Source: an uncultured Gemmatimonadales bacterium
GTDB lineage: Bacteria; Gemmatimonadota; Gemmatimonadetes; JACCXV01; JAHWKZ01
Length of the DNA stretch: 57,477 nucleotides
NCBI GenBank assembly: GCA_947259315.1
Contig: CAMYLR010000026.1
Span: 1-57,477 of the forward strand
Direction of reading: 5' to 3'
This document shows, piece by piece, positions 1-57,477 of this stretch. How positions within the stretch are numbered: position 1 is the first letter of the stretch; each line of letters starts with the position of its first letter. The translations under genes were made by a program, and so were the position numbers. The notes under the pieces were generated by a model. The model worked only from the letters and a program-made list of their open reading frames with translations, did no database searches and was not told the DNA's origin.

Positions 1-1
1 A

Positions 2-484
2 GTTCTGATCGACGGTGAGGAGCTGTACGCTCGCGGCGATCGTGAGTTGTCGCGTTATCGCAACGAACGGATCGGTTTCGTGTTCCAGTCGTTTCACTTA
101 AACGGCGCTGAAACAGCGCTCGAGAACGTACTCGTGCCGTTCCTCTTTTCCCGTCGCTCGCCAGCGGATCCGGATACGCGCGGGCGAGAGGCGCTCGAAG
201 CGGTGGATCTCAGCGAACAGATCGATCAGCCAGCCGGTACGCTGTCGGCCGGACAGCGGCAGCGCGTCGCGATCGCCCGAGCGCTGGTCAATCGCCCCGA
301 TTTTGTGCTGGCCGACGAGCCAACGGGAAATCTCGATGAGGAAACCGGTGCCGACATCGTAGCTCAACTCGAAGCACTGGCGCGACAAAACGGGTTGGGG
401 GTCGTGATCGTGACCCACGATCCAGCGATTACGGCGATCGCCGATAGGGTCCTCCGATTGGAACTTGGACAGTTGGTCGAATGA
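2..484 (+). CDS. ABC transporter ATP-binding protein, LolD/MacB type (5' end cut off)
   Basis: ATPase subunit of an exporter-type ABC system that powers an FtsX-like permease. The reading frame is open from base 2, so the Walker A loop and the true start lie outside the window. Visible are a Q-loop (GFVFQSFHL), an ABC signature ([15 protein letters not shown]) with Ala in place of the usual second Gly, Walker B ([12 protein letters not shown]) and the H-loop (VIVTHDP). About 160 of the usual ~225 residues are present. The stop overlaps the start of the next gene as ATGA, so the two are translationally coupled. The family call is firm; the substrate is unknown. Confidence 0.92.
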
Positions 485-1679
485 GGACAGGCCAAGCGCT
501 AACGCGAGCTGTGCTCAACCTCAGACGCCACGGCGCGCGCAGCGCACTGCTGATTGGCGGCGTGGCGCTCGGCGTGGCGCTGCTCGTCTTCTTGCTGGCG
601 TTTGTGAGCGGCACGCGAAGAGCGCTTCTCGATCGGGTTGTGTCGTCGATTCCGATCACGCACATCGTCGTCGTGCCCAAGGCGTTTTCGCTTTCTGTCT
701 TGCGATTCGAGAGTCCGCTGTCGAACCTGGACGATCAAGCGGCCGAGCGGATCGCAGCGCTGGGCGGTGTCGAGCGCGTCATGCCGATGGCTGGCCTCAA
801 ACTCCCGGCTCAGATGCGAGCCAATTTCTTCGGCCGGGGGTTTGTCACCGACACGGGTGTGTTCGGAATCGAACCCGATCTGGTGGTCGATCAACTCGCG
901 GAGGACGCCGGGTTTGAGGCCGAGGTCTCGGGCGTGATTCCGGCGGTCATCTCGAGTGACTTGATCGACATGTACAACACTGGGTTTGCGAAACAACTTC
1001 CAGCGGTGTGCGCAGAGTGCCGATCAGGATCGTCGGTGTTAGCGATCGCGTGCCACTCGTTGGTGTCAGTCTGCCACTGTCGACCGTGAACCGTTGGAAC
1101 CGCGACCTCGCGGACGAGGAATCGCCCACCTACATCCAACTAAACGTCGTAGCCGAGCGTGCCCAGGACGTGGACGAGATCGCTGACCAGGTCGAGTCGC
1201 TTGGTTACACGGTCGCGACCGGTCGTGAGATCGCCAGCCGAGTTCGCACATTGACGAATATCCTGCAAGCAGCGTTTGGGTTGATCGGGGTGGTCGTCTT
1301 GGTCGTTGCCGGTATCGGGATCGCCAATGCGACAGCCCTGTCGATCATGGAGCGTCGCCATGAGATTGGCGTTTTCCGGTCAGTTGGCGCTAGCCGCAAC
1401 GATATTCGAGTGCTCTTCCTCTGCGAGGCGGCGCTGCTCGGATTGGTGGGGTCGGGGATCGGGGTCGTCGTTGCAATCATGGCGTCGCGGGTCGCGGATC
1501 AGGTGCTTGATCGAGCGCTCCCCGCACTGCCGCTGCTGCCCGAGACGTTCTTCTGGCTTTCGTGGCCGATCGTTATGGCTGGTCTTAGCTTGGGGTTTTT
1601 GGTGAGCGTCGTCGCAGCAGTTTCACCGGCCCTCCGGGCGGCGCGCATGGATCCCGCCCGAGTTCTGAGGACAACTTGA
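481..1679 (+). pseudogene. FtsX/MacB-type ABC permease, interrupted by a frameshift
   Basis: Inner-membrane permease partner of the upstream ATPase. The first part (frame starting 481) gives an N-terminal membrane helix (SALLIGGVALGVALLVFLLAF) and the periplasmic domain, then loses homology after the residues AKQLP near base 1000. The family continues one frame away, from about base 1002: RRVPIRIVGVSDR, then three more helices and the classic FtsX element with ERRHEIGVFRSVGAS. Together they give ~399 residues, the normal length for this family. The shift is what a single-base deletion would produce between roughly 990 and 1008. It could be a real inactivation or a sequencing error. Confidence 0.85.
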
Positions 1680-1694
1680 CTCTTTCGTACATGC

Positions 1695-2798
1695 ATGGTC
1701 TACACTCGCCGGTCGCGTAGCACAAAGGTCGCCAAGGCGGTGGCGTCCCGCTATCAGCGTGTCAAGGTGCGCACCGTGCCTCTCTCTCGGCTGGTCGAGT
1801 TCTTGACCGGGACGCCGGACCCGATGGACAAGCGTGGCCGCGACCAGCTGATCGGTCGACGCGAGTGGGAGTCGTACGACACCCGCAAGCGCAATCGAGC
1901 GGTTGGATTCGTCGAACGCACATCGCTCGTGGCGCGACATTCGCTCAAGCCGCCACTCTGCTTCAGCCGCACCCCGAAGAACGAGCTGTTTGACGCCGAT
2001 CACGCAAAAGCGATCAAGAGTCAGAAGCTCATGTTAAGAGCCAAGGATGCTCCGATAACTGTTTTGGTGCCGAAATACATGCTGCCGGTTGGTTCGCTGA
2101 TCGGCATGGTCCCGCGGCTCAAGACGACCCCGACCGAAGATCTAGCGGTCATACTCAACTCACGATTGTTCAATTTCTACTGGCGGTACTTCTATCCGCG
2201 CCAAGCTGGGAAGCCGGCCGTGCCTCCAGTCGAGCGTCTGACTGAGTTCAACGTACCGATGCTGACGAAGACAAACGGTGCTGCGTTCCGAAAGGTGCGG
2301 GACAAGATCCTCAAGCTCGGACGCGAGAACGCGACTCTGTTGGGGAGCGTAGACCAGGTTCAGAAGATCGCCGACGAGGCGGGAATCCAGGTGATCCCGA
2401 TCGGAGAGACCGAAGGTATGATTCGCGAGATCAACGTACCGCGTCCATTGGGTTCGGTGGCAAGCGTAAAGCGGCGCGGTCCGGTGGTGATATTCAGACG
2501 CGGGTCGACGATCGTCACCACGACCGAGGAGGCGGCGACATACTTGGAGTTCTGGCTCGAGCAACGGTTCGACCAACTCGATGGCATGACGCGTGAGGAT
2601 CTGGAGGAGTACGTCCGTATGCCGATGTCGACCGCCCACGTGGTCGAGGTCCTTCAACGCCAGGCTCGGATCGAGTCTCAAATCGAGACCATTCAAAAAC
2701 AGATCGACGAGCTGCAAGTCGAAGCCGACGACCATCTCTACGACTTGTATGCGCTCAACGATAACGAGCGCGCCTACCTGATCTCCGCTTTTCCGTAG
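1695..2798 (+). CDS. Lone target-recognition-like protein related to type IIG/PglX methyltransferase C-termini
   Basis: 367 residues with no methyltransferase catalytic domain: I see no NPPY or SAM-binding motif. The middle part (RTSLVARHSLKPPLCFSR, later AVILNSRLFNFYWRYF) looks like the specificity domain of Eco57I/PglX-type N6-adenine methylases. The end, after a coiled-coil-like segment (residues ~315-345, IESQIETIQKQIDELQVE), closes with LYDLYALNDNERAYLI, which resembles the usual last lines of such enzymes. The ATG at 1695 has no clear ribosome site, and in-frame GTGs at 1740, 1767 and 1776 are alternatives. The remnant or specificity-subunit reading is an inference from sequence pattern only. 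Confidence 0.5.
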   Translation: MVYTRRSRSTKVAKAVASRYQRVKVRTVPLSRLVEFLTGTPDPMDKRGRDQLIGRREWESYDTRKRNRAVGFVERTSLVARHSLKPPLCFSRTPKNELFDADHAKAIKSQKLMLRAKDAPITVLVPKYMLPVGSLIGMVPRLKTTPTEDLAVILNSRLFNFYWRYFYPRQAGKPAVPPVERLTEFNVPMLTKTNGAAFRKVRDKILKLGRENATLLGSVDQVQKIADEAGIQVIPIGETEGMIREINVPRPLGSVASVKRRGPVVIFRRGSTIVTTTEEAATYLEFWLEQRFDQLDGMTREDLEEYVRMPMSTAHVVEVLQRQARIESQIETIQKQIDELQVEADDHLYDLYALNDNERAYLISAFP

Positions 2799-2804
2799 TC
2801 CGTC

Positions 2805-3938
2805 ATGAAAGGTCCGCTCACCCTCGGGGTCGAGGAAGAGTATCAGATCTGCGACCCGTCAACTGGTGACCTCGTACCCGCCGTGGACCAGCTGCTCGAG
2901 GCGGCCCCGCGCGAGTTGCGCGATCAGTTGGGATACGAGCTGCTGCACACGGTTCTCGAAGGTGACATTCCCGTCGCGTTGGACGTCGACGAAGCGGTCG
3001 AGAGCGTGCGACAGCTGCGGTGCTCGACTATCGCTCTGGCCGAGGCACAGGGGGTTGCGATCGGTATCGGCGGCGCACACCCCTTCGCAGACTGGCGAGA
3101 TCAAGGATTCGTCGACACCCCGGGCTATCAGTGGGTCGGCCATCAACTCCGATATTTGGCGCTCCGCAACATGTCGTTCGGGCTTCACGTCCATGTCGGC
3201 GTGGAGGACGTCGAAGCGCGCGTGTACATCGCCAATCAACTCCGTCGCTGGTGCGCGCCACTGCTGGCCCTGTCGGCCAACGCGCCCTTCTTCGAGGGCG
3301 TCGATACCGGTTTTCAGACGATCCGCATGCACGTTTTTGGGTCCTTCCCGCGAACCGGTTTCCCGCCCCGGTTTCGAGACTGGGCGCACCACGTGGACGT
3401 GATCGAAGGGCTGGTCGCCTCGGGCGCGATCACCGCTCCGCGGCAAGTGTGGTGGAACGTTCGACCGCATATGACATACGGAACCGTCGAGTTACGGATG
3501 CTCGACATGCAGATCGATCTCGAGCGGGTACGCACGTTTATCGCGCTGTCCCAGGCATTGACAGCGGGTCTGTTGGCAGACTTCGAAGCCGGTCGACCAG
3601 AGTGGAAGCTGGAGCCGGCATACCTCGAGGACGGTTGGTTCAAAGCTCAACGCTTCGATTGGGACGCCGAGATCGCGCATCCCTTGAGTGGTGAAGTTGT
3701 CACCCTACGGCAAGAGATGGAGGCGCTCCGTGACGCCGCTGAGCCGTGGGCGGCGGAGCTCGGCACGACCGCTGCCGCGATCGAAGGCTTGGATCGCATC
3801 CTCGCTGAGGGCCCGGAGACCGATTGGCAGCGCGCCCGATGGGTCGAAGCCGATCATGACCTGCGCCACCTGCAGCGCGAGATCATCGAACGGGTCAAGG
3901 CCGAGGCTCGTTGCGAGCAGTCGGTCTCGCCATCGTGA
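2805..3938 (+). CDS. Carboxylate-amine ligase, YbdK/GCS2 family (glutamate-cysteine ligase-like)
   Basis: Forms a gamma-glutamyl-type amide bond using ATP; relatives act as glutamate-cysteine ligase 2 in low-molecular-weight thiol synthesis. The 377-residue length is typical. The N-terminus has the family's hallmark LGVEEEYQI, with metal-binding glutamates near residues 8-11, followed by HVHVGV (substrate pocket) and the conserved TYGTVELRMLD near residues 223-233. It starts six bases after the preceding stop. Its own stop overlaps the GTG start of the antiporter gene. Whether cysteine is the acceptor cannot be told from sequence. Confidence 0.88.
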   Translation: MKGPLTLGVEEEYQICDPSTGDLVPAVDQLLEAAPRELRDQLGYELLHTVLEGDIPVALDVDEAVESVRQLRCSTIALAEAQGVAIGIGGAHPFADWRDQGFVDTPGYQWVGHQLRYLALRNMSFGLHVHVGVEDVEARVYIANQLRRWCAPLLALSANAPFFEGVDTGFQTIRMHVFGSFPRTGFPPRFRDWAHHVDVIEGLVASGAITAPRQVWWNVRPHMTYGTVELRMLDMQIDLERVRTFIALSQALTAGLLADFEAGRPEWKLEPAYLEDGWFKAQRFDWDAEIAHPLSGEVVTLRQEMEALRDAAEPWAAELGTTAAAIEGLDRILAEGPETDWQRARWVEADHDLRHLQREIIERVKAEARCEQSVSPS

Positions 3939-5359
3939 CAGAGAGCGCCGGCTTTTTGTCGCTGGTTCCTCCGTTGCTGGCGATCACACTGGCGATCATC
4001 AGTCGGCAGGTCTATCCCGCGCTTCTGCTCGGTATCTGGAGCGGATGGCTGATCCTGAGCGCCAACCCGTTGACGGCGGCCGGCGACACGCTCGAGGCGA
4101 TCGCCGGCGTCGTCTCTGACGCCAGCAACGCCAAGCTTATTCTGTTCTCGCTGGCGATCGGGGCGGTCATCACCCTCACCCAGCGATCCGGAGGGGTAGA
4201 AGGGTTCGTGCAGGCGCTGCGGCGCATCGGTGTTGGCAAGACGCGCCGTTCGGCGGGCTTTATGGCGGCGATCGTCGGTACGGTGGTGTTCATCGAGTCG
4301 AACATCACGTCGCTGGTTACCGGCACGGTCGCGCGACCGCTGTTCGACCGGCTGAGGATATCGCGCGCCAAGCTGGCGTATATCTGCGATTCGACGTCGG
4401 CGCCGATCTGTATCCTGGTAGCCGCCAACGCCTGGGGTGCGTACGTGATCGGGCTCCTTGGCGCCCAAGAAGTGGAGAACCCGGTGGCGGCCTTCGTGGC
4501 CGGAATTCCGTTCAACTTCTACGCCATTCTCGCGCTGGCGCTGGTTTACGTCGTTGTGGCGCTCGATTGGAACGTCGGGCCGATGCGCACCGAGGAGGCA
4601 GAAACGGCGGCCTTTGGAAAGACCGCGTCTGAGGGGCCGTCGATGCCGGCCGAAGAGGATTCACTGCTCGATGTGCGGATGAAATCGGGAGCTCCGGCTC
4701 GAGCCATCAACATGATCGTGCCCGTCCTGACGCTGATCTCCATGATGGTGGCCGGTTTGCTCATTACCGGTGACGGCGATCCGCTCAAGGGTGACGGCAA
4801 CACCTCCGTCTTCTGGGCGATCTCGGCCACGATCCTGCTCATGATCGTGCTGTACCGGGCACAAGGAATCCTCTCCGTCGAAGAGGGGACTCGTTACGCG
4901 TTGCGAGGGTTCTCGGGTCTGGTACCGCTGGTCGTGGTGCTCGTGCTGGCGATTGCGCTCGGAGCGACGTGCAACGAATTGGGGACTGGGTTGTACGTGG
5001 CCAGCGTTGTCGAGCGCTTGTTGTCACCGGCACTGGTGCCGGCATTGTTGTTCCTGGCGGGTGCGTTGGTCTCGTTCTCGACCGGCACATCTTGGGGCAC
5101 CTTCGCGATCATGATCCCGATCGGTGTTCCAATGGTCGAGGTGATCGGGCTCCCGCTCCCGCTGGTCCTGGGTGCGGTCCTGTCCGGTGGAATCTTCGGC
5201 GATCACTGTTCGCCGATCTCAGACACGACGATCGTGGCATCGTTGGCGTCGGCGTGTGATCACATCACGCACGTTCGGACGCAGCTGCCGTACGCGTTGA
5301 TGGCGGGCAGTGGGGCGACGATATTGTTTCTCGTAAGTGGTTTCATATCAACTCGTTAG
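3935..5359 (+). CDS. Na+/H+ antiporter, NhaC family
   Basis: Polytopic inner-membrane antiporter of the NhaC/ion-transporter superfamily with about 11-12 predicted helices. Conserved parts include the stretch around TSLVTGTVARPLFD and STSAPICILV, and in the second half FSTGTSWGTFAIMIPI followed by GGIFGDHCSPISDTT, the NhaC signature. I chose the GTG at 3935 because it overlaps the upstream TGA (GTGA); an in-frame TTG at 3911 would add eight residues. A short hairpin followed by a T-run (5412-5429) lies behind it. Related members exchange amino acids or malate/lactate rather than H+, so the exact substrate is open. Confidence 0.88.
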   Translation: MTESAGFLSLVPPLLAITLAIISRQVYPALLLGIWSGWLILSANPLTAAGDTLEAIAGVVSDASNAKLILFSLAIGAVITLTQRSGGVEGFVQALRRIGVGKTRRSAGFMAAIVGTVVFIESNITSLVTGTVARPLFDRLRISRAKLAYICDSTSAPICILVAANAWGAYVIGLLGAQEVENPVAAFVAGIPFNFYAILALALVYVVVALDWNVGPMRTEEAETAAFGKTASEGPSMPAEEDSLLDVRMKSGAPARAINMIVPVLTLISMMVAGLLITGDGDPLKGDGNTSVFWAISATILLMIVLYRAQGILSVEEGTRYALRGFSGLVPLVVVLVLAIALGATCNELGTGLYVASVVERLLSPALVPALLFLAGALVSFSTGTSWGTFAIMIPIGVPMVEVIGLPLPLVLGAVLSGGIFGDHCSPISDTTIVASLASACDHITHVRTQLPYALMAGSGATILFLVSGFISTR

Positions 5360-5411
5360 CCCGATGGCTGTCACGCCCGTCGAGAAAACAACAAGCGGTG
5401 GAATAAACGCG

Positions 5412-5429
5412 ACCGCGAGGCGGTTTTTA
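5412..5429 (+). terminator. Intrinsic terminator-like hairpin after the NhaC gene
   Basis: ACCGC-GAG-GCGGT stem-loop followed directly by TTTT. It ends only five bases before the GTG start of the next gene, leaving no room for a ribosome-binding site. It may therefore act as a combined terminator and leader structure. Confidence 0.5.
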
Positions 5430-5434
5430 TAAGT

Positions 5435-6139
5435 GTGAAGAATTGTTCTGAAATACGGGGTCTTTGCTACCCTTATCTCGATGGCGAGCTGCCGGTGGAG
5501 CAAGCCGAATGGGTCGAGGTGCACTTGGCGCAATGTCAGGCGTGTGCCGATCGATTTGGCGATGAGGAGCAGTTCTTGGAGCTGGTAGCTGAAGGCGGTC
5601 TGGAAACAGCTCCGGCCGAGTTCCGGGTGCGGATGGAAGCGTTGTTCGGCGCCGAGGAGCAGACCGTCGAGGTCCACCGACTGCGTCAACCGGTGCTCAA
5701 ACGACTGGCCGCGCCGCTGGCCGCTGCCGCGGTGCTGCTCCTGCTAGTGCTGCGACCCGGTGACCAAGTGTCGCCATTGCTGGCTGAGGGTTTCGTCGCG
5801 GATCACGTTCGCCATGCGTCGATCTGGCCGAGTATTGAACCGTTCCCGGCCGATGCTGAAGTCCCGACCGCACCGGCTATTTCGCACGGTCACCTCGAGG
5901 GGCTCAGTCGTTGCACGATCAAAGGCCGCACCTACGCACACTACGTCTACGATGTAGACGGCGGGACGATGTCTGCTTATCTGGCGCTCGATGCTTCGCC
6001 GGCGCCGAATATCGGTACCGCGTCGATCGGGCGCGTGTCGATCGTCACCATCGATACGCGGCCGGGCGAGCCCGCGGCGGTGTTGACGTCGGGCGACATG
6101 TCGGCAGACGAGTTGGTCCAAGCCTGGTCCGGCACCTAA
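5435..6139 (+). CDS. Anti-sigma-factor-like zinc-finger membrane protein
   Basis: 234 residues. The first ~45 form a zf-HC2-like zinc-binding domain (an N-terminal Cys pair, then HLAQCQACADRF). A basic linker and one membrane helix follow (RLAAPLAAAAVLLLLVL, residues ~88-104), then an extracytoplasmic domain. This is the layout of membrane anti-sigma factors that hold an ECF sigma factor on the cytoplasmic face. No sigma gene is adjacent on either side, which is unusual. The GTG start has no Shine-Dalgarno and sits just after a terminator-like hairpin; a TATAAG in between might serve a leaderless start. Confidence 0.7.
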   Translation: MKNCSEIRGLCYPYLDGELPVEQAEWVEVHLAQCQACADRFGDEEQFLELVAEGGLETAPAEFRVRMEALFGAEEQTVEVHRLRQPVLKRLAAPLAAAAVLLLLVLRPGDQVSPLLAEGFVADHVRHASIWPSIEPFPADAEVPTAPAISHGHLEGLSRCTIKGRTYAHYVYDVDGGTMSAYLALDASPAPNIGTASIGRVSIVTIDTRPGEPAAVLTSGDMSADELVQAWSGT

Positions 6140-8248
<2,109 letters not shown>

Positions 8249-8278
8249 AGGGGGGTACGCAGCCCTCCGAGCCGATCT

Positions 8279-8291
8279 TATATTGCGGTCC
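8279..8291 (+). promoter_or_regulatory. grpE promoter: -10 box for a probable leaderless mRNA
   Basis: A TATATT hexamer at 8279-8284 stands exactly seven bases before the grpE ATG (8292), so transcription should begin at or next to the start codon. The -35 position (8256-8261, TACGCA) is a weak match. No Shine-Dalgarno sequence is present. Confidence 0.55.
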
Positions 8292-8915
8292 ATGGAAACC
8301 AAAGAACCCGCCGAGGAAACCCCCACCGAACCGGCAGAAGAAGCCGCGGCATCGGACGAAGAGACCGCGCCGCAGGCCACCGACAAGCAGGAGCTCACCT
8401 CCGTCCAGCTCCAGGACCTCAAGATGATGCAGGACCGGTTGCTGCGGCTGAGGGCGGAGTTCGACAACTACCGGAAACGCGAGTCGCGCGATAAGCGAGC
8501 TTCTTGGGAGCGCGCCAAGGGCGATCTTCTCAAGAAGCTGCTGCCCTCACTTGACGACCTCCACCGGGTGGCGACACTCAAGCCCGACGAGACAAAGAGC
8601 AACGCGGTCATCGACGGGGTCGTCCTGGTCGAGCGCAACATGCTTGGAGCATTGGGTCTCGACGGTTTGAAGGTAGTCGGCGAACCGGGTGAACCCTTCG
8701 ACCCAAACATCCACGAGGCGATTGGTATGTGGCCGGCGCCTAAACCCGAGCAACAAGGTACGATTGCCGCGGTGACGATGCGCGGTTACCAGTTTGGTCG
8801 TCAACTTCTGCGACCGGCTCAGGTTCAGGTGTACGAAGGGGGAGCCACCGAAGAGGATCTCCCCGACAGCCCGGCCACCGGAGCAGACGCGGCAGGCGCC
8901 GAGGCTACGACCTAA
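8292..8915 (+). CDS. grpE: Nucleotide exchange factor GrpE
   Basis: Cytoplasmic co-chaperone that releases ADP from DnaK. 207 residues: an acidic, disordered N-terminal tail (residues 1-40, rich in Glu, Pro and Ala), a long dimerising helix (QDRLLRLRAEFDNYRKR) and the C-terminal beta-domain with the conserved IGMWPAP and GYQFGRQLLRPAQVQV. ATG 8292 was chosen over the longer frame from 8190 because the extra 34 residues lie inside ligA and are unlike GrpE. dnaJ follows after 12 bases. dnaK is not in the window. Confidence 0.95.
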   Translation: METKEPAEETPTEPAEEAAASDEETAPQATDKQELTSVQLQDLKMMQDRLLRLRAEFDNYRKRESRDKRASWERAKGDLLKKLLPSLDDLHRVATLKPDETKSNAVIDGVVLVERNMLGALGLDGLKVVGEPGEPFDPNIHEAIGMWPAPKPEQQGTIAAVTMRGYQFGRQLLRPAQVQVYEGGATEEDLPDSPATGADAAGAEATT

Positions 8916-8927
8916 AGGCCGGCCGTC

Positions 8928-10043
8928 TTGGCCGCCACCGACTACTACAAGGCGCTCGGCGTTCCCGAGGGAGCGAGCGCCGGCGACATCAAGAAGGCCT
9001 ACCGCAAGCTCGCTCGCCAATTCCATCCCGACGCGAATCCCGGCGACCCGGTTGCCGAGGATCGTTTCAAGGAGATCTCGGCCGCCTATCAGGTGTTGTC
9101 AGATCCTGAAAAACGGCGACAATACGATCAAATGCGGCGCTTCGGCACCGGCATGGGCGGTTTCGGTACCGGCGCGCCTGGCGGTCAGCCCGGTGGCTGG
9201 CAGCGGATCGACCTCGAGGACTTCGGGGGGTTGGGTGGCTTGGGCGGTCTCGGGGACCTGTTCGCGTCGATCTTCGGCGGCGGTGCCGCTCGAACCCGAG
9301 GTCCGGCGGCGAGCCAGCGCCGGAGTGGGCCGGATCGCCACGTCACGGTTGGAGTTTCCTTTCCGGTCGCGGCGCGCGGCGGACAGATCAGCGTCACGTT
9401 GCCACTGGAAGCGGAGTGCCCTGAGTGCAAGGGGAGCGGCGCCGAGCCCGGAACGTCTGCCGAGCCATGCCCGCAGTGCTCGGGTACCGGACAGATCTCG
9501 CTCGTGCAGGGCGGGTTTTCAGTTCAGCGACCCTGTCCGCGCTGTTACGGCCGCGGAGTACTGATCAAAAACCCGTGCCGGGAGTGCGGCGGTGATGGCT
9601 CCGTCACGCGCCGCCGCCGGGTCAAGGTCCGGATCCCAGCCGGTATCGAGGACGGCGAGAAGATCCGCCTGCGCGGGAAGGGGGAACCCGGCGTGTCGGG
9701 CGGTCCGCCAGGAGATCTGTACCTGTCAATCCAGATCAAGCCGGATCGCTTCTTCCGGCGCGACGGACTTGACATCCACTGCACCGTTCCGATCAGTGCG
9801 GTGCAGGCGATGTTGGGGACGCGCATCCGGGTGCGAACGGTGCACGACAAGAAAGTCGAGCTCGCCATCCCGGCTGGTACACAGGGTGGAACGCGCTTCA
9901 AGCTCAAAGGACAGGGTATCACCAAGAGCGGTAAGACCGGCGATCAGTTCGTCGAGATAACGATCACCGTGCCTGAGGAGCTGAGCGACGAGGAGCGGGC
10001 CATGGTCGAGGAGCTCGGCCAGCGATCCAGCTTCAAGGAATGA
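8928..10043 (+). CDS. dnaJ: Chaperone DnaJ
   Basis: Stimulates the DnaK ATPase and delivers unfolded clients. 371 residues with a complete type I layout: J domain (residues ~4-70) with HPD in FHPDANPGD, a Gly/Phe-rich linker ([13 protein letters not shown]), the zinc domain with four CxxCxGxG-type repeats ([32 protein letters not shown]), and the C-terminal substrate-binding part. It starts with TTG at 8928, without a visible ribosome site, and is probably co-transcribed with grpE. Confidence 0.95.
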
Positions 10044-10120
10044 ACCGATCGACGATATCTGACGAGCCGAGCCCCATAGTCAGGCACGACTACCAGTGCG
10101 ACGTGTGATCACAAACGCAA

Positions 10121-10813
10121 CTAGTACTCGACGCCCAATGCATCGCACAAGAACCGCTGAAAGGGTCTGGCGGCGCGACAACGCGCGGTGAACTCCGGAA
10201 TCAGCTGGCGTCCGGTCACCGTGCGCTGGTTGAGCTTCGAAACGCCGATGAAGTCTTTGCGCCGCAGGTCCTCGATTAACGGATGATCAGGGTCGACTCC
10301 GACCGGCGCGCGTTTTAGAGAATCCCCCGACAATTCGTAGTGCTGGCGGAAGGTCTTGGCGCCCTTGGCGCGTTTCCAGCGCGTAGGCTCCCGATCGATC
10401 GCTGTTCGGATCTTTTTGAGCGACCCCGAGTCGGGACGCCAGATCCCGCACGCCATCCACGTTCCCTCGGTGTCGATGTGCAGGTAGAAGCCCGGACCGT
10501 GGACATCTTTCGACGTGACGTGCGGAAAGCGGATCCCAACGTACGTCTTGTACGGGCTCTTGTCTTTAGAAAACCGGACGTCGCGGTAGATCCGGAACAG
10601 CGACCCGCCGACCGGTCGCGCGTCAGCCTTGAAGTGCGGGCTGATCTTCTTCAAATGCGGCGCGACGTCGGCGATGAACTCGAGCGCGGGGGCCTTTACG
10701 TGCTCTTCGTAGCGGTCCTTGTTGGCTTTGAACCATTCACGCCGGTTGTTGAGGTCGAGCTCCCTGAGAAAGTCGAGCGTGCGACCTCGTCCCAGTTGAC
10801 GACGTTCCACCAT
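10121..10813 (-). CDS. DUF2461 family protein (TIGR02453-like), N-terminus disturbed
   Basis: Conserved bacterial protein of unknown function. Family features are strong from [20 protein letters not shown] onward, then [21 protein letters not shown] and [10 protein letters not shown]. The ATG at 10813 gives 230 residues, but the first ~25 are encoded inside the end of the dismutase gene in another frame and do not look like a normal DUF2461 start. The genuine family region begins at about base 10780, exactly where dismutase homology stops. This suggests that a deletion removed the original start, the spacer and the last few dismutase codons. Confidence 0.8.
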
Positions 10814-11364
10814 GCCGTGACGTAGTCCGGGCGACGATTCTGGTAGTTCAGATAGTAGGCGTGCTCCCACACGTCGACGCCGAGAATCGGTGTTCGGCCT
10901 TGCGACAGCGGCGAATCCTGATTGGGTGTGCCCTCGACGACGAGCTTGCCGCCATCGACCGAAAGCCACCCCCAGCCGCTTCCGAACTGTCCGACCGCAG
11001 CGGCGGACAGCTTTGACTTGAGATCGTCAAAGCTCCCAAATGCACCGGCGATCGCGTCGGCGAGACTGCCGCTGGGTGCACCGCCCCCGTCTGGTGACAT
11101 GATCGTCCAGAACAACGTGTGGTTCGCATGCCCGCCGCCGTTGTTGCGCACCGCTCCCCGGATGTCCTCTGGTACCGCGCTCAGGTCGGCGATCAGCTCC
11201 TCGACGCTCTTTGATTGTAGATCGGGGTGTTTTTCTAGCGCGGCGTTCAGGTTGCCGACGTAGGCGGCGTGGTGACGATCATGATGAATCTCCATCGTCT
11301 GGGCGTCGATGTGGGGCTCGAGCGCGTCAAACGGATACGAGAGAGCAGGAACCTCGTGCGCCAT
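10696..11364 (-). CDS. sodA: Superoxide dismutase, Fe/Mn family, with altered C-terminus
   Basis: Converts superoxide to peroxide and oxygen. The metal ligands are in place: His near 27 ([17 protein letters not shown]), His in [10 protein letters not shown], and Asp/His in [13 protein letters not shown]. Family homology ends at VVNWDEVA. The remaining ~30 residues (Ser/Thr-rich) are an out-of-frame translation of the DUF2461 gene and replace the last few normal residues. The ATG at 11364 has an upstream GAGGA ribosome site. The enzyme core should still fold, because the missing tail is short in this family. Confidence 0.9.
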
Positions 11365-11466
11365 GAAAGTGTCCTCGTTTGTAGATGTGGACGAGTGATC
11401 GAATGCGATGTGAAACGGTGCGTCAACGTATCACGCACGCCCCGACCGGGCCAATTGCTGCGCTGG

Positions 11467-11496
11467 TTGACACCTGCGGGCGTCAGCCCGTACGTT
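11467..11496 (+). promoter_or_regulatory. Promoter of tRNA-Glu
   Basis: Perfect -35 TTGACA (11467-11472), an 18-base spacer and -10 TACGTT (11491-11496), ending 21 bases before the mature tRNA. Confidence 0.7.
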
Positions 11497-11517
11497 TTTT
11501 CACCTACCGAGGCACGC

Positions 11518-11595
11518 GACCCCATCGTCTAGTCTGGTCTAGGACTCCACCCTTTCAAGGTGGCAACACGGGTTCGAATCCCGTTGGGGTCGCCA
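11518..11595 (+). tRNA. tRNA-Glu (anticodon TTC), CCA encoded
   Basis: Cloverleaf read by eye. The 7-bp acceptor stem GACCCCA/TGGGGTC is perfect. The D-arm contains GTCT...AGGAC. The anticodon stem is CCACC/GGTGG with loop CTTTCAA, giving anticodon TTC. The T-arm is CGGG-TTCGAAT-CCCG. Discriminator G is followed by CCA in the DNA. A strong promoter stands upstream. Confidence 0.95.
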
Positions 11596-11625
11596 TCAAT
11601 GCCAGGGACAAAGGAGGCAACTGCA

Positions 11626-11805
11626 ATGACACTACAGGTCAACTGCGGGAAGGTAAATCCGGAAAGCGGTTGCACGGTCATCGTGCAGGCCGAGACCGAG
11701 GAAGAGCTGATGCAGAAGGTCGCTGTGCACGCGAAAGATCACGGCATAACCGAGGTGACCCCGGAGCTCATGGCGCAAGTCAAAGGAGCGATCGAAGAGG
11801 TCTAG
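11626..11805 (+). CDS. DUF1059 family small protein
   Basis: 59-residue protein of unknown function. Family pattern: an early cysteine (VNCGKVNPESGCTVIV), an ETEEELMQKVAVHAKDHG helix, and a closing ELMAQVKGAI helix. The ATG at 11626 is preceded by a strong AAGGAGG site (11611-11617); the longer frame through the tRNA is excluded. It starts 30 bases after the tRNA and may share its promoter. Confidence 0.85.
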   Translation: MTLQVNCGKVNPESGCTVIVQAETEEELMQKVAVHAKDHGITEVTPELMAQVKGAIEEV

Positions 11806-11812
11806 TCCTTCA

Positions 11813-12052
11813 GTGAACGGTTACCCGTCGAGCGGCGGGTTTCGAGTCGATCAGATCGATCATGTCGAGTTGTTCGTACCCCGCCGCAGGGAGGCGGTTG
11901 ACTGGTACCGGCGTGTTTTGGGATTTGGTGTCGTTCCAGAGTACGAGCACTGGTCCCGTGATCCTCGCGGACCGTTGATGATCTCGAGTGATAACGGGAG
12001 CACCAAGCTCGCACTGTTCGAGGGTACGCCGCGGGGGCATCTATCTACGTGA
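11813..12052 (+). pseudogene. VOC/glyoxalase-like protein, 3' half missing
   Basis: The first 79 residues match the N-terminal beta-alpha-beta-beta module of VOC proteins: IDHVELFVPRRREAVDWYRRVLGF, then a strand ending in STKLALFEG. Normal members are ~130 residues with a second module; here a stop follows GHLST. The convergent permease gene ends 15 bases further on. The gene appears to have been cut off by a rearrangement next to the exporter cluster. The metal-site His (IDHVEL) is present, but the later ligands are lost. Confidence 0.7.
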
Positions 12053-12067
12053 GCGCCTGCTGTCGGG

Positions 12068-13267
12068 TTATTCTGCGCGAATCGCTTCGACGGGCTCGAG
12101 ACCGGCCGCGTTGCGGGCCGGCAACACGCCCGACACGAGTCCGATGACGATCGCCACGCCCTCGGCGACGAAAACAAACAACACCGGCGTGTGGACCGGG
12201 AGCGCGGGAACAAAGAAGTGCAATACACGCGAGATGCCGATCCCGATCAGCAGTCCGCCCAGTCCGCCCAGCGCGGCCAAAACCGTCGCCTCGCCGAGGA
12301 ACAGGCGAAGGATCTGGTCACGATCAGCACCGAGAGCGCGCAACAACCCGATCTCGCTTGTGCGCTCGTTGACGGCGATCGTCATGATCGTGAAGATCCC
12401 GACCGCGCCGACCAGTAGCGAGATGCCACCCAACGCGGCGACCGCAAAGGTCAACACGTTGAGCACTCTGCCAAGGACATCGAGCATCTGATCCTGTGTA
12501 CTGATGGTGACGTCTTCGCCACCGTGGCGGGCGACGAATAACCGCTCGATGCTGGCGACGAGCTCTTCCGTTGGAGCGTCTTCGTCGTACATGACATCGA
12601 TCTCGAGGAGGCCATCGCGCCTGAAGAGCTCGAGTCCGCGCGCGACCGGGATGTACACGGTATCGTCGAGGTCGAACCCAAGCATGTTCCCCTTCGATTC
12701 CATGACACCGATAACGATGTAACGGTCGCCACCGATCCGGATCCGTTCGCCGAGCGGGTTTTTGCTCCCGAAGAGCTCGTCCCGCATCTTGCTCCCGAGA
12801 ACGGCGAAGGCACGTGGAGCTCGGACGTCATCTTCCGGTAAGAACTCACCGATGGCGATGGGAAACTGAAAGGCGTCCGGGAAACCGGGTCCGGTGCCGT
12901 ACACCAGCGTCCGGCGTTGACGGTTAGCGCCTTCGACCGCCGCATTACCCCACACGAACGGGACCGCCTCCTGAACGTACGGCAGCCGAGTCAGCGCTTC
13001 GGCATCATCGAGCGACAGCGGGCGGACAGTGCCAAACACCCCGATCGAGGCGCCAAACGTGGTCGCCTTGCCGGGGTTGATAGCGATGATCGTCGTCCCG
13101 AATTGTGTGAACTCGTCGAGCACGAAGCGGTGGATGCCCTCGCCGATCGAGGTAAGCAGGACAACCGCCGATATGCCGATCGCGATCCCCAGTGCGGTGA
13201 GCAGGCTCCGCGCTCGGTGAGCCACGATCGATAGCGTCGTAAAGCGGAGGAAGTCGCGCCAACGCAC
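12068..13267 (-). CDS. ABC exporter permease, MacB/FtsX type (second permease of the cluster)
   Basis: 399 residues with the standard layout: one N-terminal helix (ALGIAIGISAVVLLTS), a large periplasmic domain, then three C-terminal helices with the FtsX core (NERTSEIGLLRALGADRDQILRLFL). It follows the first permease by three bases on the minus strand and completes a four-gene unit (adaptor, ATPase, permease, permease). Likely exports a hydrophobic peptide, lipid or drug; the substrate cannot be read from sequence. Confidence 0.9.
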   Translation of the reverse strand: MRWRDFLRFTTLSIVAHRARSLLTALGIAIGISAVVLLTSIGEGIHRFVLDEFTQFGTTIIAINPGKATTFGASIGVFGTVRPLSLDDAEALTRLPYVQEAVPFVWGNAAVEGANRQRRTLVYGTGPGFPDAFQFPIAIGEFLPEDDVRAPRAFAVLGSKMRDELFGSKNPLGERIRIGGDRYIVIGVMESKGNMLGFDLDDTVYIPVARGLELFRRDGLLEIDVMYDEDAPTEELVASIERLFVARHGGEDVTISTQDQMLDVLGRVLNVLTFAVAALGGISLLVGAVGIFTIMTIAVNERTSEIGLLRALGADRDQILRLFLGEATVLAALGGLGGLLIGIGISRVLHFFVPALPVHTPVLFVFVAEGVAIVIGLVSGVLPARNAAGLEPVEAIRAE

Positions 13268-13270
13268 GGA

Positions 13271-14479
13271 CTACCGGCCGGCCAACGCTTCGACCGGATC
13301 GAGAGCCGCCGCCCGGCGGGCCGGCAGGATCCCAAACACGACTCCGCTGGTCACGGCGATCGCCACCGCGGCGATCGGGGCCCATGCGGGGGGCCCCAGC
13401 GGGAGAACAGGATACAGCCGGCCGATCATCCAACTCCCCCCCTGGCCGACGAGAAGCCCAGCCATGGCCCCGATAAACGACAGCATGATCGCCTCGGCCA
13501 GGAACAGCGTCATGATCTGCCGCCGCGCCGCACCAAGCGCCTTGAGCAGCCCGATCTCCGCCGTTCGCTGGCTTACCGCGACTAGCATCACGTTCATGAT
13601 CAAGATGCCCGCGACCGCCAGGCTGATCGCCGCGATCCCGGCTAGCGCCAGCGTCAAGGCGCCAAAGATCCGATCGAACGTCGCCAATACGGCGTCCTGG
13701 GTCACCGCCGTGATGTCTTCCTCGCCCTGATGGCGTTCGGTGATCACCCGGCGGATCTCGTCGCGAGCCCGCTCCATATCCTCCCGGCTGTGTGTGGAGG
13801 TGATGATCCGAAACAACGATTCGGTGTTGAACAACTGCTGAGCCGAGGCGACAGGGATGATCGCGACGTCTTGGACGTCGATACCGATCGTTCGCCCCTC
13901 GGTGGCCAAGAGCCCGATCACGCGGAACCGACGGTCGCCGATCCTGATCCACTCGCCGATCGCTGGCGTATCCCCAAACAGCTCGGCCTTGAGCTTCATG
14001 CCGAGGACCGCCACGCTGGACGGCCGCTCGGGGTCGCCCGGGGGCAAGAATTGCCCACGCTCCATCGACCAGTTGCGGATCTCGAGAAACGAAGCGGTCG
14101 AGCCGAACACCGGCACCTCGCGTTCGAGGCCGCCCCACTGGACGCTGGCCGCGCCCAGCACGACTGGAGCGACCTTGTCGATGGCGGAGATTCGCTCCAG
14201 CGCGATCGCATCCCGTACCGTTAGGTCGCGGGGAGTCTGACCGGCCAGCAGCGTCAAGCCGCTGCCGCTCGTCTCACTGCGACCGGGGAGCACGATGATG
14301 AGGTTGGTGCCGAGCGAGGAGAACTCGGCAGTGACGTACCGTCGGGCGGCCTCACCAAGCGAGGTCAACATGACGACCGCCGCGACGCCGATAGCGGTGG
14401 CGAGTAGAAGCATCACCGTCCGGAGTCGTGTCCGGATCAGCGTCCCCCACGACAAACGGACCACGTCCCGCACCCTCAC
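13271..14479 (-). CDS. ABC exporter permease, MacB/FtsX type (first permease)
   Basis: 402 residues; the same fold as its neighbour but clearly diverged from it (SQRTAEIGLLKALGAARRQIMTLFLAEA in the core). N-terminal helix TVMLLLATAIGVAAVVMLTS, then the periplasmic MacB-like domain, then three helices. Its start overlaps the end of the ATPase gene by four bases. Two unlike permeases suggest a heterodimeric membrane part. Confidence 0.9.
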   Translation of the reverse strand: MRVRDVVRLSWGTLIRTRLRTVMLLLATAIGVAAVVMLTSLGEAARRYVTAEFSSLGTNLIIVLPGRSETSGSGLTLLAGQTPRDLTVRDAIALERISAIDKVAPVVLGAASVQWGGLEREVPVFGSTASFLEIRNWSMERGQFLPPGDPERPSSVAVLGMKLKAELFGDTPAIGEWIRIGDRRFRVIGLLATEGRTIGIDVQDVAIIPVASAQQLFNTESLFRIITSTHSREDMERARDEIRRVITERHQGEEDITAVTQDAVLATFDRIFGALTLALAGIAAISLAVAGILIMNVMLVAVSQRTAEIGLLKALGAARRQIMTLFLAEAIMLSFIGAMAGLLVGQGGSWMIGRLYPVLPLGPPAWAPIAAVAIAVTSGVVFGILPARRAAALDPVEALAGR

Positions 14480-15156
14480 GCCCGCCTCCGCACGTCCTCG
14501 ACGAGCCGCCCATCCATCATCGTCAACGATCGCTCCGCCCGTCCTCCGATCTGCGGGTCGTGGGTCACCACGATGACCGCCATCCCGGCGGTATGTAGCG
14601 CCTCGATGATCTGGACGACTTCCTTGCCGGTGGTGGTATCGAGGTTGCCGGTCGGCTCGTCGGCCAGCAGCACGCCGGGTCGCATCACGGTCGCGCGGGC
14701 GATCGCCACGCGTTGGCGCTCGCCACCCGACAGTTGGTCGGGGCGGTGGTGGGCGCGCTCGTTCAGCCCCATCTGGTCGATGGCGGTCTCGACCATCGGC
14801 CGGCGATCGACAGGTGCGCGGCCAGCCAGGACCAAGGGCAACTCGACGTTCTCGGCTGCAGTCAGCCGAGGTACGAGATGAAAGAACTGAAACACGAAGC
14901 CGATGTTCTCGCTGCGAGCACGAGCCTGCTCGTCGTCCGATAGCGTAGTGGTGTCACGACCGTTCAATCGGTACGTGCCTGCGGTCGGCCGGTCGAGCAA
15001 GCCGATGATGTTGAGCAACGTCGACTTACCCGATCCCGACGGCCCCATGAGCGATACGTACTCACCAGCCGCGATGGTCAGGTCGACACCGTCCAGCGCG
15101 TGAACTTCCTGGTCTCCCACTTGGAAGACGCGATGAACTTGTGCGAGCTCGATCAT
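14476..15156 (-). CDS. ABC exporter ATP-binding protein, LolD/MacB type
   Basis: 226 residues, all motifs intact: Walker A GPSGSGKST (about 39-47), Q-loop GFVFQFFHLV, signature [14 protein letters not shown], Walker [14 protein letters not shown]-loop VVTHDP. It energises the two downstream permeases and is read immediately after the adaptor gene (seven bases apart). The standard MacB-family fusion of ATPase and permease is split here into separate genes. Confidence 0.94.
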   Translation of the reverse strand: MIELAQVHRVFQVGDQEVHALDGVDLTIAAGEYVSLMGPSGSGKSTLLNIIGLLDRPTAGTYRLNGRDTTTLSDDEQARARSENIGFVFQFFHLVPRLTAAENVELPLVLAGRAPVDRRPMVETAIDQMGLNERAHHRPDQLSGGERQRVAIARATVMRPGVLLADEPTGNLDTTTGKEVVQIIEALHTAGMAVIVVTHDPQIGGRAERSLTMMDGRLVEDVRRRA

Positions 15157-15163
15157 GTGGTCG

Positions 15164-16294
15164 TTACTCCGCCTCGGCCCGGGCTCCCGGCTCCACTCCG
15201 TCGCGGTCGACCGATACGATTACGACCTCGCCCTCCTCGAGCCCCGACACGACTTCGGTGTGCTGCCAGTTCGAGACCCCGATCTCGATCGTGCGCTCTT
15301 CGATTGTGTCATCGACGAGGATCAGGACGTGATCACCTTCGAGCACTGTCTGGCTTGGGATGCGCAACACTTCTTCGCGATTCGCCAGAATGACCTCGAC
15401 ATCGGCGCTGTAACCCGGCAAGAGGGCGGCGAGCGCCTCGGGGTCGTCTATCTCGGCCTCGATGTCCACCGTTCGGGCCTGTCTTTCGATGTCCAGCACG
15501 TAAGGCGCGACGCGGCGCACGGTGGCGGGGAAAGTGCGATCGGGGAAGGCGTCCATGCTGACCCGCGCTGGCATTCCGGCACGGATGGCGGGCGCATCGA
15601 CTTCATCGATCGGCGCCTTGATGAACAGACAGGAGTTGTCGATCAGGTCGACCGCCGGCGGGGTCGGGATACCGACCGGCGATGGCGTGAGAAACTCGCC
15701 CAGCTCGCCGTTGATCTCGGCCACGGTGCCGTCGAACGGCGCTCGCAGGACAGTGCGCTCGAGGGTTGCGCGGGCGACCGCGACGCGGGCGTCGGCGGCC
15801 TGGACGGTGTTGCGGGTCGCCTCGCAAGCGGCTGCGGTCGCGGTGGCCTCGCCAGTCGCGAGATCGAACTCGTCTTCTGATGCGGCATCGCGTTCTCTAA
15901 GCTGCGCCACACGCTCGGCACGCTTTGTCGCCACATCGGCCCGCGCGCACGCCTCCGCGGTCAGGCTGCGCGCAGCGTCCGCATCGCGCTCAGCCAAGCG
16001 AACATCGGCAGCCAGGTCTTCGTTCCACAACTCGAGCAAGATCTGGCCCGCCTCGACGTCATCGCCCTCGTGAACCGGGAGACGTGCGATCTGACCCCCC
16101 ACCTGCGGCGCCAGGCCAGCGCGTCGACAAGCGTCGACGGTGCCCGCGCGGGTGTTGGCGACCGTCTCCTCGACCAATCCGATCTCGACCGAGGCCACGG
16201 TCACGCTGACCGGATCGGGTCGGGTCGCACACCACCCCACCACGATGAGCACCGCGATGATGACGACTGCGATGGTGATTCGCTTTCTCGTCAT
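15164..16294 (-). CDS. Periplasmic adaptor subunit, MacA/HlyD type
   Basis: 376 residues. An N-terminal membrane anchor (ITIAVVIIAVLIVVGW) is followed by a biotinyl-lipoyl half-motif, a helical hairpin rich in Ala/Arg/Glu (residues ~100-180), and a beta-barrel domain with the second lipoyl half. ATG 16294 was chosen over the upstream in-frame ATG (16336) because it has an AAGGGAG site five bases ahead. It is first in the exporter operon and diverges from the rhodanese gene across a 110-base spacer. Confidence 0.88.
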   Translation of the reverse strand: MTRKRITIAVVIIAVLIVVGWCATRPDPVSVTVASVEIGLVEETVANTRAGTVDACRRAGLAPQVGGQIARLPVHEGDDVEAGQILLELWNEDLAADVRLAERDADAARSLTAEACARADVATKRAERVAQLRERDAASEDEFDLATGEATATAAACEATRNTVQAADARVAVARATLERTVLRAPFDGTVAEINGELGEFLTPSPVGIPTPPAVDLIDNSCLFIKAPIDEVDAPAIRAGMPARVSMDAFPDRTFPATVRRVAPYVLDIERQARTVDIEAEIDDPEALAALLPGYSADVEVILANREEVLRIPSQTVLEGDHVLILVDDTIEERTIEIGVSNWQHTEVVSGLEEGEVVIVSVDRDGVEPGARAEAE

Positions 16295-16367
16295 GGCTCC
16301 CTTTCTATTAGACGATTTCCGACCCGTCGCCTTCAAATGTGGTAGCCAGCGTCAATGTAACCCCCAT

Positions 16368-16396
16368 TTGACGGTCCACCGACCGCGAGCTAGGGT
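16368..16396 (+). promoter_or_regulatory. Rhodanese-gene promoter, leaderless geometry
   Basis: -35 TTGACG (16368-16373), exactly 17 bases, then -10 TAGGGT (16391-16396), then eight bases to the ATG at 16405. No ribosome-binding site fits in between. Confidence 0.7.
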
Positions 16397-16404
16397 GGGC
16401 AGCG

Positions 16405-17361
16405 ATGCGACGCTTGAAATCGATCTGCTCGGTTGCTCTGCTGTGTGTCGGACCGGCCTGCGGCGGCGCGGAGACCGAGCCCGAGACGACCACCGGCACG
16501 CCAGAAGCGGCTGAGGTTTCATCTATCGACGATCGAGGATACGCCCCCTCCGCCCGACTCGTGACGACCGAATGGGTCCAAGCGCACCTCGAAGATCCGA
16601 CCGTGCTGTTGATCGATCTTCGGTCACGGGAGGAGTACGATGCGGGGCACATTCCAGGTGCTGTACACCTGCCGGCCAAGGAGACGTTCCAGGCCGATGA
16701 TCCGCGTGGTGTTCCCGGTATGCTTCCGGGGGACGCGCACATCGCTCGAGCGCTGGGCGCGATTGGCGCCACGCCCGAAACGACGCTGGTGCTCTATGAC
16801 GACGAGAAGAGTCGCTGGTCGGCGCGGGCGATCTGGGTGTTATCGGTCTACAAGCACGCCGATGCTCGATTGATGGATGGAGCCTGGAAGCTGTGGAAGG
16901 TCGAGGGACGACCAGTGACCGACAACGTTCCTACGAAGAGTCCCACGGATTACGCGTTCAGCGGTCCACCCGACACATCGATCGTGGCCACGTGGAGTGA
17001 CGTGGTGGCATCGATTGACGACCCGGCAACGGTCGTCTGCGACGCTCGCTCAGCGGCTGAATACGAGGGTCAGAGCGTTCGCGCCGCACGCAGCGGTCAT
17101 GTTCCGGGGAGCGTCCTTGTGGAGTGGAGTCAAGCTGTGGGCGAAACGGGTGCGTTTTTGCCGGCAGACGATCTTCGCGCGCTCTACGAGACAGCCGGTG
17201 TGACGTCCGACCAGGTCACACTTGCGCTCTGTCAGAGCGGTGTTCGAGCAGCTCACACCTGGTTTGTGCTCAATGACCTGCTGGGCTACGAAAACGTGCG
17301 CGTGTACGACGGTTCGTGGGTCGAGTACGGAAACCGCGAGGACTCCCCGATCGCCAACTAG
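16405..17361 (+). CDS. Two-domain sulfurtransferase (rhodanese), probable lipoprotein
   Basis: 318 residues. The signal sequence ends in a lipobox-like VGPAC (Cys19), so the protein probably sits anchored outside the membrane after a Thr/Glu-rich linker. Two rhodanese domains follow. The first (~52-165, LLIDLRSREEYDAGHIPGAVHLP) lacks a catalytic Cys at its loop (LYDDEK). The second (~195-310) carries the active-site loop CQSGVRA. This is the layout of thiosulfate or 3-mercaptopyruvate sulfurtransferases. The neighbouring genes are unrelated. Confidence 0.9.
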   Translation: MRRLKSICSVALLCVGPACGGAETEPETTTGTPEAAEVSSIDDRGYAPSARLVTTEWVQAHLEDPTVLLIDLRSREEYDAGHIPGAVHLPAKETFQADDPRGVPGMLPGDAHIARALGAIGATPETTLVLYDDEKSRWSARAIWVLSVYKHADARLMDGAWKLWKVEGRPVTDNVPTKSPTDYAFSGPPDTSIVATWSDVVASIDDPATVVCDARSAAEYEGQSVRAARSGHVPGSVLVEWSQAVGETGAFLPADDLRALYETAGVTSDQVTLALCQSGVRAAHTWFVLNDLLGYENVRVYDGSWVEYGNREDSPIAN

Positions 17362-17370
17362 TCGCTCGCG

Positions 17371-18660
17371 TTAGCCGCTGGGTGGTGGCGTTGCCGCGAG
17401 CACGCCGGCGACGATCAGAATCAGAATCATGAGAACCGTTTCCCATGCGACGCTGCGGGTCAGAGGCCCGGGCTTCGAGTCGAGATCGAGCCTGGGGAGT
17501 AATCGGTTTCGATTGAGAGCACCGAACAACACCAGCCCGATCAACCCCACCGTTTTCGCGGTGAGCAACGCCCCGTAACGCGTCCCCAGGAGATTGATCG
17601 GTGATCCAGCGATCAAAACGGACTGCGCAAAACCGGTCACGACGATCGCCGCCACGGCCCAAAGAGCCAATCTTGACGTTTGGTGGGCAGCGTGCTGAAA
17701 TCCGGTCACCTGTAGGCCACAAGCGGCGAGTGTGATCAGCCCGCCTAGCCAGAGAGCTATAGCGATCAGGTGAATCGCCTTGATCGGGATCGAAACCACG
17801 GGGTAGAACTCGACCGCGTGCCCGAGGGCGCCACCGATTGCGACCGCGACGATCGCCAGACCAGCCGCCAGCACCGTTTGTCGAAGAACTACGAGTGCCA
17901 CCCCGGCCACGATCGCGAGCGCCAGACGGAGCGCCAGGATTCGACCCGCGGTGGTACCGAGGGTCGCGGTGATCGTCGTGGTGTCGATCTTGCCCAACGG
18001 GGCGATCGACTGGACCCACGCGACGGCATGTGCGAAGAGTAGGAGCGGTGCCACCAACACCAACACCCCAGCCACCCGGCGAGTCCTCCCCGGATCATGC
18101 GCGCCAAGCAAGGTCATGTGTGTGAGCAGGCCCGCGAGGGCGAGTAACACACCTAGCGCCACGCCATTCAGCAGCCCGATCCCCACAGCGCTGCCGTTGG
18201 AAGATGGTGGTGAGGTCTCCTTTCGAGGCGCGATGCCAGCTGCAGTTGGTGTATCGATCGACACCTCTTCGCGCGCGACTGCAAAGGTCAACCGACCTTC
18301 GACCTTGTGGCCGTCAGCCGACACCGTGCTCCACTCGATGGTGTAGTTCCCGTTGGCGAGCCCAGGGAGTCGCGCGACTAGGATCCGACCCTCGTCTTCA
18401 CTTCCGGGATCGAATTCGAGTTGTGTGCCATCAGCTGTGACCAACCGAATCAAGCTCAGTGCTGGTTCGACCGGACCGCTGAAGACGAGCCGCACTTCCG
18501 GTGGGCTGGTGGTAAGCGAGTCGCCGTCCACCGGGTTGGATGAGATCAGCTCCGTATGGAGGGCGATGTTCGATCGGCCGTCGACCGACTCGGGAGCGGT
18601 GATCGATACCGCGACGGCGGCCAGGATGATCGCTGCCGTGCACTTGGCTCGTCCGGGCAT
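17371..18660 (-). CDS. CopC-CopD fusion, copper uptake/resistance membrane protein
   Basis: 429 residues. A signal peptide (AAIILAAVAVSITAP) leads to a CopC domain starting with His35 (HTELISSNPVDGDSL) and carrying the second His in the SADGHKVEGRL loop, both expected Cu ligands. Eight or more helices of a CopD domain follow (~155-429), including HAVEFYPVVSIPIKAIHLIAIALWLGG in part. This matches YcnJ-type fused proteins that move copper across the membrane. Its 3' end converges on the rhodanese gene with nine bases between the stops. Confidence 0.9.
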   Translation of the reverse strand: MPGRAKCTAAIILAAVAVSITAPESVDGRSNIALHTELISSNPVDGDSLTTSPPEVRLVFSGPVEPALSLIRLVTADGTQLEFDPGSEDEGRILVARLPGLANGNYTIEWSTVSADGHKVEGRLTFAVAREEVSIDTPTAAGIAPRKETSPPSSNGSAVGIGLLNGVALGVLLALAGLLTHMTLLGAHDPGRTRRVAGVLVLVAPLLLFAHAVAWVQSIAPLGKIDTTTITATLGTTAGRILALRLALAIVAGVALVVLRQTVLAAGLAIVAVAIGGALGHAVEFYPVVSIPIKAIHLIAIALWLGGLITLAACGLQVTGFQHAAHQTSRLALWAVAAIVVTGFAQSVLIAGSPINLLGTRYGALLTAKTVGLIGLVLFGALNRNRLLPRLDLDSKPGPLTRSVAWETVLMILILIVAGVLAATPPPSG

Positions 18661-18752
18661 AGACCCTCTAACATGCTGGACTCAAGGATCGAAAAGGCGA
18701 CAACTTACCTTTCAATCCCTTGTTCCCGCGATGATGGAGGATTCTGAGACGG

Positions 18753-21044
18753 ATGAGGCGCAAAGACAGTCTCGCAGTCGGGTGCCTGCTGCTCCTTGTG
18801 GGGCTGACTTTTGCACCCTGGTGGGCCGGCGACCGTGTCTTCGCGCCGATGGATATCCTGCACGAGATGTACGAGCCCTGGGCCGAGGGCGATCAAGATG
18901 TCGAGGTTCACAACCACTTCACGTCGGATGCCATACGGGGCTTCCTCATACCTCGACAAGTCGCGGCGCGATCTTTCAGAGAAGACGGTTTTATCGGGTG
19001 GGACGATCTCGTTCACGGCGGTTATCCGGTCTACGCGGATACCATGTCGACGTTTGGTGATTGGACCGTCCAGCTCCACCGCTTTCTGGCTTTTTGGACC
19101 GCTTGGCACGTTGGTCTTGCTGCACAATTCCTCATCGCTGGTTTTGGCATGTTCGTTTTCTTGCGCTCGAGGAGAATCGGCCCTGCGATCGCCCTCGTTG
19201 GCGCGATCGCCTTTGCTGCAAATAGCCAGTTTGTTCTTTGGATCTATCATCGATTCCAGTTAGGTGGGTTCTGCTGGGCTCCTTGGATGCTCTGGGCGAT
19301 GTACGCCTACCGAGAGGGGAAGCGATGGGCATGGCCACTCGTTCCGTGCTTCACGGTCCTGGCGCTCCTCGGCGGGACGCTCCAAACCAACGTGTATGTT
19401 GTGCTTCTGCTTGGAGCCGTGTGGGTCGGTTGGGCGTGGGAGTTGAGGCGCGCCCGCGGACAGCTCTTGGAGGCCAGTTGGAGTTTAGGGTTGTGGGCGG
19501 TTTTTGGCTTGGGTTTAGCTGCGTTTCAAATCCTCCCCACCACCGCCGGGCTCTTTGAGAACACGGATACTGGTGCGAGCTCGCTCGGCTACAGAGAGGG
19601 TGTTTTCGAGCCGTTTCTCTCCGGAATTTTCTTCATCGGTCAAGTTTTTCCGTCCTTGTTCGGAAGCCCCCAATCGATTGATCTAAGCAAGGTGTTGGGT
19701 CGCGATCTCTTTGACATCGCCTTCTTTGGTTTCCTGCTGATGATCGTGGCGATCCGATCGTTATTCCTCAGGGAAGCACCGCCCGGGGCCCGATCCCTTA
19801 TTCTGTTTGGCGCGCTGATCCCGCTGACACCGTTGGTTGGCCCCCTCTATCATCGGGTCCAGTTGCTCTTTGTCATTGGCGGCATCTGGGCGTTCGCCTG
19901 GTACTGGGAGAACTATCGCGATGATCGGGAAGAGACGATCTATCGTTGGTTGTCATGGACGCTCGCCATTCTCGCGGGTGTTTGGCTTCTTCTGAGCATT
20001 GCGAGTTGGCTGTGGGAAGAGCAGCTCGTGGTCTTTGCTCAAAACGAACTGCTCATGCGAATAGCCCAAGGACAAGGGCAGTTCAGGGTATTTGAAGATT
20101 GGATGCTTCAGAGAGCTGAGCGCCTCCCCGGCGATCTGCGAGTTTGGCGCCCGGGACAGTACATCCCGCTCATGGCTGCATTTGCCGGTCTGTTTGCGAT
20201 CCGTCTGCGATTCGGTCGCCTTGCGCGCTATGCCGTTCCGATGGTCATAGCGGCAGTCATCGCCGAGTTGGCAGTCTTTGGGGTGAAATGGGTCAGCGTT
20301 TCCGATTTGAACGAGTATCCCTCCTATGAGGAGACCGCGGACATCTCAACGCTGCGTCGGTTGGTGGGGCCCGGGAGGGTGTATGTCTCCGAGCCTCCCG
20401 GTCGGCCAAGTCTGCTTCCTCTGTACACGTTGTCCATGTACGGCGTAGCGACGATCCAGCAGCGCGGAATTGTGCCGCCCACGATGTGGTGGAAGACAGG
20501 GTTCGATACCGATGCACGAACTCTGGGTCGGCTGGCGGTGACGCACGCCGTCACGTATGCCGACGCCCAGGTCGAGGGGGAGGGTTGGACACTCCAGCAC
20601 CGTGGCGATCATCTGAGCATCTGGGAGAATCGGCTTGCGATCCCGAAGTACTTGCCGCTCAGGGTCGGGGATGACGTCTGGAGCGACGGGTTCGGGCCAT
20701 CGCTGCCAACGGCGCGCACGGTTATGGCGACGCCAAACCGGCGCCTAGTAGAAGTGCCAGCCGGCACAGACGTGTTGAGAGTTGCCGAGAACTGGTCGGA
20801 AGGCTGGCAGTATCGAGTTGGCAATGGGGATTGGCGTTCCGTCGAGCGCGCCTCCGATCTGGGCATGATCATCGATCCGGGCGATCGGCTGACATCGAGT
20901 GCCGAGATTGAAATGCGATATCGATCCCAGCGGCGCATCGTTGGGTGGTGGTTATCGCTGGCGACACTAGCCGCCTTTCTGCTGTTCATCGGTCTCTTGT
21001 ACTCGGGACTTCTTCCTTCGCGGATTGTGCGAGTGGCTCAGTAA
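18753..21044 (+). CDS. YfhO-like large membrane protein
   Basis: 763 residues with about 12 helices in the first 560 residues and a soluble C-terminal domain closed by a final helix (LSLATLAAFLLFIGLLY). The Asp-rich early loop (FAPMDILHEMYEPW, then HNHFTSDA) and the later GGYPVYADTMSTFGDW resemble YfhO/GT-C-type membrane proteins that modify cell-surface glycans. An acidic residue pair in the first extracytoplasmic loop would be the catalytic site if it is a glycosyltransferase. Start ATG 18753 has GGAGG 12 bases upstream, a long spacing. Confidence 0.7.
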   Translation: MRRKDSLAVGCLLLLVGLTFAPWWAGDRVFAPMDILHEMYEPWAEGDQDVEVHNHFTSDAIRGFLIPRQVAARSFREDGFIGWDDLVHGGYPVYADTMSTFGDWTVQLHRFLAFWTAWHVGLAAQFLIAGFGMFVFLRSRRIGPAIALVGAIAFAANSQFVLWIYHRFQLGGFCWAPWMLWAMYAYREGKRWAWPLVPCFTVLALLGGTLQTNVYVVLLLGAVWVGWAWELRRARGQLLEASWSLGLWAVFGLGLAAFQILPTTAGLFENTDTGASSLGYREGVFEPFLSGIFFIGQVFPSLFGSPQSIDLSKVLGRDLFDIAFFGFLLMIVAIRSLFLREAPPGARSLILFGALIPLTPLVGPLYHRVQLLFVIGGIWAFAWYWENYRDDREETIYRWLSWTLAILAGVWLLLSIASWLWEEQLVVFAQNELLMRIAQGQGQFRVFEDWMLQRAERLPGDLRVWRPGQYIPLMAAFAGLFAIRLRFGRLARYAVPMVIAAVIAELAVFGVKWVSVSDLNEYPSYEETADISTLRRLVGPGRVYVSEPPGRPSLLPLYTLSMYGVATIQQRGIVPPTMWWKTGFDTDARTLGRLAVTHAVTYADAQVEGEGWTLQHRGDHLSIWENRLAIPKYLPLRVGDDVWSDGFGPSLPTARTVMATPNRRLVEVPAGTDVLRVAENWSEGWQYRVGNGDWRSVERASDLGMIIDPGDRLTSSAEIEMRYRSQRRIVGWWLSLATLAAFLLFIGLLYSGLLPSRIVRVAQ

Positions 21045-21122
21045 CCCCGTTCACCCCTATCGATTGAATTGGCCCCGAATTTGCTCGGAGTGACGTACTG
21101 ACCAGCCGGGAAAGGGGGTAGT

Positions 21123-21614
21123 GTGACCAGCGATCCGGAGCAAGAAGTGGAATTGGCAGCGCTGCGCTGTCCCAACTGTGGCGGCGCAATCGAGAGCGGC
21201 TTTCTGTTGGGTCAGCACAGTCGCCTGCGTTGGTCTGCCGAAAACCCCGGCATCACGATCCTGCAGGGAGTCCCGCTGGCCGTCAGGCCGAAGCGCTTCT
21301 GGCTGTCGAAGGAGTTCCTGTTTCGCTCGCCCAACCTCCCAGCGGCGCGCTGCCCGAACTGCAAGATCGGCCTGTTTGCCTACACCAACGACGCGGCCGA
21401 GGTACCTGGGCGAGACACGTTCGTCGTGCACGCGCTTTTCGGGGTGTTGCTGACCTCGCTCGGGGCGTTCGCCCTCTCCGTACGCCAGCTTCTGATTCGC
21501 GGTGGAGACGCTGAGCCATCCTCGGTGCTGCTGTTCGTAGGCTTGGGGCTGATGCTCGCCGGCGTCGTCTTGGCGGTGCGCGGGATGCGCCGGAAACGCG
21601 GGCCGCTGGGCTAG
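21123..21614 (+). CDS. Zinc-ribbon membrane protein (DUF6487/PF20097-like)
   Basis: 163 residues. The cytoplasmic part has two CxxC pairs (CPNCGGAIESGFL at ~16 and CPNCKIGLFAY at ~82) that would bind one zinc. A W-x-P-x-L core lies between them. Two membrane helices follow (ALFGVLLTSLGAFALSV, VLLFVGLGLMLAGVVLAV). The function of the family is unknown. GTG 21123 is preceded by AAAGGGGG. The gene stands alone between YfhO and the XRE gene. Confidence 0.65.
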   Translation: MTSDPEQEVELAALRCPNCGGAIESGFLLGQHSRLRWSAENPGITILQGVPLAVRPKRFWLSKEFLFRSPNLPAARCPNCKIGLFAYTNDAAEVPGRDTFVVHALFGVLLTSLGAFALSVRQLLIRGGDAEPSSVLLFVGLGLMLAGVVLAVRGMRRKRGPLG

Positions 21615-21760
21615 GCGCGCGGTCGTGGCCGGTGCCGCCGAACCGACACGTATCAATCGGTCGGGAACAAACCTCTCCATCACCTGTAGTATCGAATTAC
21701 CGCTCGAGTCAGTGACTCCCGGACGCCCGGGGGGCGGACCCCGATTTCTAGGAGGGATCG

Positions 21761-22078
21761 ATGATCTACAAGGATGAATACCGGCTCACCGTCGGACAGC
21801 GACTCCAGGGCATCCGCGGGGCCCGGGATCAGCGAACGTTCGCTGACGCGGTCGACTCGGTGCAACAGACGATCAGCAAGTATGAGCGCGGCGAGATCCC
21901 CCGCTCGTGGCTCTTTCTGGCCCGGCTCGGGGCTCAGGAAGGGGTCGACTTGAACGAGCTCCTGGCCGGTTTTTCGGTTGGGGAAGAGAGTGGGCAAGAA
22001 AGTGGCGGGAATGGTCACGTCGCCGAGGCACCGACCGAGGCGATCGGCAGACCCCTCTCAGCCGCGTTGAGCCGCTAA
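21761..22078 (+). CDS. XRE-family helix-turn-helix regulator
   Basis: 105 residues. A Cro/C1-type HTH spans about residues 10-62 (GQRLQGIRGARDQRTFADAV, QQTISKYERGEIP), followed by a Gly/Glu-rich tail with no ligand domain. ATG 21761 has a clear GGAGG site nine bases upstream. It stands before a 140-base region full of short hairpins and the preT gene, and may act on them; that is only an inference from position. Confidence 0.85.
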   Translation: MIYKDEYRLTVGQRLQGIRGARDQRTFADAVDSVQQTISKYERGEIPRSWLFLARLGAQEGVDLNELLAGFSVGEESGQESGGNGHVAEAPTEAIGRPLSAALSR

Positions 22079-22094
22079 ATAAAGCATACCCACT

Positions 22095-22180
22095 GACCCC
22101 GAGGGGTCCTGGACAGTTTCCGACGGAAGCTGACCGGGGCCCTTCCTCGTTTGGGCTTCCACTCTCGCGCCGCTCGGCGC
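22095..22180 (+). repeat. Cluster of short inverted repeats between the XRE gene and preT
   Basis: Perfect hairpins are GACCC-CGAG-GGGTC (22095-22108) and GCGCC-GCTC-GGCGC (22167-22180). A wider GGAAG...CTTCC pair (22125-22146) is followed by TCGTTT. The first and third may end transcription of the XRE gene; the second sits just upstream of the preT -35 box. Confidence 0.45.
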
Positions 22181-22183
22181 TGC

Positions 22184-22212
22184 TTGACGAATGACGCCAT
22201 TTGGCAGAAACT
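22184..22212 (+). promoter_or_regulatory. Candidate preT promoter, leaderless geometry
   Basis: -35 TTGACG (22184-22189), 17-base spacer, -10 GAAACT (22207-22212; poor first base), then seven bases to the ATG at 22220. The geometry matches the grpE and rhodanese promoters. Confidence 0.5.
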
Positions 22213-22219
22213 GACCACC

Positions 22220-23533
22220 ATGGCCTTGGCCGCGGACCGCCTCGAGACCCTGCTCCCGGACCACAAACCGGCGTTGACCACCGCTCAGGCGAGGGCTGAA
22301 GCCGGACGCTGTCTCTTCTGCCATGATGCTCCTTGCATCGCGGCTTGTCCGACCGGAATCGACATCCCGCTGTTCATTAAACAGATCCATTCCAACAACG
22401 TCCTCGGCGCCGCACGAACGATCCTCGAGGCGAATGCGCTTGGGCACTCATGCGCGCGCGTGTGCCCGGTCGAAGTCCTGTGCGTGGGGGATTGCGTCTA
22501 CAATGTTAAAGGCGAGCCACCGATCATGATCGGCCGGCTTCAACGGTATGCCACGGATCCGGCCGTGCACGGTGGCATTCAGTTCTTTGAGGCCGGTTCG
22601 TCCACCGGTCGGTCGGTGGCGTGCGTCGGCGGGGGACCGGCATCGATCGCTTGTGCGCACGAGCTCGTCCGCATGGGGCACCGAGCGGTTGTATACGAGC
22701 GCAATCCGTGGCGCGGCGGGCTCAATACGGACGGCGTGGCGCCCTACAAGATGCAGGCGGAGGAAAGTCTGAAGGAGGTCGAGTACCTCTCGGCGATCGG
22801 GATCGAGTGGCGCTTGGATACGGCGGTCGGAGATGACGTGACGTGGGATGATCTCGAAGCCGAGTACGATGCGGTGTTTCTCGGCTTGGGTCTTGGTACC
22901 GACTCCGGGCTTGGCATCCCAGGTGAAGACCTTCCCGGGGTATGGGGCGCCACCCGCCTCATTCGGGCGATCAAGACCGGCGCCGGCTCGTTGCCCGATC
23001 CGGCGAGCCTGGGAGCGGCGGTAGTGGTCGGTGGCGGCAACACCGCCATCGATGCGGCTCGTGAGTTGTCATTGCTCGGTGTACCCGAGGTCATGGTCGC
23101 CTATCGCCGCGACCAGGATGCGATGCCGGCTTACTTGCACGAGCGCGGACACGCGGTCGAGGAGGGTGTGCGATTCGTCTTCCGGACACTGCCGCTGAGC
23201 TTCGAAGGCGATCGACGTGTCGAAGCGGTACGCCTGACGGCTCTCGATCACGACCTGGAGCCCACAGGCGAGCCCTACACCGTACCGGCGGACATAGTCG
23301 CCCTGGCGATCGGCCAGGCCCGTTTGATCGACTTGCTGGATCAGGTTGACAAACTCGACCACGACTGGGGCCGGGTGATCGTAGATCCCGATACTGGCCA
23401 GACGTCGAACCCCAAGTACTGGGCTGGTGGCGATCTCGCCAACGGTGGAGAAGAGGTCGTAAACGCGGCCGCTGAGGGGAAGCGCGCCGCATACGGGATC
23501 GATGGTTGGCTGCGGGAGAACGGAGGCAGATGA
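22220..23533 (+). CDS. preT: NAD(P)-dependent dihydropyrimidine dehydrogenase subunit PreT
   Basis: Electron-input subunit of bacterial dihydropyrimidine dehydrogenase, which reduces uracil or thymine to the 5,6-dihydro form. 437 residues. The N-terminal Fe-S part has Cys31, 34, 39 and 43 (CLFCHDAPCIAACPTGIDIP) and a second Cys group (CARVCPVEVLCVGDC). An FAD fold follows (VGGGPASIACAHEL, ~135), then an NAD(P) fold (VVGGGNTAIDAARELSLLG, ~275) and a GltD-type C-terminus (GGDLANGGEEVVNAAAEG). ATG 22220 was chosen over an upstream ATG (22151) because the extra residues are not family-like and a leaderless promoter fits. The stop overlaps preA. Confidence 0.9.
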   Translation: MALAADRLETLLPDHKPALTTAQARAEAGRCLFCHDAPCIAACPTGIDIPLFIKQIHSNNVLGAARTILEANALGHSCARVCPVEVLCVGDCVYNVKGEPPIMIGRLQRYATDPAVHGGIQFFEAGSSTGRSVACVGGGPASIACAHELVRMGHRAVVYERNPWRGGLNTDGVAPYKMQAEESLKEVEYLSAIGIEWRLDTAVGDDVTWDDLEAEYDAVFLGLGLGTDSGLGIPGEDLPGVWGATRLIRAIKTGAGSLPDPASLGAAVVVGGGNTAIDAARELSLLGVPEVMVAYRRDQDAMPAYLHERGHAVEEGVRFVFRTLPLSFEGDRRVEAVRLTALDHDLEPTGEPYTVPADIVALAIGQARLIDLLDQVDKLDHDWGRVIVDPDTGQTSNPKYWAGGDLANGGEEVVNAAAEGKRAAYGIDGWLRENGGR

Positions 23534-24825
23534 TGATTCAGAGGAATGGCCGCACTGGCGAGCCGATCGATCTATCGATCGATTGCGCCGGGATCCGCTC
23601 GCCTAACCCGTTCTGGCTCGCCAGCGGACCACCGGCCAACAGTTCGGGGCAAGTAATGAGGGCGTTCGACATGGGTTGGGGCGGTGCGGTCTGGAAGACG
23701 CTCGGGGATCCGATCACGAACACGGCGTCTCGGTACGGCGCGATCCCGTACCAGGGTCGAAACGTGGCGGGATTGAACAATATCGAGCTGATTACTGATC
23801 GCCCGCTCGAGGTGAATCTCAAAGAGATCGCAGAGGTCAAGAAGAAGTACCCGAATCACGCGGTCGTCGTATCGCTGATGGTGGAAACCAAAGACGAGTG
23901 GCGAGACATCATTAAGCGCTGCGAGGACACCGGGTGTGACGGATTTGAGCTCAACTTTGGTTGCCCCCACGGGATGTGTGAGCGCGGCATGGGTTCGGCC
24001 GTGGGGCAGGAGCCCAAAGTGCTCGAGGAGATCGCCGGTTGGGTGATGGAATTCGCGTCGATTCCGGTGCTGGTAAAGCTGACGCCTAACATCACCGATG
24101 TCCTGTACCCGGCCATGGCCGCGCAGCGAGGCGGTGTCGACGGTGTCTCGCTCGTCAACACGTTCAAGAGCGTTATCGGGATCGACCACGACACGCTTAG
24201 CCCGATCCCGTCCGTCGGCGGAGAGGGAACGTCGGGTGGCTATTGCGGTCCGGCCATCAAGCCAATCGCTCTCCATATGGTAACGCGACTCGGAAAGGCG
24301 CCCGAGTTCCATCTGCCGATCTCGGGGGTCGGAGGCGTTCAGTCTTGGGAGGACGCACTCGACTTCCTGCTTCTTGGCGCGTCATCGATCCAGGTCTGCA
24401 CCGCGGCGATGCACTACGGCTTCAAGATTGTCGACGATATGATCTTGGGGCTCGAAGAGTGGATGCGCGAGAAGGGGTATTCGAGGATCGACGAGTTCGT
24501 CGGTAAGGCACTCCCGAACTACAAGGAGTGGGGCGACCTTAACCTGAACTTCAAGATCGTCGCGGAGATCGATCCCGGGACGTGCATCGAGTGCCAGCTG
24601 TGTTACGCGGCATGCGAGGACGGCGCCCATCAGTGCATCGAGCTGCCGAAGGGAACGCGTGTGCCACGAGTGATCGAAGAAGAGTGCGTCGGGTGCAACC
24701 TGTGTCAGATCGTTTGCCCCGTTGAAGGGTGTATCACGATGGTAGAGCGAGATACGGGTCTGCCGCGCGAGTCTTGGAACGAAAGGGTCGCGAAGGGGAC
24801 CGCCGGCGCGGGCTCTCTGCACTGA
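23530..24825 (+). CDS. preA: NAD-dependent dihydropyrimidine dehydrogenase subunit PreA
   Basis: Catalytic subunit: FMN-bound dihydroorotate-dehydrogenase-like barrel plus a C-terminal pair of [4Fe-4S] clusters. 431 residues. Landmarks are NPFWLASGPPANS (~26), ELNFGCPHGMCERGMGS (~140), KLTPNITD, GGYCGPAIKPIAL and the two CxxCxxCxxxC motifs (CIECQLCYAAC, CVGCNLCQIVC, ~357-400). In human DPD a catalytic Cys lies in the loop following this CPHGM motif; here that place reads Val158 (SAVGQ), by my recollection of the alignment. ATG 23530 (ATGATG) has GGAGG nearby and overlaps the preT stop. Confidence 0.92.
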   Translation: MMIQRNGRTGEPIDLSIDCAGIRSPNPFWLASGPPANSSGQVMRAFDMGWGGAVWKTLGDPITNTASRYGAIPYQGRNVAGLNNIELITDRPLEVNLKEIAEVKKKYPNHAVVVSLMVETKDEWRDIIKRCEDTGCDGFELNFGCPHGMCERGMGSAVGQEPKVLEEIAGWVMEFASIPVLVKLTPNITDVLYPAMAAQRGGVDGVSLVNTFKSVIGIDHDTLSPIPSVGGEGTSGGYCGPAIKPIALHMVTRLGKAPEFHLPISGVGGVQSWEDALDFLLLGASSIQVCTAAMHYGFKIVDDMILGLEEWMREKGYSRIDEFVGKALPNYKEWGDLNLNFKIVAEIDPGTCIECQLCYAACEDGAHQCIELPKGTRVPRVIEEECVGCNLCQIVCPVEGCITMVERDTGLPRESWNERVAKGTAGAGSLH

Positions 24826-24848
24826 CGGCGTCGTACCGCCACACACAA

Positions 24849-25280
24849 GTGGGTTGGGTGATCATCGGCGCGCTGGGTGGCGCCTTGATCCTAGCCTTGT
24901 GGTGGCTGGTCGCGACCAGAGAACAGTGGGTGCCAGGCGTCGTTTTCGTCGTGCCCGCAATGGTTGCGGCCATCCTTCTCCTCTCACTGTTCATTTTTCG
25001 AGTTATGACGATCGAGGTTGACTCGACCGAGCTTCGCTGGTGGTTCGGCGGGCGACTCTGGACGCACAGCGTTGCGATTGACGAGATCGAAGCGGTTGCG
25101 AGCGTTCAAACCCGGTTTTGGCACGGCTGGGGAATCCATCGGGTCAGCGGTGGTTGGCTTTACAACGTCTCGGGACGATCAGCAGTGGAGCTGCGTCTGC
25201 GCGGTGGCAAACTCTTGCGGTTGGGAACGGACGAGCCGGAACGGCTACTTAACGCAATACGGTTGGTCGCGCCGATCTGA
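24849..25280 (+). CDS. Two-helix membrane protein with a PH-like domain
   Basis: About 143 residues from a GTG at 24849, which avoids a long overlap with preA. Two helices (IIGALGGALILALWWLVA and FVVPAMVAAILLLSLFIF) are followed by a cytoplasmic beta-rich part of ~85 residues (IEVDSTELRWWFGG, HGWGIHR, GWLYNVSGR, VELRLRGGKLLRLGTDEPERL). That pattern is common in bacterial PH-domain proteins of unknown role. It converges with the had gene, only nine bases separating the stops. No link to pyrimidine breakdown is visible. Confidence 0.6.
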   Translation: MGWVIIGALGGALILALWWLVATREQWVPGVVFVVPAMVAAILLLSLFIFRVMTIEVDSTELRWWFGGRLWTHSVAIDEIEAVASVQTRFWHGWGIHRVSGGWLYNVSGRSAVELRLRGGKLLRLGTDEPERLLNAIRLVAPI

Positions 25281-25289
25281 GACGCGCTA

Positions 25290-26312
25290 CTACGGGGTGA
25301 CCACCCAGCGAATCCCCTCGCCTTTGCGCATGCGATCAAAGCCGTCGTTGATCTCTGACAGCGGAACTGTACCGCTCACGATCGGATCGAGTTTTAGCCG
25401 CCCCGCGCGCACGAGATCGATGATCTCTGGGTAAAGACTGCCCCCGCAGCCCAGGCTACCGACGACCTCCAGCTCGTAAAACATGATCTTGGCCGCCGAG
25501 AGCGGGACGTCTTTGTGCGAGAAACCGATTACGCAAAGTCGACCGCCCCGACGCAGGAGATCAAAACCGAGCCGCATGGTGTCGGGTGTTCCGATCGCTT
25601 CAAAGGCGACATCGACTCCGCCGCCGGTCGCCTTCTTCACGTGTTTGTCGACGCGTTCCACACGATCGGGGTTGATCGTTTCCGCAGCGCCAAGAGTGCG
25701 CGCCAGTTCGAGTCGCTCATCGCTCAGGTCCACGGCGATCACATGCCCGCCAGCGAGCACCGCACACTGGACGACGTTCAGCCCGACGCCGCCGCAGCCG
25801 ACGACGGCTACCGTGTCACCGGGCCGCACCCGGCCACGATCCTTGACCGCATGATACGGTGTCGACACCGCATCCGCGATCACGCAAACGTGCTCCAACG
25901 AAAGCTCGTCAGGAACGGCGACGAGGTCGCTCGCCGGCAGCGCGATTCGCTCGGCGTACGCACCGTCGATGTGATTCCCCAGCATGACCATGCGGTCGCA
26001 GAGGCTTTCTCGTCCCTGACGACAGTACGAACACCGCCCACATGACAAGACCGCTGGGATCAAGACCCGGTCTCCGACCGCGAATTCAGTGACGTCTTCG
26101 CCTACGCCTGCAATCGTGCCGGCCGGTTCGTGGCCGAGAATGATCGGCGGCGACTTGAACGTTTTGACACCGTGATCGAGGTAATGGAGATCGGTGTGGC
26201 ACATGCCACAGCCAGCGACATCGACCAGCACCTCGCCCGAACCCGGTGATGGGTCGGGCACCTCGGTGATCTCGAGCGGCTGACCCGCTTTGTGGAAGAC
26301 GGCTGCCTTCAC
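25290..26312 (-). CDS. had: 6-hydroxycyclohex-1-ene-1-carbonyl-CoA dehydrogenase-like Zn-dependent alcohol dehydrogenase
   Basis: Medium-chain, zinc-dependent alcohol dehydrogenase, 340 residues. Catalytic zinc ligands are Cys in GCGMCHTDL and GHE in LGHEPAG. The structural zinc loop is present (CGRCSYCRQGRESLC). The NAD fold has VVGCGGVGLNVVQ. By sequence alone it could act on many alcohols. As the last gene of an operon with dch, oah and benzoyl-CoA reductase it fits Had, which oxidises 6-hydroxycyclohex-1-ene-1-carbonyl-CoA to the 6-oxo compound. It starts five bases after the small Cys protein. Confidence 0.75.
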   Translation of the reverse strand: MKAAVFHKAGQPLEITEVPDPSPGSGEVLVDVAGCGMCHTDLHYLDHGVKTFKSPPIILGHEPAGTIAGVGEDVTEFAVGDRVLIPAVLSCGRCSYCRQGRESLCDRMVMLGNHIDGAYAERIALPASDLVAVPDELSLEHVCVIADAVSTPYHAVKDRGRVRPGDTVAVVGCGGVGLNVVQCAVLAGGHVIAVDLSDERLELARTLGAAETINPDRVERVDKHVKKATGGGVDVAFEAIGTPDTMRLGFDLLRRGGRLCVIGFSHKDVPLSAAKIMFYELEVVGSLGCGGSLYPEIIDLVRAGRLKLDPIVSGTVPLSEINDGFDRMRKGEGIRWVVTP

Positions 26313-26317
26313 TTAGA

Positions 26318-26653
26318 TCACGGCTCCTTTCGGCGCTTGTCGCGCGTGTAGATCGTCACGAACTGACTCTCGGCAACGACCGCACAACCCTGGCAGTCGT
26401 CGAGCAGCTCTTCTGGCCTCACCGGGTCGGCACATACCTCGTACCCGAGCTCGCGGTAGAGCTCCAGCATTTCTTTGCTCCGAGCAGCATCGGTGATGAA
26501 TCGCCGCTCCCAGCCGGCGGCGATACGCTCCGGATCGGGCTCCAACTGAGCCTCGGACAGCATTCGGCGGGCCTCTCGTTCTACCAGCATCGATAGAGGC
26601 TTGATCGCGTCTTGCTGCTTGCCGGTAGTGCGGTCGGGGTTTGGATCGGACAT
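26318..26653 (-). CDS. Small cysteine-containing protein of the benzoyl-CoA operon
   Basis: 111 residues, no recognised domain. The N-terminal half is charged and helical (SMLVEREARRMLSEAQL). A helix RSKEMLELYRELGYEV follows, then a conserved-looking cysteine patch CADPVRPEELLDDCQGC and a strand AVVAESQFVTIYTR. The C...CxxC arrangement could bind metal or take part in electron transfer. It lies 11 bases after bzdQ and five before had, so it is certainly read with them. The role is unknown; an accessory function for the reductase is my inference from location. Confidence 0.65.
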   Translation of the reverse strand: MSDPNPDRTTGKQQDAIKPLSMLVEREARRMLSEAQLEPDPERIAAGWERRFITDAARSKEMLELYRELGYEVCADPVRPEELLDDCQGCAVVAESQFVTIYTRDKRRKEP

Positions 26654-26664
26654 CGTTGGTGCCT

Positions 26665-27498
26665 CTAGCTACCGGTCGCCTGGTACTCAGTCCCAGCGCC
26701 GGACGCGGCGAGTTTCTTGAGCCGCCGTTGGCCGAGCAACGCCGCGCCAAACGCGGATGTGAACTGCACGAGATCACCGGGCGGGACGTTCACGTCCGCG
26801 CCGAGCTTCTCGCTGATGACGTCGACCATGCGCCGGAAACGCAGTATGCCTCCGATCAGTGTGAACTCGGGCTCCATACGCACCCGCTTCATGAGCTGGA
26901 GTGACCTGTCGACCAGTGAAACGACAGCACCGTGCATGATATCCGCCGGGTCCATCCCCTCGGACAAGTGATTGATGACCTCCGATTCGGCAAAAACCGC
27001 GCACACGCCGGAGATCGGTACCGGCGTCTTGGATGTCTCCACTAATGGACCGATCTCCTGCGTTTCGTAGCCCATGTAACGGGCGGTTTTCTCCAAGAAA
27101 GCACCGGTTCCGGCGGCGCACTTGTCGTTCAAGCGGAACGACTTGACCTTCGCGCCGTCGCTCAAACGCGTGGCCTTCATCGTCTGGCCGCCGACATCGA
27201 GGATCGTCTGGGTTTCTGGGAACAGGAACGAGGCGCCTCGCGCAGCGGCCGTCAGGTCGGTCACATGGACGTCGCTGATTTGGGCCTGATGGCGTCCGAA
27301 CCCGGTCGCGATCACGTACGAAACGTCGGCCTTCTCGAGCCCCGCCTGATCGATGCTCTTCTCGTAAGCTCGCTCGGCGATCTCGGTGAGCTTGAATCCG
27401 GTTGGTTCCATCACGCGACCGACGATCTCGTTTACATCGTTCAAGATGACAGCCTTGGTGTACGTCGATCCGATATCGATGCCCGCCGTGTAGATCAT
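26665..27498 (-). CDS. bzdQ: Class I benzoyl-CoA reductase, ATPase subunit (BzdQ-like)
   Basis: 277-residue ASKHA-fold ATPase of the BcrA/BzdQ type. It couples ATP hydrolysis to low-potential electron transfer into the reductase. Phosphate-binding [13 protein letters not shown] (residues 6-18) and DVGGQTMKA (101-109) are visible. Cys127 (NDKCAAGTG) and Cys166 ([10 protein letters not shown]) are the two cysteines expected to bridge one [4Fe-4S] cluster with the partner subunit. Its ATG overlaps the bzdP stop. The short length, equal to its partner, matches Azoarcus-type BzdPQ better than the Thauera pair, where one subunit is longer. 2-hydroxyacyl-CoA dehydratase activators share this fold, but the neighbours decide the call. 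Confidence 0.82.
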
Positions 27499-28313
27499 GA
27501 CGTGTGCTCCATCGAGCTCGCAGGTGCTCGACTAGCCAAGATGTGATCGAGCGCGAAAAGCGCGGCCCCCATAGCTCCCATGAAATGCGACTCTTCGCTC
27601 ACGTTCACCGCGACACCCAACCTTTCGTTGAGCGTCTCGATCATCGCCACGTTGCGCGCCACCCCACCGGTAAATGTCACTTCGCTCTCGACCCCGACCC
27701 GACGCAGCAAGCCAGCCGAGCGCGCTCCGATCGACTCATGTACGCCTAGCAAGATGTCCTCGATCTTCTTGCCCTTTCCAAGCCACGAGAGGATCTCGGA
27801 CTCGGCGAACACGGTACACGTGGTGCTGATCTTCACCGCGCGTTGTCCGCGCAGCGCGGTGGGGCCCAGCTCGTCAAGCGGGATGTCGAGCGCAGCCGAG
27901 GCGGCGCCCAGAAACCGTCCGGTGCCGGCGGCGCATTTGTCGTTCATGCAGAAGTCCAGGATCTCGCCGGTCTCAGAGACCCGGATCGCCTTGGTATCCT
28001 GTCCTCCCATGTCAACGACGGTGCGAGTGCCCGGGAACATGTGAACCGCACCCCGGCCGTGGCAGCTGATTTCAGTCACTTGTGTGTTTCCAAACGTCAC
28101 CTTGTAGCGACCGTACCCCGTGCCAACGATGAACCCCACTTCCTCCTCGAGAAGGTCTGCATCGCGGAGCGCTTCCTGAAACGCGGTTTCGGCTGCTCGT
28201 GTGACGTTGGCGCCGGTATCCATCAGCGAGCGGCCGACGATGCGCCCAGCCTCGTCTATGATCACAGCCTTCGTCTGCGTGGAACCGACGTCAACTCCTG
28301 CTGCGTATGCCAT
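27495..28313 (-). CDS. bzdP: Class I benzoyl-CoA reductase, ATPase subunit (BzdP-like)
   Basis: 272 residues; forms the ATPase heterodimer with the next subunit. [13 protein letters not shown] (6-18), the DMGGQDTKA loop (101-109), Cys127 (NDKCAAGTG) and Cys166 ([10 protein letters not shown]) fall at the same positions as in BzdQ, showing an old duplication. It follows bzdO by eight bases. An extra Cys (FCMNDKC) precedes the cluster ligand. Confidence 0.82.
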
Positions 28314-28321
28314 CCAACCCT

Positions 28322-29641
28322 CTATTCTGGTTGAAGGGTTTCGCCCCGCTCGATGGACGCTCGCTTCTTGCGCGTCGCCAGGCCTTCAAAGAAGGCATCG
28401 ATCCGGTTCTTGAGCTGGGCCTCGGATACGACGCGTCGATCCATCATGTCCGATTCCAAAAACAGACTTGCCGTGTCCCGGCTTTCCATAAGCGCGCGCC
28501 GGTTGTCGGCCAGTCCCGTTGAGACCGTTCGGCAACTCTTGATCGGGTGGAATACGACCCCGTCTGCCTGGTAATCGTCGATCATCTCGCTCAGAACGAG
28601 GTCTTGGAAGAACATGCTGTCCATCGCGTTGCGGACGCTGATCAGCACCCCCTCCGCCAGACTGTCCAGTGGCCGCTCGAGGTCGTATTGGAAGCCGAGG
28701 TTCGAACCGCCGGACGCAAACCACAAATAGGTCGAATTGACGAACGTTCCACCCCACTCGGTGAACAGCTCGTTGAATCGCCGGAAGATCGGGTAACAAG
28801 GCACGCCCACAAACAGCAGTCGGTACTGTTCATCCGATAGCGTTCCGATTCCATTGGCGGCCTTGTACTCCATCTCCTCGGCCAGATCCGTGAAGTAGGT
28901 GGCGCCGGCCTCCGAACCGCGGAACCCGTTGGCGACACCGAGGTAGATCGTGCCTTCGGTGAGTGCGTTGAAAACGGCTGGGCAGGTCTGATTGAGCTCC
29001 AGGATGCGCTTCCACGATCGGTTCATCGTGTTGGCGTGACCCATCGTCTCGCGCAGTCGGTCGATGTCGAACGGGATTCCGGTCTGTTCCTCGCAGACGG
29101 TGATCAGCTCCTGGATCTGGTCGGCGACGTACCGGCGATCGTTCTCGAAGTCAGGGTCGCCCGGCCACGTCTGACCGCCGGCCGCCCGGGTGCCTGGGAT
29201 GTCCAGCGTGAAAACACGGGTGTCGTGCATTCGCTCCCAGATCTCGGCCCACTTGATGTAGGTGTTGCAGGCGTTGGTGCAAATCGCGATGGCAGGCTTG
29301 GGGATGCGTCCCATCGGATGTTCACCGCCGCGGAGTTGCACCGCGACGTCGGCTTTGACGTACCCGCAGATGTCGGGCGAGTAACCGTAGTCTTCGGCCT
29401 CGCTCAGGTACTCGTGGGCGACGCGCCGAACCGCTGTTTGAAGGGAGTTGATCTCGGGGAAGACGATCGGGAGATCAAACACTCTAAGCAGCTCCGTCAG
29501 GCTACCCATCACGAAGACATAAGCGGCGCCGGCGTCGTTCTCTGCAACCTGTCCCAGCTCTTCGAACCACTGGCGAAAGAGTTGCGCGCCATCTTGATTG
29601 CCGCGTCCTACGAGCGAGGTGTCGGTGGCCATCTGGGACAT
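28322..29641 (-). CDS. bzdO: Class I benzoyl-CoA reductase, substrate-reducing subunit (BzdO/BcrB-like)
   Basis: 439 residues of the HgdB/BcrB family. With BzdN it holds the Fe-S clusters and binds benzoyl-CoA for dearomatisation to cyclohexa-1,5-diene-1-carbonyl-CoA. Cys92 ([12 protein letters not shown]), Cys121 and Cys125 ([13 protein letters not shown]), a Cys in [11 protein letters not shown] and [13 protein letters not shown] match expected cluster or substrate regions. The length fits BzdO/BcrB (~440). Twelve bases separate it from bzdN. Starts at Met1 or Met4 are both possible. Confidence 0.85.
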
Positions 29642-29653
29642 GATGATCCTCGG

Positions 29654-30835
29654 TTAGTCGAAGAGGAGGTTCTCTAGAAAGGTCTCGAGTTGGATCTCCA
29701 GGCTGTCAAAACTCGTCATGCTCTCCTCGAACTCGCTTACGAAGTACGGAATGTTCTCCTGATCCAGTGTCCGTATGTATGCGACCTGCTCCTCGAGGCC
29801 GGGTTCGCACATCTTGGCGGCCAGCACGATCGCCGCCTCGGCCTTCGCATCCTTGATGCGTCGCAACAACATCTTTTCCTTGGGTTTTCGCAGGTCATGC
29901 TGAACCGGGCTGTGGGAAGATTTCTCGATGTAGCAATCGGCCAGGCTCAACAGCGGATTGCCGTTCACAGGGACATCTTCGGTTAGCCACCGCAGGCCGA
30001 TTAGCAGATCATCGTCAACGACGTAGCATGATCTGCTGATCGTGCGGACCAGATCGATCGGTAGCTGTTCGCAGAATCCACCCTCTACGACGACCCGGAT
30101 GCGATCTCGGGGCTGGGCTTCGCGCTCCTCGATGAGCGGCAGCAATTTGTGTAGCAACGCATTGTGTTCTTCTCGCGGCAAGAGCCCACCCAGCGCGACG
30201 AGGACATAGGCTTCGTCTGCGGACAATAACCATGGCCGTTCGCGCTTCACCGCGTACAACGCCCGCAACAGCGCTCTGTTCTCGTTGAACACTTCGATCG
30301 AACGACACAGATCGTCGTCGGTGATCTCTCTGCCAGCGATGGCTTCGATCTCTCGCATGAGCCGGTCGTATTCCGCGCGCAGGTAGTCGACAGCATGGTT
30401 TGAATTGGCGTTCTGAGGGAGATAGAGAATCTGGCACGGGTACTCGAAGTTGCGGCCCCAGATCCCAGCCAGATTTCTGGCTGCGTCACAGATCGGATGG
30501 GTGACGAACATGTCGAGCTCGATGCGTTGACTCAGCGCCAACTCGAGCGAGGTTTTGATGATCGAGCACAAGTAGGAGCCAAACCGCGAGTCCGCCTGCG
30601 TCGGCTCGACCGGCGCGCCTCGCACCTTGAAGGGCAGCATTCCGGCGGCGTGGGCGATCTCCTCTGGGAAGTAAACCTGAAAGTGACCGATCACTTTTCC
30701 ACCGTTGTCACGCCACTTGTGCACGGTCGGAAAATCGGTGTCCTCGAGTAACTCCTCGCACGATCGCAGAATCTCTTCTAGAGGTTTGTCGTTCCAGTTC
30801 GGGAGCACCTTTGGCAGCACTTGTGAGCTCGTCAT
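29654..30835 (-). CDS. bzdN: Class I benzoyl-CoA reductase, substrate-reducing subunit (BzdN/BcrC-like)
   Basis: 393 residues; the smaller HgdB-type partner of BzdO. Cys90 (GSYLCSII), Cys116 ([10 protein letters not shown]), and cysteines in [14 protein letters not shown] and [12 protein letters not shown] are typical of BcrC/BzdN. The ATG at 30835 overlaps the dch stop as ATGA, which fixes the start; a GTG 12 bases upstream is ignored. Order N-O-P-Q is identical to the Azoarcus-type bzd operon as I know it. Confidence 0.84.
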
Positions 30836-31596
30836 CGGTGGCTCCACGTGGGCTGGCGCTTCTCTTGAAACGCGCGCAGGCCTTCGATCGCGTCGGCTGT
30901 ATTCATGAGCTCCTCGACGTAGATAGCTCCCACGTCGCGGAACGCCGCCGCGCGGCGCTGCGTGCTGCCGTTCCGAAGGGCGCGCTTGGTGATCTCGAGT
31001 GCGGCTCGACTGTGTTGCGCGATCCGCTGCGCGGTGGCTGTGGCTTCATCCTCGAGCTCGCTGGGGGGCACGATCTTTCGGATTAGACCGTGCTCCAGGG
31101 CCTCGACCGCTTCGATCACGGCTCCCGACAGCACCAGGTCCGCGGCCAACCCGGAGTCGCAACGCTCGGGCAGCAGGACACACGCCGCTGGCGGGAAGAC
31201 GCCGAGCACGATTTCCGGTTGTCCGAACGACGCGTCCTCGGCGGCGATGACGATGTCGGCTGCTTGCACGACCTCGAAGCCCCCGCCTAGGCACTTGCCC
31301 TGAACCGCGGCCACGGTCGGGAGCGGGAACCCGTCGATGGCGGCGACCGTTTCGAGAAACTCGGGAATCATCTGGCGATAGAGCGGCGGTAAGTGCTCGC
31401 CAACGTCCGCACCGGCAGAGAAGTGCTTGCCGTGAGCTGACACGAGCAGCACCCGTACCGCCGAATTCGCTTCGAAGTCTCTAATTGCTGCGCGCACTTC
31501 GGCGAGCATGTCCTGAGTCAAGATGTTGAGCGGCGGATGGTTCAAGACGAGCCGGCCAAGACCGCCGTTGACACGGGTCTCGATGGTGGCAGCCAT
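30832..31596 (-). CDS. dch: Cyclohexa-1,5-diene-1-carbonyl-CoA hydratase (Dch/BzdW-like)
   Basis: 254-residue crotonase-family enzyme that adds water to the dienoyl-CoA made by the reductase. The oxyanion-hole segments are present: [13 protein letters not shown] (~53-65) and [11 protein letters not shown] (~103-113). Length agrees with known dienoyl-CoA hydratases (~257). The start ATG 31596 overlaps the oah stop by one base, so the long upstream extension of the open frame is not coding. Crotonase alone is a broad family; the operon gives the specific call. Confidence 0.78.
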
Positions 31597-32678
31597 CACG
31601 CGGGTGCTCCGGTCTTTGAGAGCGCATTCCCGCAGACACCGCAGAACTCGTGCTCCGACGGGAGGTCCTTCGAGCCGCAAGCGTCGCACGTCCCGAGCGG
31701 CGGTCCCCACAGAGTCTCCGACGGACGGCCCTCGGCCGCCCGGCTGCGCAGGAGGTCGTAGCGAGAATCGCGCTTCTCGACAAAAGCGCGCATCCCCTCC
31801 AACGGCTCCCATGAGGCGTAGTGCAGCGCCAACCAATCCTGGGCGTGGCGGACGGTCGAGTGCCACGCGAGGTCCTTCCAGAAGTTGACCTGTTGTTTCG
31901 TATAGCGAGTGCACTCGGGGAACGACGCGAGGAGCTTCTTGGCTATCTCGTCTACGAAAGCGTCGAGTTTGCTCAGGTCGATCGCGTACCCGTCCTCGCC
32001 GCGTTGAGCTTTCTTGATTTCGCCCGGGCCCGCCTCGTCGATCCACTCGTCACCATGGCGCACGGACGGCACGACCCAGTTGACGAGACCCCAGTCACGC
32101 GCTTTCAAGGCTGGGATCGGTTCGTTCAGCATCAAGATCTCACGCGCGCGCTTATCACCGACCGTCAGCGGCAACCACTGCGTGGAACCCCCGCACGCCA
32201 CCGAGCCGACGTGCGTGCCTACTTGCTTGATAAACGTGTGTTGAGCCATGACCGTCAGGTCGCACGCGAGTTGACTCTCGTTGCCGCCACCGACGGCCAT
32301 CCCGTTGAGCCTCGCCACAACCGGCTTGCCGGTGTTGAGGATGCTCTCGATGTAGGCTCGGAAAAGCGCCATGTACTTCCAGTAGTCACGCGGCGTCGCG
32401 ATGTAGCTGGCGGCGTACTCCTTGACGTCGCCACCGGTGCAGAAAGCGCGATCGCCGGCGCCGGTATAGACGATGACGCCGACGCGATCATCGAAGCTGG
32501 CGTCCCGAAAGGCGGTCGCGATTTCCTCGAGCGTCAGCGTCGAGTACGCGTTGTAGTTCTTGGGCCGGTTTATCGTGATGCGCGCGATTCCGTCGTGTTT
32601 GCTGTACTCGGTTTCCTCGAAAGCGAACGAGTCGCTCTCGCGGGGCGAGAAGTGTCGTTTTACTTCTGTGGCTTGCAT
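31596..32678 (-). CDS. oah: 6-oxocyclohex-1-ene-1-carbonyl-CoA hydrolase (Oah/BzdY-like) with a C-terminal zinc ribbon
   Basis: Ring-opening hydrolase of the crotonase family; yields 3-hydroxypimelyl-CoA. 360 residues, longer than ordinary crotonases and close to Oah/BamA (~375). NRPKNYNAYSTLTLEEI (~38), GDRAFCTGGDVKEY (~74) and NGMAVGGGNESQLACDL (~123) are the active-site parts. After residue ~330 comes a CDACG...FCGVCG cysteine ribbon that can bind zinc. The ATG overlaps the end of tetR by 19 bases, so the two are translated together. Confidence 0.82.
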   Translation of the reverse strand: MQATEVKRHFSPRESDSFAFEETEYSKHDGIARITINRPKNYNAYSTLTLEEIATAFRDASFDDRVGVIVYTGAGDRAFCTGGDVKEYAASYIATPRDYWKYMALFRAYIESILNTGKPVVARLNGMAVGGGNESQLACDLTVMAQHTFIKQVGTHVGSVACGGSTQWLPLTVGDKRAREILMLNEPIPALKARDWGLVNWVVPSVRHGDEWIDEAGPGEIKKAQRGEDGYAIDLSKLDAFVDEIAKKLLASFPECTRYTKQQVNFWKDLAWHSTVRHAQDWLALHYASWEPLEGMRAFVEKRDSRYDLLRSRAAEGRPSETLWGPPLGTCDACGSKDLPSEHEFCGVCGNALSKTGAPA

Positions 32679-33319
32679 GTGAGGCCTCCCACCAGCAGGT
32701 CCGCGAACTCAGCTCCAAGCTCGGGCGTATGAACCCGGCCCTCCGGCCGGTACCAACGAGCGATCCAGTTGATCGCTCCGAGGATCCCGAACACGGCGAT
32801 TTTGGAGTTGACGACGCGGAACTCCCCGCTCTTGATGCCTTCGTTAATGATTCTGCGAATTCGTCGCTCGTACCGGTCACGAGCGGCGATGATCTTCTTC
32901 TGTCGCTCGGATGAAAGTGCGGTCACCTCGAACGCCAGCGGGGACGCCTCGAGGGTCTCGGTCATGACGCGAACGTGCTCGCGGATGATGTAGGCGAGTC
33001 GGTCGGCCGCGGTCGCATATCGCTGCCGCGCCTCTTTCGAAAAGCGCTCGACCTCGGCCAGCGAGTCGAGATGGCATTGGTAGAGGATCGATTCCTTGTC
33101 AGGGAAGTAGTGGTAGAGCGCCGTCTTCTGAACCCCCAGATGGTTGGCGATGTCGTCTAGCGTGGTGGCGTGATAGCCCTCTTCGCGGAACGCTCGGAGT
33201 GCGGCGTGGAGAATCTCCGTTCGGCGGCGATGCCGCTTCTCTCGGATGCGGGGCGACGGCGTGGGTGCGGTGCCGGTCGTGGGCACGCTGCGACCTTCCT
33301 GTAAAATTCTACTAGACAT
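32660..33319 (-). CDS. TetR-family regulator of the benzoyl-CoA operon
   Basis: 219 residues. The N-terminal HTH spans ~33-80 (TEILHAALRAFREEGYHATTLDDIANHLGVQ in pieces, then TALYHYFPDKESIL), followed by an all-helical ligand domain (TetR_C type). It is first in the operon and its promoter carries two palindromes, so it probably represses its own transcription and that of oah-dch-bzdNOPQ-had. An acyl-CoA such as benzoyl-CoA is a reasonable inducer (inference). Known bzd operons use the unrelated XRE-type BzdR, so this is a different control arrangement. Confidence 0.85.
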   Translation of the reverse strand: MSSRILQEGRSVPTTGTAPTPSPRIREKRHRRRTEILHAALRAFREEGYHATTLDDIANHLGVQKTALYHYFPDKESILYQCHLDSLAEVERFSKEARQRYATAADRLAYIIREHVRVMTETLEASPLAFEVTALSSERQKKIIAARDRYERRIRRIINEGIKSGEFRVVNSKIAVFGILGAINWIARWYRPEGRVHTPELGAEFADLLVGGLTCKPQK

Positions 33320-33331
33320 TCAAATTTTGAA
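33319..33331. promoter_or_regulatory. Operator-like palindrome 1 (TTCAAATTTTGAA)
   Basis: Thirteen-base inverted repeat TTCAAA-T-TTTGAA, perfect around its central base and covering the -10 region of the operon promoter. Its centre is 19 bases from that of palindrome 2, close to two helical turns. Confidence 0.6.
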
Positions 33332-33352
33332 CGATACGTCAAATTTTGTCAA
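33324..33352 (-). promoter_or_regulatory. Promoter of the tetR-oah-dch-bzdNOPQ-had operon
   Basis: Read on the minus strand: -35 TTGACA (33352-33347), exactly 17 bases, -10 CAAAAT (33329-33324). The tetR ATG follows four bases after the -10, so the true start may be further in or the -10 may be misplaced. The box is overlaid by two operator-like palindromes. Confidence 0.55.
33338..33350. promoter_or_regulatory. Operator-like palindrome 2 (GTCAAATTTTGTC)
   Basis: Thirteen bases sharing the CAAATTTTG core with palindrome 1 and overlapping the -35 box. Only the core is symmetric; the outer GT/TC are not complementary. A paired site fits cooperative TetR binding. Confidence 0.55.
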
Positions 33353-33479
33353 GTCAGGAGAAACCCGTCTTCGACCACGGAGTGCGAAGCTTTTAACCAT
33401 ATATAGCCATTATTAACCTAGTAACTGCCGATCTCTGGTAAGATTGCGGATCGCCCCCTGTCGGGTTAGAACATCGGCC

Positions 33480-35243
33480 ATGGATCGCGCGACCCTGGCC
33501 GCCTCGCCCTATGCCAACGACGACCTGATCCCGACGACGCTCGACGAGCGGCGCTGGTCGCGCTGGAACATCGCTGCGCTGTGGATCGGGATGAGCGCCT
33601 GTGTCCCGACGTACATGCTGGGCTCGAGCCTGATCGCGAGCGGGATGACGTGGTGGCAGGCGCTGCTCACGATCGCCGCGGGCAATGCGGTCGTGCTCGT
33701 GCCGATGATCCTCAACGGCCACGCCGGGACGAAGTACGGCGTGCCGTTTCCGGTGCTCTTGCGAGCGCCTTTCGGCATCCTCGGGGCCAACGTCCCAGCC
33801 CTGCTTCGAGGGTTGGTCGCGTGTGGCTGGTTTGGCATCCAGACATGGATCGGTGGCCACGCACTGTACGCGCTGACCCGTGTCATCGTGCCGGCTATTG
33901 GCGATGCGCCAGCGATCGGCTGGCTGGGTCTCAATGTTTGGGAGCTGCTTGCCTTCCTTGCGTTCTGGGCGCTCAACGTGTGGATCGCTTGGTCGGGAAC
34001 CGAGCGCATCAAGTGGCTCGAGGCGTGGGGAGCACCGATGCTGTTGGCGATCGGGCTGGCGCTGTTGGCGTGGACGTTCACCTCACCCGGTGGACTGGGG
34101 AGCGCACTGTCGTTTAGCCGCCAGTTTTCACAACCGTCGTTGGTCGTCACGGACCGTGAGGTGCGGCTGACAAGCCTGGCGGACGATGACGAGCCACGAG
34201 CGAGCGAATTCCGAATGGCTGCAGCCGCCTCCGAGGACGAAGCGCGCGAAGCGGTTTCGCAGGCTGATTGGATGGTCTACACCGGAGAAAAGATGGCGCT
34301 CACCCCTGGCGCCTCTGGTGGCGTCGTGGCGGCACAGCTCCGGGACGCCGACGGCGTGGTGAGCCCGACGCTGACCGGTCAGGCCACTCCTGGAGGGAAC
34401 CGGCTGGGGTTCTGGCTCCTGTTCCTGCCTGGCCTGACCGCGATGGTCGGCTTCTGGGCGACCTTGTCGCTCAACATTCCCGATTTCACGCGCTACGCCA
34501 GGAGCCAAACCGACCAGGCGTGGGGTCAAATCCTCGGGTTGCCGACCACCATGACGCTGTTCGCGTTTATCGGCATCGCCGCCACGTGCGCAGCTGCGCT
34601 GCAGTTCAGCGATGTCCTGGTAGTCGAAGCGGCTCCGTGGGACCCGGTTGTCCTGCTGTCTCGTTTCGAAGCGCCCGTCGTAGTGATCGTGTCGATGGCC
34701 GCGCTGGCGATCGCGACATTGACGACCAACATCGCCGCCAACGTCGTCGCTCCGGCGATCGGGTTCAGCAACATCGCGCCGCGGTGGATCTCGTTCCGGG
34801 TCGGTGCGCTCATCACCGGGGTGATCGGGATCCTGATAATGCCGTGGAAGCTGATCGCCTCGACACAGGGGTACATCTTCACCTGGCTGATCGGGTACAG
34901 CGCGTTGCTCGGTCCGGTGGCCGGCATCATGATCGCCGACTACTGGCTTGTGCGTCGCCAGCGCCTGGACACCGAATCGTTGTTCTCGGAAGAAGGGATG
35001 TACTGGTATGGCGACGGTTGGCGCTGGACGACAGTGGCGATCCTGGCGCTCGCGGTAGCACCCAACGTGCCCGGTTTCCTGGCCGCCGCCGGCTGGATAT
35101 CGGCGGACAAGATCCCGCCGATCTTCCATTCGATCTACACCTATGCCTGGTTTGTCGGCTTCGGGGTCGCATTCGTGAGCTACGTTGGGCTCGGTTCCTC
35201 TGAGCGGCCCACTCTCGCAGCGGAGAAGGCGAATGGTGCTTGA
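33480..35243 (+). CDS. NCS1-family transporter (nucleobase/hydantoin type) with a large hydrophilic insertion
   Basis: 587 residues; 12-helix permease for uracil, hydantoin, allantoin or similar. Family stretches include WNIAALWIGMSACVPTYMLGSS (start of helix 1, in two pieces), GIQTWIGGHALY, VGFWATLSLNIPDFTRYARSQ, and NIAANVVAPAIGFSNIAP. Between helices 6 and 7 (residues ~220-305) lies an acidic insertion of ~85 residues that ordinary members lack. Start ATG 33480. The gene diverges from tetR across 160 bases and begins the second block of pyrimidine genes; the next gene overlaps it by 11 bases. Confidence 0.88.
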   Translation: MDRATLAASPYANDDLIPTTLDERRWSRWNIAALWIGMSACVPTYMLGSSLIASGMTWWQALLTIAAGNAVVLVPMILNGHAGTKYGVPFPVLLRAPFGILGANVPALLRGLVACGWFGIQTWIGGHALYALTRVIVPAIGDAPAIGWLGLNVWELLAFLAFWALNVWIAWSGTERIKWLEAWGAPMLLAIGLALLAWTFTSPGGLGSALSFSRQFSQPSLVVTDREVRLTSLADDDEPRASEFRMAAAASEDEAREAVSQADWMVYTGEKMALTPGASGGVVAAQLRDADGVVSPTLTGQATPGGNRLGFWLLFLPGLTAMVGFWATLSLNIPDFTRYARSQTDQAWGQILGLPTTMTLFAFIGIAATCAAALQFSDVLVVEAAPWDPVVLLSRFEAPVVVIVSMAALAIATLTTNIAANVVAPAIGFSNIAPRWISFRVGALITGVIGILIMPWKLIASTQGYIFTWLIGYSALLGPVAGIMIADYWLVRRQRLDTESLFSEEGMYWYGDGWRWTTVAILALAVAPNVPGFLAAAGWISADKIPPIFHSIYTYAWFVGFGVAFVSYVGLGSSERPTLAAEKANGA

Positions 35244-36423
35244 AGGCGTTCGAGTTGTGGATCTGACCCGCATTCTGGCGGGGCCCTACGCGACGATGAT
35301 TCTGGGGGACTTTGGCGCTGACATCGTCAAGATCGAGCGCCCCGACGGCGGCGACGAAACGCGCGGATGGGGTCCACCTTGGGTCGCCGGCGCGGGCGGT
35401 GCGAGCGCCTACTTCACCGCCGTCAACCGCAATAAACGGAGCTGCACGCTCGACCTGAAGAGCGATGGAGGCAAACGTGTTCTGTGGCGCATGCTCGAGC
35501 GCGCCGACGTCGTCATCTCAAACTTCCGCCCAGGTGTGCTCGACCGACTCGGTTTCCCGTACGATGCAGTCCGCGAACAGAATCCTGGGATCGTCTACGC
35601 CGTCATCAACGGGTATGGAGCGGAGGGTCCCGGCGCCGACAAACCGTCGTTTGACGTGATCGTGCAGGGCGAGTCGGGCGTTATGGACGTCACCGGTGAC
35701 CCGGCGGGTCCGCCGACTCGGGTCGGAATCTCGCTCGGTGACGAAACCGCGGGACTGCTCGTCGTCCAGGGGATCTTGGCGGCGCTGCTCGAGCGCGCCC
35801 GAACCGGGGAAGGGCAACACGTCGAGGTCGCTCTTCACGACGGATTGCTGTCGCTGTTGACGTATCACGCGCAGAACTGGTGGTCGGGCGGTGAAAAGCC
35901 GGTACGGCTTGGCAACGCTCACCCGTCGATCGTTCCGTACCAGACTTTCGGGGCCAGCGACGGATGGATCAACATCGGCGCCGGAAACGAGCGCCAGTGG
36001 GCGCGGCTGTGCAAGGTGATTGGCAAGCCCGAGTGGGTCGATGACCCGCGCTATGCTACCAACGGTCAACGCAACGTTCACCGAGACGAGCTCATCCCGA
36101 AGCTGGAGTCGATCTTCGGTTCCCGATCGACTGCGGAGTGGGTCGCAGCTCTGTCGGAGGCCGACATCCCGTGCGGCGAAATCCGGACCGTGCCCGCCGC
36201 GCTCGATTCGCCCGAGGCCAAAGCCCGCGAGATGATCGTCGAGGTTTCCGGCTCGGACGGTGAGCCGCTCCCTCTCGTCGGTGTGCCGATCAAGCTGTCG
36301 GCGTCGCCTTGCCAGGTGCGAACCCGCCCCCCCGATCTCGGTGAGCACACCGATGAGGTGCTGACCGAGCTCGGTTACGATGCCGACGAGATCGAGGCGC
36401 TACGACAAGACGGAGCTGTCTGA
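35233..36423 (+). CDS. CaiB/BaiF family III CoA-transferase
   Basis: 396 residues. Hallmarks: GVRVVDLTRILAGPYATM at the start, LGDFGADIVKIERP, and the catalytic Asp in KPSFDVIVQGESG (~138). It moves CoA between carboxylates. The substrate is not readable; malonate or methylmalonate from pyrimidine breakdown would make sense in this place, and an aromatic acid from the adjacent benzoyl-CoA operon is an alternative. ATG 35233 overlaps the transporter gene. The 3' end overlaps the convergent cyclase gene by 24 bases. Confidence 0.87.
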   Translation: MVLEGVRVVDLTRILAGPYATMILGDFGADIVKIERPDGGDETRGWGPPWVAGAGGASAYFTAVNRNKRSCTLDLKSDGGKRVLWRMLERADVVISNFRPGVLDRLGFPYDAVREQNPGIVYAVINGYGAEGPGADKPSFDVIVQGESGVMDVTGDPAGPPTRVGISLGDETAGLLVVQGILAALLERARTGEGQHVEVALHDGLLSLLTYHAQNWWSGGEKPVRLGNAHPSIVPYQTFGASDGWINIGAGNERQWARLCKVIGKPEWVDDPRYATNGQRNVHRDELIPKLESIFGSRSTAEWVAALSEADIPCGEIRTVPAALDSPEAKAREMIVEVSGSDGEPLPLVGVPIKLSASPCQVRTRPPDLGEHTDEVLTELGYDADEIEALRQDGAV

Positions 36424-37512
36424 CGCGCTGATCCCCCTAGGCGGGACGTTCGTGATCGTACCGGCATCAGTATTGTGCTCGATCGCGAAGAGTGCGATCG
36501 ATTCCCGCTTACCACGTAGTCGGACGTCACCGATGGCGGTGGCTTTCAGCTCTCCGGGGAGCTTCAGCCTGTCTAGGACCCACTGCGAGGCGAGGCAGTC
36601 AGCGCCCGTCTCCTTGCACAACGCTTCGATCCGAGAGGCAGCGTTGAGCGCGTCACCGTGGAACGTCAACTCTTTCTTGGCTTCACCGACCCATGTGGTA
36701 ACCACGTCACCACCATGGACTCCGCCGCGCAGTCGCGGCACTACTCCATATCGCTTCAAGTACTTGTCCGTCCGAGCTTCGAGCATCCCCACCATCTCGA
36801 AAAAGCATCGCAGGCAGGCGGCATCCTGGAAGCCGCGATCCTGACGCCACGTCACGATCACCCCGTCGCCTACGAACTGATATACGTCACCTCCCCAGGC
36901 CAGGATGGCTTCCGACGTGTCACCCAAGAACTCCCGCACGAGGCTGCTGTACGCTAGGTTGCCGAGCCGTTCCGCCAAGGCCGTTGATCCAACCATGTCA
37001 GCGAAGAGAAACAGCCTGACTTCCTCCTCGGGGTATCGATAGCGACCCGTGAGAAACCGCCATATCTCCCCGCGGTTGTGAAGGGTACGGATCTCCAAAG
37101 CGCTGGTCAGTACAACCGCCGTGACGAAGGCCATCATGAAATCGCGGGTGAGACGATCGTCGAAGAGGTACCGCCCAGCGCCTTCAAGGAGCCCGACCCG
37201 CGAACCAATGGCGATAGCGATGCCGTTGACTAGCACCAGAGCTAAGAGCATCACCGCGCTGTACAGCAGCACACGGAGAGCGTTCAGCGTGAAGAACCTG
37301 AACCTGCGGCTCCCCAGGGGGAGCAGAAACTGCTCGGTCACGCCCACTGCAACACCGATCAGGAGACCCACGAAGAGCCCTCGAATACTGCTCCAGAGCA
37401 GTATTCGTTGGTCGATCTGGCCGATGAGGAGACCGAGAAGGGAACCGCCCAGCATTCCGACCACCGCGAAGGTGACGACCGTCCGAACGCGCTTTCGTTG
37501 AACTGCGTTCAC
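36400..37512 (-). CDS. Membrane-bound class III adenylate/guanylate cyclase
   Basis: 370 residues. Four helices in the first ~150 residues (VVTFAVVGMLGGSLLGLLIG, SIRGLFVGLLIGVAVGV, VLLYSAVMLLALVLVNGIAI, DFMMAFVTAVVLTSAL) anchor a cytosolic cyclase domain. Metal-binding aspartates are in FADMVGSTALAE and GDVYQFVGDGVIVTW; the transition-state Asn/Arg pair is in GDALNAASRIE. This suggests an active homodimer producing cAMP (or cGMP). It is on the opposite strand to the surrounding pyrimidine genes and is probably separately controlled. Confidence 0.87.
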   Translation of the reverse strand: MNAVQRKRVRTVVTFAVVGMLGGSLLGLLIGQIDQRILLWSSIRGLFVGLLIGVAVGVTEQFLLPLGSRRFRFFTLNALRVLLYSAVMLLALVLVNGIAIAIGSRVGLLEGAGRYLFDDRLTRDFMMAFVTAVVLTSALEIRTLHNRGEIWRFLTGRYRYPEEEVRLFLFADMVGSTALAERLGNLAYSSLVREFLGDTSEAILAWGGDVYQFVGDGVIVTWRQDRGFQDAACLRCFFEMVGMLEARTDKYLKRYGVVPRLRGGVHGGDVVTTWVGEAKKELTFHGDALNAASRIEALCKETGADCLASQWVLDRLKLPGELKATAIGDVRLRGKRESIALFAIEHNTDAGTITNVPPRGISASDSSVLS

Positions 37513-37691
37513 CGAAGCAGGTCCTCCTTTCTGACCGAGAAGCTGAAACTAAGTGGTGCCTGGGCGCATGAAAGTGCCGGACGCGCTCCGCGTTCAGCGT
37601 GCCCGCCCGCCAACGCCGTCGGTCGCACGACGCGCAGGCGTCAGCTATGATTAAAGGCATACAACCGGCACGATACCCGCATGGAGGCATC

Positions 37692-38567
37692 ATGGCGAGA
37701 GTGGTGAAGGGTGGTCTGATCCAGGCGGCGATCCCTGACGGGGATGCCAGCCGACCGATCGACGAGATCAGACAATCGATGATCGACAAACACGTGGTCC
37801 TGCTGGCCGAGGCCGCCGAGCGGGGTGCGCAGGTCGTCTGTCTACAGGAGCTCTTCTATGGGCCGTACTTCTGCGCCGATCAGGACGCGAAGTGGTATCA
37901 GCTCACCGAACAGGTCCCTGACGGGCCGACGTGCCGACAGTTCGGAGACTTGGCACGCGAGCACGGTGTGGTACTTGTGCTCCCGGTCTATGAAGAGGAG
38001 ATCGCTGGGGTCTATTACAACACCGCGGCGGTGTATGACGCCGACGGGTCGTACTTGGGCAAGTACCGCAAACACCATATTCCGCACTGCGCGCCCGGAT
38101 TCTGGGAGAAGTTTTTCTTCAAGCCAGGGAACCTCGGATACCCGGTGTTCGAGACCGCATTCGGAAACGTCGGGGTGTACATCTGCTACGATCGCCACTT
38201 TCCCGAGGGCGCGCGGATCCTCGGTTTGAACGGTGCGGAGATCGTCTTCAACCCATCGGCTACGGTGGCCGGGCTCTCGGAGTACCTGTGGGAGCTCGAG
38301 CAGCCGGCCCACGCGGTGGCGAACGGCTACTTCATCGGCGCGATCAACCGCGTCGGCCACGAGAACCCCTGGGACATCGGTGAGTTCTATGGCAAGTCGT
38401 ACTTCGCCGATCCGCGCGGGGAGATCATCGCTCAGGCGCCGCGCGACCGTGACGCGGTGGTCGTCGCTGACCTCGACCTCGACATGATCGAGGAAGTCCG
38501 TCAGACGTGGCAGTTTTTCCGGGATCGGCGACCTGAAACGTACGACGAGATCGCCGCGCTGCTGTGA
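37692..38567 (+). CDS. pydC: Beta-ureidopropionase (N-carbamoyl-beta-alanine amidohydrolase)
   Basis: Nitrilase-superfamily hydrolase, third step of reductive pyrimidine breakdown: N-carbamoyl-beta-alanine to beta-alanine, CO2 and ammonia. 291 residues with the catalytic triad Glu53 (LQELF), Lys127 (YRKHHIPH) and Cys165 (YICYDRHFPEGAR). The segment HCAPGFWEKFFFKPG is typical of this subgroup. ATG 37692 has GGAGG just upstream. A TATGAT box at 37646-37651 may belong to its promoter, but the -35 is poor. Confidence 0.9.
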   Translation: MARVVKGGLIQAAIPDGDASRPIDEIRQSMIDKHVVLLAEAAERGAQVVCLQELFYGPYFCADQDAKWYQLTEQVPDGPTCRQFGDLAREHGVVLVLPVYEEEIAGVYYNTAAVYDADGSYLGKYRKHHIPHCAPGFWEKFFFKPGNLGYPVFETAFGNVGVYICYDRHFPEGARILGLNGAEIVFNPSATVAGLSEYLWELEQPAHAVANGYFIGAINRVGHENPWDIGEFYGKSYFADPRGEIIAQAPRDRDAVVVADLDLDMIEEVRQTWQFFRDRRPETYDEIAALL

Positions 38568-38592
38568 CGATCGTCGACGAAAGCGAGCAGAG

Positions 38593-39915
38593 ATGACGGA
38601 TCCGAACAACGGCGGATCGATCGCGACCGCCAACCGGGCAGCCGAGATCAACGCTGGCCACGATCGCTATCTGTGGGACGCGGTCATGCGCTACTACGAA
38701 ACGCCGCTGCCGCTGGCTCGTGGGCGCGGCCAGCACTTGTACGACTACGACGGCAACGAGTATCTCGATTTCTTTGGCGGGATCTTGACCGTCCCGGTTG
38801 GGCACTGTCACCCCACCGTGACGCAGGCGATCCAGCAGCAGGCGGAAACGCTCGTTCATACGTCGACCCTCTACCCGACCGGGCCGATCGTAGAGCTGGC
38901 GGAGAAGATCGCTTCGCTCACCCCTGGGGATCTGTCCAAGACGTTCTTCACCAACAGCGGCACCGAGGCCGACGAGACGGCGATCATGCTGGCCAAGGCG
39001 GCGACCGGCAATCAAGCCGTGATCGCGCTGCGCCACGCCTACGCGGGGCGCTCGATGTTGGCGGTAACGCTGACCGCGCACGCGCCTTGGCGCAGCGTCG
39101 ACTACATCTCCGGCATCAAGCACGCGCTGGCCCCCTACTGCTATCGCTGTCCGCTCAAGCTCGAATACCCGTCGTGCGGGGTAGCGTGCGCCGAGGATCT
39201 GGAGGAGCTGATCAAGACCACCACGCCGGGGCGGGTCGCGTGCATGATCGCTGAGCCGATCATGGGTGTCGGTGGCTTTGTCACGCCGCCCACGGAGTAC
39301 TTTCAGATCGCGGCCGAGATCGTGCGCCGCCACGAAGGGCTGCTGATCGCGGACGAAGTCCAGACCGGTTGGGGCCGAACCGGCACCAAGATGTGGGGAA
39401 TCGAACAGTATGGCGTCACGCCGGACGTCATGACGATGGCTAAGGGCGTTGCCAACGGCATGCCGATGGGCGTGACCGTTACGACGCCCGACATCGCCGC
39501 CAAGTGGGAGGGCCTGACGCTGTCCACGTTTGGCGGCAACCCGCTGGCGTGCGCTGCGTCCCGTGCGACGATCCAGGTGATCGAAGAGGACAACCTGGCC
39601 GAGAACGCGGAGACTCAAGGTCGGCGGTTGCGAGACGGTTTGGAGAAGCTTCAGGAGAAGCATGCGTTGATCGGCGATGTGCGTGGCATGGGACTCATGC
39701 AGGGGATCGAGATGGTCGCTGATCGTCGGACCAAGGAACCGGCGGTGTCGGAGATCATGCAGCTCATGGAAGAGACGAAGAAACGCGGTCTCTTGATCGG
39801 CAAGGGTGGGCTCTACGGCAACGTTGTCCGGGTCGCGCCGTGTCTCAACATCGGTGCCGACGATGTTGATCGAGCGGTTGAGATCCTCGATGACAGCTTC
39901 GCGGCTATCGGGTAG
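38593..39915 (+). CDS. Class III PLP-dependent aminotransferase (AGXT2-like, beta-alanine type)
   Basis: 440 residues. It probably moves the amino group of beta-alanine (or 3-aminoisobutyrate) to glyoxylate or pyruvate, giving malonate semialdehyde. FFTNSGTEADE (PLP phosphate), LLIADEVQTGWGRTG (Asp contacting the pyridine N), and Schiff-base Lys in TMAKGVANGMPMG are all present. It lies 25 bases after pydC. Relatives include alanine-glyoxylate aminotransferase 2 and 4-aminobutyrate aminotransferase. Confidence 0.88.
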   Translation: MTDPNNGGSIATANRAAEINAGHDRYLWDAVMRYYETPLPLARGRGQHLYDYDGNEYLDFFGGILTVPVGHCHPTVTQAIQQQAETLVHTSTLYPTGPIVELAEKIASLTPGDLSKTFFTNSGTEADETAIMLAKAATGNQAVIALRHAYAGRSMLAVTLTAHAPWRSVDYISGIKHALAPYCYRCPLKLEYPSCGVACAEDLEELIKTTTPGRVACMIAEPIMGVGGFVTPPTEYFQIAAEIVRRHEGLLIADEVQTGWGRTGTKMWGIEQYGVTPDVMTMAKGVANGMPMGVTVTTPDIAAKWEGLTLSTFGGNPLACAASRATIQVIEEDNLAENAETQGRRLRDGLEKLQEKHALIGDVRGMGLMQGIEMVADRRTKEPAVSEIMQLMEETKKRGLLIGKGGLYGNVVRVAPCLNIGADDVDRAVEILDDSFAAIG

Positions 39916-39928
39916 AAGGGAGACCGCA

Positions 39929-40297
39929 TTGAGCCCCCGGACGAGTGCGTTACTTCTGACGGTTCCAGTCTTCGCGTTGTACTTCTATCTGCTCGGCGAT
40001 TTCGAGCCACCGCTGCCGATCGCCGACCGCGTGGCGGCCTGGATGTTCTACGCGATCCTGGCGGTGATGTTGATCGGCATGTTGGCGGTCCGTCTAGAGC
40101 CCCGGGGGATGTCGTACGTGTTCATGTTGGCGGCGCTGCTGCAGACCTTTTCCATGTTCCTGATGCTCCTTCTCGAGTGGCAAGCGCTGGAGACGGTCGT
40201 CTATCTCAACGTGTTGCTCGTTCTGAGCCTGTTACTGGTCTCGTGGCGTTTCCGAAACGTCGCCAACTTCGAAGCTGGGGAGGCGGAGTCGTCATGA
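39929..40297 (+). CDS. Small four-helix membrane protein
   Basis: About 122 residues from TTG 39929, which has GAAGGGAG upstream; the longer frame begins inside the aminotransferase gene. Helices: SALLLTVPVFALYFYLL, VAAWMFYAILAVMLIGML, MSYVFMLAALLQTFSMFLMLLL, VVYLNVLLVLSLLLVSW. No family recognised. It overlaps the dehydrogenase start as ATGA and is thus part of the pyrimidine operon. The position between two catabolic enzymes makes a transport or quality-control role conceivable, but nothing in the sequence shows it. Confidence 0.65.
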   Translation: MSPRTSALLLTVPVFALYFYLLGDFEPPLPIADRVAAWMFYAILAVMLIGMLAVRLEPRGMSYVFMLAALLQTFSMFLMLLLEWQALETVVYLNVLLVLSLLLVSWRFRNVANFEAGEAESS

Positions 40298-41781
40298 GTA
40301 CGAGACGCCGGTACCGGAACTACATCGACGGTGAGTGGCAGGAAACCGAAACCGGTAACTGGGCCCCGAACATCAATCCTGCCAATACTAAAGATGTCAT
40401 CGGCGAGTTGCCGCTATCGTCGAAAGGTGAGACCGAAATGGCGATTACGGCAGCTGAGCGCGCGCTGCCGGGGTGGCGAGCTATACCCGCGCCGGAACGT
40501 GGTCGATTGATCTCGCGCGCCCACCGCTTGATGACCGAGCGGACCGATGAGCTGGCTCGGTCGCTGACTCGCGAAGAGGGCAAGATCCTGCCCGAGGCCA
40601 AAGGTGAGGTCCAGAAAACGCTCAACATCCTCGAGTTTATGGCTGGCGAGGGGATGCGGCTCGATGGCGATACGATGCCGTCGGAGTTGGCCAATACGTT
40701 TGCCTACACGGTACGTGAACCGATCGGCGTCGTCGGCGCGATCACGCCATGGAACTTTCCGGTTGCGATTCCGGGTTGGAAGATCGCCCCGGCGCTGGTG
40801 GCGGGGAACACGGTCGTTTTCAAGCCGGCCTCGTTGACGCCCGAGACGGCGGAGCTGGTGGTCGGAATGTTCGTCGAGGCTGGCTTGCCAAGAGGCGTAC
40901 TGAACCTGGTCTACGGCAGCGGCTCGATGGTGGGGCAGACGATCGTCGAGGATCCGCGCGTCAAGGCGCTTTCTTTTACCGGCTCCAACGAGATCGGTGC
41001 CGGGTTGTACGTCGACGGAGCGCACCGCTTGAAAAAGGTGCAGTGCGAGATGGGCGGGAAGAACCCGGTCCTGGTGCTCGAGGACGCCGATCTTGAGCTG
41101 GCGGTCGAAGGAACGGTCCAAGGTGCCTTTGGCTCGACCGGTCAGCGGTGTACAGCGACGTCGCGCGCGGTGGTAGTTGACGATATCGCTGACGATTTCG
41201 TCGGGCGCGTGGTCGAATACGCCTCGGGAATCGTTGTCGGCGACGGTTTGACTGCCGAGACCGGTATGGGTCCATCGGTCGATCAGTCCCAGTACGACAC
41301 CGTGCTCGAGTACATCGAGATCGGTAAGCAGGAGGGCGCCGAATGTTTGGCCGGCGGCGAACCTCTCACCGGTCCTGAGCACGCCGATGGATACTTCGTG
41401 CAGCCAACGGTGTTCGATCGGGTCGACCCCGACAGCAAGCTCGCACAAGAGGAGATCTTCGGGCCCGTTCTCGCGGTCATCCGCGTTCCCGACTTCGAAA
41501 CCGGTCTAGAGGTTTGCAATAACACTCGGTATGGTCTCACGTCGTCGATCTACACCGCCGACAACTCGCGCGCGTTCCGTTTTATCCGCGGTATCGAGAC
41601 CGGTATCACGCACGTGAACTCACCCACGATGGGCGGCGAAGCCCAGCTGCCTTTTGGTGGCACGAAAGCGACTGGCGTGGGAATGCGCGAGATGGGGAAG
41701 ACCGCGATCGACTTCTACAGCGAGTGGAAAACCGTGTACATCGACTACACGGGCGAGAAGCGCGAGAGCCTTTTCTACTGA
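40294..41781 (+). CDS. Aldehyde dehydrogenase (semialdehyde type)
   Basis: 495 residues. Catalytic Cys in GSTGQRCTATSR and general-base Glu in CEMGGKNPVLVLEDAD; NAD-binding ITPWNFPVAIPGWK and FTGSNEIGA. The GQRCTATSR wording is common in 2-oxoglutarate-semialdehyde-type dehydrogenases, whereas the CoA-acylating methylmalonate-semialdehyde enzymes look different. In this operon it most likely oxidises malonate semialdehyde made by the aminotransferase. Start ATG 40294 overlaps the membrane-protein stop. Confidence 0.9.
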   Translation: MSTRRRYRNYIDGEWQETETGNWAPNINPANTKDVIGELPLSSKGETEMAITAAERALPGWRAIPAPERGRLISRAHRLMTERTDELARSLTREEGKILPEAKGEVQKTLNILEFMAGEGMRLDGDTMPSELANTFAYTVREPIGVVGAITPWNFPVAIPGWKIAPALVAGNTVVFKPASLTPETAELVVGMFVEAGLPRGVLNLVYGSGSMVGQTIVEDPRVKALSFTGSNEIGAGLYVDGAHRLKKVQCEMGGKNPVLVLEDADLELAVEGTVQGAFGSTGQRCTATSRAVVVDDIADDFVGRVVEYASGIVVGDGLTAETGMGPSVDQSQYDTVLEYIEIGKQEGAECLAGGEPLTGPEHADGYFVQPTVFDRVDPDSKLAQEEIFGPVLAVIRVPDFETGLEVCNNTRYGLTSSIYTADNSRAFRFIRGIETGITHVNSPTMGGEAQLPFGGTKATGVGMREMGKTAIDFYSEWKTVYIDYTGEKRESLFY

Positions 41782-41782
41782 G

Positions 41783-42145
41783 ATGAACGTCAAGCGCGTC
41801 GCGGACGTTGTCTCACAGCCCGTGGACGCTGGCACCGGCACCCGCCGCCAGGTCCTTATCGGTCCCGACGAGGCACCAAATTTTGCGCTGCGCCGGTTTA
41901 TCATGGAGCCCGGCGGCGGGATGCCGAAGCACACCAACACCGTCGAGCACGAGCAATACGTGCTGGCCGGCCGGGCCCGAGTCGGTATCGGCGATGACGT
42001 CGTTGACGTTGAACCGGGAAGCGTGGTCTACATTCCGGCCGGAACGCCTCACTGGTACGCGGTGAAGGGAGACGAGCAGTTCGAGTTCTTGTGTGCTGTC
42101 CCGAATCGTCCCGACCATATCGAGATCATCGACGAAACCGCCTAG
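41783..42145 (+). CDS. Single-domain cupin
   Basis: 120 residues forming one cupin barrel. Motif 1 is GGGMPKHTNTVEHEQYVLAGRARV, seen in two pieces, with His/His/Glu candidates; motif 2 is PGSVVYIPAGTPHWY with the late His. It could be a metal-dependent isomerase, a dioxygenase-like enzyme or a sensor. It starts two bases after the dehydrogenase stop and is followed after four bases by the dehydratase-like gene. Confidence 0.82.
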   Translation: MNVKRVADVVSQPVDAGTGTRRQVLIGPDEAPNFALRRFIMEPGGGMPKHTNTVEHEQYVLAGRARVGIGDDVVDVEPGSVVYIPAGTPHWYAVKGDEQFEFLCAVPNRPDHIEIIDETA

Positions 42146-42149
42146 TCGG

Positions 42150-43121
42150 TTGATCGCACTGAACGAGATCCGAGCGGCGGCCGACCGAATCGCCGGACGG
42201 ATACACCGCACGCCGATCGTGACCAGCACGACGCTCGATCAGCGGGTCGGCGTCCGGCTTCATCTCAAATGTGAGTCGTTTCAGAAGACCGGCTCGTTCA
42301 AGCCGCGGGGAGCGCTCAACAAGATCGAGTCGCTAGGCCCCGACGAGCGGAGTGCGGGCCTCATCACAACGTCGGCTGGCAACCACGCTCAAGGGGTCGC
42401 ATGGGCAGCGCGAGAGGTCGGTGCGCCTTGCACCGTGGTCATGCCTACCGACGCACCACAATCGAAGATCAATGCGGTGATCGAGTACGGCGCGGACGTG
42501 ATCCTCGAAGCCGATCGGACGATCCTCTTCGAGCGCGTCGAGGAGGAACGCCAGGCACGTGGCGCGACGTTTGTGCACCCGTTTGACGATCCGGTCGTGT
42601 TGGCCGGGGCGGGAACGACCGGACTCGAGATCGTCGAAGACGTCCCCGACGTCGACATGGTCGTCGTGCCGGTCGGCGGTGGAGGATTGCTCGGCGGTAT
42701 CGCCTCGGCGGTGAAGGCGATTCGACCTGAGGTGCGCGTAGTTGCGGTCGAGCTTGAGGCCGGGCCCGGCCTGGGGCCCGCGCTCGAGGCCGGGCGACCC
42801 GTGACTGTCCCACGGCCCCAGCCAACGTTGGCCGACGGCATGACGCCACCTTTCGTCGGCCAACTACCGCTCGAAATCGCGCAGCACGCGGTGGACGAGG
42901 TCGTCGTCGTGAACGAGGCCGAAATCGCCGCTGCGATGGAGCTCCTGTTGACGCGCTGCAAGTTGCTCGTCGAGGGGTCGGGTGCAGCGGCGACCGCGGC
43001 GATTCTAGCGGGTCGGATCGTGCTGCGTGACGGGGCCCGAGTCGTATCCGTAGTATCGGGTGGCAACGTGGACCTCGCGACTCTGGCCAAGACGCTTGAA
43101 AAGCGGGGGCAGCTGACATGA
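42150..43121 (+). CDS. Threonine/serine dehydratase-like PLP enzyme (possibly EutB-like)
   Basis: 323 residues, fold type II PLP enzyme. The cofactor Lys is in GSFKPRGALNK (~48), the Gly-rich phosphate loop in VVPVGGGGLLGGIASAV (~177), and SAGNHAQGVAWAA is the substrate loop. TTG 42150 gives a family-like start (LIALNEIRAAADRI). Ordinary threonine dehydratase, serine racemase and the ectoine-pathway EutB belong here. Because it is paired and overlapping with an ornithine-cyclodeaminase-like gene of matching size, an EutB-like role deserves thought. Confidence 0.85.
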   Translation: MIALNEIRAAADRIAGRIHRTPIVTSTTLDQRVGVRLHLKCESFQKTGSFKPRGALNKIESLGPDERSAGLITTSAGNHAQGVAWAAREVGAPCTVVMPTDAPQSKINAVIEYGADVILEADRTILFERVEEERQARGATFVHPFDDPVVLAGAGTTGLEIVEDVPDVDMVVVPVGGGGLLGGIASAVKAIRPEVRVVAVELEAGPGLGPALEAGRPVTVPRPQPTLADGMTPPFVGQLPLEIAQHAVDEVVVVNEAEIAAAMELLLTRCKLLVEGSGAAATAAILAGRIVLRDGARVVSVVSGGNVDLATLAKTLEKRGQLT

Positions 43122-44101
43122 AGGTCCTGGCGCTAAGTGCAAGCGACGTCGAAGCGCTGCTCCCAATAGACGAGTGTATCGACGTCGTCGGCGACGCGTT
43201 GGCGGATCTGTCGCGAGAAGAGTCGATCAATCCGTTGCGCTCGATGGTCCGGTTTCCGAGCGGTGACGGGTTGCTGGGACTGATGCCAGCGGTGACGAAG
43301 TCACCACCGGTCAGCGGCATAAAGATCCTGACCGTGATGCCGGGCAACGAAGGGACCCCGTACGATTCGCACCAAGGGGTGGTCATGCTGTTCGAGATGG
43401 AGCACGGTCGGCCAGTGGCGATCGTCGATGCAAGCGCGATCACCGCCATTCGGACGGCGGCGGCGAGCGGTCTCGCGACCCGTCTCCTGGCGCGTGAAGA
43501 CGCGAGTCGGTTGGCGATCCTGGGCTCCGGTGTTCAGGCCCGTAGCCATCTCGACGCGATGCGAGCGGTCCGGCCGGTCACGACGGCAGTGGTTTGCAGT
43601 CGATCGGGCGACCGCGCTCGCGCGTTCGCCGAGCACCACTCCGAGCGCTGTGGCATCTCGATCGATGTCGCGGTGTCGGTTCAAGAGGCGATCGAAGGAG
43701 CAGACTTGATCTGTACGACGACCTCGGCACGGGAACCGATCGTCTGTGGCGATTGGTTGGAGCCTGGCACGCACATCAACGCCGTCGGCGCTTGCTTCCC
43801 GACCGTTCGCGAGTTTGACACCCGGGCCATCGTTAACTCCCGGCTGTTCGTCGACCGGCGCGAGTCGGCGCTGAACGAGTCCGGCGACTTTTTGATCCCC
43901 AAAGCCGAGGGAGCGATCGACGACGACCACATCGTGGGCGAGATCGGAGAACTCGTTTTGGGTCGCATCGAGGGTCGAACCGCTCCGGAGCAGATTACCC
44001 TGTTCAAGTCACTCGGTGTGGCGGTCGAGGATCTGGCCTCCGCCCATCACGTTTATCAAAAGGCGCTCGAAACTGGCCACGGGTGCGAGATCGATCTCTG
44101 A
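43118..44101 (+). CDS. Ornithine cyclodeaminase/mu-crystallin family protein (possibly EutC-like)
   Basis: 327 residues. NAD-binding fold with LAILGSGVQARSHLDAM (~131) and substrate-contact Arg/Lys in the N-terminal part (GIKILTVMPGNEG, DASAITAIRTAAASGLA). Members include ornithine cyclodeaminase, alanine dehydrogenase, ketimine reductase and EutC of ectoine breakdown. Start ATG overlaps the previous stop. The gene's last bases carry an extended -10 promoter for the dihydropyrimidinase gene. Confidence 0.88.
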   Translation: MKVLALSASDVEALLPIDECIDVVGDALADLSREESINPLRSMVRFPSGDGLLGLMPAVTKSPPVSGIKILTVMPGNEGTPYDSHQGVVMLFEMEHGRPVAIVDASAITAIRTAAASGLATRLLAREDASRLAILGSGVQARSHLDAMRAVRPVTTAVVCSRSGDRARAFAEHHSERCGISIDVAVSVQEAIEGADLICTTTSAREPIVCGDWLEPGTHINAVGACFPTVREFDTRAIVNSRLFVDRRESALNESGDFLIPKAEGAIDDDHIVGEIGELVLGRIEGRTAPEQITLFKSLGVAVEDLASAHHVYQKALETGHGCEIDL

Positions 44102-44107
44102 TATAAT
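44099..44107 (+). promoter_or_regulatory. Extended -10 promoter ahead of dihydropyrimidinase
   Basis: TG-A-TATAAT is a perfect extended -10 element overlapping the cyclodeaminase stop. No good -35 is present, as expected for this class. It gives a ~55-base leader with a hairpin before pydB. Confidence 0.65.
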
Positions 44108-44113
44108 GGACTA

Positions 44114-44133
44114 GACGGCGCGAGAAGCGCGTC
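44114..44133 (+). other. Hairpin in the pydB 5' leader
   Basis: GAC(G)GCGC-GAGAA-GCGC-GTC: seven base pairs with one bulged G, starting a few bases after the expected transcription start. No T-run follows, so it is not a normal terminator; it could stabilise the message or bind a regulator. Confidence 0.4.
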
Positions 44134-44166
44134 GCCGATCACGGACTCTGTTGGAGGATGAATACC

Positions 44167-45546
44167 ATGGCGATCCTGATACAGAACGCCGAAGTCGTCA
44201 GCGCTACCGAGACAAAACGCACCAATGTGCGAGTCGAGCACGAGAAGATCGCCGCCGTTGGCGAGGATGTGGTCGCCGAGTCCGGCGACGAGATCGTCGA
44301 CGGCTCTGATCAGCTACTCATACCGGGTGGAGTTGATCCACACGTTCATATGGCGTTGCCATTTATGGGTACGGTTTCGATCGACGACTTCGAGAGCGGC
44401 ACGATCGCCGGGATCATGGGCGGTACGACGAGTCTGATCGACTTCGCGATTCCTGCCAAAGGCGAGTCGCTTCTAGAGACACTCGATGTCTGGTACGAGA
44501 AGTCGGCCGGAAAAGCCGCTCACGACTACACGTTTCACATGGCGGTCGTCGATTGGGACGAGCGAATCGCCGAAGAGATTCCCAAGGTCGTCAGCGATCA
44601 CGGCATTACCTCGTTCAAGATCTTCATGGCTTATAAAGGCGTCTTCGACGTCAACGACGAACAGATCTTCCATATCCTCGAGGCGACCAAGGCGGCGGGT
44701 GGGTTCGTCAACGTGCACGCCGTGAACGGCGATATCCAGCTCATGCTGGCGGATCGGTTCGCCGAGCAGGGAAACACCGACACCCGTTATCACGCGCTCG
44801 CTCAACCTCCTCGGGCCGAGGGTGAAGCGACAGGTCGCGTGATCGACCTCGGCGCGATCGTCGAGCAGCAGGTCTACATCGTGCACGTCACGTGTGAGCC
44901 CGCCGTCGAGCGGATCGCGGCGGCACGTGCACGCGGCGAGCCGGTGTGGGGCGAGACGTGCCCCCAGTACTTGCTACTGGATGACTCGCTGTACGACCTC
45001 CCCGACTTTGAGGGTGCCAAGTACGTGTTGTCGCCGCCGCTGCGAAAGAAAAAGGACCAGGACGTGTTGTGGAGGGCGCTGGCCGACAACGAGATCTCGG
45101 TCATGGGCACCGACCACTGTGCGTTTACGTTTAGCGAGCAGAAGCAGATGGGCCGGGACGATTTTCGGTTGATACCGAACGGTTTCATGGGGCTCCAGGA
45201 GCGCTTGCCGCTGCTGTACACGCACGGCGTCACCAAAGGCAGGATCAGCGCCAATCGTTGGGTCGAGCTGTGCTCTACGAACCCGGCCAAGATCTTTGGT
45301 CTCTACCCACGCAAGGGGACGATCGAGGTTGGCTCAGACGCGGATCTCGTGCTGTGGGATCCAGCGGCGACCGACACGATCTCGGCAGAGACGCACTTCT
45401 CGCGCTGCGATTACAACGTGTACGAAGGGTTCGAAACGATGGGTGGTCCAACCAAGGTGTGGGTCCGCGGCGAGCTCGCAGCGTCGGAGGGCGAGTTCGT
45501 CGGCACCGTCGGCCGCGGCGAGTTCGTCAAGCGTCCGCCACGTTAG
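44167..45546 (+). CDS. pydB: Dihydropyrimidinase / hydantoinase-like cyclic amidohydrolase
   Basis: Second step of the reductive pathway: opens 5,6-dihydrouracil to N-carbamoyl-beta-alanine. 459 residues, binuclear metal site: His59 and His61 (GVDPHVHM), carboxylated Lys151 (TSFKIFMAYKG), His184 (VNVHAVNGD), His240 (VHVTCEP), Asp in GTDHCAFTF. The usual HAENGD motif reads HAVNGD, a Glu-to-Val change next to a ligand. ATG 44167 has GGAGG nine bases upstream; the ATG at 44158 is too close to that site. Its end lies one base from the convergent gene's end. Confidence 0.92.
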   Translation: MAILIQNAEVVSATETKRTNVRVEHEKIAAVGEDVVAESGDEIVDGSDQLLIPGGVDPHVHMALPFMGTVSIDDFESGTIAGIMGGTTSLIDFAIPAKGESLLETLDVWYEKSAGKAAHDYTFHMAVVDWDERIAEEIPKVVSDHGITSFKIFMAYKGVFDVNDEQIFHILEATKAAGGFVNVHAVNGDIQLMLADRFAEQGNTDTRYHALAQPPRAEGEATGRVIDLGAIVEQQVYIVHVTCEPAVERIAAARARGEPVWGETCPQYLLLDDSLYDLPDFEGAKYVLSPPLRKKKDQDVLWRALADNEISVMGTDHCAFTFSEQKQMGRDDFRLIPNGFMGLQERLPLLYTHGVTKGRISANRWVELCSTNPAKIFGLYPRKGTIEVGSDADLVLWDPAATDTISAETHFSRCDYNVYEGFETMGGPTKVWVRGELAASEGEFVGTVGRGEFVKRPPR

Positions 45547-45547
45547 G

Positions 45548-45829
45548 CTACTCGCCGATAAACTCGCCCTTCGGCGTGAGGATGAAGTCGTCTGTCAACG
45601 GCGCAAACGCCCTCCAGCCGCCGTCGTCGACGGCGCCGAGCACCCGCAGGTCACCACCTTTCTTGGAATCCCAGTAGACCTGGATCTCAATCTGGTAGGC
45701 GACGCCAGAGGCGGCTTTGACCTCGTGGGCGTCGACCTGTCCGATTAGCCCCGAGAGCTCCCCGTAGGAGCGTTTTCGGTACTGCGCCATCTCGTTCGAT
45801 AGCACCGCCAGCGCTTCGGTCTTATCCAT
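45548..45829 (-). CDS. Conserved protein of unknown function
   Basis: 93 residues from ATG 45829. A helical N-terminus (TEALAVLSNEMAQYRKRSYGEL) leads to an alternating strand part (AYQIEIQVYWDSKKGGDLRVLG, then DDGGWRAFAPLTDDFILTPKGEF in pieces). I know this pattern from unnamed bacterial proteins but no function. Last of a minus-strand run of small genes; converges with pydB. Confidence 0.6.
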   Translation of the reverse strand: MDKTEALAVLSNEMAQYRKRSYGELSGLIGQVDAHEVKAASGVAYQIEIQVYWDSKKGGDLRVLGAVDDGGWRAFAPLTDDFILTPKGEFIGE

Positions 45830-45875
45830 GCTTCTTCGCCGGCTTTCTGGCGACAATCAATGCCCACCCCACGAT

Positions 45876-46541
45876 TCAACCGCCATTCGACCTGAGCTCG
45901 AAAGTCGGTCCGAGCCGGACCAGGTACTGCGTGAGGGCGTGAATCAACACCACGATACCGGCCAGCTCCAAGCCTTCTTCGAGGGTCGTGATCGCGACGT
46001 AACCGAGGTTGTCTGGACCAAACCGTTCAAAGTGGTGGCCACCCACGAGCTCGATACCGATCGCCCCCCCAACGTAGAGAAACCCCGCCCACAAGAGTCC
46101 TCGTCGCAGTGGCGCCGGTTGCGATCGGAAGAAGCGCCAGTAGACGAGCAGAAAAACGAGCAACAGGATCGATGCGGGTATGATCCACGCGAAGTACAGC
46201 CAACCTCCTAGCCCAAGCGCGAGGCGAACGGGTTCGATCGCGCGCTCGTGGAGCTGTAGCATCTCGTCGATCGACAGATACAGAAGCACGACGACGAGCC
46301 CATACCAATGGCGTTTCCACTTATCGCCTCGGGCGCGAACGACGCTCCCGATCCCGGCGGAGAGCAAGCCGGCCAGAACGAGCAGCAACGAGGTGAAGTA
46401 AGTCGGGAGATTCGTCTCCGAATCGAGGTCGAGCATCTGCACGATCCCGTGGGATCTCCCCGCGGGGAGAAGATGATCCCACACCTGGGTGACGATGCTC
46501 GCCACGACGAGGCTGATCGCAACCACCGCGAGCCCGCGCAC
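45876..46541 (-). CDS. Membrane protein of unknown function
   Basis: About 221 residues with six helices (LAVVAISLVVASIVTQV, YFTSLLLVLAGLLSAGI, YGLVVVLLYLSIDEMLQL, YFAWIIPASILLLVFLLVYW, LLWAGFLYVGGAIGIEL, LEEGLELAGIVVLIHAL). Conserved acidic/His spots SIDEMLQLHE and TLEEGLE sit in or beside helices. The start is uncertain: GTG 46541 lies within a strong hairpin, and a GTG at 46523 is an alternative. It is read after the gene ending at 46585. Confidence 0.55.
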   Translation of the reverse strand: MRGLAVVAISLVVASIVTQVWDHLLPAGRSHGIVQMLDLDSETNLPTYFTSLLLVLAGLLSAGIGSVVRARGDKWKRHWYGLVVVLLYLSIDEMLQLHERAIEPVRLALGLGGWLYFAWIIPASILLLVFLLVYWRFFRSQPAPLRRGLLWAGFLYVGGAIGIELVGGHHFERFGPDNLGYVAITTLEEGLELAGIVVLIHALTQYLVRLGPTFELRSNGG

Positions 46542-46557
46542 GAGAAGCGCGGGCTCG
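46529..46557 (-). other. Strong 11-bp hairpin at the junction of two membrane-protein genes
   Basis: CGAGCCCGCGC and GCGCGGGCTCG are perfect complements separated by a seven-base loop. No T-run follows. It begins 28 bases after the upstream stop and covers the likely start of the downstream gene, so it could limit read-through or translation. Confidence 0.55.
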
Positions 46558-46584
46558 ATAGTGACGCGTGAGTTTTGGGGGACT

Positions 46585-47001
46585 CTAAGCAGCTGCTCGC
46601 GGTTTGTACACCATCGCTGCGACGATCCCGAGGATGATCGAGATAACCAGGCCACTGAAGAGCCATTGCAGCACCAGGCTGTACGGGATCGGGTAGATCA
46701 CGTACGAGTCGTAGACCACGGGAAGCGTGTAGAACAACGTGATGATCACACCGAACCGGAACCCCTCGCCGACACCCCGGTTCTCGTAGCCGCGAGCGAA
46801 GATGTAGCAGAAGAAGAAGCAGAAGAACGCGCTGCTTACGTACATGACCCACATCTTGGACATCATCTCGGCTTCGGGCCGCCACACGGCCGACAGCGAT
46901 TGATAGGTGTCTGCGAGCCACACCTGGTGGATCAAGTACCCGAGGATCTGGTACACGATGTAAGTCGCCACAAAACTCATGAGCAAGCGTTTCGTGTTCA
47001 C
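46585..47001 (-). CDS. Membrane protein of unknown function
   Basis: 138 residues from GTG 47001, which has GAGGAGG upstream. Four helices: LMSFVATYIVYQILGYLIH, MWVMYVSSAFFCFFFCYIF, FGVIITLFYTLPVVYDSYV, and WLFSGLVISIILGIVAAMVY. ALVxx-type small proteins with an N-terminal IHQVWL motif are often encoded beside DUF6632 genes, as here (19 bases apart). No function can be given. Confidence 0.6.
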   Translation of the reverse strand: MNTKRLLMSFVATYIVYQILGYLIHQVWLADTYQSLSAVWRPEAEMMSKMWVMYVSSAFFCFFFCYIFARGYENRGVGEGFRFGVIITLFYTLPVVYDSYVIYPIPYSLVLQWLFSGLVISIILGIVAAMVYKPRAAA

Positions 47002-47020
47002 CTTTTTTCCTCCTCTGCCG

Positions 47021-47404
47021 TTAGGATGCGGGCCTTCTTTTTGGTGCCAGGACGAGCAACAACACGCCGACCAGTGCCAGCGCAGGAACGTCGCCAAACA
47101 AGTGACCGCTATCGGCCTCGTCGCCAAGCGCCTGGAACGCCATGATCAACGCGTGGACGATGCTCGACCAGGCGGCGAAAAGGATCAGGCTGCGGTGCTC
47201 GGCGGGATTGCGCGACGCCAGCAACATGAAGACCCCGAGTGTCGCGTAGACGCCCATGATCATCCCTTCGTACTCGGGCTGATTCGGGACCCAACGCCAC
47301 CCCTCGGGCCAGATCCGGGTCATCGGATAGATGCCGACGATGAAGATCAAGCCAAACACGATGAGAGCCAGGCTGAGCGCTTTGTAACGATCGGTCTCGG
47401 CCAC
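47021..47404 (-). CDS. DUF6632 family membrane protein
   Basis: 127 residues from GTG 47404 with GGAGG upstream. Four helices and the family wording IYPMTRIWPEGWRW, EYEGMIMGVYATLGVF and HRSLILFAAWSSIVHALIM. Function unknown. It starts a run of four small minus-strand genes; a 6-bp hairpin lies between it and the transporter gene upstream. Confidence 0.75.
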   Translation of the reverse strand: MAETDRYKALSLALIVFGLIFIVGIYPMTRIWPEGWRWVPNQPEYEGMIMGVYATLGVFMLLASRNPAEHRSLILFAAWSSIVHALIMAFQALGDEADSGHLFGDVPALALVGVLLLVLAPKRRPAS

Positions 47405-47509
47405 GGGGAACCTCCAACCGGTGGTAATGAGGGTGGAGCGAGGAGCGATCGTGACCCCTAAGGTCGCTCTCCACAACAGAGGGAGTCAACCGGTGGGGTT
47501 TTCTGACGG

Positions 47510-47525
47510 GAAGAGAGGGCTCTTC
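47510..47525 (-). terminator. Hairpin at the end of the EamA gene
   Basis: GAAGAG-AGGG-CTCTTC, a perfect 6-bp stem touching the stop codon. No T-run follows in the minus direction, so termination, if any, would be weak. Confidence 0.35.
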
Positions 47526-48379
47526 TAGCTGCGGGTGACGATCCCAGAAGCGACCAGGATCAGCGCTCCACCGGCGACCGCGCCGCCAGTCAGCGATTCG
47601 CCGAGCAAGGCGATACCCGAGGCTGCGCCGACGACAGGCTCCAGATTGATGAACACCCCGGCGCGTCCGGCTTCCATCCGGCCGACGCCCCAGTTCCAGA
47701 GCAGAAACGGTGCCACAGTGCACGCGATCGCCAATGCGAACAGCGCGCCCCAGGCGTGGCCGGAAATGGCTGTCGACGGAAGCCCGGACCACCCGATCGT
47801 TATCGGTACCAACGTCAAGGTGCCGCCGATCAGGATGTAGGCGGTCGCCAGCGTGGCCGAGTAGCGGCGGATGAAGCGGAGGCTCAGCAAGACCCATAAC
47901 GGCACGAAGCACATCGAGAGGAATACCAACGCATCGCCGGTCCAGTCTCGGCCTGGGCCGGGCAATCCGACCATGATCCCGACCCCGAGGGTCGAGAGGA
48001 ATATCGCCGCCCAGCCCCACGCTCCGAGGCGTTCGCGATGGACCATAAACGCCGCCAAGGCGATAAGTGGTGGTCCCGCGCCGATGATCAGCGACGCGCT
48101 GGCGACGCTGGTTCGCTCGAGCCCGGCGAACTGAGTCAGCATGGTGAGCGGCACGCACAGAGTACCCGTCAGCAGCAGCAGCGGGACGTCGCACCGGCGA
48201 GGGAGCTTGCGCCTGTGCGCCGTGACCGCCGCTAGCACCGTCGAAGCGATCGCAAAACGGTATAGCACCAGGTGCGCGGGGTTGAGCTCAGCCAACGCGA
48301 CCTTCGCGAACAGAAACGCCAGGCCCCACAACACACAGGCGGTGGCAACCGCGATCACTGGACGTGAGGCGCGGCTCAC
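47525..48379 (-). CDS. EamA/DMT-family transporter
   Basis: 284 residues, ten helices as two EamA repeats (ACVLWGLAFLFAKVALAELNP begins the first in pieces; GALFALAIACTVAPFLLWNWGV and AGVFINLEPVVGAASGIALLGE belong to the second). Exports small metabolites, often amino acids or nucleosides. Its GTG start overlaps the stop of a 74-residue ORF (GTGA), so its translation is coupled to that ORF. Confidence 0.88.
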   Translation of the reverse strand: MSRASRPVIAVATACVLWGLAFLFAKVALAELNPAHLVLYRFAIASTVLAAVTAHRRKLPRRCDVPLLLLTGTLCVPLTMLTQFAGLERTSVASASLIIGAGPPLIALAAFMVHRERLGAWGWAAIFLSTLGVGIMVGLPGPGRDWTGDALVFLSMCFVPLWVLLSLRFIRRYSATLATAYILIGGTLTLVPITIGWSGLPSTAISGHAWGALFALAIACTVAPFLLWNWGVGRMEAGRAGVFINLEPVVGAASGIALLGESLTGGAVAGGALILVASGIVTRS

Positions 48380-48600
48380 GCCGGTGGTGGGGGCAGGTAC
48401 GTGGATCGGGGCTCACTCTCGGCGTCGAGGATCGCTCGATGCGCCCCGTGGTTCTGGTGCCGCTCAACGGTTGGGAACAGCGGAAACCGCAAGTTGGCGA
48501 TCGCCAGAGAAGACCTACGTCGGCTCGGACGGGCGTAAGGGCCCGCCCCAGCGCCGTTTAGGCGGTTCTTTCCATTCGATATCCGAAGCCATCCGAGCAT
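48376..48600 (-). CDS. Small ORF translationally coupled to the EamA transporter
   Basis: 74 residues, rich in Arg, Pro and Asn, with no recognised domain (starts MLGWLRISNGKNRL, ends PRSTYLPPPPA). Evidence that it is real: an AAGGAGGT ribosome site seven bases before its ATG, a near-consensus promoter upstream, and a stop that overlaps the transporter start as GTGA. It may be a leader peptide that sets transporter translation, or a short functional protein. The composition is not typical of a membrane or enzymatic protein. Confidence 0.6.
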   Translation of the reverse strand: MLGWLRISNGKNRLNGAGAGPYARPSRRRSSLAIANLRFPLFPTVERHQNHGAHRAILDAESEPRSTYLPPPPA

Positions 48601-48663
48601 TCTGGGACCTCCTTTTCCTGCAGCCGGGGGCTTTGACTCTTGACGAAATCCCCCTAACCGGCT

Positions 48664-48674
48664 AAAATCATTTT
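48664..48674. promoter_or_regulatory. Palindrome AAAATCATTTT between divergent CGNR and EamA genes
   Basis: Eleven-base perfect inverted repeat just downstream of the predicted start of the small ORF-EamA transcript. It could be an operator for the neighbouring CGNR regulator; only position supports this. Confidence 0.35.
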
Positions 48675-48683
48675 GATGGTGAT

Positions 48684-48712
48684 ATTGTACACGATGGACA
48701 CTAACCTGTCAA
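48684..48712 (-). promoter_or_regulatory. Near-consensus promoter for the small ORF-EamA unit
   Basis: Minus strand: -35 TTGACA (48712-48707), 17 bases, -10 TACAAT (48689-48684). Transcription would start near 48677, leaving a ~77-base leader before the ATG at 48600. Confidence 0.75.
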
Positions 48713-48722
48713 GGCTTGTTTG

Positions 48723-49355
48723 ATGGTTAGCACAAAGGATTTCGAGCATCGCCCACAAGTCGGTAAGCGGCTCACCCTCGACTTCATCAACACCGAGGGC
48801 GAGGAGCGAAACGGACCGCCTGACTGGCTCGAGAGCTATTCAGATGTGGTCAGGTGGTGCGCAGCAGAGGGTTTGCTGACCGCCGACCAGACGGCCGACG
48901 TCTTGGCCGAGGCCTCAGAGAGACCTGGGGCGGCTGACGAGGTGTTCGACCGGGTGATCAAGCTCCGGGAGGGGTTGTTCCGGATTCTCCGGTCGCTTCG
49001 TCAGGGCAAGGCGCCTGTTGGCGAGGATTTGGCGATCCTCGATCGCGAGCTGTCAGCTGCGATGGCGAATCTCAAGTTCACACCAAGCGGTGACCGCTTT
49101 GAGTGGCGCTTTGGCGGTGGGGAACACGAACTCGATCGAGTGCTCTGGCCGATCGTCCGCGACGCCGCGGATCTCTTGAGCTCGGATGTGCTCGAGCGGG
49201 TCGAAGAGTGCGACGGCGACAACTGCACGTGGCTTTTTGTCGACACCAGCCGCAATCACAGCCGTCGCTGGTGCACGATGGGCGACTGTGGGAACCGAGC
49301 CAAAGCGCGGCGCTACTACCAACGACACAAACGTAGCGCCAGCACCACCCCGTAG
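48723..49355 (+). CDS. CGNR zinc-finger (ABATE-domain) regulator
   Basis: 210 residues. The N-terminal ABATE domain (FEHRPQVGKRLTLDFINTEG in part, ~8-30, with a helical region to ~150) is thought to bind a small ligand. The C-terminal CGNR finger has CDGDNC, then WCTMGDCGNRAKARRYYQRHK, with four Cys for zinc and a basic DNA-contact helix. ATG 48723 is preferred to the TTG one codon earlier. Diverges from the small ORF-EamA unit and may control it. Confidence 0.9.
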   Translation: MVSTKDFEHRPQVGKRLTLDFINTEGEERNGPPDWLESYSDVVRWCAAEGLLTADQTADVLAEASERPGAADEVFDRVIKLREGLFRILRSLRQGKAPVGEDLAILDRELSAAMANLKFTPSGDRFEWRFGGGEHELDRVLWPIVRDAADLLSSDVLERVEECDGDNCTWLFVDTSRNHSRRWCTMGDCGNRAKARRYYQRHKRSASTTP

Positions 49356-49387
49356 CGTTCTCCAACGCGCGTTCGCTATCGTAGTGG

Positions 49388-51448
49388 GTGAACCTCTCCT
49401 TACTAAACGCGATTGGCCTCCCGGTTCAACTCGTCGTTCGGCGCCTTCGTACCCAGTTCGCCGGTAACGAAAACGCACTCTTCTTTATCGCCGTCTGTCT
49501 GGTTGGGCTCCTCGGAGGCCTCGCAGGGGCAGCGTTCCGCTGGTCACTCGACATGGCGGTTTGGTTGCTCTGGGGCCGGCCCGATGAGTTGATCGTCGCG
49601 GCGCTGGGAGCGCCACGTTTCTACCGGCTGGGGGTTCCGATCCTCGGGGCTGGGGCGGCGGCTGTGTTGGCGATGTTCTTCTCCCGCCTCCGGAGAGACA
49701 GGAAGGGGTTCCCCGAGATCCTCGAGGTCATTTCGATCGGCGGGCAGACGATTCAGCTGTCCGCGGCGCTTGAGCGAGCCTCTTCGTCACTGATGACACT
49801 GGCTTCCGGAGGCGCCGTTGGTCGCGAGGGGCCAATGGGTCAGATCGCCGCGGCGATCGGCTCCCGCGTTGGTCGCTCGTTCCGATTCTCAGAGGATCGC
49901 GTTCGCATCTTGATGGCCGCTGGTATCGCAGCCGGGTTCGCAGCTGCGTACAACACCCCGATCGGTGCCACGTTGTTCGTCATGGAAGTGATTATCGGTT
50001 CCTTCAACATGTTGTTCTTTGGTCCAGCGGTGATCGCGGCCGCGATCTCGACTTTGGTGACGCGTGTGTTTGTCGGCCCTGGGCCGATCTATCCGCCGGG
50101 ATCGGAGTACGTGATGGTGTCGGTCTGGGAGATCGTACCGTACTTGGTACTCGGTTTTCTGGCTGGGTTGGGTTCGGTCTTGTTCCAAATCGCGATGGAG
50201 CGCATGTACCGTCTGTGGGATCGCATCGAGCTTTCGCAATTGGCCCGGATGACGCTCGGGGGAGCGGTTATCGGATTGTTGGCAGCCGCCTGGCCATTCG
50301 TGTTGGGCAACGGCTACTTGCCCATAAACCTGGTTCTGGCGGGACAGTTGAGCCTCGCGCTCATGGCGACTTTGTTCTTCGTAAAAATGATCGCCACCTC
50401 GGCCACGCTCGCATCCGGTGGTTCGGGCGGCATCTTTACGCCGACGATGTTTCTAGGGGCCATGCTCGGCGGTGTGTTTGGTGGCGTACTGCACGCCTGG
50501 CTGCCGGATCAGACTGGATCTGCCGGCGCCTACGCACTGGCCGGGATGAGCGGTTTGGTCGCCGGGACGACACACGCACCCTTCCTCGCGATCATCATGA
50601 TCTTCGAGCTGACCCAGAACTACGCTATCGTCCTTCCACTCATGCTGACCGCGGTGATGGCGTTTTGGACTTCGCAGGCGCTGCGCCGAACCTCGATTTA
50701 TACCGCTGAGCTGCGACGCCGCGGCATGGAGTGGGAGGGAACACCGCAGGAACGACTGATGCGGTCGTTGTCGGTGAGCGACATCATGCTCCCCAACGTT
50801 GAACTTCATTCACAGAGTCTGTCACTCGAGAAGCTGGTCGAGATCTTCAATGAATCGCGTTGGCTGCAGCTTTACATCGGGGATGAGGACGGGCGGTTTG
50901 TCGGGATCGTCGAGCTGCACGAGGTCAAGCGATTCCTCAGCGAACAGGAGGCGGGTCCGCTGATCGCGGCAGATCTCGTTTCCGAGATCCCGGTCGTCAC
51001 GCCGGAGACGTCGCTCGTCGAAGTGAATGAAAAGCTATGGCTACGGGACTTGGGCCAGCTTCCCGTGATCGACAATGAGGTCGATCGGCGTTTCTTGGGA
51101 ATCGTGACGCGGCGCAGCGTGTTGGGCGCGTTCGATCGCGAGGTGCTGCGTCGCAACGCACTGTTGGCGAAGATGCGCACCGTCGAGGGAACCGGGTTTG
51201 ACTACTTCGAGCTGCCGGCAGAGTCGCAGATGGCGGAGGTGCCGGTACCGACCAGAATGGTGGGCAAGTCACTGCAGGAGTTACACTTGCGACAGGAGTT
51301 CGGCGTCAGCGTTATCGCTATACAGCGGATGGATGCGAGCGGACGCGAGCAGCGGATCGCACCGCATGCGGAAACCGTGCTCGAGCGCCGCGACGTGTTG
51401 GTAGTCATGGGGGAGGAGTCGAGCGTAGAGCGGCTGCGAGGTGAGTAG
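49388..51448 (+). CDS. ClC-family chloride channel/antiporter with CBS pair and TrkA-C domain
   Basis: 686 residues. The ClC core (~30-440) has the gating-Glu motif GGAVGREGP (~143), the C-terminal chloride motif GSGGIFTPTMFLG (~352), and an early helix in place of the usual GSGIP. A CBS pair follows (~455-600: VSDIMLPNVELHSQSL; LVSEIPVVTPETSLVE), then a RCK/TrkA-C-type ligand fold (~610-686: VPVPTRMVGKSLQELHLRQEFGV in pieces). The gating Glu suggests a 2Cl-/H+ exchanger. GTG 49388 follows a TATCGT box by five bases and may be leaderless. Confidence 0.9.
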   Translation: MNLSLLNAIGLPVQLVVRRLRTQFAGNENALFFIAVCLVGLLGGLAGAAFRWSLDMAVWLLWGRPDELIVAALGAPRFYRLGVPILGAGAAAVLAMFFSRLRRDRKGFPEILEVISIGGQTIQLSAALERASSSLMTLASGGAVGREGPMGQIAAAIGSRVGRSFRFSEDRVRILMAAGIAAGFAAAYNTPIGATLFVMEVIIGSFNMLFFGPAVIAAAISTLVTRVFVGPGPIYPPGSEYVMVSVWEIVPYLVLGFLAGLGSVLFQIAMERMYRLWDRIELSQLARMTLGGAVIGLLAAAWPFVLGNGYLPINLVLAGQLSLALMATLFFVKMIATSATLASGGSGGIFTPTMFLGAMLGGVFGGVLHAWLPDQTGSAGAYALAGMSGLVAGTTHAPFLAIIMIFELTQNYAIVLPLMLTAVMAFWTSQALRRTSIYTAELRRRGMEWEGTPQERLMRSLSVSDIMLPNVELHSQSLSLEKLVEIFNESRWLQLYIGDEDGRFVGIVELHEVKRFLSEQEAGPLIAADLVSEIPVVTPETSLVEVNEKLWLRDLGQLPVIDNEVDRRFLGIVTRRSVLGAFDREVLRRNALLAKMRTVEGTGFDYFELPAESQMAEVPVPTRMVGKSLQELHLRQEFGVSVIAIQRMDASGREQRIAPHAETVLERRDVLVVMGEESSVERLRGE

Positions 51449-51460
51449 CGGGCCGGCGGC

Positions 51461-52768
51461 TTAGCCTTTCAGCATCCAGCTCCACAGCTGGCGCACTGTC
51501 GGGCGCTTGCCAGTGGCCAGAATCGACACACGATACACGCGGCTGCCGATCCACAGAAACGCGGCACAGGCAAAGGTCAAGAACAATATCGATGCCGCTA
51601 TCTCCAGTCCCGGCACGTTGACCATCGTCGCACGGATCGGCATTACGACCGGTGACGTAAATGGGATGAGCGATCCGGTGACCGACGTGGGCCCGTCCGG
51701 GTCGTTGAGGACGGCAAACGCCATGAAAAACCCCATCATGAGCGGCAGGATCAACGGGAATTGCATCTGCTGGACTTCCTGATCGGAAGTCGATGCAGCG
51801 CCTACCGCGGCGTACATACTGGCGTACAGGAAGAATCCCCCGGTGAAATAGAAGAGAAAGACCAGACCGATCCATAGCGGGACCTGCGGCAGCTCAAATC
51901 CGAGGCCCCCGAACTGCTGCAGAAATCCTCGGCCAAACGTCAACGCGATACCGGCAAAGACGGCCCACACTGTGACCTGGAGGATCCCCGCGGCGGCGAT
52001 ACCCAGCACTTTGCCTGTCATGAGGTTCTCCGGTCTGATCGAGCTCAGCAGAACCTCCACGATCCGGTCCTTCTTCTCCTCCTGAATACTCCGCGCCACC
52101 GCGTAGCCGTAGATGATCACCAGGAAGTAGATCACGAACCCCATCAACTGGCCGAGCACCACCAGCGGTCCGGTTGATCCACGGGCTGTGTCACCCGCTT
52201 TCTTGGCTTCGAAGCCGACCTGCTCAAAGGCTTCGCCGACCGCGTCGGGGTCGATGCCGGCGACCTCCAATCGAGTACGCTGCACGGCGCGCTGCACGGC
52301 AGCTCGGATCTCGCTCATCTCGCCAAAGTTCGTGGCGTTGCTGCCTTCGTATTGGGCCTTGGCGCCGTCGAGCAAGCCATTCGGCAGCCAGAGGTAACCA
52401 TCGATCATTCTCGCCTCGACGGATTGTTTCAGAGAGCCGAGAACCGAGCCGGGTCCGGCGAGCGCCAGACCTCGCGTACTGGCGGGCACTGAGAGGTCGA
52501 TGACCTGACTCGTATAAAGTGTCTTTGAGCGGGCGGTCCCCCCGGTACCGGGGTCCGAGAACAGTGCCTCGGATACGCGCTCTCCGATCCCGAGACCCGA
52601 AGCATCCACGATCGCGATCGTTCGCTCGGCGCCACTGCTCAAGAAGTAGATCGGCAACACGAAAAACACGCCGATCATGAGCGGACCAAACAGCGTGCCG
52701 ATCACGTACGCTTTGCTCTTTGCAAAGACCAGGAACTCACGCCGGACGATGGCCCAGGTTCTAGACAT
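51461..52768 (-). CDS. ABC-2 type permease, NatB-like
   Basis: 435 residues. N-terminal helix (YVIGTLFGPLMIGVFFVLPIY), a large periplasmic domain, then five to six C-terminal helices with VARSIQEEKKDRIVEVLLSS, the signature of Na+-exporting NatB and related ABC-2 proteins. Partner of a NatA-type ATPase that is now reduced to its last ~38 residues just upstream. ATG 52768 overlaps that remnant's stop by eight bases, the normal natA-natB spacing. Without the ATPase it cannot work as encoded here. Confidence 0.85.
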   Translation of the reverse strand: MSRTWAIVRREFLVFAKSKAYVIGTLFGPLMIGVFFVLPIYFLSSGAERTIAIVDASGLGIGERVSEALFSDPGTGGTARSKTLYTSQVIDLSVPASTRGLALAGPGSVLGSLKQSVEARMIDGYLWLPNGLLDGAKAQYEGSNATNFGEMSEIRAAVQRAVQRTRLEVAGIDPDAVGEAFEQVGFEAKKAGDTARGSTGPLVVLGQLMGFVIYFLVIIYGYAVARSIQEEKKDRIVEVLLSSIRPENLMTGKVLGIAAAGILQVTVWAVFAGIALTFGRGFLQQFGGLGFELPQVPLWIGLVFLFYFTGGFFLYASMYAAVGAASTSDQEVQQMQFPLILPLMMGFFMAFAVLNDPDGPTSVTGSLIPFTSPVVMPIRATMVNVPGLEIAASILFLTFACAAFLWIGSRVYRVSILATGKRPTVRQLWSWMLKG

Positions 52769-53765
52769 CGGTCCGCGTGCCCGTCTGTGGGTTGACGCCA
52801 ACTCTTTCGACAAAGATCTGTTGCAGTGACGGTTCGACACGAGCGAAGCGCTGGAGTCGGATCCCGTTGGTGACTAATGAGGCGAGGAGACTGTCCGAGT
52901 CGGTGCCGTCCACGAGCGTCACACCCCGGACGGCGCCTTTGCTGACACGCACCTTAGCCACGGGCGCATCCGTGCTGATCTCCACACCGCGGCGCCGCGC
53001 CTCCTGCGCCATCGCTTCGGCGATCGCGCCCATGCCACCAACGGCGTGGCCCCAGGCGCCTTTATCACCGTTCACTTCCCCAAGCATGTGGTGCAACAGA
53101 ACATATGCAGTGCCCGGCGTGTATGGGCTCGCGAAGGTACCGACGATGGCATCGAAGGCGAAGACTGCCTTGACGGGGGCAGCCTCGAACCAGGCGTCGA
53201 GCACTTCGCCGGCGCTTCGCGTCAGGAGCTCGAGCATGTCCCGCCGGCTTTTCATCGAAAGACGGTGCAAGCGACGGCCCAGCTTCAAAGCGCGCAGCAT
53301 GTCGGCCACGCCGCCACCGACGTTGGGCGGCGTCTCCAACATGAGATTTCTTAGCGCATCGGCGACGCGCTCTAGCATTTGGTAGTAAGCAGGTAAGCGT
53401 TCGGCATCTCGCGGCGAGAAGCGCGCAAACTCCTTTTGCGTGATCTGAAGCTCGCTGGCGAGCTTCAGATAGTCGTTATCAGGAAGCGGGACAAAGTTGG
53501 CGAGCGGCCGAGCCAAGAAACTGAGCCCGTGTTCGCTAAGGTTCAGGTCACGGATGATCTTGGGATTTAACAGGCTGACCGCATAGCTAGCCACCGAATT
53601 GCGAAATCCCGGGTGAAACTCGTCGGTAACAGCGGCGCCACCCACCACTTCGCGGCGTTCGAGTATGCGAACCTTGAACCCGGCCGCGGCAAGATAGCAA
53701 GCACATACCAGGCCGTTGTGTCCAGCGCCGATGATGACGACATCGTAAACGCCCTTCTTAGGCAT
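52761..53765 (-). CDS. Chimeric ORF: N-terminal FAD oxidoreductase (phytoene-desaturase-like) joined to the C-terminus of a NatA ABC ATPase
   Basis: 334 residues from ATG 53765. Residues 1 to ~285 are an NAD(P)/FAD-dependent, phytoene-dehydrogenase-like enzyme: FAD fold VVIIGAGHNGLVCACYLAAAGF, ERREVVGGAAVTDEFHPGF, and GTAYVLLHHMLGEVNG. The family normally reaches ~500 residues. After GVTLVDGTDSD (about base 52,905) the sequence becomes LVTNGIRLQRFARVEPSLQQIFVERVG, the usual end of a NatA-type ATPase that belongs to the downstream permease. The two parts are in frame across a shared GACGGCAC-like stretch. This is a fusion junction, either biological or from assembly. Confidence 0.8.
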   Translation of the reverse strand: MPKKGVYDVVIIGAGHNGLVCACYLAAAGFKVRILERREVVGGAAVTDEFHPGFRNSVASYAVSLLNPKIIRDLNLSEHGLSFLARPLANFVPLPDNDYLKLASELQITQKEFARFSPRDAERLPAYYQMLERVADALRNLMLETPPNVGGGVADMLRALKLGRRLHRLSMKSRRDMLELLTRSAGEVLDAWFEAAPVKAVFAFDAIVGTFASPYTPGTAYVLLHHMLGEVNGDKGAWGHAVGGMGAIAEAMAQEARRRGVEISTDAPVAKVRVSKGAVRGVTLVDGTDSDSLLASLVTNGIRLQRFARVEPSLQQIFVERVGVNPQTGTRTDV

Positions 53766-54311
53766 GCTAGGTATCAATCAAACTGGTCGTGATAGCTAAG
53801 GAAGATACGCTAGTTGGGGGTTGTGGCCCAAACCGCCGATTATCTGCCGTAGTGGCCACGGCGAATCAAAAACATACAGCAAAGCTGTCCAAAAACTAAA
53901 GGCTTGCAGGAACAAGAATCCTCATGGTCAAAGGCGGGCTAGTCGTGCACCACTGTGCATTTATGCCTATTTCGCGTCGCAAAAATGGTGGCGCCAGGGA
54001 ACGAAATTGTTGCCGGGCTATCAATAACTTTCCGATTTCTGTTCGGGACGCCGCCGCTGATAACGCCATTTCGCACTTCCTTGTTCGGCCAACCTGCCGC
54101 GGATAACCAGTCTTTCTAACACCATGTCCCTCAAACACGGCGACGATAACAATGTCGATGCTGTTACAGGCAACAATGTTGTTTCAGTTTTCCAACGTCA
54201 ATTGTATTGTACGTCCGAAGGACATATGTCGTTGAACAATCAATGCTTCGTCCATCTGGCAGAGGGACGGTCGGGTGGGCATTCACAGGCCGGTCACATG
54301 ACAAATTCTTC
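53766..54311. other. Intergenic region, no gene supported
   Basis: 546 bases of lower GC than the rest of the window. The frames present are under ~80 codons and resemble nothing. I see no clean promoter for either flanking gene, no tRNA and no array. The change in composition supports a different origin for this end. Confidence 0.5.
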
Positions 54312-54749
54312 TCATTCACCCCACATCTGAACGCTAACCGTTCTGTCACGCGGCCCGTCCAGTTCGTATAGCATGAGTGACTGATACTGACCGAGGCTCA
54401 GCTCGCCGTCGCACACTGGGATCACCTCGCAACTGCCGAGCAGCATGGCTGCCAGATGGGAATGGGCGTTCTCGGGTTCATCCGGTGGGCAGTCGCGCAG
54501 ATGTATATCATTGTGAAGATATGTGTCCGTCGGCGGGATCAGGCGTTTCAGAAAATTTTTGACATCCTCGATCAGGCGTTGCTCGTTTTCATTGATTACC
54601 AACGCCGTAGTCGTATGGCGGGAAGTGACTGCCACAAAACCATTGCGGATGCCGCTCTGACGCAGGCAGTCATTTAACTGCGGTGTGATATCGTGCAGCG
54701 AAATATCATCGCCGGTGGTCAATTTGAGTTGAAATGACTTTATCCCCAT
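54312..54749 (-). CDS. yjbQ: YjbQ / UPF0047 family protein
   Basis: 145 residues of the secondary thiamine-phosphate synthase family. Conserved metal and phosphate site: TSRHTTTALVINENE, NDIHLRD, ENAHSHLAAMLLGSCEVIPV and LGQYQSLMLYELDGPRDR (read in pieces). The length is typical. In E. coli the homologue has weak thiamine phosphate synthase activity. No operon partner on either side. ATG 54749. Confidence 0.93.
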   Translation of the reverse strand: MGIKSFQLKLTTGDDISLHDITPQLNDCLRQSGIRNGFVAVTSRHTTTALVINENEQRLIEDVKNFLKRLIPPTDTYLHNDIHLRDCPPDEPENAHSHLAAMLLGSCEVIPVCDGELSLGQYQSLMLYELDGPRDRTVSVQMWGE

Positions 54750-54988
54750 GCACGCTATTTAACCTCACTTTGTGCATAGGGAACCAGAGCCCGGTCTGCC
54801 CGCGCCCGCCCAGCCGATGAGTACGATGGTTTCCCGCAAGGCAGTGCCAACCGGCGTGAGGGGTTTCACAAGCTGCGATTAGTCAGACGCGCGGATTCTC
54901 CTGGCGAAGAGCTGTTTTCCAGCCTGCAGAGGGAATTCGCTGGCCGGCGCTCGGCGCGCCAAATCATCTTCAGCCATCGAATGATGCG

Positions 54989-54994
54989 TATAAT
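54989..54994 (+). promoter_or_regulatory. -10 box ahead of the aldolase gene
   Basis: Perfect TATAAT at 54989-54994, with a weak -35. It gives a leader of about 25 bases that carries an AAGGAGG ribosome site, unlike the leaderless starts further left. Confidence 0.5.
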
Positions 54995-55025
54995 CCTAAC
55001 GAATAACACAATAAGGAGGAGGCCC

Positions 55026-56243
55026 ATGGCCCTTATCTACATGCGAGATCTGCTCCAGCACGCCTACCGAAACGGCTACGCGGTGGGCGCATTTGACCTG
55101 GTCAGTCTAGATTTCCTGCAGGCGATCATGGATGCAGCCGACAGCTGCGATTCACCGGTCATTCTCAGCCTTGCCGAGTCACATTTTGATTATTTCGATT
55201 TCGAGTTGATCATGCCAGCTGTGGAGGCCGCGGCCATGCGGGCCAGGGTGCCGGTTGCCATTCACCTGGATCATGGGGCCTCGCTGGCCTCCGCTCAGAC
55301 CGCCATTCGTCTTGGCTGCAACGGGGTCATGGTCGATAACTCTTCGGCGCCATTGGCGGAGAATATTTCCCGCACGCGTGAGATTGTTACCATGGCCCAT
55401 GCCTGCGATATCCCGGTCGAAGGTGAGCTCGGTTATGTCGCCGGCGTGGAGGGCGAAGACGCAGAACGTCATCCGGGCGAGGTCGTTTATACCTCCGTTG
55501 AAGAGGCCAGCGATTACGTCGAACGTACCGGTGTCGATTTTCTCGCCGTGTCGATCGGCACCGTTCATGGACGTTTGCAAGGCGAACCGCAGTTAGATTT
55601 TGATCGGCTTGGGCAAATCAATGCAGCGCTGCGCCTGCCCCTGGTCATTCACGGTGGCACCGGTCTCGGGGATGATCAGTTCCGGCGGCTTATCGCCAAC
55701 GGCGTCGCCAAGATCAACTACTACACGGCCCTGTCCGATGCCGCCGGCAGCCGGATTGCCGCAAACCAGCAGCAGGGCGCCAGGGGTTATACCGGGTTGG
55801 TCGAGAATGTCCAGCATGAAATCCGCACGGAAGTGGCACGCTGCATGCAACTGTGGGGATGCGCCGGACGCGCCGAGGAAGTCGCCGCAGACTGTCGCCC
55901 CTGGCAGAACGTCGAACACCTCATTTTCTATAACCTCACCTGTTCCGATTGGGACGCGGCGCAGCTCATCGCCGAAGGCGAACGCGTACTGGCCACTATC
56001 CCCGGCGTCAGGAAAATATTTGCCGGCAAGACAGTCGATGAATCAGACCGCTTCCATTACTGCTGGCGTGTGAAGTTTGCCAGTCCGGCTGTGATTGACA
56101 CATATCGCGAGCACCCCGTGCACGTGAAGTACGCCGACACCTGGTTCCGCCCCAATGCGGGTGATCGTGTGACCATCGATTTTGCACCGGCCATTTCCGT
56201 CAGCAGGGAAGCTTCCGGGCAACCGGCATCGAAAGCCTCCTGA
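55026..56243 (+). CDS. Class II fructose-bisphosphate (ketose-bisphosphate) aldolase fused to a Dabb domain
   Basis: 405 residues from ATG 55026 (AAGGAGG upstream). Residues 1 to ~285 are a class II aldolase: Asp82 and zinc ligand His83 (AIHLDHGAS), Glu in PVEGELGYVAG, the His in VIHGGTGLG and the phosphate-binding KINYYTAL. From ~294 to 390 comes a Dabb-like alpha/beta-barrel domain (VEHLIFYNL, IPGVRKIFAGK, YCWRVKFASPAVIDTYREHPVH, VTIDF). Dabb domains occur as small oligomeric enzymes or stress proteins, and I do not know them as a tail on aldolases. The fused tail could aid assembly or act on the product. Stands alone. Confidence 0.85.
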   Translation: MALIYMRDLLQHAYRNGYAVGAFDLVSLDFLQAIMDAADSCDSPVILSLAESHFDYFDFELIMPAVEAAAMRARVPVAIHLDHGASLASAQTAIRLGCNGVMVDNSSAPLAENISRTREIVTMAHACDIPVEGELGYVAGVEGEDAERHPGEVVYTSVEEASDYVERTGVDFLAVSIGTVHGRLQGEPQLDFDRLGQINAALRLPLVIHGGTGLGDDQFRRLIANGVAKINYYTALSDAAGSRIAANQQQGARGYTGLVENVQHEIRTEVARCMQLWGCAGRAEEVAADCRPWQNVEHLIFYNLTCSDWDAAQLIAEGERVLATIPGVRKIFAGKTVDESDRFHYCWRVKFASPAVIDTYREHPVHVKYADTWFRPNAGDRVTIDFAPAISVSREASGQPASKAS

Positions 56244-56655
56244 CACTGAGTCATGGGTTGCCGGCGCCTCATCCACGAGCACGGCGGCGCTTTCAGACCG
56301 GAGATAAACGGAAAAGCGCGCTGGTGCTAGCTTGATTCCCCGGTTTGTGGAAAGTGGATCAACCCGCAGTCACGGCGAAAGATGTTTGGACGGTCTATCA
56401 GGACTTGGAGGCACCCAAGCTTAGACGGATTCAAGGATTGCTCAGAAAACGTCGCCACCGATCCGGCAAAAGACGGGTTCGACCAATGCTGCTATTCTCG
56501 CCGACGGTGGGGAACTTATCGGCTTCGGTAGAGCCTCTTAGATTGGGCGGAAGATATTGGTCCGCTTAGGACTATCCTTGTCGACGCCGCAGCAGGTGAT
56601 TTTTACAGATTGGTGTTTGATGTCCAACTGAAACTGCCGGAGGTCAGATAACATT
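56244..56655 (+). other. Gene-free stretch with possible degenerate coding remnant
   Basis: 412 bases without a credible intact gene. Pieces look protein-like in three successive frames: AILADGGELIGFGRA (from ~56,492) and LDWAEDIGPLRTILVDAAAG, then FYRLVFDVQLKLPEVR (56,538-56,651), which ends just before the kinase gene. This could be a frameshift-ridden old gene. I cannot name it. Confidence 0.3.
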
Positions 56656-57477
56656 TTGGCTAGAGAGACGCCGGTTCCGATACATAGGGCGAGCCGTTTA
56701 CTGCAGCTCGGTCGACTTACCGGGCGCATCGCCGGGGGGATGCTCAGTGAGGGTGCGAGGACTTTAGCCGCCGGGAAACCACTGAGGGCAGCCGATTTGT
56801 TGCTGACGCCGGCCAATGCCAGGCGTGTGGCGGATCGGCTTTCGGAAATGCGTGGTGCGGCGATGAAGGTCGGCCAATTGATTTCGATGGAGGCCGGCGA
56901 TTATCTGCCCCCCGAGCTAACCCAGATTCTGGCCACCCTGCGTGAGAACGCCCGCCCAATGCCGCTGGGTCAGGTAGCGGACGTGCTGGAAGGAGCCTGG
57001 GGAAAGGGGTGGGAACACGCATTTAAACGGTTTTCTTTCACGCCTCTTGCTGCCGCTTCCATCGGGCAGGTGCATGAAGCTACCACCAAGGATGCCCGGC
57101 ATCTCGCGATCAAGGTGCAGTATCCCGGCGTGCGAAAAAGCATCGACAGCGACGTCGACAACGTTTCAGCCCTGTTCAAACTGTTGCGCCTGGTTCCAAG
57201 CGACTACGACATTTCGACGCTGCTCGAGGAAGCCAAGCGGCAACTCCACCGGGAAGCGGATTATTGCGCCGAAGCACAAAGTATTACTGAATTCAGTACC
57301 TTCATCGGCGACGATTCCGACTTCGACCTCCCGACTGTGGATACGACACGGACCACCGCTGACGTGCTCACAATGTCCTTCGTTTCCGGTGCACCCATCG
57401 AATCCGTCGTCGATGCGCCACGCCGCGTCGGGAATCGGGTTGCGACAAGGTTGCTGGCCCTGGTCTTGAAGGAGGTG
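56656..57477 (+). CDS. ABC1/UbiB-like atypical kinase (3' end cut off)
   Basis: The frame is open from TTG 56656 to the end of the window (274 codons); GGAGG lies 12 bases before it. Family hallmarks: MKVGQLISMEAGDYLPPELTQIL in pieces (the KxGQ motif, ~70-90), AAASIGQVHEA (the Ala-rich loop replacing the P-loop, ~136), LAIKVQYPGVRKSIDSD (VAIK lysine) and READYCAEAQ (ExD). It is an AarF/UbiB relative, an ATPase-type protein linked to quinone or lipid metabolism. The catalytic C-lobe is outside the window. Confidence 0.88.
   Translation, partial: MARETPVPIHRASRLLQLGRLTGRIAGGMLSEGARTLAAGKPLRAADLLLTPANARRVADRLSEMRGAAMKVGQLISMEAGDYLPPELTQILATLRENARPMPLGQVADVLEGAWGKGWEHAFKRFSFTPLAAASIGQVHEATTKDARHLAIKVQYPGVRKSIDSDVDNVSALFKLLRLVPSDYDISTLLEEAKRQLHREADYCAEAQSITEFSTFIGDDSDFDLPTVDTTRTTADVLTMSFVSGAPIESVVDAPRRVGNRVATRLLALVLKEV

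Follow-up and report, generated by a model that had tools for sequence, protein, structure and literature searches.

A predicted twin operator at the promoter of a TetR-headed benzoyl-CoA operon in Gemmatimonadota

The repressors BzdR and BoxR, which control benzoyl-CoA operons in Azoarcus, are XRE-family proteins released by benzoyl-CoA (PMC4424350). In Azoarcus sp. CIB, the 3-methylbenzoyl-CoA operon is controlled by the TetR repressor MbdR, which has ATAC-N10-GTAT operators over its promoters and is released by that aroyl-CoA (PMC4424350). MbdR is thus already known as a TetR-type aroyl-CoA sensor, which gives a functional precedent for the TetR described here. For PfmR (TTHB023) from Thermus thermophilus, a selection-derived operator consensus is available: (a/c)Y(g/t)A(A/C)YGryCR(g/t)T(c/a)R(g/t) (PMC7022988). 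Our literature search found no paper describing the present regulator in Gemmatimonadota. DesT, considered as a geometric parallel, was set aside after the same search found no confirming paper.

The window, i.e., the whole stretch of 57,477 nucleotides that was analysed, is a contig of a genome of 2.4 Mb. Among named genomes, the one most closely related is a metagenome-assembled genome from Gemmatimonadota (L042), in which TetR is 96% identical. The tetR gene heads an operon for the benzoyl-CoA pathway (Table 1). A first-pass annotation, made from the sequence alone, had spoken of a tetR-bzd promoter; the promoter is there, but the bzd label does not hold. When the reductase subunits were compared with the bzdNOPQ models, these were not the best matches, since the C subunit scored 257 bits with the bcrC model versus 96 bits with bzdN, and the B subunit 195 bits with the Bcr model versus 90 with the Bzd model. 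All reductase subunits in the window score below the curated equivalog cut-offs, so "bcr-like operon promoter" is the better name. The oah and had genes reach 211/464 and 257/339 bits, respectively, against curated models. Between bcrD and had lies a small open reading frame (26313-26777) that has no NCBIfam match, is 55% identical in the sister genome versus ~90% for the flanking genes, and may not be a gene. The bcr-like operon is nested in an apparent reductive pyrimidine degradation cluster on the plus strand (22151-24825, 33480-39915 and 44158-45546), which comprises preT/preA-like genes, an NCS1 transporter, a carbamoyl amidase, an aminotransferase and a D-hydantoinase, and whose gene order is the same in the sister genome over the part that its contig covers. 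The NCS1 transporter (33480-35243) is unusually long (~587 aa from ATG 33480), with an apparent hydrophilic insert between its two profile-matched halves.

Table 1. Positions of the predicted regulatory elements and of the operon genes in the window
Feature	Position	Strand	Remarks
-35 hexamer TTGACA	33347..33352	-	TTGAC 7-9 bp upstream of O1 in 20/36 orthologous promoters
-10 hexamer CAAAAT	33324..33329	-	A-rich hexamer at the 17-bp position in orthologous promoters having the -35
Predicted operator O1, TTTGACGTATCGTTCAAA	33326..33343	-	covers promoter spacer, overlaps -10
Predicted operator O2, TTTGAATGTCTAGTAGAA	33307..33324	-	from -10 edge across predicted transcription start; centre 19 bp from O1
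Box 1, TTCAAATTTTGAA	33319..33331		right half of O1, 1 bp and left half of O2
Box 2, GTCAAATTTTGTC	33338..33350		outer O1 half-site running into -35 hexamer
tetR, TetR-family repressor (TetR_N + TetR_C_24)	32660..33286	-	first operon gene; predicted start GTG 33286
oah-like, 6-oxocyclohex-1-ene-1-carbonyl-CoA hydratase	31596..32678	-	divergent sequence, below cut-off
dch-like, cyclohexa-1,5-dienecarbonyl-CoA hydratase	30832..31600	-	start approximate
bcrC, bcrB, bcrA, bcrD-like, class I benzoyl-CoA reductase subunits	26665..30847	-	closer to Bcr than Bzd models
had-like, 6-hydroxycyclohex-1-ene-1-carbonyl-CoA dehydrogenase	25290..26312	-	below cut-off

The TetR protein matches PF00440 (HTH, 63.2 bits) and PF17932 (TetR_C_24, 111.2 bits), both above cut-off, and its structure model is all-helical (pLDDT 87.5), with TetR-family proteins as the best-ranked PDB matches. 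The closest structures are PfmR (3vpr), AibR (5k7h/5k7z), KstR2 (4w97) and Bacillus FadR (3whc). PfmR is the closest solved relative by both sequence profile and fold (~35% identity), is likewise the first gene of its own operon and has two promoters that carry two sites. However, PfmR controls fatty-acid/phenylacetate-type genes at several promoters, whereas a single benzoyl-CoA operon is concerned here, and homology alone therefore does not point to benzoyl-CoA. MbdR (4uds) shares with the present system a TetR repressor, an aroyl-CoA reductase operon and an 18-bp operator over the promoter, and the genomic context fits an MbdR-like TetR that would respond to an aroyl-CoA. It differs in being more distant (profile E 4e-15 versus 6e-40 for PfmR) and in that mbdR is transcribed apart from the catabolic operon, while here tetR is the first operon gene. 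No exact match to the MbdR operator ATAC-N10-GTAT was found in the window; the best candidate at the promoter has two mismatches, and 79 such sites were seen versus 78 expected, i.e., chance level. BzdR and BoxR belong to a fold unrelated to TetR, and instead of an XRE-type HTH fused to a shikimate-kinase-like domain, as in BzdR, the Pfam matches in our protein are TetR domains only. AibR, KstR2 and FadR are acyl-CoA-responsive TetR repressors among the closest folds, with other substrates and operators.

The promoter of tetR is sigma-70-like, with a TTGACA-17-CAAAAT arrangement that matches at 10/12 positions, and its -10 and -35 are overlapped by the two boxes, as the first-pass annotation had proposed. 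TTGAC occurs at the tabulated distance from O1 across the orthologous promoters with a shuffle chance of 0.008. The gene very probably starts at GTG 33286, and ATG 33319 is very probably not the start, because the ATG position reads ACT in the sister genome, the place of the GTG is where several orthologs begin, and the GTG is preceded by a ribosome-binding site, AGGAAGG. Both boxes were indeed found where they had been reported, with common CAAATTTTG cores (33321-33329 and 33340-33348) exactly 19 bp apart. The suggested search for the box sequence elsewhere in the 2.4-Mb genome returned TCAAATTTTG at the two box positions only, versus one occurrence for its reversed control, and exact TTCAAAWTTTGAA was present only at this promoter. 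In the window, CAAATTTTG occurs three times versus 0.2 expected, the third copy (41877) having neither a partner at 19 bp nor a matching palindrome, and we take that copy as chance. The extent originally given to the element (33319-33352) was too short, since conservation continues to 33307.

The predicted twin operator at the tetR promoter is strongly supported by comparison across genomes. The orthologs were the ~35 closest of 79 loci on named genome contigs plus 26 class genomes, and the promoters came from Gemmatimonadota, Eisenbacteria and one record labelled Acidobacteriota. Two dyads of 18 bp, TTTGAAY-N4-RTTCAAA, recur in tandem in some 36 orthologous tetR promoters (counts unweighted for relatedness, here and below), with exactly 19 bp from centre to centre, and are embedded in an alternating array of the half-sites TTTGAAC and GTTCAAA whose offset spectrum peaks at 19 bp. 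TTTGAAC-N4-GTTCAAA (hereafter L-N4-R) was the best and commonest half-site arrangement tested, with a mean best score of 11.9/14; it reached at least 12/14 in 24 of 37 promoters, five of them perfect, and in none of the shuffles. Upstream regions of 19 unrelated tetR genes gave background scores (mean 7.4/14), with one exception at 11/14. The conservation profile displays two dyads with unconserved four-base centres, as well as conserved flanking TTT/AAA positions that are absent from the PfmR selection pattern. In sister genomes, 31 of the 34 bp of the operator core are identical, versus 92 of 159 for the remaining intergenic DNA. The same geometry, YKAMY-N4-RKTMR, has been determined biochemically for PfmR. 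Scored on ten consensus positions of the PfmR pattern (YKAMY + RKTMR, the central GryC and two end positions having been dropped by our choice), pairs at exactly 19 bp reaching at least 18/20 occur in 31/36 promoters, versus no more than 6/36 when the spacing is set to any other value between 10 and 30 bp, and 0.4% in shuffles. In the window itself, O1 scores 9/10 with this PfmR core and 12/14 with TTTGAAC-N4-GTTCAAA; O2 scores 10/10 with the core, but only 9/14 with the family consensus. O1 is the sole exact TTTGAMN5RTTCAAA in the window's genome, and the full twin-site pattern, when one mismatch is allowed, has a single occurrence in the window versus 0.03 expected. The twin sites are retained as a pair in dozens of related bacteria and are therefore almost certainly a genuine on/off switch, of a general type that is already known.

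How the half-sites combine into dimer sites can be read in more than one way. That the boxes had been taken for operators was right as regards the presence of operators at this place; as dimer sites they are probably wrong, the symmetric unit across relatives being TTTGAAY-N4-RTTCAAA. In the alternative register, the dimer site would be box 1, a palindrome GTTCAAATTTTGAAY of 13-15 bp with its centre at 33325, and box 2 would hold a second, weaker copy of it. Box 1 is identical between the window's genome and the sister genome, and its arrangement is the best-scoring one in both (13 and 14 of 14, versus 11-12/14 for either dyad); since the window's genus shows this slight advantage, the choice of register cannot be made from the sequence of one genome. 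Relatives argue against box 1, though: with PfmR half-sites its arrangement scores lower in 12/36 promoters and higher in none, and among the orthologs that retain just one good dyad (L050, L058, L062 and L070), three (L050, L058 and L070) keep the L-N4-R dyad without the box-1 arrangement. In addition, the spacing measured for PfmR is that of L-N4-R (PMC7022988), and box 2 is half -35 hexamer. We consequently regard the box register as improbable, and the model of two dyads as having a high probability on these comparisons. That the boxes are chance AT-rich repeats in a G+C-rich genome is hardly credible: AT-richness is typical of many promoters, but chance is contradicted by the uniqueness of the boxes in the genome and by conservation across genomes at a fixed spacing.

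Another reading concerns the target rather than the sites, which lie within the 193-bp intergenic region common to tetR and the divergent NCS1 transporter gene (33480 onward), so that the latter might be the main or an additional target of TetR. We find this very unlikely. Within the shared region, the operators lie close to tetR and overlie its promoter; they are kept across phyla, whereas the NCS1 neighbour is limited to the window's genus; and the transporter is part of the reductive pyrimidine cluster. Exact TTTGAMN5RTTCAAA was found in 9 of the 26 whole genomes searched, each match being at the tetR promoter (for one genome, G084, this was confirmed by reading the gene start). A regulon spread over several promoters as for PfmR was not seen in these 26 genomes, where all exact operators are at the benzoyl-CoA operon promoter, which suggests a regulator that acts locally. 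We relied on the strict pattern because a looser one with two mismatches gave ~690 matches in the window's own genome and was uninformative.

In the majority of the collected loci, a benzoyl-CoA operon begins with the TetR ortholog (58-96% identity). A close bcrC is present in 23 of 26 tetR genomes versus 47 of 394 class genomes (P ~3e-21, ignoring relatedness). In a few tetR genomes (e.g., G039 and G048), the genes headed by tetR are had and oah, and bcrC is located at another place. Another 24 bcrC genomes lack this TetR, which is therefore not obligatory. At one locus (L059:10001-20606), the operon headed by TetR and the twin operator comprises had and oah, both above cut-off, and a reductase subunit of the bzdN type; bcr-like and bzd-type systems thus have this regulator in common.

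Autorepression by TetR at its own promoter, claimed in the first-pass annotation, is well supported by conservation, synteny and the match to the operator measured for PfmR. As is usual for the TetR family, a palindromic operator lies over the gene's own promoter, judged here by sequence only. The array, its conservation, its place in the promoter, its uniqueness in the searched genomes and the linkage of the regulator to benzoyl-CoA genes were computed; what we infer is that TetR binds, that two dimers occupy the sites, that they repress, and which ligand releases them. Two TetR dimers would sit side by side on O1 and O2, sites separated by one base pair, as 19 bp correspond to ~1.8 helical turns. 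The dimer on O1 would cover the spacer together with part of the -10, abutting the -35, and that on O2 would cover the -10 edge and the transcription start, a position from which RNA polymerase would be excluded. The TetR_C_24 domain would bind a pathway acyl-CoA, aromatic or alicyclic and most probably benzoyl-CoA; the dimers would then be released, and the whole operon including tetR would be transcribed. It is very likely, in our judgement, that TetR is a locally acting autorepressor at the tetR-oah-dch-bcrCBAD-had promoter, released by benzoyl-CoA or an early acyl-CoA of the pathway.

By analogy, the ligand is likely an acyl-CoA, because the protein has a TetR_C_24 domain and its closest folds are PfmR, AibR (isovaleryl-CoA), KstR2 and FadR (stearoyl-CoA). 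The earlier suggestion of a sensor for benzoyl-CoA or a similar compound unlike BzdR is plausible, the protein being a TetR and not an XRE-family member. We lean towards benzoyl-CoA as the best inducer candidate, with other acyl-CoAs of the pathway next, because it is the element common to TetR-headed operons, whose oah/had may be divergent or canonical and whose reductase may be bcr-like or bzd-type. It is nevertheless quite possible, if somewhat short of an even chance, that with operator and repressor unchanged the inducer is a substituted benzoyl-CoA or a later intermediate, such as the dienoyl-CoA, 6-oxocyclohexenoyl-CoA or a pimeloyl-CoA-like product. Related regulators bind varied acyl-CoAs, and the window's oah and had diverge from curated models, so the substrate may differ. 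Yet operons with canonical had/oah, whether their reductase is bcr-like or bzd-type, begin with this TetR as well, and the shared early benzoyl-CoA is the simplest common signal for them.

More broadly, and tentatively, since we put it a little below an even call, TetR may represent a PfmR-related, benzoyl-CoA-sensing lineage whose dimers bind two by two, next to each other, to a twin operator of fixed 19-bp spacing, a portable cassette that heads benzoyl-CoA operons with interchangeable (bcr-like or bzd-type) reductases across Gemmatimonadota and further phyla. The present operons indicate that regulation of benzoyl-CoA degradation by a TetR recurs beyond Azoarcus. For anaerobic aromatic degradation in a largely uncultured phylum, the analysis names a predicted regulator, an exact operator sequence and an inducer that can be tested; with its defined operator, unique in the genome, the system is also a candidate benzoyl-CoA biosensor part. 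Distant TetR relatives (~30-37%; L077-L093) group in Acetobacteraceae. A survey found benzoyl-CoA pathway genes to be rare among FCB representatives, one Gemmatimonadota included (PMC10936416); in contrast to that statement, the class frequency of close bcrC given above makes it fairly common in this Gemmatimonadota class.
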